Shown here piece by piece: positions 1 through 64,000 of a stretch of 64,000 nucleotides of DNA (position 1 is the stretch's first letter; each line of letters begins with the position of its first letter). The translations under genes and the position numbers were made by a program. Under the pieces are notes generated by a model. It saw nothing but the letters and a program-made list of their open reading frames with translations, ran no database searches and was not told the DNA's origin. The DNA lies in the NCBI GenBank assembly GCA_000161775.1, contig GG704596.1, positions 362,979 through 426,978 on the forward strand, written 5' to 3'. This stretch comes from Ruegeria lacuscaerulensis ITI-1157. Lineage in GTDB: Bacteria; Pseudomonadota; Alphaproteobacteria; Rhodobacterales; Rhodobacteraceae.

Positions 1-11
1 CGTCCGATTTC

Positions 12-1394
12 CTAAGCGGGCGTGGCAGCCTTACCGGTGCAAATGATCACTTCGTATGCACGCGCCAGTTTGTTCAAAGCCTCCGCTCTGGGGTCCTCAA
101 CTCCTTCAAGAATCCGAGTTGCCGCAAGGTAGTGTTTAGCCGATCCGCTTGCTCCAGATTTTGCCAAGGGGTCGAGGTGGGCCAAGATCGCATCAATAGT
201 TTCAACTGGCGTCCGCAGTTCTTTCAAAAGCGTCGAGCCGGTTCGACGGATATCGTGCCGCGTCCATTGCCCGGTCCCGCTGGCCTTAAAAACGGCTCGG
301 CTGGTCCTATCCCAGTTTGACAAAACACCGCCATCACGGTTTGGGAATACATAACTGTCGCGCGGCGTTTTGCTCGGGTAGCCAGGTAGCGACTTCAGAA
401 GCTCCAATGCAGCTTGCGAAAGCGGAAGATCGTCCTCTCTCTCTCCGCCTTCGGTAGCCTTCACTTTGCGCGTCCAAACACCGGTCTTGAAGTTTATGTC
501 GCACCATCTTGCATTCGACACCTCGCTAACCCTTGCAAGCGTAAGGAACATGAACTTCATAGCAATCGGCCCGAAGTCCTTTTCGGGCGATATATTTCGA
601 CGACGCAAGCTGGGATGAACCGGGTAGGTCAGCAGCGGCAGAACCCTGGCTAACTCCTCCTCAGACAGAACACGCGACCTGATGCCAGAAATGCTGGGAT
701 CATTGGTCGAAGGGTCATGAACACAGTGCACATCCGGAGCAACAAGCTTTTTCAGGCGTCCTGCGCCAACCTTACAGTATTCTCCGCGTTGCGCCGCCCA
801 ATCGAAGACAGGAGCAAGGTAAGCCAACGCTCTCGAAACCTGACCATTTGCGCTGGCTTTGCCATTTACTGGCCGCGAAGGCTGGTATGCGCTGGCGCAA
901 GCGGCAAGGTCAGTTTCGGTGATATCTTCAACTGGCTTGTGCAACAGTCGAAAGAAGACGCATTCGATTGTGCTACGCATGTTTGCTTTGGAGTTGGGGC
1001 CACCACGCGGACGCCAGCCCTTTTTGTTTATTGCGAACACTGGCTGCACCTCGTCCAAGAGCTGCATCAGAGTGGTGCGGTCGTTCTTCTCAGTGCCGAC
1101 AGGCATTGCGAACTCTTCACCGCCATATTTCAAGCCATAAGCGATCTTCCGGCACCGCTCACGACCTTCCTTGATCGACATTTTGGGATAGGTGCCGATG
1201 GTAATAGTGCGCATCTTGCCTTTGTGGTCCCTAAGCATCGCCGCCATTGTCTTTCGTCCGCTCGGCATGACCCGCAGCGTGAAACCTTCTACCTTGGTAT
1301 CTTTGATGTGATAGCGAGTGGGCCTGATCTCAGCGTGTTTTGCCGTTTTGTCAGTAATCTCAACTTTGTTGGATTTTCTCGGTTCCGCAGTCAT
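12..1394 (-). CDS. Tyrosine-type integrase (DUF4102/Arm-DNA-binding type) of an element lying to the left
   Basis: Site-specific recombinase of about 460 aa that would integrate and excise a mobile element. An N-terminal DUF4102-like arm-binding region is followed by a core-binding region and a C-terminal catalytic domain. The tetrad is visible: Arg in LARVSEV, the HxxR box in RHDIRR, His in LAHLD and the nucleophilic Tyr (about residue 422) in KHYLAA. I start it at the ATG giving MTAEPRKSNK; an upstream in-frame extension to 1475 looks non-coding. It is clearly paralogous to the integrase at 7442-8812, sharing the VSRA-YL, DPS-SG-R-RVL and SGT-WTRHD-RRT segments. It reads away from the tRNA-Met fragment at 1646-1695, the mirror image of how the 7442 integrase reads away from its tRNA-Phe fragment, so its element extends left of the window. 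Confidence 0.93.
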   Translation of the reverse strand: MTAEPRKSNKVEITDKTAKHAEIRPTRYHIKDTKVEGFTLRVMPSGRKTMAAMLRDHKGKMRTITIGTYPKMSIKEGRERCRKIAYGLKYGGEEFAMPVGTEKNDRTTLMQLLDEVQPVFAINKKGWRPRGGPNSKANMRSTIECVFFRLLHKPVEDITETDLAACASAYQPSRPVNGKASANGQVSRALAYLAPVFDWAAQRGEYCKVGAGRLKKLVAPDVHCVHDPSTNDPSISGIRSRVLSEEELARVLPLLTYPVHPSLRRRNISPEKDFGPIAMKFMFLTLARVSEVSNARWCDINFKTGVWTRKVKATEGGEREDDLPLSQAALELLKSLPGYPSKTPRDSYVFPNRDGGVLSNWDRTSRAVFKASGTGQWTRHDIRRTGSTLLKELRTPVETIDAILAHLDPLAKSGASGSAKHYLAATRILEGVEDPRAEALNKLARAYEVIICTGKAATPA

Positions 1395-1645
1395 CGTTCG
1401 TCCTTGCCACTTGTTGTTGCAGGAGCGAATTTGGCTTGATCCACTTTCCCAGAATGGGACTGCGGAGGACTGCAAAAGCCGTTAGATTACCTGATCCAGA
1501 CTGCGACAGCGTGAGACAATGTCTGTCGCCAAGACAACACAACGAAGCACGAAAATAAATATTCTTTTCAGGCGCTTAAATGTCTCAAGAGGTCGCAAGC
1601 TGTTTTAGGTCGGCGCAGATTGCACAAGGAAGGAAGCGATCTCGG

Positions 1646-1695
1646 GCGGAATCATAATCCGCGTGTCGGGGGTTCAAGTCCCTCCTCCGCTACCA
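1646..1695 (+). repeat. 3' fragment of tRNA-Met(CAT): attachment-site scar
   Basis: The sequence folds as the 3' part of a tRNA: anticodon stem GCGGA/TCCGC around a 7-nt loop with anticodon CAT, T-arm GGGGG-TTCAAGT-CCCTC, acceptor strand CTCCGCT, discriminator A and an encoded CCA (1693-1695). No matching D-arm or 5' acceptor strand (AGCGGAG) is present upstream, so this is not a functional tRNA. A tRNA 3' end beside a tyrosine integrase gene is the usual product of integration into a tRNA gene. The intact tRNA is expected to lie beyond the left edge. Confidence 0.85.
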
Positions 1696-1761
1696 CCTTC
1701 CCCCTTGAAAATATGGCCCCGGACGACGCCGTTTGTTCGCGTGCTCCCCGTTTACGGCTCC

Positions 1762-1783
1762 CTGTACCATTTCTGTACCATTT
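1762..1783 (+). repeat. Two tandem 11-bp repeats (CTGTACCATTT), possible integrase arm sites
   Basis: The 11-mer CTGTACCATTT occurs twice head-to-tail, 67 bp beyond the CCA of the tRNA-Met scar. The layout parallels the tandem 11-bp units at both ends of the tRNA-Phe element (7404-7430 and 25616-25642). By analogy these could be arm-type sites of a second, largely lost element that once lay to the right of the tRNA-Met site. That role is inferred. Confidence 0.45.
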
Positions 1784-1863
1784 AATCTCACGTTCATATC
1801 TCTGTCGGTATGAACCGCACCGGGTTTGCCGGAGGCTCCAACTCTTGAGTAGGATGGAGCATC

Positions 1864-2253
1864 ATGAGCAAGACGACGAACAAGTATTCCCCGGAAGTGC
1901 GCGAGCGTGCCGTTCGCCTGGTTCTGGACAATTCCGGGCAGCATGAGAGCCGGTGGGCGGCCATCGTGTCGGTATCGGCGAAGATTGGTTGTGCGGCGAA
2001 CACGCTGAACGACTGGGTCAAGAAGGCGGAGGTGGATCGCGGCGACCGGGCCGGTGTGACCACCGAGATGGCTGAGAAGATGAACGCGCTTGAGCGGGAG
2101 AACCGCGAACTGAGACAGGCCAATGAGATCCTGCTCAAGGGTGAGCCAGTGAAGGCGCCACTGGTTCAAGCCCACTGGCGAACGCATATTTTGCCCAGGC
2201 GGAGCTCGACCGCCGGTCCAGGACATGATCGCCTTCATCGAAGAGAACCGTGA
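1864..2253 (+). CDS. IS3-family transposase OrfA (helix-turn-helix protein)
   Basis: The first about 95 residues match IS3 OrfA: a helix-turn-helix beginning KYSPEVRERAVRLV and a leucine-zipper-like coiled coil (MNALERENRELRQANEILLK) that normally mediates contact with OrfB. OrfA binds the terminal repeats, and in intact elements a -1 frameshift near its end yields the OrfAB transposase. Here the frame runs on past the coiled coil to 2253 with residues unlike the family, because the OrfA/OrfB junction is altered around 2150-2230. It starts 53 bp inside the left inverted repeat. Confidence 0.85.
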   Translation: MSKTTNKYSPEVRERAVRLVLDNSGQHESRWAAIVSVSAKIGCAANTLNDWVKKAEVDRGDRAGVTTEMAEKMNALERENRELRQANEILLKGEPVKAPLVQAHWRTHILPRRSSTAGPGHDRLHRREP

Positions 2254-3208
2254 AGCCATCGGGGTCGAGCCGATCTGCAGGCACCTGCCGATTGCCCCAT
2301 CTATTACCCGGCAAGCGAATTGCGCAGCAATTCTGCCGAGAGGGCACGTTCTACGATCACATGGCCAAACGGGCGAACCCTAATCTGCTGTCAGATCGAA
2401 CCAAGCGCGACAAGGCTTTGCGGCCCGAGATCGAACGTGTCTGGAAACAGAATTACAAGGTCTACGGGGTTCGCAAGGTCTGGCATCTCCCTCTCAGGAC
2501 ATTGCTCTGCAATGCCCTGCCGGGCAGCGGATGCGCCGGGAAGGCTTCGATGTGGCCAGATGCACGGTGGCGCGGCTGATGAAGGATTTGGGCTCGGAGG
2601 GGGTGATCCGTGGCAAGAAAGCCACGACGACAATACCTGACAAGTCGCAGCCATGCCCGCTGGGCAGGGTAAACCGCCAGTTCCCCGTGCCTGCACCGGA
2701 TATGCTCTGGGTCAGTAATTTCATTAACGTGGAGACGTGGCAGGGCTTCGTCTATGTGGCGTTTGTCATTGATGCTTTCGCCCGCCGCATCGTGGGTTGG
2801 CGGGTCAGCCTGACAGCAAACGCCGGTTTCGTGCTCGATGCGCTGGAACAGGCCGTTCATCAGCGGCAACCCGGATCAGGGCTTGTGCATCATTCGGATC
2901 GCGGGTCGCAATACCTGTCAATTCGCGATACCGAACGGTTGGCCGAAGCGGGTATCGAACCTTCTGTGTGCAGCGTAGGGGATTCGTATGACAATGCCCT
3001 GGCCGAAACGATCAATGGCTTGTTCACGGCCGAGGTCATTCATCGCTGCGGCCCATGGCGCAGCTTCGCCGCCGTGGAATACGCCACACTCGAATGGGTC
3101 GACTGGTTCAACAACCGCCGCCTGCTGGAACCCATCGGAAACATCCCGCCGGCAGAGGCCGAAGCAAACTACTACGCAGCTCTGGAAACTCAGACCATGG
3201 CCGCGTAA
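2225..3208 (+). pseudogene. IS3-family transposase OrfB, frameshifted and catalytically altered
   Basis: Integrase-core (DDE) transposase. Recognisable blocks lie in three different frames: MIAFIEENREAIGVEP from 2225, MAKRANPNLLSDRTKRDKAL near 2361, and a C-terminal piece from about 2531 to 3208 ending in ETQTMAA. Short insertions near 2300-2350 and 2480-2540 break the frame. In the intact C-terminal piece the first catalytic Asp, expected in a VSDFTY-like motif, reads VSNFIN, so Asp is replaced by Asn. The other catalytic segments (HHSDRGSQY and DNALAE) are present. Frameshifts plus a lost catalytic Asp indicate a dead transposase. Confidence 0.88.
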
Positions 3209-3247
3209 CTTAAACCAACCTGTCTCCGGCAAACCCGGTGCGGTTCA

Positions 3248-3578
3248 GACGGGGCATTTGCCATCGGAAAGCGTAAGCTACGCCTCTCTTGATTGATTGG
3301 CTGTTTAGGTCATGCCGATGTTACTACTTCTTTGATTAGGTAGTTCATCTGCGAAGAGTTCCCAAAATATTCAAGCTTGTGATTTCGTGAAATCGGCGCA
3401 AGTTTTCTGTGACCCACTGCGCTCGCCCAAGATAACCAATCTGATCTTCCCGCGACGAGATGTTCGTCTCTCATCTCAACAAGACCAAATCGATTGTCAG
3501 GTATCTCTAGGATTTTCGCCTTCGAGATGATGGTCGCGTTGGCGTTGTGGAAGGGCGTGGTGGATTGGAGGAACCACC
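3248..3578. other. No convincing gene between IS and recombinase
   Basis: A minus-strand frame of 93 codons (3310-3591) exists. Its composition is not obviously coding, I recognise no family, it has no clear ribosome-binding site, and its 5' end runs into the recombinase gene on the other strand. The segment is less GC-rich than its surroundings and may be a remnant of a deleted gene. Confidence 0.4.
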
Positions 3579-4211
3579 ATGCAAATACCAAACTTGCCTG
3601 CCATCCGAGCCCGCCGCCCCGCTTGGAACCAGGGACGCATTATAGGTCAGAAACGACCACTTATGCCCAGACATGTCTGGGCAATCCGAGTGCGCCTGGA
3701 AATTGCCGAGAACCATCGCGATCTGGCGCTGTTCAACCTGGCGATCGACGGCAAACTACGCGGGTGCGATCTGGTCAAACTGAAGGTCGCGGATGTCTAC
3801 GCCGCTGGTCAGGTAAAGGAACGCGCCTCAATCATTCAGAGCAAAACACAGAAACCTGTCCGTTTTGAGATCACCGAGGGCACGCGAAAGTCGCTGCTGT
3901 GCTGGATGGAACAACCGCTGATGACCGGATCGGAGTACCTCTGGCCTGGGCGTTTCCACGAACGGCTTCACATTTCCACGCGACAATACGCGCGCCTGGT
4001 TCGGGATTGGGTGGAATCGATCGGTCTGCAGCCGAGTGCGTACGGAACACATTCGATGCGCCGGACCAAGGTTGCGCAAATCTACCGAAAGACAGGAAAT
4101 CTGCGAGCGGTACAACTTCTGCTTGGTCACACCAAGATGGACAGCACCGTCCGGTACCTTGGCGTCGAATTGGAGGATGCGTTGGCGATCGCCGAGGCGG
4201 TGGAAATCTGA
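3579..4211 (+). CDS. Short tyrosine recombinase (catalytic domain only)
   Basis: A 210-aa protein made almost entirely of a tyrosine-recombinase catalytic domain, much shorter than the roughly 370-460 aa integrases nearby. The active-site set is complete: Arg in KLRGCDLVKL, Lys near QSKTQKP, the HSMRR box, His in LLGHTK and the nucleophilic Tyr (about residue 193) in STVRYLG. An ATG preceded by GAGG about 8 nt upstream supports the start. Proteins of this size are common on proteobacterial plasmids and islands, where they may resolve dimers or move cassettes. It lies between the dead IS and a truncated protease gene, in a region built of leftovers, and whether it still acts cannot be judged from sequence. 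Confidence 0.85.
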   Translation: MQIPNLPAIRARRPAWNQGRIIGQKRPLMPRHVWAIRVRLEIAENHRDLALFNLAIDGKLRGCDLVKLKVADVYAAGQVKERASIIQSKTQKPVRFEITEGTRKSLLCWMEQPLMTGSEYLWPGRFHERLHISTRQYARLVRDWVESIGLQPSAYGTHSMRRTKVAQIYRKTGNLRAVQLLLGHTKMDSTVRYLGVELEDALAIAEAVEI

Positions 4212-4216
4212 AGGCT

Positions 4217-4240
4217 TGGGCCGTCTTCATGGACGGCCCA
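4217..4240 (+). terminator. 9-bp hairpin just after the short recombinase
   Basis: TGGGCCGTC-TTCATG-GACGGCCCA forms a perfect 9-bp stem with a 6-nt loop, starting 6 nt after the recombinase stop codon. There is no run of T after it, so it is at best a weak intrinsic terminator or an mRNA 3'-end stabiliser. Confidence 0.45.
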
Positions 4241-4259
4241 TACCGGCCTTTCAGCGCTC

Positions 4260-4582
4260 TATGCCGGCATGCCACCGACCTCGTCCGCCGGGTGCTCTTT
4301 GAATGGGGTATGGGCGATACGCTGACCCACCTCCCGGCCAGCAGGACCATCCTCCGGCCCGGCGATGCCGTCGATCGCGCCGTGCAGGATGTTCTCGGCC
4401 AGTGCCTGGAGCAGGCGCAGGGCATCCTCCGGCAAAACCGGGACAGGCTGATCACCGTCGCAGAGGTGTTGCTGGCCGAGCGGGAGATGACGAAGGAGCG
4501 GTGCCGCGACGTGCTAGAAGGGTTTCATCCGAACAACGCCAAGCCGGCCCAGCCCGAAGGCGAAGGTTTATCCAGCATCTGA
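4260..4582 (+). pseudogene. Truncated 3' end of a soluble FtsH-like AAA/M41 protease gene
   Basis: From about 4260 the plus strand encodes ATDLVRRVLFEWGMGD and continues through LRPGDAVDRAVQDVLG to HPNNAKPAQPE. It is nearly the same, in protein and DNA, as the last roughly 100 residues of the gene at 22975-25233. Everything upstream, including the ATPase core and the HExxH site, is missing, and the frame is entered from unrelated sequence. It is the fossil 3' end of a second copy of that element-borne gene, placed directly before prophage debris. It shows that a related element once occupied this locus. Confidence 0.88.
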
Positions 4583-4583
4583 G

Positions 4584-5255
4584 ATGCGCAGGCGCGTCGA
4601 GCGCACGCGCGACGCCATTGCAGATTTGCGGCTCGTTCTGGGGGCCGCTGGAAAACCAACAGAGCAGGTTGAAGGCGGTACAAATCACGCCCAGACTTTA
4701 CAGCTTGTCGTTGATGCAATGACTGAGGTCTTCATTGATATTGTCGGAACTGAACACGTGAAGAGAACAGCTTTCGAAAAAGACATCGACGGCTTGTTCC
4801 CCGATTTCAGCCGGGGCAACATCGGGGACACCGCCGGGCCGCCGTCCAAACCGACCTTGACCGAGAACCGCGAAGCCATGCGCCTGCGCACCGGCACCGA
4901 TGGCAAGACCATCATCGACGCCCCGCCGCGCTACCTGCTGGTGCCCGCCGATCTGGAAACCGGGGCTGAGGAAATCCTTGCCGCGATCCAGCCCGGCACC
5001 ACGGCGGACGTGAACCCCTTCGCGGGCAAGCTGAAGCTGCTGGTGGAACCGCGCCTGCCGTCGGGCACGTGGTATCTCTTCGCGGACCCGGCCCGGCTGG
5101 CCTGCCTGCGCTATGCCTACCTGAGCGGGGCCGAGGGCGTTCAAGTCCAGCGCCGCGAAAGCTGGGACACGCTGGGGCTGTCCTTCCGGGGCTTCCTCGA
5201 CTTCGGCGCGGGCTGGCTCGACTGGCGCGGCGCGCAGCGCGTGGCGACTTCGTAA
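4584..5255 (+). pseudogene. Hybrid frame ending in the C-terminus of a phage major capsid (prohead protease fusion type) protein
   Basis: The C-terminal about 130 residues (from NREAMRLRTGTDGKTIID through YLLVPADLETGAEEILA to GWLDWRGAQR) resemble the end of the prohead protease/major capsid fusion proteins of tailed phages. The protease and most of the capsid fold are missing. The N-terminal about 90 residues (MRRRVERTRDAIADL onward) belong to something else that I do not recognise, so the frame looks like a deletion junction near 4820. It overlaps the next gene at TAATG and keeps the usual capsid, gpW order of a phage head module. It is probably non-functional. Confidence 0.75.
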
Positions 5256-5476
5256 TGGCCCTGACGCTCGACCAGCTCACGCAAGCCCGTGACGCGCTTC
5301 TCACGGCGCGTGCGGGCGGCGTGCGGCGCTTCCGCGACCAGAATGGCGAGGAAGTCGAATACAAGTCCGACGCCCAGATGGCCGCCGCTCTGGCGTCGCT
5401 GGACCGGCAAATTGCCGAGCTGGCCGGGCGTCGGACGCCGACCACCCTTCATTTCCGAACCTCGAAAGGAACCTGA
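5255..5476 (+). CDS. Phage head-tail joining protein, gpW family
   Basis: A 73-aa protein starting MALTLDQLTQARDALLTARA, with GGVRRFRDQNGEEVEYKS in the middle and a basic tail ending TSKGT. This layout, two short helices around a small sheet hairpin, is that of gpW-like head completion proteins, which sit at the portal and allow tail attachment. The start codon overlaps the stop of the capsid remnant, and a DUF2190 gene follows 1 bp later, so gene order is that of a phage head module. It is intact but isolated from the rest of the morphogenesis genes. Confidence 0.82.
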   Translation: MALTLDQLTQARDALLTARAGGVRRFRDQNGEEVEYKSDAQMAAALASLDRQIAELAGRRTPTTLHFRTSKGT

Positions 5477-5477
5477 A

Positions 5478-5807
5478 ATGCGCAACTTTGTGCAACCCGG
5501 TGAAAACCTCACCGTGACCGCCGTGGCCGCCGCCAACTCTGGCGATGGCGTCAAGCTCGGCAATATCTTCGGCATTGCATCGGGGGACGCCGCCATTGGC
5601 GATCCGCTGGTATTGGTGACGGAAGGCGTCTTCGAGATGCCGAAAGTCTCCACCGATGAACTGGCCGTGGGCGATGCGGTCTACTTCCGCACGTCCGACG
5701 GGGCAGTGACCGGCACCGCCAGCGGCAACACCAAGATCGGCGTGGCCGTCTCGGCAGCGGGCAACCCGTCCGGGACCGTCTGCGTCCGCCTCAACGGCAC
5801 GTTCTGA
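5478..5807 (+). CDS. DUF2190 family phage capsid-associated protein
   Basis: A 109-aa protein (MRNFVQPGENLTVTAV...GDGVKLGNIFGIAS...GDAVYFRTSDG...KIGVAVSAAGNPSGTVCVRLNGTF). The beta-rich pattern with the early QPG motif, the VKLGN-FG segment and the ending VRLNGTF is that of DUF2190 proteins, which lie next to capsid and head-joining genes in tailed phages and are thought to decorate or stabilise the capsid. It is complete, follows gpW by 1 bp, and is the last structural gene of the prophage remnant before the recombination genes. Confidence 0.85.
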   Translation: MRNFVQPGENLTVTAVAAANSGDGVKLGNIFGIASGDAAIGDPLVLVTEGVFEMPKVSTDELAVGDAVYFRTSDGAVTGTASGNTKIGVAVSAAGNPSGTVCVRLNGTF

Positions 5808-5811
5808 AGCC

Positions 5812-6060
5812 GTGCCCGCCGTCTCCAAACATACGCGCACTGCTCTTCCGCCGCCCACGCGGCGGGGGCTGTCGCGCGTGGAGGCGGCGGAATACATCGG
5901 CGTGAGCGCGTCTAAATTCGACTCGATGGTAGGCGACGGACGGATGCCCAAAGCCAAGAAAATTGACGGGCGGCGGGTCTGGGACGTGCGTGCTTTGGAC
6001 CGATTTTTTGACGCCTTGCCCGGTGGAGACGAGTCCGACCACAATGCTTGGGACGAATAG
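5812..6060 (+). CDS. Helix-turn-helix excisionase-like protein of the prophage remnant
   Basis: An 82-aa protein with a GTG start 4 nt after the DUF2190 stop. It contains a MerR/Xis-type winged-helix signature, RRGLSRVEAAEYIGVSAS followed by DGRMPKAKKIDGRRVWDV. Small proteins of this type upstream of an integrase act as recombination directionality factors. The next codon after its stop is the ATG of the integrase at 6061, so the two are probably translationally coupled. It most likely served the tRNA-Phe-targeting integrase immediately downstream. Confidence 0.8.
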   Translation: MPAVSKHTRTALPPPTRRGLSRVEAAEYIGVSASKFDSMVGDGRMPKAKKIDGRRVWDVRALDRFFDALPGGDESDHNAWDE

Positions 6061-7182
6061 ATGCCCGAGGATTCGATGAAATTCAGATTGAAATATGTGG
6101 TGGAAGACGTGGACCGGCACGGCAATGTCCGCCTCTACTACCGCCGCAACGGGCGGAAGGTTCGCCTACGCGGCCCCGCCGGTTCACCTGAGTTCTTGGC
6201 CGACTACCGCACCGCCGCTGCTGGTCCGAAAGAGGCCAAGACCGACAAGGCCGGGCGCGTCGTGCCGAAGAGTTTTAGGTGGCTTTGCGTCCAATACTTC
6301 AAGAGCGCCATGTTTCAAGAGCTGGACCCCCGGACTCAGAAGGTCCGCCGGTCCATCCTTGAACGCTTCTGCGAGCACAAGGGCGACGGGGACAAACCCT
6401 TCGCTCAATTGCTGCCCCGCCATATCCGCGTCCGCCGTGATGAGATGGCCGACCGACCCGAGGCCGCCAACGGCATGGTGAAGGCCGTGCGCCAGCTCTA
6501 CCGCTACGCGCTTCGCTATGACCACCACGACGACAACCCGGCGGAGAAGGTCGAATATCTGAAGGGCAACCCCGACGGCTTCCATTCGTGGACGCTGGCC
6601 GAGATTGAGAAATACGAAGAGGCGCACCCGATTGGCACGCCCGCGCGTCTCGCCTTGGCGCTTGCCCTCTACACCGGCCAGCGCCGCGCCGATCTTGTGG
6701 TGCTGGGCAAGCAACACGTCCGCGACGGATGGCTGATCTTCACCCAGCACAAGGGCAGGAACCGGAAGCCGGTGCGGATGGAAATCCCCGTTATCCCAGA
6801 GCTGCAACAGATTATCGACGCCACGCCCACGGGCGATCTGACCTTCCTTGTTACCGCGTTCAATCGGCCCTTCACGTCCAACGGGTTCGGCAATCGCTTC
6901 CGCAAGTGGTGCGACGATGCCGGGCTTCCGCAGTGCTCCGTCCACGGGCTTCGCAAGGCCGCCGCCGCCCGGCTGGCCGAACTGGGATGCACGGAACAGG
7001 AAATCATGTCCATCACCGGGCACCGGACCAGTAAGGAAGTTACCCGCTACACCCGCGCGGCCAGTCAGAAGACCCGTGCGGAAAGCGCGCTTCGCCGTCT
7101 TTCCCGAGAACAAACCCCGAACGAAAGTGTCCCACTTTTGGCGGCGGTTGTTCCCGGTGGGACAAAATCGCAACCTAAGTAG
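6061..7182 (+). CDS. Phage tyrosine integrase next to the tRNA-Phe attachment repeat
   Basis: A 373-aa integrase. The N-terminal arm-binding part (KYVVEDVDRHGNVRLYYRRNG), a SAM-like core-binding region and the catalytic domain are all present. Active residues: Arg in YTGQRRADL, the HGLRKAA box, His in TGHRT and Tyr at about 330 in VTRYTRAA. The stop codon is only 28 bp from the 49-bp tRNA-Phe repeat at 7210, the classic position of an integrase beside its att site. It is a different family from the 7442 integrase, yet both appear to use the 3' end of tRNA-Phe, which implies successive integrations into one tRNA gene. Confidence 0.92.
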   Translation: MPEDSMKFRLKYVVEDVDRHGNVRLYYRRNGRKVRLRGPAGSPEFLADYRTAAAGPKEAKTDKAGRVVPKSFRWLCVQYFKSAMFQELDPRTQKVRRSILERFCEHKGDGDKPFAQLLPRHIRVRRDEMADRPEAANGMVKAVRQLYRYALRYDHHDDNPAEKVEYLKGNPDGFHSWTLAEIEKYEEAHPIGTPARLALALALYTGQRRADLVVLGKQHVRDGWLIFTQHKGRNRKPVRMEIPVIPELQQIIDATPTGDLTFLVTAFNRPFTSNGFGNRFRKWCDDAGLPQCSVHGLRKAAAARLAELGCTEQEIMSITGHRTSKEVTRYTRAASQKTRAESALRRLSREQTPNESVPLLAAVVPGGTKSQPK

Positions 7183-7209
7183 CTGATATTAAACGCTTCT
7201 AAAGAAGGA

Positions 7210-7258
7210 TGGTGCCCGGGGGCGGAATCGAACCACCGACACGAGGATTTTCAATCCA
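7210..7258 (-). repeat. att repeat (left copy): 3' 49 nt of tRNA-Phe
   Basis: Identical to 25720-25768; the flanking bases differ on both sides (A/G before, GG/CT after), which defines the 49-bp core. It corresponds to tRNA-Phe from the start of the anticodon stem to the CCA end. The 5' half of the tRNA is absent here, so this copy is not a functional tRNA. Confidence 0.95.
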
Positions 7259-7276
7259 GGTCATGCAATTTTTGCG

Positions 7277-7290
7277 CGCATCCGGATGCG
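7277..7290. repeat. 14-bp perfect palindrome near the left att site
   Basis: CGCATCCGGATGCG is self-complementary. It lies 19 bp inside the left att repeat and upstream of the integrase, within an otherwise non-coding stretch (7259-7441) that also has AT-rich TAATTATTTT repeats near 7318 and 7348. It may bind a regulator or a host architectural protein; the function is inferred from position only. Confidence 0.4.
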
Positions 7291-7403
7291 TCGACCTGAA
7301 TCGCCTCAATCGCCGTAAGTAATTATTTTTTCTAAATATTTGCAATAATTATTTTCGCGACATACGTGCACTGTGAAGTACGAAAAAGCAGCCCAGCGTG
7401 GCA

Positions 7404-7430
7404 GATTTGTTGCCCCAGTGTTGCCCCAGA
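7404..7430 (+). repeat. 27-bp end repeat (left copy), candidate integrase arm sites
   Basis: This 27-bp string, built of two head-to-tail 11-bp units of the form GTTGCCCCAGT, recurs exactly at 25616-25642 near the other end in the same orientation. Short repeats near both ends of an integrative element, outside the att core, are the hallmark of arm-type sites bound by the integrase N-terminal domain. It lies just upstream of the integrase ATG at 7442, so it could also influence integrase expression. Confidence 0.7.
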
Positions 7431-7441
7431 AAGAACCGGAC

Positions 7442-8812
7442 ATGTCGAACAGGAAAGCTCTGACCGATGCATTTGTGCGTACCGTCACCGTGGACAGGCG
7501 CACCGAATTCTCCGACACCCAGTGCCCTGGCCTGAAGCTGCGCGTCTCTAAGACGGGCAAAAAGAGTTTCGCACTCAAGGCCCGCGACGCGTTCGGCACG
7601 GTGCAGACCGTCACCCTTGGAGAGTATCCGGCCACAACCTTGCGTCAAGCCCGGGACGCGGCGCAGGAGGCCCGGCGGCTTCTGCGAGTAGGGAAGAACT
7701 TCGCGGCGGAAAAGCGCACGCGAAAAGCGGAGCGGTCGAGAGCGCCGACACTGGCCGAACTGATCCAAGAGTATCAGGTAGTCGGGAGCGTCACGACAAA
7801 GGTGTGGCGCCCGCGGGCGGATGGTCGCCTGCCGGAGGCGCAGAGTTCAGTCCAGCGAGTTTTCGCACCGCTCCTCGACAAGAACGTGACCACGCTCACC
7901 GCTGAAGATTTCGCCGATGTTATGGCTAACTACCGCCCGAAGCAGAGGGGCAAGGTGTCCGCGAACGGCAGCGTATCCCGCGCGCGGTCATACCTGTCGG
8001 TCGTCATGGATTGGGCGGCGAACCGGAAGCGCTTCGGCAAGATTGGGGCTGGCCGAAACCCGGCCCTGGACGTGGTCGACATAAAGCTCACGCACGACCC
8101 AGCGATCTCGGACCCCTCGATCACCGGGGGTCGGGAAAGGGTTCTCACCGAAGATGAGTTGGCCTTGGTCTTGCCGTTGATGACCTACCCTGCCCCGAAA
8201 GCCTTGAGCAGCAGGCTCGCAGCAGAGGACCATCTGCGGCCGGTTGCACATCGGTTTATCCTGCTGACCTTGGCCCGCCTTCGTGAGGTTGCGGAAATGA
8301 AGTGGCGCGACGTCGATTTTCGATCAGGCATCTGGACGAAGATCCCCATCGACAAACGATCTGCTGCCGAAAGCCGCAGACAGCGCGTCCCCCTCTCCGA
8401 CGCGGCCATGCACCTGCTGAAATCGCTCCCGGGTGCGGATACGGCCGACCCGGACGATCTGGTGTTTCCAAATTCCTACGGACAAGTGGAAGTGAACTGG
8501 AACCGGGGCACCGAGGCGATCAAAAAGGCGAGTGGAACCAGCGGATGGACGCGGCATGACCTTCGCCGCACTTCGGCGACGATCCTCGCAGCCTTAGGTG
8601 CACCCATCGACCTGATCGCGGACATCCTTGGGCACTCGAACCGAACGAAGCGGCACGGCCTGTCTGGGGCGGTGGAACACTATGTCATCGCGACGAAGAT
8701 TCTCAGAGGCGTCGAGGACCCGCGCAAGGTCGTGCTGGATCAGCTTGCGACGGTTCTTGACGCGATTGAGGCACGAGCCAGGGACGCTGGCGATCTTACG
8801 AGTGGTGTCTAG
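7442..8812 (+). CDS. Tyrosine-type integrase (DUF4102 type) of the tRNA-Phe element
   Basis: A 456-aa recombinase that should catalyse integration at and excision from tRNA-Phe. The N-terminal part (LKLRVSKTGKKSFALKARD...TVTLGEYPATTLRQARDAA) is the DUF4102 arm-binding domain; a core-binding domain and catalytic domain follow. Active residues: Arg in LARLREVAEM, the RHDLRR box, His in LGHSN and Tyr at about 414 in VEHYVIATK. I choose the ATG at 7442 (MSNRKALTD); an in-frame upstream start at 7373 would translate the 27-bp repeat and is less likely. It is paralogous to the integrase at 12-1394. In the circular form the Xis-like gene at 25326 would lie directly upstream of it. Confidence 0.94.
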   Translation: MSNRKALTDAFVRTVTVDRRTEFSDTQCPGLKLRVSKTGKKSFALKARDAFGTVQTVTLGEYPATTLRQARDAAQEARRLLRVGKNFAAEKRTRKAERSRAPTLAELIQEYQVVGSVTTKVWRPRADGRLPEAQSSVQRVFAPLLDKNVTTLTAEDFADVMANYRPKQRGKVSANGSVSRARSYLSVVMDWAANRKRFGKIGAGRNPALDVVDIKLTHDPAISDPSITGGRERVLTEDELALVLPLMTYPAPKALSSRLAAEDHLRPVAHRFILLTLARLREVAEMKWRDVDFRSGIWTKIPIDKRSAAESRRQRVPLSDAAMHLLKSLPGADTADPDDLVFPNSYGQVEVNWNRGTEAIKKASGTSGWTRHDLRRTSATILAALGAPIDLIADILGHSNRTKRHGLSGAVEHYVIATKILRGVEDPRKVVLDQLATVLDAIEARARDAGDLTSGV

Positions 8813-8835
8813 GGACGGCTGTGTGGCCACCAAAC

Positions 8836-10275
8836 TCAATAGTCCCCGGGAAGCTCTGGTGGTTGGTCATTGGCTTCGTCAATAGGGCCATTCGAAACAT
8901 CTTCCGGCAGCGCTTCCGCAACGGCGACACGAGGGACATTTCCGGCATTATCCGAAAATACCGCAAGAAAAGTGCTCCACCGCGCCTCATGCGGACTGCC
9001 CTCTTCGATGATGCTGCCCGCCAACAGATCGAGGATCGCGCGGTTGCCCTCGGGGCCGATCAGCATGACCGCAGACCCCTGGGCGACAAACCGGTGTCGG
9101 AGGTGCACGCCTGCCTCTTTCGCCGCACGATACAGCGCGGCTAGCCATCCGACTCGGGTTCGATTTCGCCGAGCAGAAAATCCAACCTTTCCTCCAACGC
9201 TCGGATGCGGCGCTCCAAGGCTTCCATCACCGTAGCCAAGGTCCGGAATGCCGTCGCCTGCTCCGCCAGCCGGTTCTCCACGTCGATAAGAAGCCCAATG
9301 AGCCTTTCGGCGAATTCCGTTGTCACGTCCTGCTGCTCCGGGTCCAGGAGTTGCAGGAGCGGGTGCAGGCGCCGGACATCTTCGCGCGTCTTGTCCAGCT
9401 TGAGGTGGGTGAGATCGTGATCCGATATCAAATCGTTCATTGTGTGTTTCCTTCAGGTGACCGACTACCGGGTGGGGAATGGCGCGCAGTTGGCGGGCAA
9501 TGTTCACAAGCAGCAGGATGACCCCTGCCACTCGCAGTTGGGCTGCAAGGCGAAAACGTTTCAGGATGAAGCGCGAGGAAAATGCCGCACCTGCATCCCG
9601 GGGATTAACCGACCGTCCCGTCGCAATGCTGGTCGGAACAAGCAGCTCTGATCGGTCGGGGGCACGCTGGACACGCCACGGAGACCCATGCATTTCCAGC
9701 GCATCGTTCAGGTCATCGGCAGTAACGGGTCTCGACGATTTCATTGCTGCGTTCAGGTCCGATGCAAAACTCCAAGCGGCTTTGTTTTTGCGGGCTGCCC
9801 TTTGGGCGAGTTCCGGGGTGAGCGTCAGGCTGGGATCCGACCGCCAGGGCAGGTCCGGCAGCCCCAAACGCTGCCGAAGGTCGCGCTCCAGCCGGTCGGT
9901 AGTGCGCACAGAGGTCGCGACGTCGAGGGGCCGCCCCACGAAAGTTTGACATGCGCTGACGATGTGGACGTGGTCACAGGATGTCTCTTCTCTGCCCCAG
10001 AGGAGCCAAGGCACCCGTTCTGGGGGCAGACCGCTGGACCTGAGAACATGCCGTGCGACGACCAGCCATTGGCTATCTGACAGCGATGCTCCACGGGGCA
10101 TGGACAGCGTGAAATGAACGAGGCCCTGTCCATGCGGGGCATCGAAAGGGCGCAGGAAATCGACCGCTTGCCTCCATGTCCGAACGGGCATCGACCCGGT
10201 CAGCACCACCCCGTCCTTCGAAAGGTAAGGCAGGATCGTGCCGGCCAGGCTGTGAAACGTCGTGTATCGCCTCAC
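8836..10275 (-). CDS. Relaxase/mobilization protein (C-terminal half uncertain)
   Basis: The N-terminal about 270 residues look like a MobA/VirD2-type relaxase that nicks oriT: GLVHFTLSMPRGASLSDSQW early, and an HxH metal-ligand motif in SCDHVHIVSA near residue 105. A C-terminal relaxase-like stretch (SIATGRSVNPRDAGAAFSS) follows. The GTG start overlaps the MobC stop (GTGA), so the two are coupled. Residues about 280-375 read as low-information Pro/Gly/Arg-rich sequence, exactly where the coiled-coil frame 9141-9440 lies in another frame on the same strand. The last about 100 residues (WLAALYRAAKEAGVHLRHRF onward) look genuine again. It may therefore be a relaxase ending near 9440 followed by two small genes, or a fusion. 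Confidence 0.7.
   Translation of the reverse strand: MRRYTTFHSLAGTILPYLSKDGVVLTGSMPVRTWRQAVDFLRPFDAPHGQGLVHFTLSMPRGASLSDSQWLVVARHVLRSSGLPPERVPWLLWGREETSCDHVHIVSACQTFVGRPLDVATSVRTTDRLERDLRQRLGLPDLPWRSDPSLTLTPELAQRAARKNKAAWSFASDLNAAMKSSRPVTADDLNDALEMHGSPWRVQRAPDRSELLVPTSIATGRSVNPRDAGAAFSSRFILKRFRLAAQLRVAGVILLLVNIARQLRAIPHPVVGHLKETHNERFDIGSRSHPPQAGQDARRCPAPAPAPATPGPGAAGRDNGIRRKAHWASYRRGEPAGGAGDGIPDLGYGDGSLGAPHPSVGGKVGFSARRNRTRVGWLAALYRAAKEAGVHLRHRFVAQGSAVMLIGPEGNRAILDLLAGSIIEEGSPHEARWSTFLAVFSDNAGNVPRVAVAEALPEDVSNGPIDEANDQPPELPGDY
9141..9440 (-). CDS. Small coiled-coil protein overlapping the relaxase frame
   Basis: A 99-aa protein beginning MNDLISDHDLTHLKLDKTRE. Its second half has a regular heptad-like pattern (ERLIGLLIDVENRLAEQATAF, ALERRIRALEERLDFLLGEI), so a coiled coil is likely. 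Amino-acid composition is far more protein-like than the longer relaxase frame over the same bases, so I favour this as the real gene here. Its stop overlaps the region where the downstream part of the 8836-10275 frame becomes protein-like again. Position in a MobC-relaxase operon suggests a mobilization accessory role, but I recognise no family. Confidence 0.6.
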   Translation of the reverse strand: MNDLISDHDLTHLKLDKTREDVRRLHPLLQLLDPEQQDVTTEFAERLIGLLIDVENRLAEQATAFRTLATVMEALERRIRALEERLDFLLGEIEPESDG

Positions 10276-10577
10276 CGAGCGGCCCTTTCGATGACGGCGC
10301 TCAGGGCCGCGCGTGACAGTTTCTGCAGATCGGCAACGTCCCGCTTCTTGAGCAGGTGAATGCGCCCGTTCTGGGCGCGATGGATCTGGTGGAGCGCGTA
10401 GCTTATCCGTGCGATCTCGGCAGCGACGTCGTTTTCGGCCGGGTCGCCGTAGTTGAGCGCGGCGTGGATCATGTATTTCGAACGCGTCCCAAAACCGTTC
10501 TGCGCTGCGCGGGCGTCGATCTGGCGGGCTTCCTGCTTCGAGAGTCGGACGGTGCTAGCGATAGTCTTTGTCGGCAT
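10272..10577 (-). CDS. MobC-like relaxosome accessory protein
   Basis: A 101-aa protein: MPTKTIASTVRLSKQEARQIDARAAQNGFGTRSKYMIHAALN is a ribbon-helix-helix DNA-binding start of the MobC/plasmid-mobilization type, followed by a helical tail with ISYALHQIHRAQNGRIHLLKK. Such proteins bind near oriT and help the relaxase melt and nick DNA. The stop codon overlaps the relaxase GTG (10272-10275), indicating a coupled operon read leftwards. The 440-bp non-coding stretch upstream is the natural place for oriT. No type IV secretion genes are nearby, so transfer would need a helper. Confidence 0.82.
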   Translation of the reverse strand: MPTKTIASTVRLSKQEARQIDARAAQNGFGTRSKYMIHAALNYGDPAENDVAAEIARISYALHQIHRAQNGRIHLLKKRDVADLQKLSRAALSAVIERAAR

Positions 10578-11016
10578 TCTCTATTCCCTGAGTGAGTAAT
10601 GCCAAATTACCGTTCGCGCCGTTCCACCCGAAGAGTTTTGACCAAGACGGCGATCCATGAACCGACCTCGAAAACGCGGTTTCCACCAAGAATTATTGGC
10701 GAATCCACGGTTTCAGAGAGGATGCAAAAAAGTGTCAGCCGCTCTCGGCTTCAGAAATACTCGGCGTTTTAGGATTTTGTTTTTCACAGCCCCGGCAGAA
10801 AAATGACGTCACACCATAGGTTCTTAAGATCAGGGAATTCGGGAACACTATATGAACGACTTTCGGTGGGTGGGACGCCTTCGATCCCTTCCGTCAGATG
10901 CGAAGACGCGTAGACCGTCGAGACACGAGAGGCGGCAACGCCCGGACACATCCTTTTGAAGCCAAGCAAGAAGCTCCGACTTTGATCAGACCTAGGATCG
11001 CGGGCGGCGCAAACTC
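10578..11016. other. Non-coding region upstream of mobC; candidate oriT and promoter
   Basis: About 440 bp without a credible gene between mobC and the DUF6339 gene, which both read leftwards. It contains a perfect 5-bp stem hairpin AGCCG-CTCT-CGGCT at 10737-10750, paired CGGTTTC repeats near 10680 and 10709, and AT-rich tracts. In mobilizable elements oriT usually lies right upstream of the mobC/relaxase operon, so this is where I would place it. No nic-site consensus can be asserted from sequence alone. Confidence 0.4.
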
Positions 11017-11850
11017 TTAGGCCGCTTTTTGGGCCTTCTGTATGCTCCGCAACGCATCATCCCTGCACCTGAGCAGAATTGCGGAGGTTTCCTTGTCGGT
11101 TAGGGACTCGAAAAGCACCCCGCTGCCCCGCAGGTTCAATGCCTTCATGAACTCACGGAACGTGGCCTCGGTACCATAAACGTCCGGATGGCTGCGCATC
11201 GTTTGGATAATTCCCCTGAGCAGGCTTGCTCGGTTGCTCAGCATTGGGCGCTCGACCAAGTTCGAGCGGATGTCCGCGGTCCGCAGAAGCTCCTTCAGAA
11301 CACCAGCCTGATCCTGTGGATCGACCCGCCAGGCAATAAAAGCGTTCCACCATAGACGCGACACCGCATTGTCGTCACGATAGCCGGTTCTACCACGGGC
11401 AAAGTAGTGAGTTTCGATCTGGCTGATGTTTTGATGATGCACCTTCTTGCGCAGTTCGGCCGCCTTCTGCTTGGCGCCGGTCAGGCCGCCCAGCAGCCCG
11501 CCAGACTCTTTCGGCTCGTCTTTAAGAGGCCACCGCTTCCGGGCGTATTCCAGACACTCGAAATGCGTCAGGCGCGCCCATACACGTTCTTCGGTCGCCA
11601 GCGCGGGCGTCATCCCGCTGAAGGCCCCGAACACGATTAGTGAGTTGCCGACCTCCGCAGCGCTACCACCAGAGGGATCCAGCTTTTCAAACTGTTCGGG
11701 ATCCACCTCGACGGACGATAGTTCCATTGACCATCCGTTCAGATGAGCTTGACTGTCGAAACCAGAGCTGCGGTACCGTTCAAGGTTGGACGGAACATTG
11801 GCCTTCAGGTCGGCAAGAATGCTCTCTGCAAAATACTTCAGTTTAGGCAT
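11017..11850 (-). CDS. DUF6339 family protein, last gene of the GHKL defence-like operon
   Basis: A 277-aa protein that I match to DUF6339. The start MPKLKYFAESILADLKANV at 11850 is the first codon giving family-like sequence; upstream in-frame codons to 12066 overlap the preceding gene and look non-coding. Characteristic segments are GMTPALATEERVWARLTHFECLEYARKRW, FARGRTGYRDDNAVSRLWWN and KTADIRSN-like (RTADIRSNLVERPMLSNRASLL). No enzymatic motif is known to me; the dense conserved Trp, Arg and Asp residues suggest a folded helical effector or adaptor. It overlaps the preceding gene by 8 nt, so it is translated as part of the four-gene operon with the GHKL ATPase. Confidence 0.85.
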   Translation of the reverse strand: MPKLKYFAESILADLKANVPSNLERYRSSGFDSQAHLNGWSMELSSVEVDPEQFEKLDPSGGSAAEVGNSLIVFGAFSGMTPALATEERVWARLTHFECLEYARKRWPLKDEPKESGGLLGGLTGAKQKAAELRKKVHHQNISQIETHYFARGRTGYRDDNAVSRLWWNAFIAWRVDPQDQAGVLKELLRTADIRSNLVERPMLSNRASLLRGIIQTMRSHPDVYGTEATFREFMKALNLRGSGVLFESLTDKETSAILLRCRDDALRSIQKAQKAA

Positions 11851-12685
11851 TGTCCATAATCTCCGTGAATGCTCCTCCCAACTTCTCCACGGGAGAGCCC
11901 AGAAGCCGTTGTGCGCTCTCAAGGAGAGGAGCCCCTTCAATATCGATGTTGAGGTGTTCACACTTCGCAGAGAACACACGGTACCAGGGTCTATCTTCGA
12001 AACCGGATCCGCCCTGCCCGCGAATGCTCTCCAAGACCTCCATGACGACGGGCAAATACACAGCACTCAATAGCAGTGGCTTGCCTCCTTTGGTTCCTCT
12101 CAATTGCTCGATGGACTTGAAGAGATCGACGGGCGCGAGAACTCGGATAGAGTCGGCCAGCAAGTCGAGTTTCAGACGGCCTTTGGGGATATCATCCGAC
12201 GGAACCAACTCAAAAATGCTTTCGAACCTTCTCAGTTTATCCTGCCCGACGCTGAACACAGTGTCGTTCGCAAGGCCGATGATTTCCGCTGCGCGGACGG
12301 AAATCTTGCCTCCGAATTCAGGATTCAGGCTCGTAGCGGACCAGTTCTTCAATGGGCGCTTCAGCCAGATAACCGGTTTGACTTCGACCCTGCCGTGCAG
12401 CGCACCACGGTCGAATTGCCACGTCCCCGAAGTTTCGTCCGCCGCACGAAGTTCCGAAAAGAAGGTGTCCTGGCAGCGGATGAAGGCACCTGCAAGCGCT
12501 GCGTCAGTGTCAATCAATTCCTGCACGTCGGGCGAGGACAGCGACAACTGAAAATCGACCTCGACATTGCCGTCAGAAGACTCCCGAACTTCGGCGATCT
12601 GAAGATCAAAGTTTCCGCTCAGAAAATCGTCGTTCCCGTCACTGAGAACAGGGTGAGGGAAATGGCTGTTCAGATCGACCTTCAT
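11843..12685 (-). CDS. Unrecognised 280-aa protein, third gene of the GHKL operon
   Basis: I do not recognise a family. The protein starts MKVDLNSHFPHPVLSDGNDDF and alternates predicted strands and amphipathic helices; a central VKPVIWLKRPLKNWSATSLNPEFGGKISVRAAEIIGLA segment and a C-terminal GGKPLLLSAVYLPVVMEVLESI helix stand out. There is no signal peptide, transmembrane segment, P-loop or obvious nuclease motif. The ATG overlaps the ATPase stop (12682-12685) and its own stop overlaps the DUF6339 start, so it is probably made in fixed ratio with both and may be their structural partner. Base composition matches the rest of the operon. Confidence 0.85.
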   Translation of the reverse strand: MKVDLNSHFPHPVLSDGNDDFLSGNFDLQIAEVRESSDGNVEVDFQLSLSSPDVQELIDTDAALAGAFIRCQDTFFSELRAADETSGTWQFDRGALHGRVEVKPVIWLKRPLKNWSATSLNPEFGGKISVRAAEIIGLANDTVFSVGQDKLRRFESIFELVPSDDIPKGRLKLDLLADSIRVLAPVDLFKSIEQLRGTKGGKPLLLSAVYLPVVMEVLESIRGQGGSGFEDRPWYRVFSAKCEHLNIDIEGAPLLESAQRLLGSPVEKLGGAFTEIMDNA

Positions 12686-14574
12686 GCGCTCACCCTCCGG
12701 ACTGCGGATACCTCAACGGGGCCAGTGTAGTCGTCATCAAAGGTCACTTCGATCTCGACACGTGCGCCTTGATTCACGCTCAGCTCAACGCGTCCCTTTC
12801 TGACGGAACAATTTGCGGCACCGGACGCGCTTGAAATTCTCAGCTCCGTCTCGTCATACACACCCGTAGCGAGGAAGGTGAGTTCGATGTCTCCGGCCTC
12901 CTCCGGAGTAAAGAAGACCTTCCTGGTCCGCGGGCTTTTCTCGACGTTGCGCACTGTTGCGAGCCGAACAACCGGTTGCTGCCCCCTCGTGCCGTCACCT
13001 CCTTCGCCAGCACCCGAACCGTCACCTTTTCCATCAGTTCCGGCACCTCCGGAGCCGCCATCGTTGCCCGCCCCTCCCGCGTCACCCGGTACATGCCGCG
13101 CAACCGGCTTGCGAGGCTTCGGACGGATACGCTTTGCTGGCGTGAACCTGATCGTTTCCGGGTCGTCCTCAGCAGAGGGCACTTTCGCTTCTTCGCTGCC
13201 CGCGTCGGCAAAAAACTCTCCGAGTTCGTCAAGCTTGACCGCGTCACCGCCGGTGATTTCCGCGTTTTCCCTTATCAGATTTCGGATCTCATGAATGAGC
13301 CGCTTCATCGCCCGGGTAACTCTCTTCTGCTTCGCGGGGTCATCAAGCCGTCCTGCAGAGAATGCGTTGTGTTGCGGGTTTTCCAATGACTTCAGAACTT
13401 TGCTGGCTTCGTCGTCCGACGGCTCAACCAGCATTATGAAATCACGCGCGCCGGGAAACCTTGCAAACTTGTCGCCAAAATGCTCGAGGGAATCGGCGAT
13501 CAGCATGCCATTGCGAACGATCGCCACGCGCTTGGGCAATCCTTCCTCGACGAGGATTTTCGCCGTGAACTCGCCCAAGTCATCCACGCGGAAACGTTTT
13601 GCTACGGCGATTTCCGATTTGCGACACCGATAGAGTTGCCGCGCAAGCCGGATATCATCGCCATGCGAAGCCTCTTCCCCGGCCTCTTCGATCGCGCTGT
13701 CTTGGAGCAGTTCAGCCAGCGTTTCGGAATTGACGATGCGCGCAGAACCCCCGACCTCGAACTCGATGTCTCCGTCGTCCACTGCCGCAAAGAAGTTCGA
13801 CAGAAGCGGGACCGTCATACGATCGACCCAGTCCTCCCGGCCCCGAAACCCGATGGCAAAGACAGAGGTCCCCTTGGATTCGCGGCGAAGCCACTCCGGG
13901 ACCAACTTCGGATCTTCAACCGCCATGAAGTGTTCCGGATGCCCCCAATATCCTTTGGCGGTCCGCTCGATACCGCCTGCATCCCGGTGCGAAACAAGCT
14001 GCACCTTGCCCTGAAGCGCGAACCTCGGTCCATCAGGAGTCTCGTAGACCGTCGAATAGAATACCGTGCGAAGATCGGAGACGGCGAAGGTCGCATTTTT
14101 CCCGATCCCGAACGAGCCACCCGAGGTCTCGGTCGACTTGTTGCTCTTGCCGGAACTCTTCACAAGGGCATGGAACTTGGAACCACTGTCGTTCGGCGGA
14201 CCTTCCAGTCCCGTGGTATTGTAGTCCGCAATCTCAAGCACGGGGATGACGTCCTTCGTCACGACGTCATGGGCATTCTCGAAGAAGTCCCGGTCCTTTT
14301 CGCTTCCGGTCGCGCGGGCTTCTTTCAGGCAAGACTCAATGGTTTCCCTTAGCTTCTCGATGCCGGGGATCTCAGCGGCCTTTACCTGATGTTCGCGGAG
14401 CACCAATCGAACGGGGCGCCCCACCGCTGCATCCAGAGTGTTCTGACCAGCCTCACGGCTACAGCTGACAAATGGCGTGTCACGGAAAGTCTCGATACCA
14501 GCGTGGCCCAGACCCTCGACTTCACCCGCCTGGTTTTCCAGAAACTCCAGCCGCACTTCTTTCATCTCAATCAA
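12682..14574 (-). CDS. GHKL (Bergerat-fold) ATPase, MutL/MORC-like, with C-terminal beta domain
   Basis: A 630-aa ATP-binding protein. Bergerat-fold motifs are clear: the N box REAGQNTLDA with Glu41 and Asn45, motif I EIADYNTTG with Asp117 around 115-122, and the glycine lid GGSFGIGKNATFAVSD at 152-167. A second domain (about 200-380, with KGTSVFAIGFRG and RNGMLIADSLEHFGDKF) resembles the transducer/S5-like part of MutL, Hsp90 and MORC proteins. Then come a helical region (410-440), a Gly-rich linker (about 497-532) and a C-terminal beta-sandwich-like domain (535-630). Such ATPases clamp or remodel DNA, and relatives occur in restriction-associated clusters. It follows the 76-aa gene by 8 bp and overlaps the next gene at ATGA. 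Confidence 0.92.
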   Translation of the reverse strand: MIEMKEVRLEFLENQAGEVEGLGHAGIETFRDTPFVSCSREAGQNTLDAAVGRPVRLVLREHQVKAAEIPGIEKLRETIESCLKEARATGSEKDRDFFENAHDVVTKDVIPVLEIADYNTTGLEGPPNDSGSKFHALVKSSGKSNKSTETSGGSFGIGKNATFAVSDLRTVFYSTVYETPDGPRFALQGKVQLVSHRDAGGIERTAKGYWGHPEHFMAVEDPKLVPEWLRRESKGTSVFAIGFRGREDWVDRMTVPLLSNFFAAVDDGDIEFEVGGSARIVNSETLAELLQDSAIEEAGEEASHGDDIRLARQLYRCRKSEIAVAKRFRVDDLGEFTAKILVEEGLPKRVAIVRNGMLIADSLEHFGDKFARFPGARDFIMLVEPSDDEASKVLKSLENPQHNAFSAGRLDDPAKQKRVTRAMKRLIHEIRNLIRENAEITGGDAVKLDELGEFFADAGSEEAKVPSAEDDPETIRFTPAKRIRPKPRKPVARHVPGDAGGAGNDGGSGGAGTDGKGDGSGAGEGGDGTRGQQPVVRLATVRNVEKSPRTRKVFFTPEEAGDIELTFLATGVYDETELRISSASGAANCSVRKGRVELSVNQGARVEIEVTFDDDYTGPVEVSAVRRVSA

Positions 14575-14582
14575 TCCCTACT

Positions 14583-14813
14583 TCAACCAATCCGAAAGCC
14601 GTCAGCGCGGCTCTTCTCGCCTCGCGAAAAACGGCTCTTCGCAGTGTCAAGTTCCCTCTGAAGCGCCCGGAAAATCTTCCGAACATCCTCGTCCGTGAAT
14701 TCGTAGGCAGAACGATTTGAGAGATTTCCGATCAGCTGGAGATCCTTGATCGCCCGGTTGACCCTGCTCTCCGCAAGCTCAACGAACTTCGCTCTCTTGT
14801 CGCGGTCCGCCAT
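14583..14813 (-). CDS. 76-aa helical protein, first gene of the GHKL operon
   Basis: A small, charged, predicted all-helical protein (MADRDKRAKFVELAESRVNRAIKDLQLIGNLSNRSAYEFTDEDVRKIF... ending DGFRIG). The pattern VNRAIKDLQLIGNLSNRSAYEFTDEDVRKIFRAL looks conserved and could form a compact helical hairpin. No catalytic motif is visible. It is the promoter-proximal gene of a four-gene leftward operon and stops 8 bp before the GHKL ATPase, so it may regulate or assemble with it. I do not recognise a named family. Confidence 0.8.
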   Translation of the reverse strand: MADRDKRAKFVELAESRVNRAIKDLQLIGNLSNRSAYEFTDEDVRKIFRALQRELDTAKSRFSRGEKSRADGFRIG

Positions 14814-15527
14814 AAAAACATCCCTATTTCACTTTACACAGGAGGAAATTTGGCGTGATGCTTCCCACATTTCAAGATTTTTCTACAACATTTTCTAAAT
14901 ATTACTCCTATTTTAAGTATTTTTGAGCCTCAGAGGCAGCCAGATTTGCTGTTATCATATTGTTTTAAGTAATTTCTTTGGTGACTGACGCGCACCGTGA
15001 AGTCAGACTCATTTCTGGAGACCCAAAGAACTCTTGAGCCTCAGCACCAGCGCTTCGAGCCTGCGCCGGGGAAACATGGCGCCCCGGCGGCGGCCCCACG
15101 CAATCGAACCCAGAGCCACGGATAGGCGCCCCCCCCCTGCAAAGCGCGAAGCAGCTTGCTCACAGGTGTCGGCCTGAAAACCCCTAAGAAGTGATACGAT
15201 ATCGCACCGCAGTCAGAGCCGCAGACTCGTGATCGGCCGAGCGCACCGTACCATGATGCTCACGAGATACAGGGAGCCGTATCGCTTCGGCACTGGGACG
15301 CAGTCTGAAGCGCGGGTTCAGTTCGAACGAAACGCTCACAAGCAATGTGGATATCAGAGCTTTCTAGCGCGGGAACGGGACAATTATCGAACACCGGCAA
15401 CCTGTCCCTGAGAGAACCGCTCCTGGATGACACGCAACCCGCCAAAAACAACCCAAGATAGCAAAAGGACTCCGGGAAAGAGCACGGGTTCACTAATCAC
15501 AAGGCATTGCAACTCAATAGCCTGCCG
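14814..15527. other. Non-coding AT-rich promoter region between the GHKL operon and dcm
   Basis: About 710 bp with no credible gene. Bases 14815-14990 are strongly AT-rich for this genome and lie directly upstream of the GHKL operon, so they probably hold its promoter. An 8-bp perfect inverted repeat (CGCCGGGG ... CCCCGGCG, 15064-15089) and the 11-mer TTGAGCCTCAG, repeated near 14926 and 15033, are visible. The rest, up to the 3' end of the methyltransferase gene, shows only short frames of poor composition. Confidence 0.55.
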
Positions 15528-17021
15528 TCACCCCAGCAGTCGCCGCACCGCCTTTGCGATCTGAAACGCCAGATAAGGAGGAACCGCGTTGCCGACCTGA
15601 TGGTACTGTTTGGTGCGCGGACCGCAGAACAAGTAGTTGTCCGGGAACGTCTGCAGACGCGCGGCCTCGCGGACGGTCAGCGACCGGCACTGCATGGTAT
15701 CGGGGTGGATGAAATAGTGGCCATCCTTGGAAATGTGGCTGGTGACGGTTGTCGACGGCCGATCCGAGCGCTGCGTCCGGAAACGGTCGGCAAAATCGCC
15801 AGACCTCCGATTTCGGTGCGCCGGCTGCAAAAACTCGGGGAACTCCGCAAGCTTCGGTGACCTGCCGAACGCCCGGGTAAATGCCGACGAAAAAAGATAG
15901 CGACCCAGGTCGTCCGGAATATGCCCTCTGGTCTCGTGCTGAAGAACTACCTCCAACCGGTCGTCCAACAGCCAATCCGCAAGCTGCGCGGGCAATTCAC
16001 CTGAGCGTTTACGCCGACTGCTGGAGCGGAGGCGGGGCAATCTATTGGCCCCGGCCACGGCGCGAGCGATTTCGCGGACCTCCTGCGGCGCCGCGTCCGA
16101 AGCCGCAATGGCGGAAGCCTGCGCCTGCACGGCCGCCAGCCAGGCGTCAGCATCATCGCCGCGGCTCAACCCACTTCTCACTCGGGGCAGATCGCGCAGA
16201 ACTTCAGCCACCGTCACAGGGGACTGCGGACTGCCGAGGATGGGTCCTTCGAGTTCAATTTTCTTGGCGAGGTCGCTCCGAACCCCGAGAATGATCACCC
16301 GATGCCGCGCCTGCGGAACGCCATGGTCCTCGGCCTTGATCAGGAAATCCCGGGCAGCAGCTCGGGAACCGTCCGAAGGGGCGGGTTTCGAAAGGGGCAG
16401 CAGGTGGTAGCCGTCTCCGGCCACCTCGAGGTCGTCGAGAACCCTGCTGAAGATGCCGCCACCGTCCACTTGGCTGGACAGCATTCCCTTGACGTTTTCC
16501 ATGACGAAGGCCGCGGGGCGAAGCCTGTCCAGAATGCGTACATATTCCCGGTAGAGGAAATGCCTGTGGTCGTCCTCGGGCACGTATCCAGCCTTGCCCT
16601 TGTTGCGCGCCCGACCGACCAGTGAATACGCTTGGCACGGCGGTCCGCCGATCAGGATCGTGTTGCCGTTGTAGTCTTCGCGGGTGCGGTCAAGCTCGAC
16701 CGCGAGTTCTTCGAAAACCCCAGACTCTCCCAAAACACGTTGCCTTGCTTCTTCCTTCGCGAGCTTCCAGTTGGCCGGGTAGAGATCGGCCCAATCGGGC
16801 AGAGGCGAACCGCAATTCAGGGCATCATGGTACTCTTGCGGAAACTCGTCAAACGACCGAAGAAAAGCCCGCAGCTGGAGCGTCTGTATCGCGTGGTCGT
16901 CCATCTCGACCGACAGCTTGATCTTCATAGGCGCGCCGGGGTCGCGCCCTGCCTGAGAAAATCCCTCTCCCAGCCCTCCCGGACCGGCAAAAAGGTCGAT
17001 GATGGCAAAATCTTCTGGCAT
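15528..17021 (-). CDS. DNA (cytosine-5) methyltransferase, Dcm type
   Basis: A 497-aa C5-methyltransferase with all hallmark motifs: motif I IDLFAGPGGLGEGF near the N-terminus, motif IV GGPPCQAYS with the catalytic Cys, motif VI MENVKGML, motif VIII QARHRVIILG and motif X YHQVGNAVPP at the C-terminus. The target-recognition region lies in the variable stretch of about 290-430. It transfers methyl groups from S-adenosylmethionine to cytosine at a specific site that cannot be read from the sequence. A Vsr endonuclease starts 84 bp away on the other strand, the usual partner that repairs T:G mismatches from deaminated 5-methylcytosine. No cognate restriction enzyme is recognisable, so it may be solitary or may mark self DNA for the GHKL operon. 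Confidence 0.96.
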   Translation of the reverse strand: MPEDFAIIDLFAGPGGLGEGFSQAGRDPGAPMKIKLSVEMDDHAIQTLQLRAFLRSFDEFPQEYHDALNCGSPLPDWADLYPANWKLAKEEARQRVLGESGVFEELAVELDRTREDYNGNTILIGGPPCQAYSLVGRARNKGKAGYVPEDDHRHFLYREYVRILDRLRPAAFVMENVKGMLSSQVDGGGIFSRVLDDLEVAGDGYHLLPLSKPAPSDGSRAAARDFLIKAEDHGVPQARHRVIILGVRSDLAKKIELEGPILGSPQSPVTVAEVLRDLPRVRSGLSRGDDADAWLAAVQAQASAIAASDAAPQEVREIARAVAGANRLPRLRSSSRRKRSGELPAQLADWLLDDRLEVVLQHETRGHIPDDLGRYLFSSAFTRAFGRSPKLAEFPEFLQPAHRNRRSGDFADRFRTQRSDRPSTTVTSHISKDGHYFIHPDTMQCRSLTVREAARLQTFPDNYLFCGPRTKQYHQVGNAVPPYLAFQIAKAVRRLLG

Positions 17022-17105
17022 GCTCTTCCTCTGCTTCGGAGGTTCTACCAGGTTTCAACAGATGTTCCAGGTCGAAATCCGGACCGTGGGCGATATGTTG
17101 AGCAC

Positions 17106-17546
17106 ATGACCGATACAGTTGACCGGAAGACTCGCTCACGGATGATGTCACGCATCCGCGGCAACAATACGAAACCCGAAATTCTGTTGCGCAAAGCTTT
17201 GCATGCTCAGGGTTTCCGGTTCCGTGTGAATGTCCGGAGGCTTCCAGGATCCCCTGACATTGTGCTGCCGAAGTGGCGCACTGCCATTTTCGTTCACGGT
17301 TGTTTCTGGCATCGGCATGCCGGATGCCCGAAAGCTGCCACCCCCAAGTCAAATGTTTTGTTCTGGCAGGAAAAGTTTGCAGCCAACGTGCGACGGGACG
17401 CCGAGGCCATTCAGCGATTGCATGATCTGGGTTGGCGGACCCTCGTCGTATGGGAGTGTGCCGTGGGCTCGGGCGTCGACAACCAACTCACACGCGAGTT
17501 GGCAGACTTCATTCGATGGAGCGGCGAAATTCACGGCGAGCTTTGA
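17106..17546 (+). CDS. vsr: Very-short-patch repair endonuclease, Vsr
   Basis: A 146-aa Vsr-type DNA mismatch endonuclease. The family start DRKTRSRMMSRIRGNNTKPE, the catalytic and metal segment LPGSPDIVLPKWRTAIFVHGCFWH with Asp and His, the Cys of GCPKA and the WRTLVVWEC box are all present. It nicks 5' of the T in T:G mismatches created by deamination of 5-methylcytosine. I use the ATG at 17106 (MTDTVDRK); the frame upstream is antisense to the methyltransferase. It is divergent from that gene with an 84-bp shared promoter region. Some Vsr-like enzymes in defence clusters act as restriction effectors rather than repair enzymes, and this remains possible here. Confidence 0.95.
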   Translation: MTDTVDRKTRSRMMSRIRGNNTKPEILLRKALHAQGFRFRVNVRRLPGSPDIVLPKWRTAIFVHGCFWHRHAGCPKAATPKSNVLFWQEKFAANVRRDAEAIQRLHDLGWRTLVVWECAVGSGVDNQLTRELADFIRWSGEIHGEL

Positions 17547-18179
17547 TCACATCAACACTTTATCTTCACGCCTACGTTTTTCACTTAACGGCCCATAAGA
17601 GACATTCGCCATCCAATCCCATTGCACCAGCAGCAGTCCGCATTGCCGACATTAGCTGCAAACGCGAGGCCCGGGATTTCCCTATCTGACCCTTCACTTC
17701 CGTTCGCATCGATCGTTGGCAGGCAATAGCAACCGCTACTCAACAGAACTTGCGGCTGACTTAATGAGGGTTTCGACCATTGGTCGCCTATCGAGTAAGC
17801 GGCGGGCGCTGAAAATAAGGTATCGAGCTTCAAGCTCGTGTCAGTTGGGCTGAGAAAACGCTCTGTTTTCTTAGAAGGCGTCGGGTAATCGGCTCTTGCC
17901 GCTAAAGGACCGAAGCCCGTGCGTGAAAATATGGTTGCTCCAAGCATGTTGTCAGCTTCGGCTAAGTGCCCCGAGGAAATGTTGAGCCTAATAGCTTGAG
18001 TCTACGCCGAATGTGACCGCTCGTCAGCGCCCTGACCATCCTCTATTATTGTTCTACGTCTTTTTTCGGGCAGCCAAAGACCAAGATCTTATGTTCACGG
18101 CAATTGGCGCAAGGTCTGTCTTGCTTCTTCCCCCCCCGGCGTCACAACATACACCGGACGAACGATCTGGAGAAGTACA
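17547..18179. other. Non-coding region between vsr and the TIR gene
   Basis: About 630 bp. A minus-strand frame (17585-17947) looks like chance rather than a gene: irregular composition, no family, no ribosome-binding site. The sequence is closer to average in GC content and contains a C-rich run near 18130. The last bases (GGAGAAGTACAT before the TTG at 18180) provide a ribosome-binding site for the TIR gene. Confidence 0.5.
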
Positions 18180-20753
18180 TTGGGCCCAAAGGTTTTTTTG
18201 TCTTTGTCATTTGTGGATGACGACCTTGTCGACAGGGTTTATCGAAAACTGCCGGCGGGTTTGGCGTTCTTTTACAAAAAAAGCTTCGAAAATAGCGCGT
18301 CTCTGATTTCTGAGATGCAAACAGGTGTTAGCGAGTCTAAGATTTTCGTCCTGTTCGCTTCTCGCGAGGCGATGGAATCCGGTGGCGTACAGTTTGAGAT
18401 AAACGAAGCGCAAAGAAAAACCATAAGCGACTTCGGCTATCGAGTACTGGTCTATCCGACTAGCTCAAAAGTAAGCCACTCGGATCTTCCGTCATGGCTG
18501 CAACCATACTGGATGCCGCGTGCGGGTTATAGCGCGAACGATATCGCACGTCACATAACGCAGATTCTTATCGATGAGTATAGAACCGACATATTTGGTG
18601 GCGATCAGGTTATTGGCCGGGGTAGATCCAACGATGATCTGTCAGCCAGTGTGGCCGAGCACATATCCCGTCATCAAAAAAATCCAAAAGTCATAATACT
18701 TTCCGGTGTTCGCGGTGTCGGAAGAAAGACATTTGCTCAGTACTATGCAAAGAACTCACTTTCGTACTTGGGAAATGCTCCGTACGGGCCGAGGATATCT
18801 CTTGCTGATCATGCCGACATCGCAGACCTATATCGGTCTGTTCTGACTGAGGTTTCCGACGTGATATCACAAGAATCGTTCGAAAGGGAGATGGACGCAT
18901 TCACAGCTTTGGAGATGACCGAGCAAGCGAAAAACTTAGCCTCCAAGCTTTCTTACTTCTCAGACTTATCTCAGGTCGTAGTGATTGAGTCCTCACGTGG
19001 ATTTCTCGAGGACAAGGGAGGTTCTAAGGATTGGGTTCTTCCACTTTTTGATTTTCTGAGCGACGATAGCATAATATTTTTGATTTCGAGTAGGCTTATA
19101 CCGCAGGAAGAGTTGGCTGGTCGCAATAGCGTTGTTCAGTATCGAGTTCCCGAACTAAGCGACAAGGATACAAGGACCTTGATGGTCATGACAGCCCAGT
19201 ATCTCGGAGTTCCGGATTATTCTGTTAGTGATGATTTGGTCGTGGCTATTGGTGGTCATCCGGATATAGCCAGGCAGGCCGTGTTGCTCTCGAAGGTACA
19301 TGGGAACGATTTCTTTAGTCGAGATCCGAAGAAGCTCTATGATGTCCAGAACACTATATTGAGCGAGAGTATCGCTGAGGATTACTTGGAGCAGCGGGAC
19401 ATAGAGATTCTATCTTTGCTTAGCTGGGTTCCCGCACTTCCAAACGACCTTCTTTGGCGAACTATTAAGAAACTGGGGCGATCGCAGGAGGAGTTTTCCG
19501 AGTCCTTTGAGAACATGGTTCATGCATGCTTGATTGTCCCGTTGGGAAGTCGAGTATCGATTTCTCCTGCCATCAGAATGCCGTTCCGTCGTTTACACCC
19601 AAGCACGGATGAGCTTGTTACAGCATTTTCGAAGGTGCTTCGGGATGAATGGCAACGCGGCGTAGACGCAGATGAGTTTCGAGCAGATTTATTTGAGGCG
19701 TTTGTTTTCATGCACTCACTTGAGGGTAGCGCTCTCCCAAAGGAACTTGAGCGCTTGGTTACACCCGGGATGCTCCACGATGTGGTTCGGCAGAACTATA
19801 ATCTTGGTAAGGATAAGTACGACACAAACACACTGAAGAAGGCGATAGAGTGGGGAAAGATGGCATCGGGCATGAAGATGAACGATGCGACGCGTGAAGA
19901 AATAATGTCAATCGTTGCTCGTGCACAGATAAGGGTGCACGACTATTCCGGTGCTGATGAAACGATAGCTACAATGAATTCTATGGGCTATCGATCGTCC
20001 GCATTTCTGGCGGGCCACAGCCTGAGGAGGCAGGGCAAGATAGGTGATGCCATTCCACTTCTCGTTGAAGCAGTCAAAGAACGAAAAGCGATCAGGTCAG
20101 CGGTTCATGAGCTTGCACTATGCTACAGACGGGAAGGAAGTTTTGCCGAGTTGAAGGAGCTATTGGAAAAGCATTCTTCACTTGTAGCGGACAGCGCTTT
20201 CTTTTTGGATTTTCAGATTGGGCTCGACATTTCCTCGGGGCGCTTTGCCGAAGCTGAAAGCAAAATCGCGAACCTATCGAAATTGAGCGACGATAACGGT
20301 CGTTCCGGTTTTCGGGAAGCGCAGCTGCTCGAGCGCAGAAACGAACATCATAAAGCTAAGCTGGCTTGCTCTGAACTACTTAGAATGGGAACTGGAGTCC
20401 CACCGAAAATTCGCTCGCTCAGAGCTGTCTCTGCAGCGAACTCGGGTGATTTCAGTTTGGCCGATCAGGATATCGAGTTTCTTGCGAAGATCCCTGCATG
20501 GTCGAAAGTAGCGGATAGATGCCGAGCGCTACGCTACATGGCAGCAGGCGATCTTGATCAAGCTGGGGAGATCTTGGATGGTTTTGCGACCAAGAGCCCT
20601 GAAGACTGGCTGCTTTTGGCTAGATGGATGGACCAGAAGGCAAAACACAAGGCGACGCTGATCACGGAACGCGACGATTTGCTGACGCGTGCCCACGAGA
20701 TTCGCATCAGACATAGACTTCACTTTGACTTTGATTTCGACGACGACACGTAA
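18180..20753 (+). CDS. TIR-STAND NTPase-TPR protein, likely antiphage effector
   Basis: An 857-aa protein. Residues 1-135 form a TIR-like domain: KVFLSLSFVDDDLVDRVYRKL, the strand SKIFVLFAS, and GGVQFEINEA holding a candidate NAD-hydrolysing Glu at 73. Residues about 165-420 form a P-loop STAND NTPase: Walker A GVRGVGRKT (176-184), Walker B-like VVVIES (266-271) and the sensor segment FLISSR. The C-terminal about 300 residues are helical TPR-like repeats (AIPLLVEAVKERKAI, ELALCYRREGSFAEL). In known relatives the repeats sense a phage product and oligomerisation switches on the TIR NADase. The start is a TTG with GGAG 8 nt upstream. The gene is strikingly AT-rich, which points to recent acquisition. 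It stands alone as a single-gene system. Confidence 0.88.
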   Translation: MGPKVFLSLSFVDDDLVDRVYRKLPAGLAFFYKKSFENSASLISEMQTGVSESKIFVLFASREAMESGGVQFEINEAQRKTISDFGYRVLVYPTSSKVSHSDLPSWLQPYWMPRAGYSANDIARHITQILIDEYRTDIFGGDQVIGRGRSNDDLSASVAEHISRHQKNPKVIILSGVRGVGRKTFAQYYAKNSLSYLGNAPYGPRISLADHADIADLYRSVLTEVSDVISQESFEREMDAFTALEMTEQAKNLASKLSYFSDLSQVVVIESSRGFLEDKGGSKDWVLPLFDFLSDDSIIFLISSRLIPQEELAGRNSVVQYRVPELSDKDTRTLMVMTAQYLGVPDYSVSDDLVVAIGGHPDIARQAVLLSKVHGNDFFSRDPKKLYDVQNTILSESIAEDYLEQRDIEILSLLSWVPALPNDLLWRTIKKLGRSQEEFSESFENMVHACLIVPLGSRVSISPAIRMPFRRLHPSTDELVTAFSKVLRDEWQRGVDADEFRADLFEAFVFMHSLEGSALPKELERLVTPGMLHDVVRQNYNLGKDKYDTNTLKKAIEWGKMASGMKMNDATREEIMSIVARAQIRVHDYSGADETIATMNSMGYRSSAFLAGHSLRRQGKIGDAIPLLVEAVKERKAIRSAVHELALCYRREGSFAELKELLEKHSSLVADSAFFLDFQIGLDISSGRFAEAESKIANLSKLSDDNGRSGFREAQLLERRNEHHKAKLACSELLRMGTGVPPKIRSLRAVSAANSGDFSLADQDIEFLAKIPAWSKVADRCRALRYMAAGDLDQAGEILDGFATKSPEDWLLLARWMDQKAKHKATLITERDDLLTRAHEIRIRHRLHFDFDFDDDT

Positions 20754-20839
20754 CGTTTTTGATCGGGCACATTCTGGGCAAGAACGGACTTGTCCAGGTC
20801 ACGCCGCACTTAGGAGGCGTTACAACTCCTTGGGGATTT

Positions 20840-20890
20840 TGGCTCCGGTGGTAGGGGTCGAACCTGCGACCAATTGATGAGCAGTCAATT
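20840..20890 (-). repeat. Degenerate 3' fragment of tRNA-Asn inside the element
   Basis: Read on the minus strand it has an anticodon stem ATTGA/TCAAT, variable GGTC, a T-arm with GGTTCGACC, acceptor strand CACCGGA and an encoded GCCA end, matching the 3' half of an alphaproteobacterial tRNA-Asn. The anticodon loop reads CTGCTCA instead of the expected CTGTTAA, and there is no 5' half. This looks like the attachment scar of another integration event, now internal to the tRNA-Phe element between the TIR gene and the GIY-YIG/AAA module. Confidence 0.7.
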
Positions 20891-21039
20891 ACTTCCCCTT
20901 TGTCTATTGAATGGCAGCTTTCAAGAAGTATGCATACGTTATTCGCTCCCGCAGCGAACGACCGCACCCCGCCCAATGTGACAGCGTTGGTGTCTTTTGG
21001 AACCGTGATATGACCCCTGCGGATTTTTCGCTCTAATAG

Positions 21040-21213
21040 CTACTGCCGTTCCCCATACACCTCTCCCCTGGTCCATGCATCAAGTATGCGGCGTATCATC
21101 TCCGGTCGGGTCGGTATGTCCTCTTCGCGCCTGCGAGCGTCGTCGAGCAGGGTTATGAGGTCGCGATGGAGGCGTAGGGTGAGGGCTTCGGTGTCTTTTT
21201 TCGGTGGGGCCAT
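21040..21213 (-). CDS. Small ribbon-helix-helix-like DNA-binding protein
   Basis: A 57-aa protein starting MAPPKKDTEALTLRLHRDLI, continuing with a helix TLLDDARRREEDIPTR and PEMIRRILDAW, and ending GEVYGERQ. The short strand (ALTLRL) followed by two helices is the ribbon-helix-helix fold of Arc/CopG-type repressors. It lies alone, divergent from the 156-aa gene at 21333 with 119 bp between them, so it may regulate that gene and the GIY-YIG/AAA module. No toxin partner is adjacent. The assignment rests on pattern, not on a search. Confidence 0.68.
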   Translation of the reverse strand: MAPPKKDTEALTLRLHRDLITLLDDARRREEDIPTRPEMIRRILDAWTRGEVYGERQ

Positions 21214-21332
21214 GACTTTTCTGCTTTATGATGTTGACATCGTAATCGCATAGTCCCATATTGAGCGGACGGAAGCAAGAGCTCCTACCCTCTTGCCTCC
21301 GCCCTGACCACAACGATCGCTAGGAGATCCTT

Positions 21333-21803
21333 ATGGCTGACACGCCCTCTAGCACGCCGCATCCCGCGGCTGAACCGCTGAACGCGCTCATTTCTTCGGA
21401 CAAGCTCGCTTTCCGCGCCGCGCTCGACCAGCTTTTCGTCGCCCTGCGCGCGGACTGGCTGCTGTACGAGACCCGGGCCGATCTGAATTCTGAGCCGGGC
21501 ATGGAGCTGGGCGACACCGCCGCCAGCGCCTGGTCGCTGGCCAGCGCCGGGCTGCGGGCTGTCCGGGATATGCGCGCCGCGCATCCCGACCTGCGGACTG
21601 CCGCCGGGCAGATGCTGCGGGCAGTGGAAGACGGAATGCCGAACCAGTCCGACCTGCTCCAGTTGTCCGGCGCGCTCTTTGATCTGGCCCGGTCGCAGAA
21701 GGCAGCCGCGCCCGATCTCCATGCGCTGCTGATGGAGGCGCAGGCCCTGATCGAGGCTTGGCGTGGCAATCTCGCCCTCATGGGTCTGCCGCGCGCCGCC
21801 TGA
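21333..21803 (+). CDS. Unrecognised helical protein, first gene of the GIY-YIG/AAA module
   Basis: A 156-aa predicted all-helical protein with an Ala/Leu-rich sequence (DKLAFRAALDQLFVALRADWLLYETRADL, LHALLMEAQALIEAWRGNLALM). AGGAG lies 8 nt before the ATG. No family is recognised, and no membrane segment or catalytic motif is seen. It is followed after 143 bp, which include a strong hairpin, by the GIY-YIG gene, then the AAA-M41 protease gene, all on the same strand and similarly GC-rich. This suggests a conserved three-gene cargo module in which this protein may be a substrate, adaptor or regulator. Confidence 0.75.
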   Translation: MADTPSSTPHPAAEPLNALISSDKLAFRAALDQLFVALRADWLLYETRADLNSEPGMELGDTAASAWSLASAGLRAVRDMRAAHPDLRTAAGQMLRAVEDGMPNQSDLLQLSGALFDLARSQKAAAPDLHALLMEAQALIEAWRGNLALMGLPRAA

Positions 21804-21832
21804 GCTTTCCCGACCGGCCTGCACCCTTTTCC

Positions 21833-21853
21833 CTGTCCGGGTTTCCCGGACAG
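21833..21853 (+). terminator. 9-bp GC hairpin between the first two module genes
   Basis: CTGTCCGGG-TTT-CCCGGACAG is a perfect 9-bp stem with a 3-nt loop, 29 bp after the upstream stop codon. It lacks a T run, so it may be an attenuator or RNA-stability element rather than a classical terminator. A TGTCCGGAG string reappears just upstream of both following genes. Confidence 0.5.
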
Positions 21854-21946
21854 GCCCCGCCGGCCTGTCTTCATCCCTTTCTTTTCCTCTCCACCCGCCC
21901 GCAGGCTCTGCGGGCCTTGGGTGGACTCTGTCCGGAGTTTTTTTCC

Positions 21947-22915
21947 ATGCCCACCAGCACCACGCTGTTCCCGTTCCCCATCGATGGGGCATTCCATCCT
22001 GTCTTCCTCGGCCCTGTCAAACGTCACTGGACCGCCGCCGCCGAGCGCAAAGGATTCTCGCTGATCGGCCGCGCGGTGGATCGCCTGCATGTGGTCCTCG
22101 GCTGCCATGCCTGCGGCCAGCCCACGCTCAAACGCATCAATGTGGTGCGCGATCACGCGCCCGAATGCCCCCACTGCATCGCCGCCCGCCGCGCAAAGGC
22201 CGCCCGGAAGATGGGCGCCCGGCTGATCGGGCCGGACCCCGAAGGTGACCGGCATTACGGGGTCTATGAATTTGCCTGTGGCCATACTGGCCGCCGTCAG
22301 CACCACCGGGTCGAACGGGCCGCCGATGGTGGGCACGGACTGAGCTGCGAGACCTGCACCGAGGAGCGCCACGCCGCCGAGGCAGAGGCGCAGGGCTGGG
22401 AGCTGATCGGCCAGGCGCGGCGGCGTCACCCCAGCTATCGCCGCTACGCCCATGCCTGCGGGCATCAGCAGGACGTGGCGGTGGCCAACATGCGCCATGG
22501 CGATGTCGATTGCGCGGGCTGCGGCGAGAGCTGGGCGTCGAAGCCGAGCCAGATCTATCTTCTGTCCTTCACCCTGCCCGATCTGCCTGTGATCAAGCTC
22601 GGGTTCAGCTCGAACCCTGCCTTCCGCCTGCGCCAGGTGCAGCGGGATCCCGGACAGACGAAGGGCAAGCTGTTGCGCGTCGTGCCGATGGAGTCCGGAC
22701 ATCGCGCCATCTGCATCGAGAAGGCCCTGCACGCGCATATCAAGGCGCATCGCCCGGACCTGATCGTGCCGCCCGACCTGTTCCGGGGCCCGATCCGGAC
22801 GACCTCCGAGATCTATCACCATCACGCCCGGTCCTACATCCAGGCGCTGCTGGAGGCGGTCGCGGCGGGCTGGGACCCCAGCGCCTCCGAGTCTCCGGAC
22901 AACGCCGCCGCCTGA
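21947..22915 (+). CDS. Cys/His-rich protein with C-terminal GIY-YIG (T5orf172/Mug113-like) nuclease domain
   Basis: A 322-aa protein. Three repeated modules of about 50 residues carry Cys/His pairs (GCHACGQPT...CPHC, FACGHTGRR...CETC, HACGHQQDV...CAGC) and look like tandem zinc ribbons. Residues about 203-290 match the GIY-YIG-type domain of T5orf172 proteins: IYLLSFTLPDLPVIKLGFSSN (YLL and KLG replacing GIY and YIG), an Arg in RLRQVQRD and a Glu in AICIEKALH. Such domains cleave DNA with one catalytic Arg, Tyr and Glu set. The ATG at 21947 is preceded by CCGGAG; the frame open upstream of it is not coding-like. The gene sits between the helical-protein and protease genes, and a DNA-sensing or cutting role is plausible but inferred. 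Confidence 0.85.
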   Translation: MPTSTTLFPFPIDGAFHPVFLGPVKRHWTAAAERKGFSLIGRAVDRLHVVLGCHACGQPTLKRINVVRDHAPECPHCIAARRAKAARKMGARLIGPDPEGDRHYGVYEFACGHTGRRQHHRVERAADGGHGLSCETCTEERHAAEAEAQGWELIGQARRRHPSYRRYAHACGHQQDVAVANMRHGDVDCAGCGESWASKPSQIYLLSFTLPDLPVIKLGFSSNPAFRLRQVQRDPGQTKGKLLRVVPMESGHRAICIEKALHAHIKAHRPDLIVPPDLFRGPIRTTSEIYHHHARSYIQALLEAVAAGWDPSASESPDNAAA

Positions 22916-22974
22916 TCCGATCCGGGGCCGCCAATCTGCGGCCCCCATTCTCCACCTTGTCCGGAGTTCTCCTG

Positions 22975-25233
22975 ATGCCCCAGACCCCACGCCCCGCGCC
23001 CGCCGGCGCGCTGTCTCCGCATGCCCTCTCGCTCCTGCGCCCGCTGCTGCGCCGCATCGCCCTGTGGCACCGTGATCTGAGCGCCGATCTCCAATCGGAC
23101 AACGGCCCTGACGACGACGAGTCCGACACCGGCCCGGCCCGCCCTGACGTGCGATCCTTGCCGCCGTTCCTACGCATGGATGAGCCTTATAGCGCCACGC
23201 CCGCAGCGCATGGGATGCGCGACCGCGACATCACCCGTGCGATCGCCGACGGCCGAGACCCCTGGGCCGAGGCGGACGGCACCGGCCAGATCAACCGGCT
23301 GCCCGACCCTCCGATCGACGCGATGGTCGCCGCCGCCCGTTTTGCCGCGCTGTTCGACAGCCCCGAGGACGTAGCCGCCGTCACCGGGGACCGGGCGTTG
23401 ACGGTAATTGTCGCCCCCAGTTCGGAGGATCGCCGGCTGATGTGGGCCCAGATGGATTCCATCCTCGGCTGGCTTGCGGATCTCGACGCTCCGGGCGGTG
23501 CCCGCTGGCGCGGCATCGACACGCCGATCCCGAGCGCGACCGAGCGCGATCGCGCGCCCAGGCGGGGTGTCGACGGACGCAATGCCGTCGCCTCTTCCGT
23601 CCGTCAGGGCCGCAAGGCCATCTGTTTCCTTCCCGACACCGGTTCCATGTCCGAGATCGAGCGGGCGCTCTGCCGGCGCATCTTCACCCTGCCGCCGCTG
23701 TCGCGCGAGATCTGCATCGAGATCCTGCGCGCGACCCATTCCGCCACCGGTCGGGTCGCCGAGGACGCCCTGCGCGACCGGCTGCCCGCCGACGGCGCGC
23801 TGGCCGCGCTGCCACTGCCGGTCATCGAAGGGGCCTACTGCGAAACTACCACGCTGGCGGTTGCGGATGCCCTGGCCGACGCCGCCGCGCGGATGCGGCG
23901 GCCTGCGGGGATCACCCTTGCCGACGTGGTACTGAACGCCGAGGTGCAGGAACCCATCGACCGGCTGGTGGCCGATGTCCGGGCTTGGATGTCCGGACAG
24001 TTGGGCTGGGACGAGGTCAGTTCCTCGGTCTTGCTGTTCGGGCCGCCGGGCAACGGCAAGACGCTCCTTGCCTCGGCCATCGCCGGGTCGATCGGCGGGC
24101 CGCTGGTGGCCACCAGCTACTCGGACTGCCAGAAGCACGGCCACCAGGGCGACATGCTGCGTGCTCTGTCCGAAAAAGCCGAGGCGGCGATCCGGTCGGT
24201 GCCGTCAGTGTTCTTTCTCGACGAGCTCGATTCTTTCACCCACCGCAACGCGGCGCATCGCCGGTCGGACTATATCGTGGGCGTGGTGAACGGGTTGCTC
24301 GAGCATCTCTCGCGGCTCAACGACACGGCCGGCGTCGTGGTTCTGGGCGCGACCAATTTCCCGGACATGGTGGACCCGGCCGTCATTCGGCCCGGGCGCT
24401 TCGACCTGAAGCTCGAGATGGGTAATCCCGACCGCGCAGCGCTTGTCCGGATTTTGCGCCTGGCCCTTGGGGACGATGCGGATGACCTCAACCTCTCCCC
24501 GCTCGCCGACCAACTGCTGGGTCTCTCCGGCGCGCAGGTCACAGCACTTGTCCGGGATGCCCGCGGCCTGGCACGGGCCGCAGGTCACCCCCTGCAGCAG
24601 CGCCACCTCGAGGCCGCCGCCCGTCGCATTGCGCCGCCGCCGGATACGGATTTCCTCTGGCGCGCGGCAATCCACGAAGCACGCCACATGGTCGTGGGTA
24701 CGGCCTGCGGGTTGGGCCTGCCCGAACGCGCCGTGCTCACCGTGGATGGCGGATCGGTCGAATACCCGCGCCCCCGCATCGAAACCCGCCAGACCGCGCA
24801 GTCCCGCCTGAGCACCCTGCTGGCGGGCTACGCCGCCGAACGGCTGGTCTTCGGCGAGGTCTCCAGCGGCGCCGGAAATGGGCCGGGCTCGGACCTCGCC
24901 CGTGCCACCGACCTCGCGCGTCGGATGCGCTTCGAATGGGGCATGGGCGACAGGCTGACGCACCTCCCGGCCAGCGGGGCCATCCTCCGGCCCGGCGATG
25001 CCGTCGACCGCGCCGTGCAGGATGTTCTCGGCACGTGTCTGGAGCAGGCGCACGGCATCCTTCGGCAGAACCGCGACAGGTTGACCGCCGTCGCAGAGGC
25101 GTTGCTGACCGAGAGGGAGTTGTCGAAGGAGCGTTGCAGGGAGGTGGTGGAGGGGTTTCATCCGAACAACGCCAAGCCGGCCCAGCCCGAACCCGCGATC
25201 CACAACCCGGGGCCGCCGGAAAGTTCGGGATGA
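22975..25233 (+). CDS. Soluble FtsH-like AAA+ ATPase with M41 zinc metalloprotease domain
   Basis: A 752-aa protein. The AAA+ core has Walker A GPPGNGKT (356-363), Walker B VFFLDELD (412-419) and a second region of homology ending AVIRPGRFD. The C-terminal M41 peptidase has HEARH (567-571) and a third ligand Asp in GPGSDLARATD (about 640). Unlike cellular FtsH there are no N-terminal membrane helices; instead about 300 Ala/Pro-rich residues of unknown fold precede the ATPase, so it should act in the cytosol. The ATG follows CCGGAGTT. It closes the module begun at 21333. Its 3' end survives as a fossil at 4260-4582. It may degrade a specific phage or host protein, or control element maintenance. 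Confidence 0.93.
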   Translation: MPQTPRPAPAGALSPHALSLLRPLLRRIALWHRDLSADLQSDNGPDDDESDTGPARPDVRSLPPFLRMDEPYSATPAAHGMRDRDITRAIADGRDPWAEADGTGQINRLPDPPIDAMVAAARFAALFDSPEDVAAVTGDRALTVIVAPSSEDRRLMWAQMDSILGWLADLDAPGGARWRGIDTPIPSATERDRAPRRGVDGRNAVASSVRQGRKAICFLPDTGSMSEIERALCRRIFTLPPLSREICIEILRATHSATGRVAEDALRDRLPADGALAALPLPVIEGAYCETTTLAVADALADAAARMRRPAGITLADVVLNAEVQEPIDRLVADVRAWMSGQLGWDEVSSSVLLFGPPGNGKTLLASAIAGSIGGPLVATSYSDCQKHGHQGDMLRALSEKAEAAIRSVPSVFFLDELDSFTHRNAAHRRSDYIVGVVNGLLEHLSRLNDTAGVVVLGATNFPDMVDPAVIRPGRFDLKLEMGNPDRAALVRILRLALGDDADDLNLSPLADQLLGLSGAQVTALVRDARGLARAAGHPLQQRHLEAAARRIAPPPDTDFLWRAAIHEARHMVVGTACGLGLPERAVLTVDGGSVEYPRPRIETRQTAQSRLSTLLAGYAAERLVFGEVSSGAGNGPGSDLARATDLARRMRFEWGMGDRLTHLPASGAILRPGDAVDRAVQDVLGTCLEQAHGILRQNRDRLTAVAEALLTERELSKERCREVVEGFHPNNAKPAQPEPAIHNPGPPESSG

Positions 25234-25325
25234 ACTCTTATGTGGATAACCCCGCGCGCACCATTGCATGCCGGCAAGTCGCGACATTTTTCGTTACCAC
25301 AGACAACAGCAAAGCGAGATTGCGA

Positions 25326-25523
25326 ATGGCTATCGACCCGAAACTCAAACTGCTCACCGTCGAAGAAGTGGCGGAAATCTTCCGGCGCGACCGGACCACG
25401 ATCGACCGCTGGTGCCGCGAACGGCCGGGCTTCCCCAAGAAGATCAAGATGGACCCTGTCGGGTCGCGGTTCCTCGCGGCTGAGATCGAGGACTACATCC
25501 GGCAGTGCATCGCGAACCGGTGA
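25326..25523 (+). CDS. AlpA/Xis-like helix-turn-helix protein, likely excisionase of the element
   Basis: A 65-aa protein: MAIDPKLKLLTVEEVAEIFRRDRTTIDRWCRERPGFPKKIK, then SRFLAAEIEDYI. This is the AlpA/MerR-type winged helix used by excisionases and integrase activators. I use the ATG at 25326; a longer in-frame opening upstream overlaps the protease gene and lacks coding character. It lies 197 bp inside the right att site. On circularisation it would sit directly upstream of the integrase gene at 7442, the usual xis-int order. Confidence 0.85.
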   Translation: MAIDPKLKLLTVEEVAEIFRRDRTTIDRWCRERPGFPKKIKMDPVGSRFLAAEIEDYIRQCIANR

Positions 25524-25615
25524 GGGGCGATTCTGGTGGCACCGGGTTTTGCACGGCAGATCCTGGTCTCGGCGAGACAGGTCTGCCCGTGCGTTGCCCC
25601 GAGATGCATCACGCG

Positions 25616-25642
25616 GATTTGTTGCCCCAGTGTTGCCCCAGA
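25616..25642 (+). repeat. 27-bp end repeat (right copy), candidate integrase arm sites
   Basis: Exact copy of 7404-7430: two head-to-tail 11-bp GTTGCCCCAGT units. It lies 77 bp inside the right att core, in the non-coding stretch between the Xis-like gene and tRNA-Phe. Duplication at both element ends in the same orientation supports a role as integrase-binding arms. Confidence 0.7.
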
Positions 25643-25719
25643 CCGAGATTCGACCGACATCAGCACTGAATCGCAGCGCTCAAAGTGGAGAATTTACGTT
25701 TTATTTCATTGACTTGAAG

Positions 25720-25768
25720 TGGTGCCCGGGGGCGGAATCGAACCACCGACACGAGGATTTTCAATCCA
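25720..25768 (-). repeat. att repeat (right copy) within intact tRNA-Phe
   Basis: Identical to 7210-7258 over 49 bp. This copy is the 3' two-thirds of a complete tRNA-Phe gene, from the anticodon stem to the CCA end, so the element inserted at the tRNA 3' end and restored the gene. Confidence 0.95.
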
Positions 25769-25794
25769 CTGCTCTACCCCTGAGCTACCCGGGC
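25720..25794 (-). tRNA. tRNA-Phe (GAA)
   Basis: A complete 75-nt tRNA on the minus strand: acceptor GCCCGGG/CCCGGGC, D-arm with TAGCTCAG...AGAGCA, anticodon stem GGATT/AATCC with loop carrying GAA, T-arm CGGTGG-TTCGATT-CC and an encoded CCA. It is the integration site of the 18.5-kb element and borders the conserved chromosomal genes yacG, rne/rng, maf and infA. Confidence 0.97.
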
Positions 25795-25873
25795 ACGGGA
25801 ACGGCGTTTGCCGTTGGGTGCAGGCCTTCTATGACTTGCCAAACGCGGTGTCCAGAGGGTTTTTGAGATTTTT

Positions 25874-26056
25874 TCAGTGCGGGCGACCTTCGTTTTCGAC
25901 AGCGTCCTGAATCTCTTCGTCAACGTCTTCCTCACGCTGCGACGGAACCGCATAAGAACCGTTCAGCCACTTGCCCAAATCTATATCTGCACAGCGTTTA
26001 GAGCAAAACGGGCGGAAGGGTTTGACCGTATCTTCTCCGCAGATCGGGCAGCTCAT
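25874..26056 (-). CDS. yacG: DNA gyrase inhibitor YacG
   Basis: A 60-aa zinc-finger protein: [38 protein letters not shown] has the four Cys ligands (3, 6, 18, 22) and the SKRC-D-DLG-WL box of YacG, followed by an acidic tail. YacG binds GyrB and inhibits gyrase. Its start overlaps the stop of the RNase E/G gene upstream in the operon (26053-26056). It is the last gene of an infA-maf-rne-yacG block typical of Rhodobacterales. Confidence 0.95.
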   Translation of the reverse strand: MSCPICGEDTVKPFRPFCSKRCADIDLGKWLNGSYAVPSQREEDVDEEIQDAVENEGRPH

Positions 26057-27075
26057 TTCAACACCTCCGATAATGGAATGCGGCCGCGTTTTCGCTGCAA
26101 CTCGTAGTGGCCCAACGGTGTCCAGCCGGCAAGGACCGTTTCCTCGCTATCCGCCTTGAACGCAGCGCGCAGCGCGGATTCGAACCCTCGCCGGTCTTTC
26201 TTGGGCATCGGCGCAAGATCCAAGGTGATCTGTCCGCCCAGCCCACGCACACGCAGCGCACGCGGCAACTCCTTGGCGCAGGCGAAGTTGGCCTTGGTGC
26301 CCGCGGCCAAAGACCCGTCCGCACCGGTGTTCACATCCACGGCCACCAGCGCCCGGGTGGGCTCGATATACATGTATGCCCCGCCCGCCAAAGGATGAGC
26401 CGCAGCTTGAGCGGCGTCCAGCGCCTCGAGCACGCCATGGGTCGCGAAGCCGCCGGCCTGTGTCGAGACCTCGGCCGGTTCTACCCATTCGCGCCAGGCC
26501 AGAACATGCGGGCCGTCGCCTTCGGACAGGGTTTCCGTTGCGTCTCCGGTGTCATTCACGACCTGTTCGGCCAGCGCGCGCATGGCGGCGATATCCTCGG
26601 CGATTTCATCGGCATCGGCACCTCGGCAACTGGAGCGCAGGATCAGCCCGAAGGGGCTGCCGTCCATCTGTTCGTGCGCGATGACCAGAAGCCGGTCGCG
26701 TTCGTCGTCATCGCGGATCGAACGCGAAATGTTCAGGCCCGGTGCATCGGGCGTGACGATGGCATATCGGCTTTTGAACAGGACGCGATTCGTGACCGGC
26801 AGGGCCTTGCCGGGCTCGGCGTAACCGGTGACCTGAACCAACAGCATCTCGCCCGGCGCCAGGCCCTTGATCTGCCGAAGGAATGCCGGGCCATCCGGCG
26901 TGGTCAGGAACATACCGCCCTGCCCCTTGATCGCCCGGTCCGCCCGAGCCCGGTAGATGGTTCCGGGGGCCGGGGCATCCGCGGCAATCAGGAAATCATC
27001 CAGCTTGCCATCCACCATCAGGGCGGCCGCCTCGCGGCCCTGGATATGATCCAGAATGATCGTGCGACCTTTCAT
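26053..27075 (-). CDS. Short ribonuclease E/G family protein
   Basis: A 340-aa RNase E/G-type protein, much shorter than full RNase E. It begins [24 protein letters not shown] and carries the catalytic magnesium motif [11 protein letters not shown] and [12 protein letters not shown], with Asp residues in the expected places. It lacks the Cys zinc-link and long C-terminal scaffold of RNase E. It probably takes part in RNA processing. The ATG at 27075 overlaps the Maf stop (ATGA), and its stop overlaps the yacG start, so the three are one operon. A longer upstream opening overlaps maf and was rejected. Confidence 0.92.
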
Positions 27076-27650
27076 GATACCTCGCGATACAAGGGATAGC
27101 CGATGCCCTGAAGCAATCCGGCGGTTTCGCACAGGGGTAGCCCGACGATACCGGTGAACGAGCCTGAGATCCATGGAATGAACGCCCCCGCCGGTCCCTG
27201 AATGGCATAGGCACCGGCCTTGCCCTGCCAATCGCCTGTGGCGAGATAGGCATTGATTTCCACGTCCGAAAGACGCTTGACCTTGACTTGGCTGACGACG
27301 TCACGCTGCAACACTCGATCGCCGCGACGCACCGCAACCGAGGTGATCACACGGTGGCGACGTCCTGAAAGGGCATGCAGAAATTCGGCTGCCTGTACCG
27401 CATCCTCGGGCTTGCCCAAAATGCGTCGACCCAGCGCAACCGTCGTGTCGGCGCACAGGACGATATCGTCCGGGGCCGCCTTAACGGCATGCACCTTCTC
27501 GCGGGCAATGCGCGCGCAATACGGCAGCGGAAGCTCGCCCCTGCGGGGATCTTCATCGATGTCAGGGGCAGAAATGGCGTCGGGCCGCACGCCAAGCTGC
27601 GCCAGCAGGTCCAGCCGCCTGGGGCTGCCCGATCCTAGGATGAACGCCAT
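27072..27650 (-). CDS. maf: Maf family nucleoside triphosphate pyrophosphatase
   Basis: A 192-aa Maf protein: the opening [14 protein letters not shown] with the phosphate-binding Sxx[10 protein letters not shown], the catalytic Asp in [23 protein letters not shown], and near the C-terminus [12 protein letters not shown] with the ending [12 protein letters not shown]. Maf-type enzymes hydrolyse non-canonical or methylated nucleotides to monophosphates, as a housecleaning function. It starts 11 bp after infA and overlaps the RNase E/G gene, in line with a single transcript. Confidence 0.95.
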
Positions 27651-27661
27651 TGCGGCTGGCG

Positions 27662-27880
27662 TTACTTGAAGCGGTAGTTGATCCGACCCTTGGTCAGATC
27701 ATAAGGGGTCATCTCGACCTGAACCTTGTCGCCGGCCAGAACACGGATGCGGTTCTTGCGCATCTTGCCTGCCGTGTGTGCGATGATTTCATGGCCGTTT
27801 TCCAGCTCGACCCGAAACGTCGCATTAGGCAGGAGTTCCTTCACGACACCGGGAAATTCGAGCGTATCTTCCTTGGCCAT
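27662..27880 (-). CDS. infA: Translation initiation factor IF-1
   Basis: A 72-aa OB-fold protein ([47 protein letters not shown]...GRINYRFK), full length and matching bacterial IF-1 throughout. IF-1 occupies the A site of the 30S subunit and helps IF-2 and IF-3 in initiation. It is the first gene of the leftward infA-maf-rne-yacG operon; the 87 bp upstream hold its promoter. Confidence 0.98.
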
Positions 27881-27967
27881 GTTGTCTCCATCCTTGCGTT
27901 GCCCTGCAGAATCTGCAGGTGGCGCTTAGATGAGCCTATTTTGGCCTTATTTCAAGGGTGGAATCAA

Positions 27968-28843
27968 CTAAAGGCGCGACATTGTGACCGATTCGACTCG
28001 GGGCGTCTGTTCGGCCCAGTGGGTTCGGTTCAGGACGTGGCCGTCCGCCCGAACCCCGGCGATGGCCGACAGATCGACCTCCGCATAGGTCCAGCCGGGC
28101 TGGTTCAGCACCCCCTCGACCAAGACGCCGGTTTGCGGGAAACCCTTGTCCGGCGGGCCGAAAATGCCTCCGGTTCCGGTGTTGGCATCCACGGACTGAG
28201 ACCAGTCGTTGTTGCCCACCACGGACGACATCACCGTAACACATTGATTCTCGAGCGCCCGCGCCATCGCGCCGATGCGCACACGCCAATAGCCCGACAG
28301 GGCCTCGGTGCAGGACGGAACAAGGATAAGGTCCACCTCGGACAGGGCGCGGCCCAGCAGGGGGAACTCGGTGTCATAACAGATCAGAACGCCGATCCGG
28401 CCCAGAGCCGTTTCAAAGATCTTGAGCGGCCCGCCGGGGGCGATGTCCCAGTCTTCGCGCTCGAACCGGGTCATGATCTGTTTGTCCTGGTGGTCCTGTG
28501 CGCCCGAAGGGGCATAGAATTCGGCGCGGTTCACCGGGCGCCCCGGACCAGCCTGAACCGGGGCGGATGCGCCAAGAATGTACAAATTGTACGTGCTTGC
28601 CAGACGCCGGTGCAGGGTTTGTACATCTTCCATCCGGTCCGAAACCGCCTGAATCGACCGCTCGAGATCGCCAGCCACATCGGCTCCGTCCAGCGTCGAC
28701 AACTCCATCGCGCCGTATTCGGGAAACACCAGCAACTCGGCCCCCTGCCCTGCGGCCTGCGATACCCAGGCGTCCAGCTTGTCTTCGTATTGCGCCCAGC
28801 TGTCGAGCCAATCGAGATTGTAGGCGGCGGTGGCGATTTTCAT
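27968..28843 (-). CDS. Carbon-nitrogen hydrolase (nitrilase superfamily)
   Basis: A 291-aa nitrilase-superfamily amidohydrolase. The catalytic triad is visible: Glu42 in VFPEYGAME, Lys121 in HQDKQIMTRFE and Cys155 in VLICYDTEFPLL. No signal peptide. The ATG at 28843 (MKIATAAYNLDWLDS) is the natural start; the longer frame upstream runs through non-coding sequence. Substrates in this branch are amides or deaminated metabolites, and the exact one is unknown. It is a single gene next to infA on the same strand, with 87 bp between. Confidence 0.9.
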   Translation of the reverse strand: MKIATAAYNLDWLDSWAQYEDKLDAWVSQAAGQGAELLVFPEYGAMELSTLDGADVAGDLERSIQAVSDRMEDVQTLHRRLASTYNLYILGASAPVQAGPGRPVNRAEFYAPSGAQDHQDKQIMTRFEREDWDIAPGGPLKIFETALGRIGVLICYDTEFPLLGRALSEVDLILVPSCTEALSGYWRVRIGAMARALENQCVTVMSSVVGNNDWSQSVDANTGTGGIFGPPDKGFPQTGVLVEGVLNQPGWTYAEVDLSAIAGVRADGHVLNRTHWAEQTPRVESVTMSRL

Positions 28844-29039
28844 GGTGCAGGTCCCGATGCGGTTCTTGAGACGGAGTAAACAGTCGTTGGCACCCGGTGT
28901 ACAGGCCTGTAGGGTTGGCATCTGCACCAGAAACACTTGCTCTGCGTCACGCACTTTCAGACCAAAAGAGGCAGGTTGAGAGATCACACGGCCCAGGCCC
29001 AATCTGGACATTGGCAATCGGCCATGCGCACTGTGACCC

Positions 29040-30215
29040 ATGTCGCTGACCGATGACTTGCAGCTCATTCTCGAGACTGTCCTGCCAGCCGACCCCAGCT
29101 TTCGGCGGGTCGAACAAGCCGTATTGAACAGCTGCATCAGAGACAGCCGGCGATATGCTTTGGCGGGTTCGGTCGAGGCGTTTCTTTTTTCCGCGATGCG
29201 CCTTCTGGCGCTTCCCGGGAACGGTCACACACGGTTGATCCCGAATGATGCCATCGCGACGTTACCTCTACGGTTCGTGGGCGTGGGGCGTTCCGTGCAA
29301 CTCATCGGCACGGCGACTGGGATGACTGCACCACAAGGCGCGCTGCTGACGGTCAACGGTGCAACCATCAGCCAAATCGAAGCCGCCGCCGCGGAATTTC
29401 TGGCGGGAACGCGCCAAAGGAAACGGGTCATCGGACCGATTCTCCTGGCCTGGCCGTCCGCTTTGGAACGTTTGGGCTTTTCGTCCAACAACGGCACGAC
29501 CGAGTATCGTTTGCAGGTCAAAAATGGGCGTACAACAAATTTGAAAGTAGCGAATGAAAACACCGTCCCTGCGACGACGCTCTACCCGAGAAACGAACAC
29601 GGCCAGACTGATCCGACCTGGAAACCCGAGGCGTTTGTGGAGATGGAGGATTGGCAGGAACTCGGGTTTTCAATCCTGCTGCCAAGTTTCTTTGACCCAG
29701 GCAAAGATGCGCTGCGCAAAGCCATGTCAGAGGCAGCGGATCGCGTGAGCGCCTGCGCAAACAGAACTCTCTTGATTGACGTTCGTGGAAATACCGGCGG
29801 GGATTTTCTTCTGACGATGCCCTTGATCGACGCAATCTCGCAAAGCGCAAGCCAGCAGGTTGTCGTGCTTGTCGACAAATTCACGTTTTCAGCAGCGATC
29901 GTGTTTGTCGCCATCCTCAAGCATCGCTTGGGTGACAGGCTCAAACTCATCGGGGAAGAAATGGGAGACGGACTGACGTTCTTTGCCGAGGGTGGGTTGC
30001 TTGACTTGCCGGCGAGCGGAGCGGTCGTTCGATACTCCTCCGCCTTTCACGATTGGAAGACGGGAACGTCTGACGAAACGACACCGCCCGAAATCGCGCG
30101 GCAAATCGTGCCCGTGGGAGAACTGAACTTCGATCGGGAATGTGTCGCAGGACACTTGGGCGCTGGAGCACGAGGAGCGTTCTATCGACGGATCCTCGAA
30201 GATTTTCGCGGCTAG
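29040..30215 (+). CDS. S41 family peptidase-like protein without signal peptide
   Basis: A 391-aa protein with the C-terminal processing protease (S41/tail-specific) core: a strand LLIDVRGNTGGDF at about 240, DAISQSASQQVVVLVDKFTFSAAIVFVA with the expected nucleophilic Ser, and an IGEEMGDGLTFFAEGG segment. The N-terminus (MSLTDDLQLILETVLPADPSFRRVEQ) carries no export signal, unlike Ctp proteases, and the central PDZ-like part (LLTVNGATISQIEAA) is short. It may be a cytosolic or non-classical relative. It is an isolated gene between the nitrilase gene and a leftward cluster. Confidence 0.75.
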   Translation: MSLTDDLQLILETVLPADPSFRRVEQAVLNSCIRDSRRYALAGSVEAFLFSAMRLLALPGNGHTRLIPNDAIATLPLRFVGVGRSVQLIGTATGMTAPQGALLTVNGATISQIEAAAAEFLAGTRQRKRVIGPILLAWPSALERLGFSSNNGTTEYRLQVKNGRTTNLKVANENTVPATTLYPRNEHGQTDPTWKPEAFVEMEDWQELGFSILLPSFFDPGKDALRKAMSEAADRVSACANRTLLIDVRGNTGGDFLLTMPLIDAISQSASQQVVVLVDKFTFSAAIVFVAILKHRLGDRLKLIGEEMGDGLTFFAEGGLLDLPASGAVVRYSSAFHDWKTGTSDETTPPEIARQIVPVGELNFDRECVAGHLGAGARGAFYRRILEDFRG

Positions 30216-30270
30216 ACGAACGGCTGTAGTCGCGCGTGCCAGCGGGCACACACAACGCGTTGCGGAGGGT

Positions 30271-30864
30271 TCACAGATCCCTGATCCAGAACTGCAACCG
30301 TTTGAGGGTTTCCGAGTCCTCGCCCAGATCCTTCCACGAAAACCGGGCGATCACGCCGGGCAAGGGCGCATAGCCCCGCGCGCGCCAGAACGGGTCGAGC
30401 GGCCGGTAGCGGGCCGGCCGCATCGGGTGGTCGTCCGGACGCTGCACGCCGCAGAAGGCAGACTTGGCAAAGCCCAAGGCACGGGCATGGCTTTCGCGCA
30501 GATCAAAGAACGCATGTCCGACGCCCTGCCCCCGATAGTCGGGCAGGAGTACGGATTCGGCGCAATAGAAGATCTGCGACAGGTCCAGCCCCGTGCCGTC
30601 GAAAGCGGCTGCGAAATCCTCGGCATGGTCGGCCAGCGGCGCGCCGGTCGCGGCACCGACCAGTCGGCCGCCGTCAAAGGCGCCGACCACGATCGCCCGG
30701 TCGCTGTCGCGGTAGGATTGCAGGTATTCGCGCTCGTAGTCCAGATCGCCGTCATAGAGATAGGGCCAGTCCCGGAACACCGCGATGCGTAGGCGCGCTA
30801 CGTCGTCCAGCGCCGCCTCGAGCGCCGGCCCTGTCAGCGCGCGGACCTGCGTGACCTCAGCCAC
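30271..30864 (-). CDS. GNAT family N-acetyltransferase
   Basis: A 197-aa acetyltransferase. The acetyl-CoA-binding motif appears in SVLLPDYRGQGVGHAFFDLRE (Q/R-G-x-G type), preceded by the strand RLVGAATGAPLADHAEDF and followed by AFCGVQRPDDHPMRPARYRPLDPFWRARGY. It transfers an acetyl group from acetyl-CoA to an unknown amine. It overlaps the NTF2-like gene at 30857 by 8 bp, so both belong to one leftward operon that also contains the phosphatase and UPF0262 genes. Confidence 0.87.
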   Translation of the reverse strand: MAEVTQVRALTGPALEAALDDVARLRIAVFRDWPYLYDGDLDYEREYLQSYRDSDRAIVVGAFDGGRLVGAATGAPLADHAEDFAAAFDGTGLDLSQIFYCAESVLLPDYRGQGVGHAFFDLRESHARALGFAKSAFCGVQRPDDHPMRPARYRPLDPFWRARGYAPLPGVIARFSWKDLGEDSETLKRLQFWIRDL

Positions 30865-31255
30865 CCGACACCTGTTTCACCCAGTCAGCCAGATTGTAAT
30901 AAGTGGTCACGCGGGTGATCTTGCCGTCCTTGAGGTCAAAGAACGACCCGGCAGGCAGGCGGTAAGACTGGCCCGAGGCCGCGGGCAGGCCGGCATCGGT
31001 TTCCAGATAGGTGCCGTTGACGACGTATTCGGCGGCCGCGCGGGTGCCGCCCTGGGCCTCGAAGATCACCATGTCGGTCAGGGTCTCGCGATAGCAGCGG
31101 TTCATATGCGCGCAGAATTCGGCGAATTTCTCTTTGCCGACGCGGATCTGGCCTTCGTTCACGTGATGAGCCACGTCGTCGGACAGGCAGGCCAGCATGC
31201 CGGCCACATCCCCGGCGTTGAAAGCATCGAAATAGGCTTGGACGGTCTGGGTCAT
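30857..31255 (-). CDS. NTF2-fold (SnoaL/ketosteroid isomerase-like) protein
   Basis: A 132-aa protein of the NTF2-like alpha+beta barrel type: VQAYFDAFNAGDVAGMLACLSDDVAHHVNEG, then a beta-sheet portion ending GKITRVTTYYNLADWV. The ATG at 31255 overlaps the stop of the phosphatase gene (31252), and its own stop overlaps the GNAT gene. The upstream in-frame extension to 31486 lies inside the phosphatase gene and is not coding. Substrate unknown; this fold covers isomerases, cyclases and binding proteins. Confidence 0.85.
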   Translation of the reverse strand: MTQTVQAYFDAFNAGDVAGMLACLSDDVAHHVNEGQIRVGKEKFAEFCAHMNRCYRETLTDMVIFEAQGGTRAAAEYVVNGTYLETDAGLPAASGQSYRLPAGSFFDLKDGKITRVTTYYNLADWVKQVSGG

Positions 31256-31710
31256 GCGATCTCCGTAGGTTCCCCCCAGCGATCCTTCAGGTGCTTGATG
31301 ATCTGATCGCGGGTCTGACGGTAGTGGTGTAGCTTTTCCTCGCGCGTTTCGCCCAGTCCGGTAGGGTCCATTATTGGCCAATAATCGACATCCAGGTGAA
31401 AAATCCGCGTCAGCTCCAGCGCCTTGCGCTGGCTGGCAGGCGACAGGGCCACGATCAGGTCGAACGATCCCAGATCGTCGCCCCAATCCTGCATCTCGTC
31501 GAACGACCGCGACCGGTGGCGTGACAGTTCCACGTCGATCTCCTGGCAGACGGCGATGCTGAACCCGTCGATTTCAAGGTCGTTGTGTACCCCGGCCGAC
31601 TGCACATATGTGCCCGTGCCGTAGAATTTCTTCATGATGCCTTCCGCCATGGGCGAGCGCACCGCGTTGTGGTCGCAGCAGAACAGGACCGAATGCGGCA
31701 GAGGCTTCAC
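31252..31710 (-). CDS. Low-molecular-weight protein tyrosine phosphatase
   Basis: A 152-aa LMW-PTP-fold protein. The P-loop CX5R is CDHNAVR (12-18) in VLFCCDHNAVRSPMAEG, and the general-acid Asp lies in the WPIMDPTGLG motif near residue 115. ArsC-type arsenate reductases share this fold, but the DP motif favours a phosphatase. It sits in the leftward operon UPF0262, phosphatase, NTF2-like, GNAT, and follows UPF0262 by 3 bp. This arrangement directly downstream of hisD is common in Rhodobacterales. Confidence 0.9.
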   Translation of the reverse strand: MKPLPHSVLFCCDHNAVRSPMAEGIMKKFYGTGTYVQSAGVHNDLEIDGFSIAVCQEIDVELSRHRSRSFDEMQDWGDDLGSFDLIVALSPASQRKALELTRIFHLDVDYWPIMDPTGLGETREEKLHHYRQTRDQIIKHLKDRWGEPTEIA

Positions 31711-31713
31711 CCG

Positions 31714-32199
31714 TCAGCCTCCGGAATGCAGCACGCAGATCAGCGTGAACAGGCGGCGGGCGGTATCGGTGTCGATCTCGGCCTTGCCCTCGAGCCGTTC
31801 CTGCAGAACCCGGCTGCCTTCGTTGTGGATACCGCGCCGGGCCATGTCGATGGTTTCGATCTGGCTGGGAGGCAGGGTCTTGACCGCATCGAAATAGCTT
31901 TCGCAGATCTGGAAGTAGTCCTTGACCACCTGCCGGAACGGGCCTAGCGACAGATGGAACTCGGCCGCTTTCTGGCTGTCTTCGGTGGTGACGTCGAACA
32001 CCAGCCGCTTGTCGCGGATCGACAGCTGCACGTGATAGGGGCCGTCGGGCACCAGCCGATCGTCGCGTTTGGGCAGGGCAAACGAGTTTTCCTCGAGCAG
32101 GTCATAGATCGCAACTTTGCGCTCCTGCTCGATCTCGGGCGTGGGCGGCGGCAGATTTCGATCGTCCAGTTCGATATGCGAAATGCGGGTCATGGTCAT
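31714..32199 (-). CDS. UPF0262 family protein
   Basis: A 161-aa protein of unknown function conserved in alphaproteobacteria. Family-like segments are RISHIELDDRNLPPPTPEIEQERKVAIYDLLEENSF, SLGPFRQVVKDYFQICESYFDAVK and the ending RRLFTLICVLHSGG. No membrane segment or catalytic motif. It is first in the leftward operon with the LMW phosphatase gene 3 bp downstream, suggesting a linked role. The recognition is by pattern memory of the family. Confidence 0.87.
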   Translation of the reverse strand: MTMTRISHIELDDRNLPPPTPEIEQERKVAIYDLLEENSFALPKRDDRLVPDGPYHVQLSIRDKRLVFDVTTEDSQKAAEFHLSLGPFRQVVKDYFQICESYFDAVKTLPPSQIETIDMARRGIHNEGSRVLQERLEGKAEIDTDTARRLFTLICVLHSGG

Positions 32200-32276
32200 C
32201 GACTTCCGTTCAGGTCAGGCCAGACCTAGCGCACCTATGCCCGCGGGACAACGCGGGAAACGGGCTGGACGCAAGG

Positions 32277-33074
32277 TCAGATGGGGTGCTCGTTGGGGTC
32301 GATCCCGTGCTTTCGCAGCAAGGTGTCAACAAGCGAACCGGGATTGATATCGCGGTCCTTGAATATCTTGCGGAACCACGAGCCGTAGAAATGGATCGAG
32401 GTTTTGTCACGCCAGTTCAAGAAATCCAGCTTTGAAAGGTCAGGGTCGTTCCAAAGCGCACGATGTCGCGGCGGTATGGCGTAGACTTCGGTGCGCTCGA
32501 CGGCCATTTGCCGTTCCGTCCCTTTGTAGACGAAATGATACAACATCGGCGGGCCCAGACTGAACAGTGGCAGGCTCCAATAGGTCGATCTGCCGAAGAT
32601 TTTCAGATAGGCGCGCTGCTGCTCTTCGGGCCACCAGGGTGGAACCAGATCACTGTTAAATGCAAAGTCGCACATTTCGGCCAAAGCGGGGCTGTCGCTG
32701 GGAAAGGCCAGCACTCCATTCATCATGCGCCGGGTCTTCCGGTTTCCGAGCGGAAACAGGTACCCTTGTTCAGTTTGAAACGGCCGCAGGGCATAAGCAT
32801 CCGCATCCACCCATATCTGATCGGTCTGTTGAAGAAGCTTCAGGCGGAACAGGTCCGCATGTACTGCGACCGACCGCGTGATCGGATCGCGATAGATTTC
32901 GGGCGCGTCGAATACCTCTCGCGCATCGCGGGCCTCGACATAGCCCGGAATGTCCTTCAGATCGCCATAGTGATAGACGATCGGCTTCTGATCCAAATCC
33001 GCAAAGGATTTCAGGCACAGATGCTCCAGAAAGCTGAAGCGCTCTCCGATCCAGAGGGTTGCGACACGTTCCAA
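32277..33074 (-). CDS. Glycosyltransferase-like protein with DXD motif
   Basis: A 265-aa protein resembling the short glycosyltransferases with a DXD sugar-binding site (GT32/capsular type). SVAVHADLFRLKLLQQTDQIWVDADAYALRPF contains the nucleotide-sugar metal motif DAD, and the opening ERVATLWIGERFSFLEHLCLKSF fits the Rossmann-like start. Acceptor and donor are unknown. It stands alone between UPF0262 and hisD, on the same strand but with gaps of about 77 and 128 bp. Confidence 0.8.
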   Translation of the reverse strand: MERVATLWIGERFSFLEHLCLKSFADLDQKPIVYHYGDLKDIPGYVEARDAREVFDAPEIYRDPITRSVAVHADLFRLKLLQQTDQIWVDADAYALRPFQTEQGYLFPLGNRKTRRMMNGVLAFPSDSPALAEMCDFAFNSDLVPPWWPEEQQRAYLKIFGRSTYWSLPLFSLGPPMLYHFVYKGTERQMAVERTEVYAIPPRHRALWNDPDLSKLDFLNWRDKTSIHFYGSWFRKIFKDRDINPGSLVDTLLRKHGIDPNEHPI

Positions 33075-33202
33075 ATTCGGCTCCGGGTTTGCCCTGCGAC
33101 GTCACCAGTTAAAACGCACGGGTCAGACGACCACCGCAAGTGGTTTTGCACGCGCCGCGGCAGTCCCAAGCCGGATGTGACCCCGCCGCCATGATGCCAA
33201 GG

Positions 33203-34504
33203 TCAACCGTTCAGCCGCTTGAGCCGCGCCCCCACCGATAGCCCGTGCGCCTCCAAGCTTTCCGACCGCGCCAGCTGCTCGGCCGCCGGACCGATGGCAC
33301 GCAGCGCCTCGGGGGTCATGCGGCTGAGCGTGGTGCGTTTGAGGAAATCCATCACGCTGAGCCCCGACGAAAACCGGGCCGAGCGCGCGGTGGGCAGCAC
33401 ATGGTTCGGGCCGCCGACATAGTCGCCGATGGCCTCGGGCGTATACTGGCCCAGGAAAATGGCGCCGGCATGGATCGTCTTGCGGCTCAGCGCCACCGGA
33501 TCGGCCACGCACAGTTCCAGGTGTTCCGGAGCGATGCGGTTCGACAGTGCGGCGGCTTCGTCCAGATCGCGCACAGTGATCACCGCACCATAGTCGCGCC
33601 AGCTGGCCCCGGCGATCGCGCGACGTTCGAGCGTCTCAAGCCGCTTGTCCACCGCCTCGGCCACGGCGCGGCCGAAACTGGCGTCATCGGTGATCAGGAT
33701 GGACTGGGCGCTTTCGTCGTGCTCGGCCTGGCTGAGCAGGTCCAGCGCGATCCAGTCAGGATCGTTGTCCTTGTCGGCAATCACCAGAATCTCGGACGGC
33801 CCGGCGATCATGTCGATGCCCACCTTGCCGAACACCCGCCGCTTGGCCGCCGCCACGAATGCGTTGCCCGGCCCGGTGATCTTGTCCACAGGCGCGATGG
33901 TTTCCGTGCCATAGGCCAGCGCCGCAATCGCCTGCGCGCCACCGATGCGATAGATCTCGTCGACGCCCGACAGTCGCGCGGCCAGCAGGACCAGCGGGTT
34001 GACTTGCCCATCGGGCGTGGGCACCGCGATGGCCAGCCGTTCGACACCGGCCACCTTGGCCGGAATGGCATTCATCAGCACCGAGGAGGGATAGGAAGCC
34101 AACCCGCCGGGAACGTAAAGCCCCGCAGCAGACACCGCCGACCAGCGCCACCCCAGCGTGGCGCCCGACTCGTCGGTCCATTCCTGGTCCTGCGGCATCT
34201 GCCGTTCGTGATAGGCGCGGATGCGCGCGGCGGCCAGTTCCAGCGCCGCGCGGTCATCGGCGCTGACGGTTGCGATGGCCTGCGTCACCTCGTCGGCGCT
34301 GAAGGCCAGCGTTTCGGGCGTCAGCTGCAAGCGGTCGAATTTCGCGGTCAGCTCGATCACCGCTGCATCCCCACGCGCGCGCACATCCGCGATGATCTGC
34401 GCCACCACGGCGTCGACATCGGGGCTGTCCTCACGCTTGGCGGAAAGAAGGGCCTGGAAACCAGTTTCGAAATCGGCGGATGTCGTGTCGAGGAAAACGG
34501 GCAT
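33203..34504 (-). CDS. hisD: Histidinol dehydrogenase
   Basis: A 433-aa enzyme for the last two oxidations of histidine synthesis (L-histidinol to L-histidine with 2 NAD+). Typical blocks: the YVPGGLASYPSSVLMNAIPAKVAGV nucleotide-binding stretch, GPGNAFVAAAKR, IAGPSEILVIAD, LSQAEHDESAQSILIT with zinc-ligand residues, and the catalytic Glu-His pair in IAPEHLELCV. The ATG at 34504 (MPVFLDTTS) is chosen over an extension to 34558. It is the last of the murA, DUF2948, GNAT, hisD gene series, all on the minus strand. Confidence 0.97.
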   Translation of the reverse strand: MPVFLDTTSADFETGFQALLSAKREDSPDVDAVVAQIIADVRARGDAAVIELTAKFDRLQLTPETLAFSADEVTQAIATVSADDRAALELAAARIRAYHERQMPQDQEWTDESGATLGWRWSAVSAAGLYVPGGLASYPSSVLMNAIPAKVAGVERLAIAVPTPDGQVNPLVLLAARLSGVDEIYRIGGAQAIAALAYGTETIAPVDKITGPGNAFVAAAKRRVFGKVGIDMIAGPSEILVIADKDNDPDWIALDLLSQAEHDESAQSILITDDASFGRAVAEAVDKRLETLERRAIAGASWRDYGAVITVRDLDEAAALSNRIAPEHLELCVADPVALSRKTIHAGAIFLGQYTPEAIGDYVGGPNHVLPTARSARFSSGLSVMDFLKRTTLSRMTPEALRAIGPAAEQLARSESLEAHGLSVGARLKRLNG

Positions 34505-34561
34505 TGCGTACTCCGGGGCGTTTGAACGGGTCTTATCGCCCGCCGGGGCGGGCCTCAACCC

Positions 34562-35083
34562 TCAGCCCGAGGGGTGCAGCATTTTGCGCAGGGGAAATTG
34601 GGGAATGCCGTTCCAGTCCGCGGGCTGCCCCGCCGCGACCCAACCGTTCCGGCGATAGAAGCCCAGCGCGGTCTTGGTTGACATCAAATGAACCGTGGCG
34701 GCCCCGGACAGGGTCAGTTCGGCCTCGAGCCGGGACAGCAACGCGGCACCGACCCCCCGCCCCGCATGCCCGGGATCGACATAGAGCAGCGAAATCTCGG
34801 CCGGGGCGCGTACCCCACCAACGGCCGCCACCTGCCCGTTCCGCGCGGCCAGCCAAATCGGCGCGCCTGACGTGGTCCAGCCGTGAACGGCCTGCGGACA
34901 TTTGTTGGCGGTCCATGCCGCGATCTTGTCAGGGTCGTTGCCATGATCGGCAACGCACAGCTGGGTGATCGCGCGGGTCAGAACGCGGCTCAGGCCGAAC
35001 ACGTCGAACACGGTGGCCCTGCGAATTTCAATACCTTCCGGCGCGCCCGAAAAAGCCTGGGATATCCCGCGCTTGTTCCTCAC
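34562..35083 (-). CDS. GNAT family N-acetyltransferase between DUF2948 and hisD
   Basis: A 173-aa acetyltransferase. The acetyl-CoA motif is in LLYVDPGHAGRGVGAALLSRLEAEL, and the C-terminus TVHLMSTKTALGFYRRNGWVAAG carries the usual FYRRxGW signature. Substrate unknown. The first codon abuts the DUF2948 stop (35084), consistent with one operon from murA to hisD. Confidence 0.88.
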   Translation of the reverse strand: MRNKRGISQAFSGAPEGIEIRRATVFDVFGLSRVLTRAITQLCVADHGNDPDKIAAWTANKCPQAVHGWTTSGAPIWLAARNGQVAAVGGVRAPAEISLLYVDPGHAGRGVGAALLSRLEAELTLSGAATVHLMSTKTALGFYRRNGWVAAGQPADWNGIPQFPLRKMLHPSG

Positions 35084-35560
35084 CTAGACCGGGTGGCTGG
35101 GCGCATGCCCCGAAGGCGCGCGGTAGGGGCGGGTGACGTCCCTGAGCGTGGCCTCGAGCGCCTCGACCGTCAGACGAATCGCGCCATCACCCGCCAGGCT
35201 CAGCAGCACCTCGCCCGCGCCGTCCTCGGCCGGGTGGAACGCGATATCCAGCAGCGACAGGATCAGGTCCTTGTCGGACCGGTCGATGCCCTGGCTGGCC
35301 ACCGACAGGACCGAATCGAACACCAGCACCGACTGCACCCGCTCGTAGGGGCGGTTGCGGCGCTCGGCGGCTTCCTTGTCCTCCCACCGGAACCGGTTGA
35401 GCAGCAGGGCAAAGCGGCGGCGGGCCGGTTGCCAGGTCATCTCGCTGGCCGGAAAGACCGCATCCTGCGTCAGGGCGGCGATCACCCGCAGGTCGTCGGC
35501 ATCCAGCGCGCCCAGGTTCAGCGGCGCCTCGCGCCCGTCTTCGAATGTTGCGTCTGCCAT
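35084..35560 (-). CDS. DUF2948 family protein
   Basis: A 158-aa protein conserved in Rhodobacterales between murA and hisD. It starts [43 protein letters not shown] and includes FALLLNRFRWEDKEAAERR and YERVQSVLVFDSVLSVASQGIDRSDKDLILSLLDI. Function unknown. Its start overlaps the murA stop by one base, so it is co-translated with murA. Confidence 0.9.
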   Translation of the reverse strand: MADATFEDGREAPLNLGALDADDLRVIAALTQDAVFPASEMTWQPARRRFALLLNRFRWEDKEAAERRNRPYERVQSVLVFDSVLSVASQGIDRSDKDLILSLLDIAFHPAEDGAGEVLLSLAGDGAIRLTVEALEATLRDVTRPYRAPSGHAPSHPV

Positions 35561-36825
35561 CAGCCCTTGATCCGTTCGATTTTGGCGCCCACGCCTTCCA
35601 GCTTGCGGACCACATGCTCATATCCGCGGTCCAGATGATAGACCCGGCTGACGGTTGTTTCGCCCTCGGCCGCCAGACCGGCCAGGATCAGCGAAACCGA
35701 GGCGCGCAGATCGGTGGCCATCACCGGCGCGCCTTTCAGGCGCTCGACCCCGGTCACCGTCGCGGTGCCGCCATGCACCTCGATCTGCGCGCCCATGCGC
35801 ACCAGTTCGGGGGCGTGCATGAAGCGGTTTTCGAAAATCCGCTCCTCCAGCACCGAAACCCCATCAGCCGTGCACATCAGCGCCATCATCTGCGCCTGCA
35901 GGTCGGTGGGAAAGCCGGGGAACGGCTCGGTCACCACGTCGACCGCGCGCACCCGACCGTTCCTGCGCGAGACCTTCAGGCCCGCTTCCGTTTCCTCGAC
36001 ATCGACGCCGGCGGCAGTCAGCTTTTCCACGAAGGATTCGACCAGCGACAGGCGGCCGCCCAGCAGTTCGACCTCGCCGCCACAGATGGCGGGTGCCAGC
36101 ATGTAGGTGCCCAGTTCGATTCGGTCGGTCACCACCTGGTGCGTGGCCCCGTGCAGCCGGTCGACACCCTGGATCTCGATGGTCGAGGTCCCCTCGCCCT
36201 GAATCTGCGCGCCCATCTTGCGCAGGCATTGCACCAGATCGACGATCTCGGGCTCGCGCGCGGCGTTTTTCAGAACCGTCGTGCCCTTGGCCAGCGTCGC
36301 GGCCATGACGATGTTTTCGGTGGCCCCCACCGAGGCAAAGCGCATCTCATGCACTGCGCCCTTCAGCCCGCCCGGCGCCTTGGCATGCAGGTATCCGTCC
36401 TTCAACTCGATCTCGGCGCCCAGGGCTTCCAGCCCCTCGATATGCAGGTCCATGGGGCGCGCGCCGATGGCGCAGCCGCCCGGCAGCGACACCACCGCCT
36501 GACCGAATCGCGCCAAGAGCGGCCCCAGAACAAGGTTCGAAGCACGCATCTTGCGCACGATCTCGTAATCCGCCGTGTGACTGGTCAGGTCATGGCTGGA
36601 CATCGCCAGAACCTGCCCGTCCTGCAGGGCCGACACCTCGGCCCCCAGCGACTGCAGCAGCGCGGTCATGGTCTTGATGTCGCTCAGACGCGGTGCGTTG
36701 GTCAGCGTGAGCGGTTCTTCGCTCAACAGCGTGGCCGGCATCAACGTCAGGCAGGCATTCTTGGCCCCCGCGATCGGAATTTGGCCGTGAAGCGGCCCGT
36801 TGCCCGTTACCAGAATCGAATCCAT
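35560..36825 (-). CDS. murA: UDP-N-acetylglucosamine 1-carboxyvinyltransferase
   Basis: A 421-aa MurA, the first committed enzyme of peptidoglycan synthesis (enolpyruvyl transfer from phosphoenolpyruvate to UDP-GlcNAc). Two EPSP-synthase-like domains are seen: the opening [24 protein letters not shown], the catalytic Cys in [19 protein letters not shown] near residue 117, and the closing [23 protein letters not shown]. Catalytic Lys is in GAKNA. Full length and intact. It heads the leftward series with DUF2948 overlapping its stop; a 51-aa gene lies 6 bp upstream. Confidence 0.97.
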
Positions 36826-36831
36826 CTGCTC

Positions 36832-36987
36832 TCAGTCCTTGTGCTGTCCCGTCCGGTCATCCTGTGCGCTGCGCGCCTTGGCCTGCGCCTTGCGCCGCGC
36901 CAGGTTGGCCTTGAGGGCCGCCTTGAGCCGATCTTCGCGCGTGGAGCCGGATTGCCCGTGTTTTTTGGGTGATTTTTTCTCTGCCAT
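36832..36987 (-). CDS. 51-aa basic protein upstream of murA
   Basis: A short Lys/Arg/Ala-rich protein (MAEKKSPKKHGQSGSTREDRLKAALKANLARRKAQAKARSAQD...). Both start and stop are clean, the stop is 6 bp before the murA ATG, and a similar small basic gene upstream of murA is, as I recall, frequent in Rhodobacterales. Its function is unknown; the composition suggests nucleic-acid or ribosome association. I find it plausible from position and composition, not from a search. Confidence 0.65.
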   Translation of the reverse strand: MAEKKSPKKHGQSGSTREDRLKAALKANLARRKAQAKARSAQDDRTGQHKD

Positions 36988-37070
36988 GATCTTTCTCTAC
37001 AGGAGGCGAAAAAAACCGTCCAGAGACCCTTGCGCCCCGTTTCGTTTGAGTCTAATCACCCGCCCACAGC

Positions 37071-37145
<75 letters not shown>

Positions 37146-37428
37146 TCCCCTTCCGATATCGTCATTGCGCACCGGCATCAAAAAAAGGTTATGGCGGGTA
37201 CGTGTCCCGGCTCTGGCTTGGCGCATGGTCACGGTTGACCTGGCGGAAACCCACACATCCGACACCTTGTGGCGCCACTTATGCCCATATTGCAATTCAT
37301 AGCGAGGCAACTCTGCCGTTTTTTGTTCGAAGGTGTTTTTTTAACGAGGGGGTAATTCGGCCGGGCCAGGGGCGAGACCGGAACGGGGCCTAAAGGCTGT
37401 CGTATCCGTGTCTCCCCCGCCGATTCTC

Positions 37429-37674
37429 TCAACCGCCCCGCAGGCGTTGCATCAGGTACACTTCAGCCCCTTCGGGGATGGGCTCGCTCAGCCCTGCCGC
37501 GATGATCCGGCCGTTCACCGCGACCGACACGCCCGCGTCGATCGGCGCCTGCAATTGCGGATGAAGGCGCACCAGTTCGCGCAGCAGCTCGCCGGTTGTC
37601 GCAGCCTGAACCTGCACCACTTCCTGACCCCCGGTCAGCGACCGGAGGCCGGACCAGAGATGGACCTCAACCAT
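37429..37674 (-). CDS. MoaD/ThiS-like ubiquitin-fold sulfur carrier
   Basis: An 81-aa beta-grasp protein (MVEVHLWSGLRSLTGGQEVVQVQAATTGELLRELVRLHPQL...IPEGAEVYLMQRLRGG) that ends in the diglycine GG used for adenylation and thiocarboxylate formation by MoaD and ThiS. Here it is the last gene of a coxMSL-type operon and overlaps the large subunit stop by 8 bp, so it probably serves maturation of the molybdenum cofactor of that hydroxylase, or its sulfuration. The start is the ATG at 37674; the longer frame upstream is antisense-like. Confidence 0.85.
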   Translation of the reverse strand: MVEVHLWSGLRSLTGGQEVVQVQAATTGELLRELVRLHPQLQAPIDAGVSVAVNGRIIAAGLSEPIPEGAEVYLMQRLRGG

Positions 37675-39922
37675 TGCCCTTGAGCGCGGCCAGAATGCGC
37701 GGCGGCGACATCGGCAGTTGCCGCATCCGCACGCCCGCCGCGTTCGAAACCGCATTCGCGATGGCCGCCAGCGGTGGCACGATGCCGGTTTCGCCCACGC
37801 CACGCACGCCGAACGGGTGGCCCGGGTTGGGCACCTCGACGATCACCGTGTCGATCATTGGCAGGTCACTGGCCACCGGAATGCGATAGTCGAGAAACAC
37901 CGGATTCTGCAGCCGGCCATCCTCGCCATAGATGTATTCCTCGTTCAGCGCCCAGCCGATGCCTTGGGCCGCGCCGCCTTGGAACTGGCCCTCGACATAG
38001 GCGGGGTGGATCGCCTTGCCCGCGTCCTGGATGACCGTGTAGCGGGTGATCGAGGTCTTGCCGGTTTCGGGATCGACCTCGGCATCGACGATATGGGTGC
38101 CGAAGGACACGCCCGCGCCTTCCGGCGTCGCCTCGAAATGGCCCGAGATCGGGCCGCCGGTGCGCCCCATGTCGGCGGTGATCTCGGCCAGCGGCAGCGG
38201 GTCGAAATCGCCCGCGTTGGGGCCGGACGGCACCGCGCAACCGTTTTCCCATTTCACCGCATCCACCGGGATGCCCCATTTGGCCGCCGCGCGTTCGCAC
38301 AGTTTCTCGACCGCGTGCTGCGCCGCCTTGATCGTGGCCAGACCGCTGGCATAGGTCACGCGCGAGCCGTGGCTGACGTCGTTGTAGCCCAGCGTGGCGG
38401 TGTCGGCGATGGTCACGCGGATGTTCTCGTAGGGGATGCCCAGCACCTCGGCCGCCATCAGCGCCATCGACGCGCGCGAGCCGCCGATATCGGGCGTGCC
38501 GACCATCAGCTGCGCCGAGCCGTCCTCGGACAGGGCCAGCGACACCGAGGTCTCGCCCCCGTGGTTGAACCAGAACCCGCAGGCGACGCCCCGCCCCTGC
38601 CCCGGCTTCAGCGGCGCGGAATAATGCGGGTGGGCCTTGGCGGCCTCGAGCGTCTCGACCAGGCCGATCCGGTCATAGGTGGGGCCATAGCTGGCCTTGG
38701 TGCCCTCGCGCACGGCGTTCTTCAGGCGCACCTCGACCGGGTCGAGACCCAGTTTCTTGCACAGCTCGTCAATGACGGACTCCACCGCAAACGCCCCCAT
38801 CGGCGCGCCCGGCGCGCGATAGGCGGCCTGTTTCGGGCGGTTGGACATGACGTCATAGCCCACCTGCCGCACATTGGTCAGGTTGTAGGGCGCAAAGGCG
38901 CACATCGCGGTCATATCGCCCGGCGCACCCGGAAACGCACCGCCCTGCAGGCGGAACACGCCTTGGGCGGCAGTGATGGTGCCGTCCTTCTTCATGCCGA
39001 TCTTGACGTCCATCGAGGCCGAGGCCGTCGGCCCCGTGGCCCGCAGAACCTCGGACCGGGACATCACGATCTTGACCGGACGGTTGGCCTTGCGCGACAG
39101 CGCCAGCGCCACCGGTTCGATGAACACGGTGGTCTTGCCGCCGAACCCCCCGCCGATTTCCGATGCGGTCACGCGCAGCTGCGCGGTTTCGATCCCCAGC
39201 AATGCCGCGCAGGTCTTCTGCACGATCCAGTGGCCCTGAGTGCAGCACCACAGCTCGCCCTTGCCGTCAGCGCCCAGCGAGGCAAGGCAGGCGTGCGGCT
39301 CGATATAGCCCTGGTGCGTGGCCTCGGTGACGAAGTGATCCTCGATCACCAGATCGGCCTCGGCAAAGCCGGCCTCGACATCGCCGTGACCGCTTTCGTG
39401 ATAGCGCACCACGTTGGGGTGCATCCCCTCGGGCACCGAATAATCGGCCGCGCCCTCGCGGATCACCGGCGCGTCGGGCGCCATCGCCTTGTCCACATCG
39501 GTGACATGGGGCAGCACCTCGTATTCAACCTCGATCAGCTTGAGCGCATCCCGCGCCGCCAGCGCCGAACTGGCCGCAACCGCCGCGACCGCGTGCCCGT
39601 CATAAAGCGCCTTTTCCCCGGCCATGACGTTTTCCAGAACGTTCCAGAACTCGCCCTCGAGCCCTGGCTTGAACGGGACATCGGCAAAATCGGCGCGGGT
39701 GACCACGGCTTTCACGTCCCGATGCGCCTCGGCCTTCGAGGTGTCGATCCGGACGATCCGCGCATGGGCGTGGGGCGAGCGCAGGATGGCGCCGAACAGC
39801 ATGCCCGGCGCGGTCACGTCGGCCCCGAACCGGGCGCGGCCGGTGACCTTGTCCAACCCGTCGGGACGGTTCGGGCGGGTGCCCACAAAGGTGAAATGCG
39901 ACTTGCGATCGTCGAGTGCCAT
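37667..39922 (-). CDS. Xanthine dehydrogenase family molybdopterin-binding large subunit (CoxL-like)
   Basis: A 751-aa molybdenum hydroxylase large subunit. It has the GGGFGGKT molybdopterin contact, the QAAYRAPGAPMGAFAVES segment, GGSRASMALMAAEVLG and the conserved catalytic Glu in FGVRGVGETGIVPP near the C-terminus. Such enzymes oxidise purines, aldehydes, aromatic or N-heterocyclic compounds, or CO with water as oxygen source. The CO-dehydrogenase active-site loop is not evident, so it is a general hydroxylase. It overlaps the iron-sulfur subunit by 1 bp. Confidence 0.93.
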   Translation of the reverse strand: MALDDRKSHFTFVGTRPNRPDGLDKVTGRARFGADVTAPGMLFGAILRSPHAHARIVRIDTSKAEAHRDVKAVVTRADFADVPFKPGLEGEFWNVLENVMAGEKALYDGHAVAAVAASSALAARDALKLIEVEYEVLPHVTDVDKAMAPDAPVIREGAADYSVPEGMHPNVVRYHESGHGDVEAGFAEADLVIEDHFVTEATHQGYIEPHACLASLGADGKGELWCCTQGHWIVQKTCAALLGIETAQLRVTASEIGGGFGGKTTVFIEPVALALSRKANRPVKIVMSRSEVLRATGPTASASMDVKIGMKKDGTITAAQGVFRLQGGAFPGAPGDMTAMCAFAPYNLTNVRQVGYDVMSNRPKQAAYRAPGAPMGAFAVESVIDELCKKLGLDPVEVRLKNAVREGTKASYGPTYDRIGLVETLEAAKAHPHYSAPLKPGQGRGVACGFWFNHGGETSVSLALSEDGSAQLMVGTPDIGGSRASMALMAAEVLGIPYENIRVTIADTATLGYNDVSHGSRVTYASGLATIKAAQHAVEKLCERAAAKWGIPVDAVKWENGCAVPSGPNAGDFDPLPLAEITADMGRTGGPISGHFEATPEGAGVSFGTHIVDAEVDPETGKTSITRYTVIQDAGKAIHPAYVEGQFQGGAAQGIGWALNEEYIYGEDGRLQNPVFLDYRIPVASDLPMIDTVIVEVPNPGHPFGVRGVGETGIVPPLAAIANAVSNAAGVRMRQLPMSPPRILAALKGNG

Positions 39923-40401
39923 TACGAAGCCTCCCGCAGCTCGGCGGCCGTGTCCAGAACGGCGCGGATGATCTTGTCATAACCCGTGCAGCGGCACAGG
40001 TTCCCGGCCAGCCAATAGCGGGCCTCTTCCTCGGTCGGGTCGGGGTTCTTTTCCAGCAGCGCCTTGGCGGCAACCAGAACGCCCGGCGTACAGACCCCGC
40101 ATTGCAGCGCGGCATGTTCGATGAACTTGCGCTGCAGCGGGTGCAGGGTTTCGCCCTGGGCCATGCCTTCGATGGTTTCGATCTGCTTGCCCTCGGCCTC
40201 GACCCCCAGCACCAGGCAGGAACAGACCAGCCGCCCGTCCAGCGTGACCGAGCAGGCCCCGCAATCGCCGGTGCCGCAGCCCTCCTTGGCGCCGGTCAGG
40301 TTCAGCTTGTCGCGCAGACAGTCCAGCAGGGTTTCACGCGCGTCGCACAGGTATTCGACCGTGTCGCCGTTGACGGTGGTGGTGACGTGATGCTTGGTCA
40401 T
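39922..40401 (-). CDS. (2Fe-2S)-binding small subunit of the molybdenum hydroxylase (CoxS-like)
   Basis: A 159-aa protein with two [2Fe-2S] clusters: a plant-type ferredoxin motif in EGCGTGDCGACSVTLDG and a helical C-terminal cluster in QCGVCTPGVLVAA and LCRCTGYDKI. It passes electrons from the Mo centre to the FAD subunit. It overlaps the FAD subunit start (40398-40401) and abuts the large subunit, fixing the order M, S, L. Confidence 0.95.
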   Translation of the reverse strand: MTKHHVTTTVNGDTVEYLCDARETLLDCLRDKLNLTGAKEGCGTGDCGACSVTLDGRLVCSCLVLGVEAEGKQIETIEGMAQGETLHPLQRKFIEHAALQCGVCTPGVLVAAKALLEKNPDPTEEEARYWLAGNLCRCTGYDKIIRAVLDTAAELREAS

Positions 40402-41264
40402 GCGGTCTCTCCCTTGGCGCGGGCATAGGCGATTTTCGCGGCGCGTTTCGCCAGAACGCCGGCCACTTCGGTTCGAAATTCGATCGTGCCGCGCTTGTCG
40501 TCGATGGGTTTGCAGGCGGCCGAGGCGGAGGCGGCCAGCGCCGCCAGCGCGGCATCGTCCAGCGTGGTGCCGATCAGCGCCCGGGCGCAGTCTTCGACCA
40601 GCAGGACGGTGGGCGCCACGGCCCCCAGCGCAACGCGGGCCTCGGTGATCGTGTCACCATCGACGCGCAGGTTCACGCCCACGCCGACCACGGCGATGTC
40701 CATTTCGGTGCGCGGAATGAAACGCAGATAGGCGTCGCCGCCATTCGCGCCCCGCGCCGGGATGTGCAGGGCCGAGATCAGCTCGCCCTGCGCCAGAGAG
40801 GTCTTGCCGGGGCCGGTCGGGATGTCTTCGACCGCCACGACCCGATCGCCGTTCGGGCCGGTCACCGTCGCCATAACCCCTGCAGCCACCATGGCCGGAA
40901 CGGAATCGGCGGCGGGCGAGCCGTTGCACAGGTTGCCAACCGGCGTGGCACGGCCTTGGATCTGGGTCGAGCCGATCAGGTCCATCGCCTCGACCACACC
41001 GGGCCACTCGCGGCCCAACTGGGGGTGTTCGCTCATCTCGGCGCCGGTGACGGCCACGCCCAGCGTCCAGCTGCCGTCGGCGTGGCGGGTGATGTCGCGC
41101 ACCCCGTCGATGGCCTTGATGTCGATCAGGGTGTCAGGGGTCACGATCTCGGACCGCAGCTGCACCAGAACGTCGGTGCCGCCGGCCAGAAACCGCGTGA
41201 TGCCCGTTGCATGGGCAGCCAGATCCGAAGCTTCGGCAAAGCTGGCGGGGCGGTGATATTGCAT
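40398..41264 (-). CDS. FAD-binding medium subunit of the molybdenum hydroxylase (CoxM-like)
   Basis: A 288-aa FAD subunit. It starts MQYHRPASFAEASDLAAHATG, with FLAGGTDVLVQLRSEIV (FAD pyrophosphate loop), QIQGRATPVGNLCNGSPAADSVPA and a CO-dehydrogenase flavoprotein C-terminal domain (LGAVAPTVLLVEDCARALIG). The ATG at 41264 is chosen over an extension to 41297. It is first in the M-S-L-MoaD operon. Confidence 0.93.
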   Translation of the reverse strand: MQYHRPASFAEASDLAAHATGITRFLAGGTDVLVQLRSEIVTPDTLIDIKAIDGVRDITRHADGSWTLGVAVTGAEMSEHPQLGREWPGVVEAMDLIGSTQIQGRATPVGNLCNGSPAADSVPAMVAAGVMATVTGPNGDRVVAVEDIPTGPGKTSLAQGELISALHIPARGANGGDAYLRFIPRTEMDIAVVGVGVNLRVDGDTITEARVALGAVAPTVLLVEDCARALIGTTLDDAALAALAASASAACKPIDDKRGTIEFRTEVAGVLAKRAAKIAYARAKGETA

Positions 41265-41390
41265 GATTGTACCTCGCGCCTGTTGGTCAGGGTTCACTGG
41301 GTTTGGGGCGACGTTAGAGCAGCCGCGCGGCGGCGTCCATGGCCCGCGCGACCTATTTTTTCGCCTGAAAATGTCGCTTTTCGACCGGCG

Positions 41391-44300
41391 TCAGAGGTCG
41401 ATCTCGACCACCCCGCCCGGCTCGGCCGCGCGGCTCTGGCACAGAATCAGCGCCGTTTCCCGCTGCTTGCGCGACAGGACGAAATCGCGATGCTCGACCT
41501 CGCCCGCGATCAGCCCGCATTTGCACACGCCGCAGATGCCGTCGGCGCATTTCACGTCGACATGGATGCCGGCCTCGTTCAGCACCTGCGCCGCGTCCTT
41601 GTTGGCGGGCACCTCGAGGTCACGCCCTGACCGCGCCAGCCGCAGGATGAACGGGTGGTTTTCATAATCGGGCTGCTCGGGCACCGAGAAATACTCCAGA
41701 TGCCGGGCCGCCTCGGGCCAGCCCTGACGTTCGGCGGCCTGCACCACCGCCTCCATGTAGCGGTCCGGACCACAGGTATAGACATGCCAGCCGTCGCGAT
41801 AGCCCGCCAGGAACGCGTCCAGATCGGCGCGGGTGCCCTCATCCGAGACATGCAGATGCACGCGGTCTGCCCAGGGCGCAGCGGCCAGATCGGCCAGGTA
41901 CCCGGCCTTTTCCCGTGAGGGGACGGAATAATGCAGGTCGAAATCGCGGCCCAGCGCGTGCAGGCGATGGGCGAAGGCGATCATCGGGGTGATGCCGATG
42001 CCGCCACCCATCAGCAGAGTGCGGGTGGCGGTCTCGTCCAGTTCGAAATGGTTGATCGGCTTTGACACGAACACCTTGCGGCCCGGCGTGAAAATCCGGT
42101 GCAGCAGGGCCGATCCGCCGCGGCCCTCATCCTCGCGCAGCACGCCGATCTGGTATTTCGACCGGTCCGCAGGGTCGCCCGACATGGAATACTGGCGCAG
42201 GAACTCGGGCGCCACCAGCACATCCAGATGCGCGCCCGCCGTCCATTCCGGCAGGGGCGCGCCATCCGGGGCGGAGAATTCGTATTTGCTGACATCAGGC
42301 GTCATCTTCTCGACCTTCGTCACCTCGACCCGCATGACGGGGGCATCGCCGGCAATCGTATAGCGATGCACCATCGACATGTCCCCGGCGGCCAGACGGG
42401 CCTTGTATTCCTCGGCGGTGACCATCGCCTGATAGGCGGCGATCCCCGCCTCGCGATCCATCGCGAACGGATAGGGCCAGGGATGTGGCGCAAGCGGGGC
42501 GGGATAAACGGCCAGCGTCTGATCCTCGTATTTCAGGTCCAGATCCTTTTGCAGATCGCGCCGATTCAGCGGGTGCGCGGTGGGCCGATAGGCGCCGTCG
42601 GGCTGCAGCTCCAGATCCCACCACCATTTCTTGGTGTCGTTCAGCCCGCCATGGCCCAGCACATCATCCAGTTTCGCCAGCGCGGGCGCAGCGGCGGGGA
42701 TGTTCATCGCGGCCCAGCGGAAGGGGCGTTCGGCGAACAGCCCTTCCAGGTTCCACGGGCAGGTCTTCATGCAGCGCCCGCACATCGCACCGCCGGGGGT
42801 GGTGATCCGGTAGGTGGCGCATTTCTGGCTGTCGGATTTCCAGATCTCATAGCCGTTGAACATCAGCTTGGGCCCGGCCGTGATCGCCCCCGAGGGGCAT
42901 TCGCGGGCGCATTTGTTGCAGCTCTCGCAGAACTGCTGCAGACCAAAATCGATGGGCTTGTCATGCGCCATCGGCATGTCGGTGGTCACCACACCCGATT
43001 TCAGGCGCGGGCCGAGGAACGGGTTCAGAATGACCTCGCCGATGCGGCTGACCTCACCCAGCCCCGACAAGAGCAGAAGCGGCGGCTGCAGCACCTCGCC
43101 ATCCATCACCGTGTGCGCCTTGGCCCTGTAGCCCAGATTGCGGATCTGCCGGGCCAGCACCCCACCCAACAGAGAGAACCGCAGATAGGCGCGCATCGAC
43201 TGGGCGACGCTGATCCAGTCATCGCCGGATGCGCCCTCCATCGTCTCATAGCCCTGGTCGATGATCATGCTGATGGCCTGATCGTGAGGCGGCACGATTT
43301 TCTCGCCGGTGGCGTCGTGGGAATACCACGCCCATTCGGGGCAGCGGCTGAGGCCCACGGCATCAACGCCCAGGAAATAGCTGGCCGCCTTCAGGTTGGC
43401 GGCGTTGCGATCTGCGTCATTGGGTTTGGGGCCATCGGCGCTGTCGCCGTCCTGCAGCAGGACGAACGCCCCCAGCGCGCGACGTTGCGCAAAGCTGGGC
43501 GCGGATTTTCGGACGTAGTGCCCGCCCTTGGCCGCGTCCTGCAGCGGTTTGCCCATGTCGCCGAACTGCGCCCGCGCGAACATGTCGGCGCGTTTGGGCA
43601 CGCGGGCCACGTTCGCTTCGTCGATATAGGTGGTCGGGTTGTCCACGCGTTTGAGCGTCTCGAACGGGTGCGCGCCATCGACATAGCGGCGGCGGGCGAA
43701 AGGGTCGCGGTTCAGCGCGCTTTTGGCAAAACCCGCGCCCATCCACCACGCGGGGCCTTGGGTTCTGAACCACGGCTGCCGGTCGCGCGGGGCCAGCGGG
43801 CGATCATGGGCGATTTCCAACTCGGTGGTCACGGCGGCCAAGCCGAACCGACGCCCCAGCCAAGGGGCCACGGCGGTGCCATCCTCGGCCCAGACCAGCC
43901 CGGCGGCGGCGGCAAGGCGCGGCAGGTCCACGTCCGAGGACATCACCGAATGCGCCCGCGCGTCATACCCCAAAAGGCGGATGTAATTGGCGATCACCAC
44001 CGCGTTTTCGCTGGCCAGCAGGCAGGCGCGGTGATCCTGCGCATCCAGGATCCACTCGGCGCCCGGCTCGGACGGATCGGGGTCGCGGTGATGCTCGTAC
44101 AGGAACACGATGGCATGGCGATGGGCGGTGATCGGCCCCGGGTGGGCCGCGACGCTGTCGCGCAGGTCAGCCATGATCACGTCGATCCCCGAGGCCAGGG
44201 TCTTCGTCTGCCGGGTCTGCAGCGCATGGGCCAGCCGGTCGATATCGGGGTTGCGCCGGGGCCAGTCCAGCAGCGCCTGCGGCGGCAGAGGCCCGCAGCC

Positions 44301-44603
44301 CATCATCGAGGCATCGTTGAAATAGCCGAACGCCTTCAGGTGGTTGGCGCGCTCGACCGGATCGCGGGGCATCTCGGCCCGGGCCGGATTTACGAAGCCA
44401 TCGCGGATGGTGTCAAGCATCGCCTGAAACTCGCCCATCGCGTTGACGATGCTGTGGGGCTGCTCGGGGCGGTTGAAACTCAGCACCGGCATCGTGTCCA
44501 GCGCAGACAGATCGGGCAGCACATCCTGCCGCCGCAGCCGTTCCAGCGGATAAGGACCCATGTGAACGGGTCGGTTCTTGTCCGAGAAAAAGCGGATCCC
44601 CAT
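41391..44603 (-). CDS. Reductive dehalogenase-like fusion with ferredoxin-NAD(P)H reductase and 2Fe-2S domains
   Basis: A 1070-aa cytosolic fusion resembling the NAD(P)H-dependent catabolic reductive dehalogenases (NpRdhA/BhbA type). Residues 1-560 form the cobalamin-binding RdhA/QueG-like region and seem internally duplicated (GLAAVTTELEIAHDRPL near 250 and SGVVTTDMPMAHDKPI near 540). Two [4Fe-4S] motifs follow, CESCNKCARECP (about 558) and MCGRCMKTCP (about 606). Residues 720-960 form a FAD/NAD(P)H reductase (RQYSMSG, GGGIGITPMI, YTCGPD) and the end a plant-type 2Fe-2S domain (CADGICGVCKCG). No Tat signal or membrane anchor gene. Together this would remove halogen from aromatic substrates with electrons from NAD(P)H. 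A LysR gene is divergent, 75 bp away. Confidence 0.9.
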   Translation of the reverse strand: MGIRFFSDKNRPVHMGPYPLERLRRQDVLPDLSALDTMPVLSFNRPEQPHSIVNAMGEFQAMLDTIRDGFVNPARAEMPRDPVERANHLKAFGYFNDASMMGCGPLPPQALLDWPRRNPDIDRLAHALQTRQTKTLASGIDVIMADLRDSVAAHPGPITAHRHAIVFLYEHHRDPDPSEPGAEWILDAQDHRACLLASENAVVIANYIRLLGYDARAHSVMSSDVDLPRLAAAAGLVWAEDGTAVAPWLGRRFGLAAVTTELEIAHDRPLAPRDRQPWFRTQGPAWWMGAGFAKSALNRDPFARRRYVDGAHPFETLKRVDNPTTYIDEANVARVPKRADMFARAQFGDMGKPLQDAAKGGHYVRKSAPSFAQRRALGAFVLLQDGDSADGPKPNDADRNAANLKAASYFLGVDAVGLSRCPEWAWYSHDATGEKIVPPHDQAISMIIDQGYETMEGASGDDWISVAQSMRAYLRFSLLGGVLARQIRNLGYRAKAHTVMDGEVLQPPLLLLSGLGEVSRIGEVILNPFLGPRLKSGVVTTDMPMAHDKPIDFGLQQFCESCNKCARECPSGAITAGPKLMFNGYEIWKSDSQKCATYRITTPGGAMCGRCMKTCPWNLEGLFAERPFRWAAMNIPAAAPALAKLDDVLGHGGLNDTKKWWWDLELQPDGAYRPTAHPLNRRDLQKDLDLKYEDQTLAVYPAPLAPHPWPYPFAMDREAGIAAYQAMVTAEEYKARLAAGDMSMVHRYTIAGDAPVMRVEVTKVEKMTPDVSKYEFSAPDGAPLPEWTAGAHLDVLVAPEFLRQYSMSGDPADRSKYQIGVLREDEGRGGSALLHRIFTPGRKVFVSKPINHFELDETATRTLLMGGGIGITPMIAFAHRLHALGRDFDLHYSVPSREKAGYLADLAAAPWADRVHLHVSDEGTRADLDAFLAGYRDGWHVYTCGPDRYMEAVVQAAERQGWPEAARHLEYFSVPEQPDYENHPFILRLARSGRDLEVPANKDAAQVLNEAGIHVDVKCADGICGVCKCGLIAGEVEHRDFVLSRKQRETALILCQSRAAEPGGVVEIDL

Positions 44604-44678
44604 TGCGTGCCTCCTGTTGCCAAGCTTCCCCTAGCGCGGCATGAACAGCAATACCATTCATGGCGGATCATAGACGGT

Positions 44679-45581
44679 ATGAAGAAAATCGATTTCACGG
44701 ATCTGGACGGCAAGGTCCTGCGCACCTTCCTGACGATTCTCGAGAAAAACTCGGTGTCCAAGGCCGCCGACCGGCTGGGTGTCACGCAATCGGCCATCAG
44801 CCACACGTTGGCCAAGCTGCGGCAGGTGCTGGGCGACCCGCTGTTCGTGCGGTCGGGCCAGGGGCTGCGCGCAACCGAGCGAGCGCTGGCGCTGAAAGAC
44901 CCGGTGCAGAGGGTGCTGGACGGGATGCGCGCCCTGACCGACGAGCGGCCGTTTGACCCGCTGTCCGAAGAGATCACCGTGCAGATCGCCACCAACGACA
45001 TGCCGCGCGAGCTGATCTTTCCGCAGTTGCTGCGCAGGGCGCGGGCCGATGGGGTGCGGCTGCGGCTGGGGTTCATGCCCTCGGGCGTGCCCGACCCGGA
45101 ACTGCTGCGCAGCGACAGGTGCCAGCTGATGCTGACCCCGCTGCCGCCGGACGGTCCCGACATCTTTCAAAAGCTGCTGGTGAGCAGCCCCCTGATGGTG
45201 TTCTACGACGCCGAACGGCGCGACCCGCCCGCCGACTGGGCCGCCTATTGCGCCTCGGACCATGTCGAGGTGCGGTTTCCCGACGGGCGCAACGCGCGGG
45301 CGGTGATGCGCGGCGTGGATCAAAGCCAGATCCGCCCGCCCACCGTGACCCTGCCGCATTTCAACGCGATCCCGGCCTTCGTGAAGGGCAGCGACCTGAT
45401 CTCGACCGACACGGCGCTGATGAAACAGGGGCCTTTGGCGGCGCTGGACTGCGCGCCCCTGCCCTTCGACTGTCAGCCGGTTTCGATCTACATGGTCTGG
45501 CACCAGCGGTTCGCCAACGATCCCGCCCATCGCTGGCTGCGGGGCCAGATCGCGGCGATTGCCGCCACGCTTCAGGCCTGA
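44679..45581 (+). CDS. LysR family regulator, divergent from the dehalogenase-like gene
   Basis: A 300-aa LysR-type regulator: the winged helix with SVSKAADRLGVTQSAISHTLAKLR (about 25-48), then a periplasmic-binding-like effector domain. The start MKKIDFTDLDGKVLRTFL at 44679 is the family-like N-terminus; the very long open frame before it is antisense to the dehalogenase-like gene. Divergent position with a 75-bp intergenic region strongly suggests it controls that gene, perhaps in response to a halogenated aromatic compound. Its 3' end overlaps the convergent LysR gene by 10 bp. Confidence 0.92.
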   Translation: MKKIDFTDLDGKVLRTFLTILEKNSVSKAADRLGVTQSAISHTLAKLRQVLGDPLFVRSGQGLRATERALALKDPVQRVLDGMRALTDERPFDPLSEEITVQIATNDMPRELIFPQLLRRARADGVRLRLGFMPSGVPDPELLRSDRCQLMLTPLPPDGPDIFQKLLVSSPLMVFYDAERRDPPADWAAYCASDHVEVRFPDGRNARAVMRGVDQSQIRPPTVTLPHFNAIPAFVKGSDLISTDTALMKQGPLAALDCAPLPFDCQPVSIYMVWHQRFANDPAHRWLRGQIAAIAATLQA

Positions 45582-46432
45582 GCCCGCAACCAGTCGCGCA
45601 TCAGGGCCACCAGATCCGGCTGCCGCGGCTTGCGCGGGGTGACGATATGGAACCCCAGATCGTCCAGCAACACCTGCGCCAGCGGCTGCACCAACCGCCC
45701 CGCCGTCAGCTCGGCCGCGACCAGTGGCGCATTGGCCAGCGCAAAGCCCTGCCCGGCCACGGCGGCGTCGATGGCCAGGCTGGTCTGGCTGAAATTCATC
45801 ATCCTCGGGCGCCCCTGCACGCCGGCGCGTTCCAGAAACAGGGGCCACAGGCCGTGTGAATCGCTCAGCATTACATGCGCCAGCAGGTCTTGCGCCGATG
45901 TCACCTGCGCGGCCAGGTCGGGGCTGCCGACGACGACGAATTCGGTGGGGAACAGCGGCTCGGCCACCAGGCCGTCGCCAAACGGCGCGCGGCCCTGCCG
46001 CACCGCGATATCCACCCCGTCCGTCTGGAAATCAGCCAGCCGCTCGCGCGCATCGACCTGCACCGAGACATCCGGGTGCCGCGCGGTGAAATCGCCCAGC
46101 CGCGGCACCAGCCATTTCGAGGCAAAGCTGGGCGTGACCGATAGGGTGATCTGGCGCTGGCCGGACAGGTCTTCGACCGCCTCTTCGATCAGTCGGAAGG
46201 CGCGGCGCAGGGGCGCGTGGAACCGCCGTCCGGCCTCGGTCAGGCGCAGGCCGCGCGGCAGGCGGTCGAACAACGGGGTGCCCAGCCGCGCCTCGAGGCC
46301 CCGGACCTGCTGTGCCACCGCCCCTTGGGTGACACCCAGTTCCTGCGCCGCCAGCCTGAAGTTCAGGTGTCGGGCCGACGCCTCGAAGGCGCGAAGGGCA
46401 TTCAGCGGAGGAAGGGCAGCCATGGCGTCCAC
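45572..46432 (-). CDS. LysR family regulator, GcvA-like
   Basis: A 286-aa LysR regulator: ARHLNFRLAAQELGVTQGAVAQQVRGLEARLG helix-turn-helix, then an effector domain with SVTPSFASKWLVPRLGDF typical of GcvA-like members. The GTG at 46432 or the ATG at 46423 (MAALPPLNAL) are both possible starts. It is divergent from the SDR gene at 46528 and likely regulates it. Confidence 0.92.
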   Translation of the reverse strand: MDAMAALPPLNALRAFEASARHLNFRLAAQELGVTQGAVAQQVRGLEARLGTPLFDRLPRGLRLTEAGRRFHAPLRRAFRLIEEAVEDLSGQRQITLSVTPSFASKWLVPRLGDFTARHPDVSVQVDARERLADFQTDGVDIAVRQGRAPFGDGLVAEPLFPTEFVVVGSPDLAAQVTSAQDLLAHVMLSDSHGLWPLFLERAGVQGRPRMMNFSQTSLAIDAAVAGQGFALANAPLVAAELTAGRLVQPLAQVLLDDLGFHIVTPRKPRQPDLVALMRDWLRAQA

Positions 46433-46527
46433 GCAGTAGATTTCCTACACCCTTAAGGCAGAAGAACTGATTGGTCAAACGTCCTGCCACGCGTCATCTT
46501 GGCGGCAGATTGAAACGGAGAACGAAG

Positions 46528-47232
46528 ATGACGGAAAAAGTGGCTCTGATCACCGCCGGCGGCAGCGGCATGGGCGCGGATGCGGCGCGGCGGCTGGCGG
46601 CGGACGGGTTCAAGGTGGGCATCCTGTCCTCGTCCGGCAAAGGCGAGGCGCTGGCGGCCGAGCTGGGCGGCGTGGGCGTGACCGGCTCGAACCAGTCGAC
46701 TGACGACCTGCAGAAACTGGTCGATGCGGCGATGGCCCATTGGGGGCGGATCGACGTGCTGGTGAATTCGGCCGGGCACGGGCCCCGCGCGCCGGTGCTG
46801 GAACTGACCGACGAGGACTGGCATCAGGGGATGGAGGTCTATTTCCTGAATGCCGTGCGCCCGACGCGGCTGGTGACGCCGATCATGCAGGCGCAGGGCG
46901 GCGGGGCGATCATCAACATCTCGACCTTCGCGGCGTTCGAGCCGGACCCGGTCTTTCCGACCTCGGGCGTGTTCCGGGCGGGGCTTGCGGCGTTCACCAA
47001 GCTGTTCGCCGACAAATATGCCGCCGAGAACATCCGCATGAACAACGTCCTGCCCGGCTTCATCGACAGCCTGCCGGAAAAGGAAGAGTTCAAGGCCAAG
47101 ATCCCCATGGGCCGCTATGGGCGCAGCTATGACGAGATCGCCTCGGTCATCGCGTTCCTCGCCTCCGAGGGCGGCGGTTACATCACCGGGCAGAACATCC
47201 GGGTAGATGGCGGGATCACCCGCTCGGTCTGA
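46528..47232 (+). CDS. SDR family oxidoreductase with unusual active-site region
   Basis: A 234-aa short-chain dehydrogenase. Nucleotide-binding motif TAGGSGMGADAARRLAADGF, NSAGHGP, catalytic Ser in NISTFAAFEP. The usual YxxxK is not seen in the expected place, which reads FPTSGVFRAGLAAFTK, as in a subset of SDRs with S-x-x-R instead. A CGGAG ribosome-binding site precedes the ATG at 46528. The NAD(P)-binding C-terminal GQNIRVDGGITRSV is intact. Substrate unknown. It is convergent with the FAD oxidoreductase gene 4 bp away. Confidence 0.88.
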   Translation: MTEKVALITAGGSGMGADAARRLAADGFKVGILSSSGKGEALAAELGGVGVTGSNQSTDDLQKLVDAAMAHWGRIDVLVNSAGHGPRAPVLELTDEDWHQGMEVYFLNAVRPTRLVTPIMQAQGGGAIINISTFAAFEPDPVFPTSGVFRAGLAAFTKLFADKYAAENIRMNNVLPGFIDSLPEKEEFKAKIPMGRYGRSYDEIASVIAFLASEGGGYITGQNIRVDGGITRSV

Positions 47233-47236
47233 TCGG

Positions 47237-48511
47237 TCAGACCCTTGCCTTGACCAGATGCGTCAGCGTCGCGCCGGTCTCGAAAAAGGCGCGGCGCAGG
47301 CCTGTCCAGCTTTCGCTGTGCGCAGGCTCGGGCGGCAGCGGCAGGCGGGCGGGGTCGCCCGACAACAAGCTGTCGGCCATCATGCGGCCGAACACCGTGC
47401 CCGGCCCGATCCCGCGCCCGGAATAGCCATGCGCCGACAGGGCGTTCGGCCCGATCTGCACCAGCTTCGGGATTTTGTCCGAGGTCATGGCGATGCGCCC
47501 GTGCCAGCCGTCTTTCAGCGGCTGGTCGGCCAAGGCGGGGAAGATCTGCGCCAGTTTGCGCGTGATCCAGCCGCGATGGGCGAAACTGCCCGCGTGGCCC
47601 AGATCGCCCATCGCCCCGATCACCAGCCGCCCGGCCCGATCCATGCGGAACGAGGTCATGATCAGCCCGGTATCCCAGCAGCCTTCGCCCCCCGGCAGCA
47701 GGGTGGCGCGGATGTCCTCGGGCAGCGGGTCGGTGGCGTATTGGAAGTAGTAGACCGGCACATAGTCCTGCCGGGTGTCGGGCAGCCCCGCGTGATAGGC
47801 ATTGGTGGCCTGGATCAGCGCCTTGGCCCGCACCGAACCCTGCGGGGTGCCCAGATGCCAGATCTCGCCATCGTGGCGCAGCGCCTGCACCGGGCTGTTG
47901 GCGTGGATCGCGGCCCCGGCCTGCTGCGCGGCGCGGGCGAGGCCCTGCACATAGGCCAGCGGCTGGATCGTCCCGGCACGCGGGTCGAAAATGGCGCCGT
48001 GAAAGGCGGTGCTGCCAGTGCGGTGGGCGGTGTCCTGCGCGGCCATCAGTTCGACCGGCGCGCCGTCGGCTGACAGCTGTTGGTGGCGAGTCTGCAGGTC
48101 GCGCAGGCCCTTGGGCGAATGGGCCAGGTGCAGGGTTCCGGCCTGCACCGGCTCGCAATCGATGGCGTGGTCACGGATCAGGCGGAACACCTCGGCCGGG
48201 GCCTGCGCCAGCAAGGCGATCAGCCGGTCGCCGGCCTTGCGGCCCAGGTGGGCGCGGATTTCGGCCGGGGGCAGCCATAGTCCGGCATTGGCCAGCCCGA
48301 CATTGCGGCCCGACCCGCCATGACCGATCTGGTGCGCCTCGAGCAGACAGACCGACGCACCCGCCTGCGCCGCATGCAGCGCCGCCGAACAGCCCGTGTA
48401 GCCGCCGCCGATCACTGCAAGGTCCACCGTGGCGGACCCGGTCAGGGGCGGGGCGTCCACCCGCTCGCGGCTGGTCTTGGTCCACAGGCTGATTTCCGGG
48501 TCGGTGGTCAT
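47237..48511 (-). CDS. FAD-dependent amine/amino-acid oxidase (DAO family)
   Basis: A 424-aa DAO-type flavoprotein: VDLAVIGGGYTGCSAALHAAQAGASVCLLEA dinucleotide fold, the GHGGSGRNVGLANAGLW box common to gamma-glutamylputrescine oxidase-like enzymes, and the C-terminal GYSGRGIGPGTVFGRMMADSL. It oxidises an amine or amino acid with release of hydrogen peroxide or transfer to an acceptor; the substrate cannot be told. The gene lies 42 bp after the FabD-like gene on the same strand and may be in that operon. Confidence 0.9.
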   Translation of the reverse strand: MTTDPEISLWTKTSRERVDAPPLTGSATVDLAVIGGGYTGCSAALHAAQAGASVCLLEAHQIGHGGSGRNVGLANAGLWLPPAEIRAHLGRKAGDRLIALLAQAPAEVFRLIRDHAIDCEPVQAGTLHLAHSPKGLRDLQTRHQQLSADGAPVELMAAQDTAHRTGSTAFHGAIFDPRAGTIQPLAYVQGLARAAQQAGAAIHANSPVQALRHDGEIWHLGTPQGSVRAKALIQATNAYHAGLPDTRQDYVPVYYFQYATDPLPEDIRATLLPGGEGCWDTGLIMTSFRMDRAGRLVIGAMGDLGHAGSFAHRGWITRKLAQIFPALADQPLKDGWHGRIAMTSDKIPKLVQIGPNALSAHGYSGRGIGPGTVFGRMMADSLLSGDPARLPLPPEPAHSESWTGLRRAFFETGATLTHLVKARV

Positions 48512-48553
48512 GGGCGGGATGTCCTTGAATGCGCGCGCAGATTTCCCGAGGGC

Positions 48554-49588
48554 TCAGCCGATGGCAAGGGGTCTTTGATCCTCGCGCCCCAGCGCGATCA
48601 GGAAGGGGTCCTGCGCCTGCAGGGCCTGGAAGCAGTCCTTGTCGGTCATGCCGCGCCAGTTTGCCAGCACCAGCGATTGCGCCACCGCGCCGCCCAGCGT
48701 CGCGCCGGGGCCGGTGACGATGAACAGGTCGGGTGCGAATTCGCGGGCCGCTGTCTGCACCGCGTGGGTGAAATCGTAGGGCTCGGTCACCTGATGGCCC
48801 AGCGTGTAATCCCACAGCGCGCCCGTGTCGGTTGCCCCCGGCCACCAGATCTTGCCGCGCCCGTCGATCATCGGCAGGTCGGGCTGGGTGAACAGCGACA
48901 CCGGCAGTTGGCGGCGGCCTTCCTGCGCCACCGGGGCCTGCAGGCGCGTGTGAAAGGCCGCGTGGTTGGCCAGCCGCATCGGGAACCGCTCTTGCACCAC
49001 GGGCTGCGCGGCTTCGAAGGCCCTCAGCCCGGCCTCGTTGCCCGCCAGCACCAACATCCCGCCCAGGTCGATCGACAGGGCAAGGTCATGCTCCGGCAGA
49101 GCGTCGATGCGCGCCACCTCGGCCAAAAGCTCGGCCTTGCGGGCGGGGTCGCCGCGCCAGTCGTCGCCGGTGAAGGGATAGACCAGCTGCCCGCCGATCA
49201 GGTGGGTCTGCATCAGCGTGCCCATGGTGTTGACCAACCGGAACCCGTTTTCCGGTGACAGCGCGCCCGCGGCGGCCAGCGCGATATACCAGCCCATCGA
49301 GTTGCCGGTGACGGCCACCACCTCGATATCCTCGGCCAGCGCCTGCGCATCGGCCAGCGATGCGGTATAGATCAGGGGCGAAGCCACGTCGCCGCGCGAA
49401 TATTTGCTGACCGAGAAGCGCGACGCGCCGTCCAGTGCGGTCACCGCCTCTTGGCCCGTTTCGGCGCGGATGGCGTCGAATTCGCGGAACAGATCCATCC
49501 GGTTCGAATGGTGACGATGCAGATAGCCCAGCTCGGGCTTGTTGTAGGTGCCCCGGCCGGGGCAAATCACGACGGCGGTGCGGGTCAT
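48554..49588 (-). CDS. FabD-like acyltransferase (ACP S-malonyltransferase superfamily)
   Basis: A 344-aa protein of the malonyl-CoA:ACP transacylase fold. It opens TAVVICPGRGTYNKPELGYLHRHH instead of the usual quality-gas start of FabD. The nucleophile elbow is VTGNSMGWY (GxSxG with Asn at the second position), and the catalytic His lies in ANHAAFHTRLQ. It therefore may transfer an unusual acyl group. The ATG at 49588 overlaps the stop of the fused 2-oxoacid dehydrogenase gene, so the two enzymes are coupled. Confidence 0.82.
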   Translation of the reverse strand: MTRTAVVICPGRGTYNKPELGYLHRHHSNRMDLFREFDAIRAETGQEAVTALDGASRFSVSKYSRGDVASPLIYTASLADAQALAEDIEVVAVTGNSMGWYIALAAAGALSPENGFRLVNTMGTLMQTHLIGGQLVYPFTGDDWRGDPARKAELLAEVARIDALPEHDLALSIDLGGMLVLAGNEAGLRAFEAAQPVVQERFPMRLANHAAFHTRLQAPVAQEGRRQLPVSLFTQPDLPMIDGRGKIWWPGATDTGALWDYTLGHQVTEPYDFTHAVQTAAREFAPDLFIVTGPGATLGGAVAQSLVLANWRGMTDKDCFQALQAQDPFLIALGREDQRPLAIG

Positions 49589-51774
49589 TTCTGGGCTCCG
49601 GTCAGGGTCAGGGCGGCGGCCACGATCCCCTCGCGCGAGGGCAGCGGCGCGGCATAGGCGGGGCCGGTGGCGATGAAACAATCCTCGGCCACCACGCGGG
49701 CGGTGGGCAGGCCGGTTTGTTCGGCAAACAGCGTCATCAGCGCCTCGGACTGGCTGCCGGTGCGGCGGCATTCATCGACGATCAGGACGTGCCTGCAGCC
49801 CTTGGTCGCCTCCAGCAGCGCCTGTTCCGGCAGCGGCGCCAGCCAGCGCATGTCGATGATGCGGGTCTTGAGGCCCGCTGCTGCCAGTTCGGGCAGCGCC
49901 TGTTTCGACAGGTAATGGCCGTTGCCGTAGGTCAGGATCGCCAGATCGGTGCCGTCGCCATGCACGCCCACTTCGCCCAGCGCGATGCGTTCGCCGGGCG
50001 CGGGATAGCGGGTCATCCACGCGCCGTCCTGCGCCTCGTGCAGGTCGCGCATCGGGTAGAGCGCGATGGGTTCGAGGAACACCACCACGCGCTGCTCCTC
50101 GCGCGCAAGCCGCACACATTCGCGCAGCATCCGCGCCGCGTCCGCCCCGGTCGAGGGGCAGGCGATGATGACGCCCGGAATGTCGCGCAGCACGGCCAGC
50201 GAGTTGTCGTTGTGGAAATGGCCGCCAAAGCCCTTCTGGTATCCCAGCCCCGCGATCCGCACGACCATCGGGTTGGTGAACTGCCCGTTCGAGAAGAAGG
50301 GCAGCGTAGCGGCCTCGCCCCGGATCTGGTCCTCGGCATTGTGCAGATAGGCGAGGAACTGGATCTCGGGGATCGGGACAAAGCCGTTGTGGGCCATGCC
50401 GATGGCAAGCCCAAGGATCGACTGTTCGTCCAGCAGCGTGTCGATCACCCGGTCGGGGCCGAAGCGCGCCTGCAGCTTCTGCGTCACGCCATAGACGCCG
50501 CCCTTGCGGCCCACGTCCTCGCCCATGCAGACGATCTCGCCATGTTCCAGCATCAGATCGGTCAGCGCCCAGTTGATCAGGCGCGCCATCGGCTGCGGGT
50601 CGTCCATCGCGCGCAGGTCGCTGCCGAAGGCGGCGGCGCGGGCCTCGGCGCTGGGGCCGTTGGTGGGTCTGCAGAGGCGTTTCGGCGGGATCAGGCTGGC
50701 CGCGACCTCGGCGGCGGTGGACAGATGCGGGCGGGTGGCGGCCTCGGCCGCGATGCGGTCGGTGCGGGCGCAGGTCTGTTCATAGATCTTCAGCGCCTGA
50801 TCGGGCGACAGCGCCCCGGCCTGATCCAGCAGGCGCACCGAATGCAGCAGCGGGTCGTTGGCCTCGTCGGCCTCGACCTCGGCGCGGCTGAGGTAGGTGG
50901 TGGGCACATCCGCCCCCGCGTGGCCGTAGAGGCGCACCGTCTTCAGGTGCAGGAAGGCCGGTTTGCGCCGGGTGCGGACATAGTCGGCCGCCTGCTGCGC
51001 CACCGCGAAGGTCTCAAAGATGTCCAGCCCGTTGGCCTGGAAATACCTGATACCCGGGCGATGCTCCATCGAGGCCTGAATCCAGCCCTTGGGCGTCTTG
51101 ACCGAGATGCCGATGCCGTTGTCCTCGCAGACAAAGAGCAGCGGCAGCGGGATCGACTGCACGCTGGTCCAGCCGGCGGTGTTGATCGCGCCTTGCGCGG
51201 TGGAGTGGTTGGCCGAGGCATCCCCGAAGGAACACATCGCAATACCGTCCTCAGGCAGTTGCCGGTGTTCGGGGTCGAGCCGTCGCGCCGCGCCCAGGCT
51301 GTAGGCCGCGCCCACCGCCTTGGGCAGGTGGCTGGCGATGGTCGAAGTCTGCGGCGGGATCATCAGCGCCTTGGACCCCAGCACCTTGTGCCGCCCGCCC
51401 GAAATCGGGTCCTCTTTGGAGCAGGCAAAGCTCAGCAGCATGTCCCAGGCGATCTGCTGGCCGGGCACCTGCTCGGCCCGGGCGATCTGAAAGGCGGCGT
51501 CGCGATAGTGCAGAAAGGCGATGTCGGTCGGGCGCAGGGCATGGGCCACGGCGGCCATGCCCTCGTGCCCCGACGAGCCGATGGTGTAGAACCCCTGCCC
51601 CGCCTTCTGCATCGCCCGGCTGGTGCGGTCCAGCGCACGGCTGAGGACCTGAGAGCGGAACAGCGACACCGCCTCGGGCGCGGTCAGGCCCGGGCGCGGC
51701 GGCGCGCCTGCGGGCAGGTCGCGCGCGGCGACGCGGGTCAGGAAGTTTTCGTGAACGATCTGGGCGCGATCCAT
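49585..51774 (-). CDS. Thiamine-dependent 2-oxoacid dehydrogenase, E1 alpha and beta fused
   Basis: A 729-aa protein with E1 alpha (about 1-380) and beta (about 390-729) in one chain. The thiamine diphosphate motif is GDASANHSTAQGAINTAG near the N-terminal third; the beta half has MGEDVGRKGGVYGVTQ and DTLLDEQSILGLAIGMAHNG. Such fused E1 proteins oxidatively decarboxylate branched-chain or other 2-oxoacids to an acyl group on a lipoyl or other carrier. The MDRAQIVHENF start at 51774 is favoured; MFQSD at 51801 is also possible. It is divergent from a LysR gene and overlaps the FabD-like gene. Confidence 0.9.
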   Translation of the reverse strand: MDRAQIVHENFLTRVAARDLPAGAPPRPGLTAPEAVSLFRSQVLSRALDRTSRAMQKAGQGFYTIGSSGHEGMAAVAHALRPTDIAFLHYRDAAFQIARAEQVPGQQIAWDMLLSFACSKEDPISGGRHKVLGSKALMIPPQTSTIASHLPKAVGAAYSLGAARRLDPEHRQLPEDGIAMCSFGDASANHSTAQGAINTAGWTSVQSIPLPLLFVCEDNGIGISVKTPKGWIQASMEHRPGIRYFQANGLDIFETFAVAQQAADYVRTRRKPAFLHLKTVRLYGHAGADVPTTYLSRAEVEADEANDPLLHSVRLLDQAGALSPDQALKIYEQTCARTDRIAAEAATRPHLSTAAEVAASLIPPKRLCRPTNGPSAEARAAAFGSDLRAMDDPQPMARLINWALTDLMLEHGEIVCMGEDVGRKGGVYGVTQKLQARFGPDRVIDTLLDEQSILGLAIGMAHNGFVPIPEIQFLAYLHNAEDQIRGEAATLPFFSNGQFTNPMVVRIAGLGYQKGFGGHFHNDNSLAVLRDIPGVIIACPSTGADAARMLRECVRLAREEQRVVVFLEPIALYPMRDLHEAQDGAWMTRYPAPGERIALGEVGVHGDGTDLAILTYGNGHYLSKQALPELAAAGLKTRIIDMRWLAPLPEQALLEATKGCRHVLIVDECRRTGSQSEALMTLFAEQTGLPTARVVAEDCFIATGPAYAAPLPSREGIVAAALTLTGAQK

Positions 51775-52032
51775 GAGTTCTCCGCGGTCACTTTGGAACA
51801 CCGGCGATTTGCGGCCGGCCTTTGGGTCAGGCTAGCGATGGCGGGGGCAGAAAAAAGCCAAAAACGTCCTGATACGCTGAAACCGCGCGCCATTGGCCTG
51901 TTGGCCTCTCGGCTTGGAACTGTTCGGAATGCTCATGCCGTGGGAACCGCCAGCTGCTGAATATACTTGTATTTCATTGGCAGGCTCGGAATGCCAGTGA
52001 TATTCAGTTCAAAAGGTATGAGGATTATTCAT

Positions 52033-52929
52033 ATGATTGCGCCGCGTCGTTTTCTTCCCTCAATCTCGTCTCTGTTGGCGCTCGAGGCGGTCGACCGTCT
52101 GGGCAGCGCCTCGGCGGCGGCCGAGGAATTGTCGCTGACTCAAAGCGCGATCAGCCGCCAACTGAAGGCGGTCGAAGAACAGCTGGGCGTGACGCTGATC
52201 CAACGCAACCAGATGCGGCTGCACCTGACACCTGCAGCCCGAGAATATGTGGAAACCGCGCGGGCGGCGCTGCAACAACTGGCGCAGGCTTCGCTGAAGC
52301 TGAAGGCCAACCCCACAGGCGGGTCGCTGAACCTGTCGATCCTGCCCGCTTTCGGCATGCACTGGCTGGCGCCGCGCCTGCAGGATTTCGCCCGCCGCCA
52401 CCCCGAGGTGACGGTGAACCTGAGCACGCGGCTGAAACCCTTCGATTTCGCCGCCGAGCCCTTCGACGCCGCCATCCATTTCGGCCAGCGCGACTGGGCC
52501 GGGGTGGACTACCTGCCGATCATGCGTGAACAGGTGCTGCCGGTCTGCGCGCCGGGTCTGGCGCAAAAGGCCGCTGACGGCCCCGGCTGGCTGCTGGAGG
52601 CGCCGTTGCTGCATCTCGACACCCGGCCCGACGCCTGGGAGCGGTGGTTCGCGGCACAGGGTGTATCGGCTACGGGTCTGCGTGGGATGCTGTTCGACCA
52701 GTTCTCGACCATGATCCAGGCCACCATTCACGGGCTGGGGGTAGCGCTGCTGCCCAGCTACCTGATCGCGCAAGAGCTGCAGAACGGTCGGCTGGTCCCG
52801 GCCTGCGACGGGCCGCCGGTCAGCCTCGGCGACTACTATCTGGTCTGGCCACAGAACCGGGCGGAACCGGCGCCACTGGCCTCGTTCCGGGCATGGCTGC
52901 AAGGGCAGTTGGCGACGCCCCCGGACTGA
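52033..52929 (+). CDS. LysR family regulator, divergent from the fused E1 operon
   Basis: A 298-aa LysR protein: GSASAAAEELSLTQSAISRQLKAVEEQLG helix-turn-helix, and an effector domain with SILPAFGMHWLAPRLQDFARRHPEV. The ATG at 52033 (MIAPRRFLPSI) or 52018 could be the start. It is divergent from the E1/FabD-like genes with about 260 bp between, and so likely regulates them. Confidence 0.92.
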   Translation: MIAPRRFLPSISSLLALEAVDRLGSASAAAEELSLTQSAISRQLKAVEEQLGVTLIQRNQMRLHLTPAAREYVETARAALQQLAQASLKLKANPTGGSLNLSILPAFGMHWLAPRLQDFARRHPEVTVNLSTRLKPFDFAAEPFDAAIHFGQRDWAGVDYLPIMREQVLPVCAPGLAQKAADGPGWLLEAPLLHLDTRPDAWERWFAAQGVSATGLRGMLFDQFSTMIQATIHGLGVALLPSYLIAQELQNGRLVPACDGPPVSLGDYYLVWPQNRAEPAPLASFRAWLQGQLATPPD

Positions 52930-52941
52930 TCCGCCCGAGGC

Positions 52942-53706
52942 TCAGAACTTGCCGCTGTGGTTCTTCCATTCGCCTTTGGGGGCGATCTTTTCGGTCGAGT
53001 CCCAGTGTTCGACGATCTTGCCGCCCGCAACGCGGAACAGATCGTAAAAGGCGGCAGGGACACCGTCGAACTCGCCTTCGCACTGGGTCAGAACGAAATC
53101 GCCCTGGGCCAACACGCGGTGCAGCCGCTGGTAGTCGATCTGCCGCCGGCCCGCGCGGTGTTCGGACAGCGCCTCCTGCAAGACAAAGACGTCATCGCTC
53201 AGTCGCGGGTTGTGCTCGGTGAACGTTTCGGCATCCAGAAAGGTCCGCAACCCGTCCAGATCACCGCCCACCAGAACACGTTCGACAAAGGCGCGGACAA
53301 TGGCGCGGTTGTCTTCGGTCCGGTCAAGGTCACTCGCCTCGGTGGGTTCTTCCACCATGGAATGGCCGGATAGGTTCGGACCTTGCCGCGGCTGGATGTT
53401 GTCCCAATGCTCGACCGCGCGCCCGTCTTCAAAGCGGAACAGCTCGAACCCGATATTACGGCGCGAGAAATCGTACTCGGTATGGGCGAACACGAAGTCT
53501 CCGTCCTCGAAGGCCCGCACGATGTTGACCCGCGGAGAGGTCCGAGACAGGCGCTGAAACAGCACCGCCAAGCCCTCGCTGCCTTCGTGGGTCTGCGGGT
53601 TGTGCTGGATGTATTTCGCCTCGTTGACCACCGCGACCGGCCCCGGATCGCCGGTTTCGATGCTTTTCAGCAACGCGCAGATCCGGTCCCTGTTCGATGC
53701 GGTCAT
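52942..53706 (-). CDS. Tandem NTF2-like (SnoaL) domain protein
   Basis: A 254-aa protein made of two SnoaL-like halves: the first with YIQHNPQTHEGSEGLAVLFQRLS and VFAHTEYDFSRRNIGFELFRFEDGRAVEHWDNIQP, the second with FTEHNPRLSDDVFVLQEAL and YDLFRVAGGKIVEHWDSTE. The repeat of EHW-D and HNP motifs shows duplication. This group may be polyketide-cyclase-like or catabolic isomerases; the substrate is unknown. Start at the ATG 53706 (MTASNRDRIC). Confidence 0.88.
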   Translation of the reverse strand: MTASNRDRICALLKSIETGDPGPVAVVNEAKYIQHNPQTHEGSEGLAVLFQRLSRTSPRVNIVRAFEDGDFVFAHTEYDFSRRNIGFELFRFEDGRAVEHWDNIQPRQGPNLSGHSMVEEPTEASDLDRTEDNRAIVRAFVERVLVGGDLDGLRTFLDAETFTEHNPRLSDDVFVLQEALSEHRAGRRQIDYQRLHRVLAQGDFVLTQCEGEFDGVPAAFYDLFRVAGGKIVEHWDSTEKIAPKGEWKNHSGKF

Positions 53707-53884
53707 GGGGCCTCCTGCCCGGTGGCGGTCGCGCCACACCGATCAGTGTGGCAGACCGCCGGATATCCGCCAACAGCGCCGATCAATGGCACCACCGCCG
53801 CGGCCGAGCATCGCTCGGGCGCGGCCGGGCCCAACCGGAGGAGGCGGCCCGCAAGGGCCGTTGACGACGGGCGGGAGCGCCCGG

Positions 53885-55041
53885 TCAGACGTCGATCGAG
53901 CGGGCGATGAGTTCTTTCATCACCTCGTTGGTGCCGCCATAGATCATCTGCACCCGCGCATCCGCGTAAAGCCGCGCGATCGGGTATTCCATCATGAAGC
54001 CATAGCCCCGAACAGCTGCAGGCATTCATGCATGATCTCGTTCTGCACCTCGGACCCCCAGTATTTCACCATCGAGGCGGTGGCCGCGTCCAGCTGCCCG
54101 GCCTCCAGCTTCGCGATGCAGTCATTGACGAAGCTGCGCAGCACCTCGGCCTTGGTCTTGCATTCCGCCAGCTTGAACCGCGTGTTCTGGAAGTCCATCA
54201 CCCGTTGGCCGAACGCCTTGCGTTCCTGGGTGTATTTGACCGTCTCGGCGATGGCGAAATCGATCGCGCCCAGCGCCATGATGCCGATGGTCAGACGCTC
54301 CCACGGCAGTTGCTTCATCAGCTGATAGAAGCCCTGCCCTTCTTCGGAGCCCAGAAGGTTGGTCATCGGCACCTTCACATCCTCGAAGAACAGCTCAGCC
54401 GTGTCATTGGCCTTCATGCCCAGCTTCTTGAGGTTACGCCCCCGGCGGAAGCCCTCGGCCCCCTCGGTCTCGACCGCGATCAGCGACACACCCTTGGCCC
54501 CCAGCGACTTGTCGGTTTTGGCGGCCACGATGATCAGGTCGGCGGTCTGGCCGTTGGTGATGAAGATCTTGGACCCGTTCATCCGGTAGGAATTGCCATC
54601 CTTCTCGGCCGTAGTGCGGATCGCCTGCACGTCCGAACCGGTGCTCGGTTCAGTCATTGCCAGCGCGCCGACCATCTCGCCCGAGGCCAGCTTGGGCAGC
54701 CATTTGCGCTTTTGGTCCTCGCTGCCATAGGCGGTGATGTAGTGGATCACGATCGACTGGATGCCATAGCCCCAGCCCGCATCCCCGCGCGAGGTCTGCT
54801 CATAGATCGTGACCGCATCAAAACCCATGCCGCCGCCGACACCGCCGAATTCCTCGGGGATGGCCCCGGCCATCAGCCCGGTTTCCCCGGCCTTGCGCCA
54901 GAAGTCGCGATCAACCACGCCCTGCTCGGCCCAGGCCTCGATGTTGGGCACCAGCTCATCATCCATGAACCGTCCGGCCATTTCGGCAAACATGCGGTGT
55001 TCGTCAGTGACCCAAGGGGCGGTCGAAGTAAAAAGCGACAT
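53885..55041 (-). pseudogene. Acyl-CoA dehydrogenase with a one-base frameshift near its 3' end
   Basis: An acyl-CoA dehydrogenase of about 385 residues: MTEPSTGSDVQAIRTTA with the FAD/substrate contacts, a long helical C-terminus with AFGQRVMDFQNTRFKLAE and MVKYWGSEVQNEIMHECLQLFG. The frame then reads AMAS and stops at 53992, whereas with one extra G at 54006-54009 it would continue GYGFMMEYPIARLYADARVQ and end at 53885, as in intact family members. The catalytic Glu region is upstream and intact. Either a real frameshift mutation or a sequencing error in a G run. Confidence 0.85.
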
Positions 55042-55149
55042 GATTGGTTCTCCGGAATTCTGTTGACGAAAAGGGTAGCTTTCGCCATCGATTCCGCCAA
55101 TCCGGGTGACGCCGCGTCGGTTTGCCCCGCTACGCAACGTCCTTTGGCG

Positions 55150-55941
55150 TCAATGCCCTACGCGGTGCCGGGCGCCGGGCGGCGGCGGCGTTTCCGGGGC
55201 GCCGGCGAAACACTGGGCAATGGCCATCCACTCCTGCGCGACCGGCCCCTGAACCGACAGGCCGGTATCCGCCACGTTCCGGGTCTGGGTCACCACGCGC
55301 GCGAAGTCGACGGCCAGCCCTTCAATCAGGTCGGGACCGGGCGCGCCGAATTCCCACAGCGCCCCCGAGGGCGCGGTCAGGCGAAGATGTGGCAGCACCG
55401 GCGGCACCGGGCGGCCATGCACCGTGAAGGTCCAGCCAAAGGTGTTCACCCCCAGAACGACGATGTTGCGGATCCGGTCGGTCTCGGGCCGGGTCAGGCC
55501 AAGAATGTCGAATACTTCCTGCCCATGCGCCCAGGTCTCCATCTGCCGGGCGGTCATCGAGGACCGCACCGACATGTCCGGCCCCACCCATTTCACCCGC
55601 GCCTTGGGGTCCAGCAGAGCCCAACAATAAGCCATGCGGGTGTACAGATCGCGCCAGGCCAGCCGCAGGTCATGGCCCCGTTCGGGGATCACGGCGTTTT
55701 CCGTGGCACGAAAGCCCTCGGCCTGGATGCGCGGCATCACCTGCTGCACCCTTGCGTCGAACGCATCCGGATCGCGCTGCGACAGGTCGGCCATCTGGTT
55801 CCAGAAATGCAGGTGCACCAGCACGTCGTCGATCGTCCAGCCCTTGAACTGGGTCACGGTGCGCCAGTCGCTGGCAGCAAGACCCTCAAGGGCGCGGTCG
55901 AGAACCTGGCATTCCTCAAAGAAATCCGCAGCTTGATCCAT
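55150..55941 (-). CDS. TIGR03084-like (maleylpyruvate isomerase/DinB-type metal-binding) protein
   Basis: A 263-aa protein of the mycothiol maleylpyruvate isomerase/DinB-like fold: FKGWTIDDVLVHLHFWNQMADLS with metal-ligand His, ETWAHGQEVFDILGL (second ligand His) and the C-terminal domain with LRLTAPSGALWEFG. Members with the TIGR03084 label occur with acyl-CoA dehydrogenases. Start ATG 55941; the upstream extension to 56085 is the intergenic and regulator region. It lies 49 bp after the TetR gene on the same strand. Confidence 0.85.
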   Translation of the reverse strand: MDQAADFFEECQVLDRALEGLAASDWRTVTQFKGWTIDDVLVHLHFWNQMADLSQRDPDAFDARVQQVMPRIQAEGFRATENAVIPERGHDLRLAWRDLYTRMAYCWALLDPKARVKWVGPDMSVRSSMTARQMETWAHGQEVFDILGLTRPETDRIRNIVVLGVNTFGWTFTVHGRPVPPVLPHLRLTAPSGALWEFGAPGPDLIEGLAVDFARVVTQTRNVADTGLSVQGPVAQEWMAIAQCFAGAPETPPPPGARHRVGH

Positions 55942-55990
55942 GACGCTCCCACTCTCTGCCCGTTGGGCCACTAAAGCGGGTTTCGGCCGG

Positions 55991-56554
55991 TCAGGCCAGT
56001 GCGTTCTGCAAAAGGACCTGCGCGGCCTCTTTCGCATCGCGCGCCGGGTCGCAGCTGTGCAGCAGCACGGCGGTGACGATCGCACCCTCTTTCAACAGCA
56101 GCAGCTGGCAGGCCAGCTTGTCCGGGTCCCGCGCGCCGGCCTTGCGACACAGGTCGGTGAAATATTCCAGCAGCAGGCGCTTGTGCTCTCCGGCCTGCAC
56201 GTGGATCGGGTGGTCGGGGTCCTGATATTCGGCCCCCGCCTTGATGAACATGCAGCCGCGAAAGTTATCCTCGCGGAACCATTCGCCCAGCGCGTCGAAC
56301 GCGGCCAGCAGTTGATCGGCGGGGGTGTCGGCCAGCTCCTCGATCCGGCGCACGAACCAGTTGCGGAAATTCTCGTCCCGCAGGCGCAGCACCGCCAGAA
56401 TCAGCTCTTCCTTGGTGCGGAAATGCTTGTACATCGAGGTCTTGGACACGCCGGTTTCGACCACCAGCCGGTCCATTCCGGTGGCGTGAAACCCGTCGCG
56501 GTAAAACACCTGCAGTGCTTTACGGACCAGCTCGTCCCGTTTGTTCGGACGCAT
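55991..56554 (-). CDS. TetR/AcrR family regulator
   Basis: A 187-aa TetR protein: RDELVRKALQVFYRDGFHATGMDRLVVETGVSKTSMYKHFRTKEELI helix-turn-helix domain, then an alpha-helical ligand domain. It is transcribed leftwards, with the TIGR03084-like and acyl-CoA dehydrogenase genes downstream. The upstream 300 bp hold three copies of a GATCTGTAC half-site (56571-56584, 56701-56718, 56731-56748), good candidates for its operator and implying autoregulation plus control of the divergent gene set from 56764. Confidence 0.92.
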   Translation of the reverse strand: MRPNKRDELVRKALQVFYRDGFHATGMDRLVVETGVSKTSMYKHFRTKEELILAVLRLRDENFRNWFVRRIEELADTPADQLLAAFDALGEWFREDNFRGCMFIKAGAEYQDPDHPIHVQAGEHKRLLLEYFTDLCRKAGARDPDKLACQLLLLKEGAIVTAVLLHSCDPARDAKEAAQVLLQNALA

Positions 56555-56570
56555 GATTCGGCTCCTTTGC

Positions 56571-56584
56571 GTACAGATCAGTAC
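56571..56584. promoter_or_regulatory. Candidate TetR operator overlapping its own upstream region
   Basis: GTACAGATCAGTAC is an inverted-repeat-like site 17 bp upstream of the TetR start codon. Its half-site is the reverse complement of the GATCTGTAC found twice upstream of the divergent genes. Confidence 0.6.
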
Positions 56585-56700
56585 ATAATGCCTTTGCCAC
56601 GCAGGTGCAATTCACACCGCTGAAGGCACTGTTTTTTAATCATATTCTCCATCCGGAAAGGCTGAGTATAAAACTTTTTTCGGCTCAAGGGTTGAAAAAG

Positions 56701-56748
56701 TTAACCGTTCTGTACACCTTATCAGCACAGTTTACCGATCTGTACACC
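56701..56748 (+). promoter_or_regulatory. Two direct operator-like repeats, 30 bp apart
   Basis: TTAACCGTTCTGTACACC (56701-56718) and TTTACCGATCTGTACACC (56731-56748) match at 16 of 18 positions. They lie just upstream of a small open frame at 56764 and the DUF1348 gene, and share their core with 56571-56584. Three periods of a DNA turn apart, they fit two dimers on the same face. Confidence 0.6.
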
Positions 56749-56763
56749 CAAAGGATTTGACCG

Positions 56764-56847
56764 ATGCGACGCCGCGCCAGCCCATTTCCCGCAAGCTATG
56801 TTCCCTTCCTTCTGACCGTGGCCCTTCTGGCCGCCACCCTCGCCTGA
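56764..56847 (+). CDS. Possible 27-aa hydrophobic peptide
   Basis: A short frame [20 protein letters not shown] followed by LLAATLA: a basic start and one hydrophobic segment. AAGGA lies 8 nt before the ATG, and the operator repeats lie just upstream. It ends 11 bp before the DUF1348 start. It could be a leader peptide or a small membrane protein; evidence is limited to composition and the ribosome-binding site. Confidence 0.35.
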
Positions 56848-56858
56848 AAGCCACGACC

Positions 56859-57323
56859 ATGACGCGCCCACCCTTGCCCCCGTTCACGACGCAGACCGCC
56901 ATCGAAAAGGTCCGCAAGGCCGAAGATGCCTGGAACAGCCGCAACCCCGACGTCGTGACCCCGGCCTATACCGAGGACAGCCAATGGCGGAACCGGTCCG
57001 AGTTCCTGACCGGCCACGCCGAGATCCACGCCTTTCTGACCCGCAAATGGCGCACGGAACTGGACTATCGCCTGATCAAGGAGTTGTGGGCCTGTGACGG
57101 CACCCGCATCGCGGTGCGCTATGCCTATGAATGGCACGACGACAGCGGCCAGTGGTTCCGGTCCTACGGCAACGAAAACTGGGAGTTCGCCGCCGATGGC
57201 CGGATGGCCCAGCGACATACGTCCTTGAACGATCTGCCCATCAGCGATGCCCAGCGCCTGTTTCACTGGCCCCTAGGGCCGCGGCCCGCCGACCATCCCG
57301 GCCTGTCCGAACTGAACCTGTGA
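56859..57323 (+). CDS. DUF1348 family NTF2-like protein
   Basis: A 154-aa protein: [48 protein letters not shown] and [46 protein letters not shown] match DUF1348, an NTF2-fold family of unknown function. Start ATG 56859 (MTRPPLPPF). It is followed 13 bp later by the flavin-split-barrel gene, and so lies in a rightward operon opposite to the TetR gene. Confidence 0.92.
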
Positions 57324-57336
57324 AAGGAGGCAGCCA

Positions 57337-57951
57337 ATGCCCCGCGCCTTTTCCGAACTGACCTTCACCCCCGCCGTCCGCGCGCATCAAGAGCGGATGG
57401 GGTCCGCCGCCTCTTACTCCAAGTTCATCGACGGCGGCCCGCAGCAGGGCCACCTGATCGGCCCCGCCGAGCAAGCCTTCATCGAGGCGCGCGACGGGTT
57501 CTATCAATCCACCGTGTCCGAGACCGGCTGGCCCTATGTGCAGTATCGCGGCGGGCCTGCGGGGTTTCTGAGGGTGCTGGACGACCGGACCATCGGCTAC
57601 GCCGATTTTTCGGGCAACAAGCAGTATATCTCGCGCGGGAATTTGGACGGCAATGACCGGATCGCGCTGATCCTGATGGACTATGCCAACCAGCGCAGGC
57701 TCAAGATTCTGGGCCGCGTGGACTTTCGCGAAGGCGCCGAGGCCGCGCGCGACCTTTTCCCCGACGCGGCCGAGGCCGAACGCGCGGCGATCATCCATGT
57801 CGCGGCGCTGGACTGGAACTGCCCGCGCCACATCACCCCCCGCTTCACCGAGGCCGAGCTGCGCCCGCATCTGAACGCGCTTGGCGGCCAGCTGGCCCAG
57901 CTAAAGGCCGAGAACGACCAACTGAAGCAGGCTCTGGCCCGGAAAGCCTGA
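57337..57951 (+). CDS. Pyridoxamine 5'-phosphate oxidase family protein
   Basis: A 204-aa split-barrel flavin-binding protein: TVSETGWPYVQYRGGPAGFLRVLDDRTIGYADFSGNKQYISRGNL and RIALILMDYANQRRLKILGRVDF match the PNPOx-like family that binds FMN or F420. A C-terminal coiled coil (QLAQLKAENDQLKQALA) is unusual. AAAGGAGG precedes the ATG. Substrate unknown, likely an oxidoreductase in the same operon as DUF1348 and the hydrolase. Confidence 0.9.
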   Translation: MPRAFSELTFTPAVRAHQERMGSAASYSKFIDGGPQQGHLIGPAEQAFIEARDGFYQSTVSETGWPYVQYRGGPAGFLRVLDDRTIGYADFSGNKQYISRGNLDGNDRIALILMDYANQRRLKILGRVDFREGAEAARDLFPDAAEAERAAIIHVAALDWNCPRHITPRFTEAELRPHLNALGGQLAQLKAENDQLKQALARKA

Positions 57952-57999
57952 GCCAACCCCCGAGACCCCGAACCCGTCAGCAACAGGAGTATCAATGCC

Positions 58000-58980
58000 A
58001 TGCTACGTTCCATCGCCAACACCCTCGCCACCCTGACCGCCGGATCGGTCTTTGCCGTCTCGGTCGTGACCGTCGGCTTCTACCTCTCGCCCGAGGCCGT
58101 GCGCGCCGCCGAGCCCGACCCGTTCCAGACCCAGTTCCGCGCCCAGACCATCGACGGCATGAAGATCGCCTATCGCGAGGCCGGCGACCCGGCCAACCCG
58201 ACGGTCCTGCTGCTGCACGGTTTTCCGACCTCGTCGCACATGTTCCGCAACTTGATCCCGGTGCTCGCGCAGGATTACCACGTGATCGCACCCGACTATC
58301 CCGGTTTTGGTGCATCCGACATGCCAGCGGCGGATGAATACGACTACAGCTTTGCCGGCACCGCGCGGATGATGACCGAGCTGCTGGATGCGAAGGGCGT
58401 CGATCGCTATGCCGTTTACCTGATGGATTACGGCGCGCCGGTGGGGTTCCGGATGTTCGCCGAGGATCCCGACCGCGTGACCGGCTTCATCATCCAGAAC
58501 GGCAATGCCTATGACGAGGGCCTGCGCGAGTTCTGGGACCCGATCAAGGCCTATTGGGCCGATCCGACCAAGGAAAACGGCGACGCCCTGCGCGCCTTCC
58601 TGACCATGGACGCCACCCAGTGGCAGTTCACCCACGGCACCCAGAACCCCGACGCGATCAGCCCGGACAATTTCTGGCATGTCCAGTACCTGCTGGACCG
58701 CCCCGGAAACCAGGAAGTGCAGCTTGAGATGTTCCTGGATTACGGCACCAATGTGGGCGAATACCCCAAATGGCAGGCCATGTTCCGCGAACATCAGCCA
58801 CCCGCGCTGTTGATGTGGGGCAAGAATGACGTGATCTTCCCCGAAGAGGGCGCGCATCCCTACAAGAACGATCTGACCGATCTGGAGTTCCACATCCTCG
58901 ACACCGGGCATTTCGCGCTCGAGGAATTCGGCCCCGAGATCGCCGCCGAAATGCAGGACTTCCTGGCCCGCATCAACTGA
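58000..58980 (+). CDS. Exported alpha/beta hydrolase with Asp nucleophile
   Basis: A 326-aa alpha/beta hydrolase. An N-terminal signal-like segment (about 1-36, hydrophobic core TLTAGSVFAVSVVTVGFYL, A-R-A-A cleavage region) suggests export. Oxyanion motif LLLHGFPTSS, nucleophile elbow YLMDYGAPVG with Asp as nucleophile as in epoxide hydrolases and haloalkane dehalogenases, acid in MWGKNDVIFP, His in DTGHFALEEFG. Complete triad. It follows the split-barrel gene by 48 bp, and PhzF follows it after a GC hairpin. Confidence 0.9.
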   Translation: MLRSIANTLATLTAGSVFAVSVVTVGFYLSPEAVRAAEPDPFQTQFRAQTIDGMKIAYREAGDPANPTVLLLHGFPTSSHMFRNLIPVLAQDYHVIAPDYPGFGASDMPAADEYDYSFAGTARMMTELLDAKGVDRYAVYLMDYGAPVGFRMFAEDPDRVTGFIIQNGNAYDEGLREFWDPIKAYWADPTKENGDALRAFLTMDATQWQFTHGTQNPDAISPDNFWHVQYLLDRPGNQEVQLEMFLDYGTNVGEYPKWQAMFREHQPPALLMWGKNDVIFPEEGAHPYKNDLTDLEFHILDTGHFALEEFGPEIAAEMQDFLARIN

Positions 58981-58986
58981 CCCCTT

Positions 58987-59009
58987 GCCCCCCGGCCTGT
59001 CCGGGGGGC
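58987..59009 (+). terminator. 9-bp GC hairpin after the hydrolase gene
   Basis: GCCCCCCGG-CCTGT-CCGGGGGGC folds as a perfect 9-bp stem, 6 nt after the stop codon. It lacks a T tract, and the PhzF gene follows at 59033, so partial termination or RNA stabilisation is likely. Confidence 0.55.
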
Positions 59010-59032
59010 GCCCCATACCGGAGGACTGACCC

Positions 59033-59869
59033 ATGACCCCGCATGTTGACCGCATCGCCGCCTTTTCCGATGGCCCCGCCGGGGGCAACCCGGCCGGAGT
59101 GCTGATCGCGGATACCCTGCCATCGGAGGCCGAGATGCAGAAGATCGCCGCCGATGTCGGCTATTCCGAAACCGCCTTTGCCGCGCCGCAGGGCGCGGGC
59201 TGGCGGGTGCGCTATTTCGCGCCGGTGGGCGAGGTCGCCTTTTGCGGCCATGCCACCATTGCGCTGGGGGCGCAGTTGGCGCAACGGTTCGGCGACGGCG
59301 AATACGCGCTGCAACTGAATGATGCGCAGATCTCGGTCGAAGGTCGGCGTGACGGCGACAGGGTTGCGGCCACGCTGGTGTCACCGCCGACCCACAGCCG
59401 CGCGGTGGCTGACGATGTTCTGGCGCAGGCGCTGATCCTGTTCGGGCTTGCGCCCGGTGACCTGAGCACCGATCTGCCGCCCGCCATCGCCAATGCAGGC
59501 AATGACCATCTGATCCTGGCGCTGACGTCCCGCGACCGGCTGGCTCAGATGGATTATGACCTGCAAACCGGGGCCGAATTCATGCAGGCCCAGGGGTTCA
59601 CCACGATCAACCTGATCTGGGCCGAAACGCCCCGGCTGTTTCACAGCCGCAACGCCTTTGCCAGCGGCGGGGTGCTGGAAGACCCCGCCACCGGCGCCGC
59701 GGCTGCCGCACTGGCCGGGTATCTGCGCGACCTGAATTGGCCGCATGGCGGCGAAATCGACATCGTGCAAGGCGAGGATATGGGCGCGCGATCCCTTCTG
59801 CGCGTTCAGATCGGCGCCACGAGGGGCGACGGTGTGCGCGTCTCGGGAACCGCCCGCGCCATCGACTGA
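59033..59869 (+). CDS. PhzF family isomerase
   Basis: A 278-aa PhzF-fold protein: VDRIAAFSDGPAGGNPAGVLIADTLPSEAEMQKIAADVGYSETAF with the catalytic Glu in SETAF, RYFAPVGEVAFCGHATIAL, and the C-terminal half GGVLEDPATGAAAAALAGYL. Family members are isomerases or epimerase-like enzymes that do not need metals. It is the last gene of the rightward set begun at 56859, and converges on the TetR gene at 59876. Confidence 0.93.
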   Translation: MTPHVDRIAAFSDGPAGGNPAGVLIADTLPSEAEMQKIAADVGYSETAFAAPQGAGWRVRYFAPVGEVAFCGHATIALGAQLAQRFGDGEYALQLNDAQISVEGRRDGDRVAATLVSPPTHSRAVADDVLAQALILFGLAPGDLSTDLPPAIANAGNDHLILALTSRDRLAQMDYDLQTGAEFMQAQGFTTINLIWAETPRLFHSRNAFASGGVLEDPATGAAAAALAGYLRDLNWPHGGEIDIVQGEDMGARSLLRVQIGATRGDGVRVSGTARAID

Positions 59870-59875
59870 GATGGG

Positions 59876-60553
59876 TTAGGGGCGAGCGCGGCCAGAGTGC
59901 ACCATTGCCTCGATCCCCGCGGCGCAGAACTCGACCAGCTGGTCGATCCCCGACAGGTCTCCCCCCTGTGACAGCGCCTGCACCCGCCAGGCGCTGTTGA
60001 GATGCGCCAGCATCGCCGAGACCGAATAGACCTGGCCCGTGGCCAACAGCGCCGGGTCGGCCTGCGGATACAGCGCGGCGATCTCACGGATGAAGAGCTG
60101 GGCGGTGGAGTCGAAACACTCGGCGGCAATATGGCGCCAGCGCGGATCGACCGACACATGCGCCACCAGCCGCCCGTAGGCCATCCAGCCCGGACCGCCG
60201 GTTTCGGCAAGGCTGACATAGGGGCGGATGAAACAGTCCAGAATGCCCCGCAGGGTCAGCGGGCCCTGCGCGCGCCGATCCTCCAACGCCTGCACCCGGA
60301 TCTGCGCCAGTTCGTCGGCGCGGCGTGCGACGGTCTGGAAGAACAGCTCTTCCTTGCCGCCGCCATGGTGATGGACCAGCCCCACCTGCACCCCGGCGCG
60401 CGCGGCGATGTCACGGATCGAGGCGCCCTCGAATCCCCGTTCCGCAAACAACGCCTCGGCCGCGTCCGGGATCCGCGCCTTGGTTTCAAGCGACCGGGCC
60501 GACGGCGCTCTTTGCCTTTGTTTTTCAATGTATTTCGCGCTCATGTTTTTCAT
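59876..60553 (-). CDS. TetR/AcrR family regulator of the flavin monooxygenase operon
   Basis: A 225-aa TetR protein: KARIPDAAEALFAERGFEGASIRDIAARAGVQVGLVHHHGGGKEELF DNA-binding domain and a C-terminal domain like TetR_C. Where most members have Y-H-Y/F it reads VHHHGGGKEELF. The start MKNMSAKYIEK at 60553 or the ATG at 60544 are both possible. It is divergent from the FMO gene with 55 bp between, in which an inverted repeat at 60565-60580 is the likely operator. Confidence 0.91.
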   Translation of the reverse strand: MKNMSAKYIEKQRQRAPSARSLETKARIPDAAEALFAERGFEGASIRDIAARAGVQVGLVHHHGGGKEELFFQTVARRADELAQIRVQALEDRRAQGPLTLRGILDCFIRPYVSLAETGGPGWMAYGRLVAHVSVDPRWRHIAAECFDSTAQLFIREIAALYPQADPALLATGQVYSVSAMLAHLNSAWRVQALSQGGDLSGIDQLVEFCAAGIEAMVHSGRARP

Positions 60554-60564
60554 CTTGCCTTATT

Positions 60565-60580
60565 TTGTACGTTCGTTCAA
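60565..60580. promoter_or_regulatory. Imperfect 16-bp inverted repeat between tetR and the FMO gene
   Basis: TTGTACGTTCGTTCAA has arms TTGTACG and CGTTCAA that match as an inverted repeat at 6 of 7 positions. The position in the 55-bp divergent intergenic region fits a TetR-type operator controlling both directions. Confidence 0.55.
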
Positions 60581-60608
60581 GTTAAGCGCCACGAACAGGG
60601 GAGGGTTC

Positions 60609-61925
60609 ATGACACGGGCGCGCAAGGCTTATGCCTTGATCGGCGCCGGTCCGATGGGGCTGGCGGCGGCCAAGGTACTGAAGGAACAGGACATCCCGTT
60701 CCAGGGGTTCGAGCTGCATTCCGATGTGGGCGGATTGTGGGATATCGATGCGCCGCGGTCCACCATGTACGAATCCGCGCATCTGATCTCGTCCAAGACG
60801 ATGACGGAATTTGCGGATTTTCCGATGGGCGACGACGTGGCCGAATACCCGTCGCACCGGCAGATGCGAGACTATTTCCGGGCCTTTGCCGATCATTTCG
60901 GCCTGCGTGACCACTACAGGTTCAACGCCGAGGTGATCGAAGCATCGCCCCTGGGTGCGCCGGGCGATGGCTGGCGGGTCACCTGGCGCGACGACCAAGG
61001 GACGCATAGTGGTGAGTTTGCCGGGGTGCTGATCGCCAACGGCACCCTGTCGGAACCCAACATGCCCGATTTTCCCGGCCGGTTCGATGGCGAGTTGGTC
61101 CACGCCGCGCAGTACCGCTATCCCAGCCAGTTCCACGGCAAGCGGGTGCTGGTGGTGGGCGCGGGCAATTCCGGGTGTGACATTGCGGTGGACGCCATCC
61201 ATCACGCCGAACTGTGCGACCTATCGATGCGGCGCGGATATTATTTCGTGCCGAAATACGTCTTTGGCAAACCCGCCGACACACTTGGCGGGATGATCCG
61301 CCTGCCCATGTGGCTAAAGCGCCGGATCGACGGGATGATCCTGCGCTGGTTCGTGGGCGACCCGCAGAAATACGGCTTTCCCAAGCCCGACTACAAACTG
61401 TACGAAAGCCACCCGGTGGTGAATTCGCTGGTCCTGTACCACGCAGGCCACGGCGACCTGCGCATTCGCCCCGACATCGACCGGATCGAGGGCCGCACCG
61501 TTCACTTCAAGGACGGCAGCGCCAGCGACTATGACATGATCCTGGCCGCGACCGGCTACAAGCTGCATTACCCGTTCATCGACCCGAACCTGCTGAACTG
61601 GCAGGGCGATGCGCCGCATCTGTACCTGAACGCCATGCATCCCGAACGTGACGATCTGTTCGTTCTGGGCATGATCGAAGCCACCGGGCTGGGCTGGCAA
61701 GGACGCCACGAGCAGGCCGAAATGGTGGCGCGCTATATCAAGGGTCTTCAGTCCGGCTGCCCCGTGGCCGCGGCGTTGAAGGCGGAAAAACAAAAAGACT
61801 ATCGGCGCGCCACCGGAGGCATGCAGTACCTGAACCTGCCTCGCATGGCCTATTACGTCGACAAGGCGACCTATCGCAAAGCCGTCACCGGCTGGATCGA
61901 TCGGTTTCGGAAGGCCCGCGCATGA
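60609..61925 (+). CDS. Flavin-containing monooxygenase-like protein
   Basis: A 438-aa FMO/Baeyer-Villiger-type protein: ALIGAGPMGLAAAKVL FAD fold, GGLWDID, and the second dinucleotide fold VLVVGAGNSGCDIAVDAI. The FMO fingerprint (F-x-G-x-x-x-H-x-x-x) is represented by FPGRFDGELVHAAQYRYPSQF. The start MTRARKAYAL at 60609 is preceded by GGGAGGG. It would insert one oxygen into an unknown substrate with NADPH. Its stop overlaps the next gene (ATGA). Confidence 0.92.
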   Translation: MTRARKAYALIGAGPMGLAAAKVLKEQDIPFQGFELHSDVGGLWDIDAPRSTMYESAHLISSKTMTEFADFPMGDDVAEYPSHRQMRDYFRAFADHFGLRDHYRFNAEVIEASPLGAPGDGWRVTWRDDQGTHSGEFAGVLIANGTLSEPNMPDFPGRFDGELVHAAQYRYPSQFHGKRVLVVGAGNSGCDIAVDAIHHAELCDLSMRRGYYFVPKYVFGKPADTLGGMIRLPMWLKRRIDGMILRWFVGDPQKYGFPKPDYKLYESHPVVNSLVLYHAGHGDLRIRPDIDRIEGRTVHFKDGSASDYDMILAATGYKLHYPFIDPNLLNWQGDAPHLYLNAMHPERDDLFVLGMIEATGLGWQGRHEQAEMVARYIKGLQSGCPVAAALKAEKQKDYRRATGGMQYLNLPRMAYYVDKATYRKAVTGWIDRFRKARA

Positions 61926-62824
61926 CCGGCATCGACGAGATCACGCTGAATTTCAGCCCCGGCTCGCTGACCCTGCTGAACGCGATTCTGGCGATCGTGA
62001 TGTTCTCGATCGCCATCGACCTGTCACCACGCGACTTCGACCGGCTGCGGCGCGCGCCCAAGCCGGTGGTAGTGGGACTGGCCGCGCAATTCCTGGTGCT
62101 GCCGGCGCTGACCTTCCTGCTGGTCTGGCTGACCGAGCCGCGCCCCTCGATCGCATTGGGGCTGATCCTGGTGGCGGCCTGCCCGGGGGGCAACATCTCG
62201 AATTTCATCACCCATCGGGCGGGCGGAAACGCGGCGCTGTCGGTATCGATGACCGCCTTCGCCACCATCGGGGCCATCGTGATGACCCCGTTCAACATCG
62301 CGCTGTGGGGCGGGCTGTACCCGCCCACCCGCGCCATTCTGCAGCAGACTCAGATCGACCCGGTGCAGATCGCCATCATCGTCGGACTGATGCTGATCCT
62401 GCCGCTGGTTCTGGGCGTGACCCTGAACCAGAAGCGCCCCGCCCTGACGGCGCGGCTGCGCGGGCCGCTGCAGATCCTGTCCATGGCCATTTTCGTGGCT
62501 TTCATCGTACTCGCCCTGGCGGCCAACTGGAGTTTCTTCCTGGGCTACGCCGGGGCGGTTGCCGGGCTTGTGATCCTTCACAACGCCCTGGCACTGGGGG
62601 GCGGTTGGGTTGTGGCCACTCTGACCCGGCTGTCCCCCTTTGACCGGCGAGCAGTCACGATCGAGACCGGCATCCAGAATTCGGGCCTTGGGCTGGTGCT
62701 GATCTTCGCCTTTTTCAACGGCTTGGGCGGCATGGCCGTGGTGGCCGCCTTCTGGGGGATTTGGCATGCCATCTCGGGGCTGGCGCTGGCGCAGCTGATG
62801 GCCCGGACCGAGGCCGCCCGATGA
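61922..62824 (+). CDS. BASS (bile acid:sodium symporter) family transporter
   Basis: A 300-aa integral membrane protein with about 9-10 hydrophobic segments: TLLNAILAIVMFSIAIDL, VVVGLAAQFLVLPALTFLLV, a central conserved AACPGGNISNFITHRAGGNAALSVSMTAFATIG region and the C-terminal ETGIQNSGLGLVLI. It imports organic anions with sodium. The overlap with the FMO and epimerase genes makes it the uptake system for the substrate of this operon; steroid-like or other anionic compounds are possible. Confidence 0.93.
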   Translation: MTGIDEITLNFSPGSLTLLNAILAIVMFSIAIDLSPRDFDRLRRAPKPVVVGLAAQFLVLPALTFLLVWLTEPRPSIALGLILVAACPGGNISNFITHRAGGNAALSVSMTAFATIGAIVMTPFNIALWGGLYPPTRAILQQTQIDPVQIAIIVGLMLILPLVLGVTLNQKRPALTARLRGPLQILSMAIFVAFIVLALAANWSFFLGYAGAVAGLVILHNALALGGGWVVATLTRLSPFDRRAVTIETGIQNSGLGLVLIFAFFNGLGGMAVVAAFWGIWHAISGLALAQLMARTEAAR

Positions 62825-63753
62825 CCCGCATCCTGATCACCGGCGCCGCAGGGCTGGTGGGCCGCGCCCTGCTGGACGAGCTGAGCGACCATCAGGTGTT
62901 TGCCACCGACCTGCGCCGCCCGGACACGCTGCCGGACGAGGTTCCGTTTCTGCGCATGGATGTCACCACGGGCGACCCCGCCCGGGTGATCGCCAAGGTG
63001 AAGCCCGAGGTGATCGTTCATCTGGCCTCGATCGTCACGCCGCCGCCGGGGATGTCGCGGGCCGAGGCCCATGCGGTGGATGTGGGCGGCACGCGCAAGG
63101 TGGTCGATGCCGCGCTGGCCCATGGCGTACGGCGGCTGGTCATCACCTCGTCGGGAGCGGCCTATGGCTATCACGCAGACAACCCGGTGCCGCTGCGCGA
63201 AACCGATCCGGTGCGCGGCAACCCCGAGTTTCCCTATTCCGACCACAAGCGGCAGGTCGAGGAATTGCTGGCCGAGGTCCGAACCGCCGCGCCGCAACTG
63301 GAGCAGGTGGTGCTGCGGGTGGGCACAGTGCTGGGCGACGGCACCGACAACCAGATCACCGCCCTGTTCCGCAAACCCCGCCTGCTGGCGGTGGCGGGCA
63401 GCGACAGCCCCTTCGTGTTCATCTGGACCCGTGACCTGGCCCGCATCCTGAAACGCGCGGCCACCGATGGACCGCCCGGGGTGTACAACGTGGCCGGGGA
63501 CGGCGCGCTGAGCATCGACAATCTGGCCCGCGCGCTGGACAAACCCGTGCTGCGCCTGCCGGCCTGGGCGCTCAAGGCGGTGCTGGCCGTGGCCCGCCCT
63601 CTGGGCCTGTCGCGCTACGGGCCCGAACAGGTTCGGTTCCTGCAGTACCGGCCGGTTCTGGACAATACGGCGCTGAAGACCGTGTTCGGCTATGTCCCGC
63701 AGAAGACCAGCGCCGAGGTGTTCGAGCTTTGGAAACGGAGTGTGGGCCTGTGA
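62821..63753 (+). CDS. NAD-dependent epimerase/dehydratase family protein
   Basis: A 310-aa extended SDR: RILITGAAGLVGRALLDEL glycine motif, VIVHLASIVTPP, catalytic Ser in ITSSGAAYGYH and YSDHK giving the YxxxK pair. It reduces or epimerises a small molecule. The ATG at 62821 overlaps the transporter stop. The GTG start of the next SDR overlaps its stop. Position with FMO and BASS transporter points to a short catabolic route for a cyclic or steroid-like compound. Confidence 0.92.
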   Translation: MTRILITGAAGLVGRALLDELSDHQVFATDLRRPDTLPDEVPFLRMDVTTGDPARVIAKVKPEVIVHLASIVTPPPGMSRAEAHAVDVGGTRKVVDAALAHGVRRLVITSSGAAYGYHADNPVPLRETDPVRGNPEFPYSDHKRQVEELLAEVRTAAPQLEQVVLRVGTVLGDGTDNQITALFRKPRLLAVAGSDSPFVFIWTRDLARILKRAATDGPPGVYNVAGDGALSIDNLARALDKPVLRLPAWALKAVLAVARPLGLSRYGPEQVRFLQYRPVLDNTALKTVFGYVPQKTSAEVFELWKRSVGL

Positions 63754-64000
63754 AAACCGCAGTGATCTCGGGCGGGGCCGGCGGGCTGGGTCAGGCGCTC
63801 TCGGCCGCACTGCAAGAGCGTGGATGGCGCGTAGTCCTGCTGGATCTGAAGGTGGATGGGGTGCAGAACACCGCCACGCAGATGGCGATTGCCTGTGATC
63901 TGACCGATCCGGCTCAACTGGCGCGCGCCGTGAACGATACGCTTGCGCATTGCGACAGCATCGATCTGGTCATCTACAACGCCGGGATCACCCAGATCTG
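63750..64000 (+). CDS. SDR family oxidoreductase, cut by the window edge
   Basis: The first about 83 codons of a short-chain dehydrogenase: TAVISGGAGGLGQALSAALQERGWRVVLLDL glycine-rich motif and LVIYNAGITQI. The GTG start overlaps the epimerase stop (GTGA). It is the fourth gene of the TetR-regulated FMO operon; the catalytic region lies beyond the window. Confidence 0.9.
   Translation, partial: MKTAVISGGAGGLGQALSAALQERGWRVVLLDLKVDGVQNTATQMAIACDLTDPAQLARAVNDTLAHCDSIDLVIYNAGITQI

Follow-up and report, generated by a model that had tools for sequence, protein, structure and literature searches.

In FtsH (HflB; TIGR01241) a single chain bears first an AAA+ module and then an M41 zinc protease domain, and the 752-residue product of the gene cassette described here is built in the same way. 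Residues 309–728 of its structure model align with the model of Escherichia coli FtsH (Z 21.1, rmsd 8.6, 406 residues aligned) and with AFG3L2 (Z 21.1, rmsd 8.2, 389 aligned). By contrast with FtsH, the cassette protease reaches only 160.8 bits with TIGR01241 (cut-off 600), its gene is partnered by a nuclease gene, it has an N-terminal extension of about 300 residues, and it shows no evident N-terminal membrane anchor. A membrane helix is not evident because the most hydrophobic stretch of 19 residues, in the Walker A region, averages only 1.33 (Kyte–Doolittle), in agreement with a first-pass annotation of this DNA, which had described a protease without membrane helices. A stretch invariant in the alignment, TSYxDCQKHGHQGD, lies at about the position of the FVG pore loop in FtsH.

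The anti-phage system IetAS also couples an AAA+ ATPase to a protease, and IetA models match the AAA part of the cassette protein (E = 1.3e-24). In the cassette, however, the protease is of the M41 type and shares its chain with the AAA module, an S8 protease is not found, and the IteA model scores only 87.5 bits (cut-off 510). IetAS is not known to have nuclease, helical or ribbon–helix–helix (RHH) partners. The GIY-YIG and PDDEXK_5 families both include homing enzymes, and one nuclease in the corresponding slot of a related locus is annotated as 'group I intron-associated PD-(D/E)XK endonuclease'; simple homing at a fixed site was nevertheless rejected, since the flanks of the two copies in the cassette's own genome are unrelated and a shared homing site is not seen. 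Finally, SNIPE (PMC13190303) is a membrane-anchored DUF4041 protein, an anti-phage nuclease of the GIY-YIG type; the nuclease of the cassette, by contrast, carries three zinc ribbons, shows no evident membrane helix and is encoded next to a protease gene. The combination of genes is named by none of the libraries searched (Pfam, NCBIfam, PADLOC, PHROGs), and it is described nowhere in the titles and starts of abstracts covered by our literature search.

The four genes and their products

The window, that is, the whole stretch of 64,000 nucleotides of Ruegeria lacuscaerulensis ITI-1157 that was analysed, contains the unit at 20977–25251 (+; 4,275 bp), as delimited by blastn against a second site in the same genome. 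Four genes make up this discrete cassette: a divergent RHH gene, then genes for a helical protein, a nuclease and the AAA+/M41 protease. The last three had been described at first reading as lying on the same strand with matching GC content; they are indeed open reading frames at 21333–21803, 21947–22915 and 22975–25233 (+), coding for 156, 322 and 752 residues, with GC fractions of 0.692, 0.683 and 0.701, as against 0.488 in the TIR gene upstream of the cassette.

The RHH gene (21040–21213, minus strand; 57 residues) was recognized by translation and by tblastn in relatives. Its match to Pfam RHH_1 is below the cut-off (E = 0.018), and its homologues carry the annotation CopG-family RHH. RHH proteins are frequent as antitoxin autoregulators, and this one is a likely autoregulator. 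The helical protein is predicted to fold into five long helices (AlphaFold2, mean pLDDT 85.8); it has no match in Pfam, NCBIfam, PADLOC or PHROGs, and its model has none in the PDB at E ≤ 0.001. At locus L101 the counterpart of its gene displays a weak MbeD/MobD match (E = 0.0011, below cut-off).

In the nuclease, three zinc ribbons precede a C-terminal GIY-YIG (MUG113-like) domain, an assignment drawn from Pfam, PHROGs and the alignment. The repeated Cys/His pairs noticed previously correspond to three clusters, with 12 metal-type ligands invariant in 15 aligned sequences, as are the catalytic-type residues R227 and E258. The best Pfam match, MUG113, reaches 20.7 bits (cut-off 22.3), followed by T5orf172 (13.4 against 20), and among PHROGs the protein matches the endonuclease phrog_681 (E = 9.5e-9). 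It is likely a DNA-cutting enzyme, with DNA as its presumed target.

Pfam, NCBIfam, the alignment and the structure model identify the third product as a soluble-looking AAA+ ATPase/M41 metalloprotease (AAA, E = 3.8e-26; Peptidase_M41, E = 5.6e-18). The Walker A, Walker B and HEARH motifs already noted lie at residues 356, 413 and 567. HEARH itself reads as a point variant, a Gly-to-Arg replacement in the predicted active site of the window copy: codon 570 (24682–24684, +) is CGC (Arg) in the window and GGC (Gly, HEAGH) in the second copy, the sole amino-acid difference across the four proteins of the two copies. HEAGH is found in that copy and in all 14 other sequences of alignment A2, HEARH in the window copy alone. 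As for a possible degenerate AAA+ fold in the N-terminal region, three of the 50 structure matches listed extend over it (p97 7lmz, NVL 9bji, Rix7 7swl), with rmsd about 15, and an hhalign profile comparison with the AAA domain yielded nothing (probability 0.2–0.4%). A phage origin of the cassette was set aside: scanning IMG/VR for patterns of this protein, an approach limited in reach to close relatives, gave no confirmed match, and among the 20 phage records listed of 48 no match spans more than 58% of its length, with identities of 27–31%.

Copies, ends and the TGTCCGG motif

A distance of 1.2 Mb within the genome separates the window copy from the second (contig C1:1614457–1610183, minus strand), which is 99.8% identical, with nine differences in total, and lies between flanks that blastn finds unrelated. 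Ruegeria intermedia may also have two copies, to judge from overlaps in its assembly, and in two further genomes (G162 and G263) pairs of contigs break within the cassette. Further upstream in the window, at 4270–4558 (+), a decayed third copy preserves a remnant of the 3′ end of the protease gene (87.9% identity to 24903–25191). The divergent RHH gene, the complete second copy and this remnant were absent from the first-pass annotation. Such unit-exact duplications in two genomes, together with the breaking contigs, the decayed copy and at least two protease matches in 8 of the 27 genomes that have any, would fit an autonomous mobile element copying itself by means of its own nuclease, without a known transposase. 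We consider this very unlikely: neither terminal inverted repeats nor target-site duplications of at least 7 bp recur from copy to copy (a direct repeat of 7 bp occurs at the window copy only), the ends of the cassette vary from subfamily to subfamily, and the same data are explained by movement in trans or by homologous recombination. No empty site was seen in the genomes searched, the left flanks of both R. intermedia copies being absent from the other 53 genomes of the genus, and a scan of the own genome for further solo cassette ends returned the two known copies only. No curated transposase or recombinase model exceeded its cut-off for any of the four products; the AAA-type matches of the protease are weak (16.9 bits with IS21 helper ATPase, cut-off 200; 18.4 bits with a DNA-transposition ATPase model, cut-off 317). 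Across related bacteria, the cassette appears to move as one unit among plasmids and genomic islands.

The most unusual observation on this one mobile cassette is the excess of a heptamer within its coding sequence. Fifteen TGTCCGG/CCGGACA sites, in both orientations, lie between positions 21560 and 24555 (at 21560, 21664, 21834, 21846, 21929, 22650, 22695, 22895, 22958, 23976, 23990, 23993, 24361, 24444 and 24549), where 0.86–0.92 are expected, an excess of about 16-fold; the rest of the window (59.7 kb) has 13. Eleven sites are coding, against a mean of 2.4 in synonymous-codon shuffles, none of which reached 11 (0 of 1000). The sequence that the first reading had seen ahead of both the second and third genes, TGTCCGGAG, is present at 21929 and 22958 as part of this excess, and a 23-bp palindrome between genes 1 and 2 (21832–21854), CCTGTCCGGG-TTT-CCCGGACAGG, read off the sequence, holds two of the fifteen sites. 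A host-wide uptake or Chi-like signal finds no support: 134.7 kb of DNA from the same genome, taken outside the unit, has 29 sites where 25.8 would be expected. Neither the RHH protein nor the nuclease is supported as a reader of the motif, because the excess tracks the protease subclade and not the nuclease type: TGTCCGG is present with the other nuclease type at L009, L010 and L097, yet it is not in excess in Sulfitobacter units having a nuclease 65–69% identical and a similar RHH strand. A literature search with the heptamer returned a sole paper containing it, on an unrelated subject. One might imagine that such four-gene cassettes form a class of elements of their own, so far undescribed and either selfish or defensive, dispersing as units without a conventional recombinase, marking their own DNA with a dense signature of seven bases (TGTCCGG in this subfamily) and using signature, nuclease and AAA+ protease to tell self from rival copies or foreign DNA; this we regard as a long shot.

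Distribution in the Rhodobacteraceae and exchange of parts

The survey of co-occurrence suggested by the first-pass annotation found 33 places with the GIY-YIG gene and 35 with the protease gene; 20 of the former precede one of the latter by 63–1124 bp in the same orientation. Distribution in the family is sporadic: among 394 genomes, 27 have the protease, 24 the GIY-YIG protein and 18 both (hypergeometric p = 1e-19). A closer inspection covered 42 protease loci, chosen by hand among the protease places; 35 of them have 2.5 kb or more of upstream DNA and were counted. With search profiles derived partly from these same loci, 29 of the 35 show a nuclease gene in the orientation of the protease and no more than 2.6 kb upstream of it (23 GIY-YIG, 6 PD-(D/E)XK), and 27 a divergent RHH gene. 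Kinship within the survey is to be kept in mind, the window copy and its duplicate coming from one genome, as do L007 with L010 and L014 with L015. Six loci (L014, L018, L035, L108–L110) had neither match, and the seven set aside (L006, L053, L054, L058, L060, L067, L069) all have a nuclease match too. The recurrence of protease and nuclease partners is strongly supported, with the same slot filled by two unrelated types of nuclease, zinc-ribbon GIY-YIG or PD-(D/E)XK.

The protease is not a constant part of the unit, because seven plasmid units (L081–L086, L088) combine the RHH gene with the helical gene, the nuclease gene or both and have no detectable protease. Of the 17 plasmid records with a match to gene 2, 7 were inspected on account of that match and 3 on account of a protease match; 1 more was reached through gene 1. 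Three plasmids of a single strain of Sulfitobacter indolifex each have their own version, one with the RHH and helical genes only. This presence on many plasmids, with protease-less units within about 5 kb of repABC (L084) or of ParB/AAA/DnaA-like genes (L082), recalls an addiction module, as does the frequency of RHH antitoxins: the nuclease would be the toxin, the helical or RHH protein the antitoxin, and the built-in protease would ensure antitoxin turnover, so that cells losing the plasmid or island die. That reading is unlikely in our view. Units without protease do occur, an addiction module usually has fewer than four genes, and near-identical copies at two loci of one chromosomal contig would be expected to cancel addiction to either.

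The position of the genes at one end of an element, proposed initially, holds for the tRNA-Phe island of the window; elsewhere the cassette sits in many unrelated contexts, plasmids as well as islands bearing a recombinase or a relaxase. Three related islands (L007–L009) have the protease and a serine recombinase in common but differ in their defence cargo. L007 and L009 are 92–95% identical in their flanks and 90% in the protease and right side, but differ in the RHH–helical–nuclease part, their nucleases being 60% and 38% identical to that of the window; L008 and L009 differ in the helical–nuclease part. This pattern resembles an exchange of specificity. The constancy of protease and recombinase may also point to a backbone role in integrative mobilizable elements, where protease and nuclease, acting with a large serine recombinase or a relaxase, would govern how the element excises, transfers or becomes established. 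Such a recombinase is encoded downstream, in the same orientation, at 11 of 35 loci (with Resolvase/Recombinase domains in L008), and relaxase or Mob_Pre matches occur near the cassette above the Pfam cut-off in L007, L031 and L101, below it in L019, L102 and the window. We think this role unlikely: the recombinase is not seen downstream at the other 24 loci, including both copies here and L029–L031, L033 and L034 on plasmids (L014 and L035, also among the 24, have less than 600 bp of downstream DNA), and the cassette is common to unrelated types of elements, with tyrosine integrase, with serine recombinase or on plasmids.

A putative role in defence or competition

Known defence genes are neighbours of the cassette at several of the loci selected. 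In the window, the cassette neighbours a Vsr/C5-methylase pair, PDC-M33A/B/C and a TIR-NLR gene; HamB-like helicases (Hachiman) are near it in L009 and L012, Lamassu LmuB in L007 and L008, and type I and II restriction genes adjoin it in L012 and L109. These loci were selected by hand, not at random, and PADLOC gave no match for 5 of the 18 proteins submitted. Such placement fits the antiviral or element-stability role that had been suggested for the unit. For this self-contained, mobile cassette of four genes, found on plasmids and in islands of Rhodobacteraceae, the likeliest reading, which we propose tentatively and at somewhat less than even confidence, is that it works as an accessory system of defence or of competition between elements, with a nuclease under protease control. 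The nuclease (zinc-ribbon GIY-YIG here, PD-(D/E)XK elsewhere) would cut the DNA of incoming phages or rival elements; the small helical protein would partner it, probably as a restrainer; the RHH protein would repress the divergent promoter; and the soluble protease would unfold and degrade either the restrainer, releasing the nuclease, or the nuclease itself, protecting the host. Gene order, co-occurrence, the invariant nuclease residues and zinc ligands, the two nuclease types, the exact duplication and the defence genes nearby are observations; from them we infer the DNA target, the roles of the partners and the direction of proteolytic control. Counted against this reading are the altered catalytic motif (HEARH) of the window copy, the seven plasmid units with no detectable protease, the six protease loci with neither a nuclease nor an RHH match, and the constant protease and recombinase of L007–L009, which look like element backbone.

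A function of this kind would put a name to a recurrent cassette of roseobacter-type plasmids and islands, whose products are so far annotated only piecemeal, as hypothetical or 'AAA family ATPase' proteins. Should it be a system of defence or competition, it would be one in which an ATP-driven protease governs a nuclease, and in which that nuclease is a replaceable, plug-in part.

A four-gene cassette and its altered protease

The three open reading frames of the first-pass annotation, coding for a helical protein (156 aa), a GIY-YIG nuclease (322 aa) and an AAA+/M41 protease (752 aa), are borne out as real. They are joined by a fourth, divergent gene (21040-21213, minus strand) for a 57-residue ribbon-helix-helix (RHH) protein, with relatives at the same position in other loci. 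The repeated Cys/His pairs noticed in the nuclease form three zinc-ribbon-like clusters, whose 12 ligands are invariant in 15 sequences, as are the catalytic-type Arg and Glu of the GIY-YIG domain. The protease does have the proposed AAA+ and M41 domains, and no membrane helix is evident. In its AlphaFold2 model (mean pLDDT 76.4), the AAA part is predicted to resemble p97/Cdc48 (best row Z 22.5, rmsd 2.3, 241 residues aligned) and the AAA-M41 part FtsH and AFG3L2 (Z 21.1, rmsd 8.2-8.6, 389-406 aligned). The helical protein is confidently modelled with five helices (pLDDT 85.8), and structure comparison returned no significant fold match for it.

The genome carries the whole unit (20977-25251) a second time, on contig C1 (1614457-1610183; 4,275 bp, 99.8% identity), and the flanks of the two copies do not match each other. 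Nine differences separate them: the first 26 bases contain five, the stretch between the nuclease and protease genes two; of the others, one is silent and one changes protease codon 570, where the window copy has HEARH (CGC) and the second copy HEAGH (GGC). HEAGH is also found in the 14 other sequences of the protease alignment. Because this glycine belongs to the M41 motif, the protease of the window copy may be impaired, that of the second copy being intact.

Recurrence, duplication and exchange of parts

A recurrent module had been proposed, and the genome survey agrees. Among 394 genomes of the family, the protease (E<=1e-60) is present in 27, the GIY-YIG protein (E<=1e-20) in 24 and both in 18 (p=1e-19); a same-strand protease place (35 in all) follows 20 of the 33 GIY-YIG places. 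In the neighbourhood survey called for at the outset, which covered 35 protease loci of our choosing, a nuclease lies upstream in 29 (23 GIY-YIG, 6 PD-(D/E)XK), an RHH gene is present in 27 and a large serine recombinase lies downstream in 11. The PD-(D/E)XK assignment is putative: it comes from two PDDEXK_5 matches, one above cut-off in L031 (E=4.9e-7) and one below it in L030 (5.9e-5), the six loci being joined by a profile made from these same six; L015 and L017, the other two in the Pfam scan, had no match. More distant AAA/M41 proteins, as in locus L036, have different neighbours. At least 80% of the protease is covered in 7 of the 1115 plasmid records with any protease match. Since the GIY-YIG profile matched the own genome only in a class-wide sample of 385 genomes, which has few members of the family, the cassette looks confined to Rhodobacteraceae; four other same-family genomes among those listed in that sample gave no match to the profile.

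Repetition extends beyond the two copies. The window holds a 289-bp remnant of a third (4270-4558), and at least two protease matches occur in 8 of the 27 genomes with a strong one. In a sample of 54 genomes of the genus, cassette DNA was found only in the own genome and in G021, taken as R. intermedia from an identical contig; five further matching genomes gave only stretches of at most 41 bp, as did a second match in G021. The R. intermedia contig (4,381 bp) is the cassette from end to end, 88% identical, and because two other contigs overlap each of its ends over exactly 95 bp, we read it as two identical copies collapsed in assembly. Contig pairs of G162 and G263 likewise start within the cassette, both members at one residue and with identical beginnings (95 bp in G263, similarly long by eye in G162), which suggests repeats there too. 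Self-mobility is a rival account of the cassette.

On sequence comparison, parts of the cassette are exchanged. Loci L007 and L009 have left flanks 92.5-94.8% identical and a protease and right side 90.0% identical, with RHH-helical-nuclease parts of two different types; L008 and L009 differ only in the helical-nuclease part; L009 and L010 match (88%) over the right side and the greater part of the cassette, with no shared left flank. On plasmids, seven units (L081-L086, L088) combine the RHH gene with the helical gene, the nuclease gene or both, with no detectable protease.

A seven-base signature

The 4.3-kb unit contains 15 TGTCCGG sites where 0.9 would be expected; the window's remaining 59.7 kb contains 13. 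Judged by base composition, TGTCCGG is the top-ranking 7-mer in each of the eight cassettes that share this protease subclade (the window copy, L006-L010, L012, L097). When synonymous codons are permuted, their coding sites total 66 against 11.8 expected, with a log-likelihood ratio of 59.7 against 14.7 for the next unrelated 7-mer; for single cassettes, between 0 and 4 shuffles in 1000 reached the observed count. In a stricter whole-spectrum test, TGTCCGG came on top, above all 120 shuffles, in the window, L008, L012 and L097; in L006, L007, L009 and L010 the top 7-mer did not beat them all. In the comparison set (24 other cassettes and 4 control genes), shuffles were exceeded twice, by CTCCGGA in L098 (13 seen, 2.1 expected) and, by a narrow margin, by CGGCACG in L034 (8 seen, 1.2 expected). 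The distant L098 cassette (7313-11300) has a different signature: its 4 kb contain 14 CTCCGGA and 11 ATCCGGA sites, against 7 and 10 in the remaining 13 kb. Own-genome DNA outside the unit is not enriched in TGTCCGG, with 29 sites in 134.7 kb against 25.8 expected.

Sites cluster in the protease gene, with 4-9 in each cassette and 6 in the window copy. They probably arose repeatedly, since the alignment shows them at 21 positions, in every frame and on either strand; no position is shared by more than five of the eight sequences, and four are seen in just one. Self-marking would be the boldest, and a speculative, explanation of the enrichment.

Genomic context and possible role

A 49-bp direct repeat of part of tRNA-Phe (7210-7258 and 25720-25768; full tRNA 25720-25794, minus strand) marks a tRNA-integrated island with the cassette inside it. 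By eye, two ORFs (6061-7182, 7373-8812) are of tyrosine-integrase type. The island also holds a PDC-M33A/B/C-type three-gene set (11020-14574, minus strand; PADLOC candidate system, E=5.8e-105, 1.7e-40, 2e-27), a TIR-NLR-type gene of low GC (18180-20753; 0.488) with a TIR domain and TPR repeats (PADLOC E=1.1e-9), and a C5 methylase with Vsr. Elsewhere, cassettes lie near HamB-like helicases (L009, L012), Lamassu LmuB (L007, L008), restriction genes (L012, L109) and a caspase-like match (L108), and plasmid neighbours are annotated as SIR2, BsuBI/PstI and methylase genes. Other cassettes have insertion sequences and genes of metabolism for neighbours. Close to several copies there are matches to relaxase or Mob_Pre, not all of which reach the cut-off; a role in the element backbone is another rival account.

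The islands of L007, L008 and L009 are related and have a serine recombinase and a Mob_Pre-type gene. Their protease and recombinase stay constant beside interchangeable cargo: LmuB in L007, LmuB plus a 373-aa gene without assignment in L008, and the HamB-like helicase in L009. Five of 18 neighbours, picked by size and closeness rather than at random, had no PADLOC match: L008 1975-3093, L009 2620-3414, L109 1949-5287 and two ORFs adjoining the second own-genome copy. The latter (349 and 225 aa) belong with a 132-aa ORF to a group of three (L026 4676-6758), possibly an undescribed defence set.

Because nuclease, partner, repressor and protease form one mobile unit beside defence genes, the cassette is best read as a proteolysis-controlled nuclease used against incoming DNA, a reading to which we give somewhat less than an even chance. 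A nuclease whose type can be replaced would act on that DNA; a protease that unfolds proteins would control it, and a repressor and a small partner would complete the set. Addiction is a further rival account of the same genes. The components fall in or near known families, and the combination is named in no library searched, nor in the titles and abstract beginnings of the literature searched. There is a small chance that the cassette is categorically new; we rate it as an accessory cassette of defence islands.
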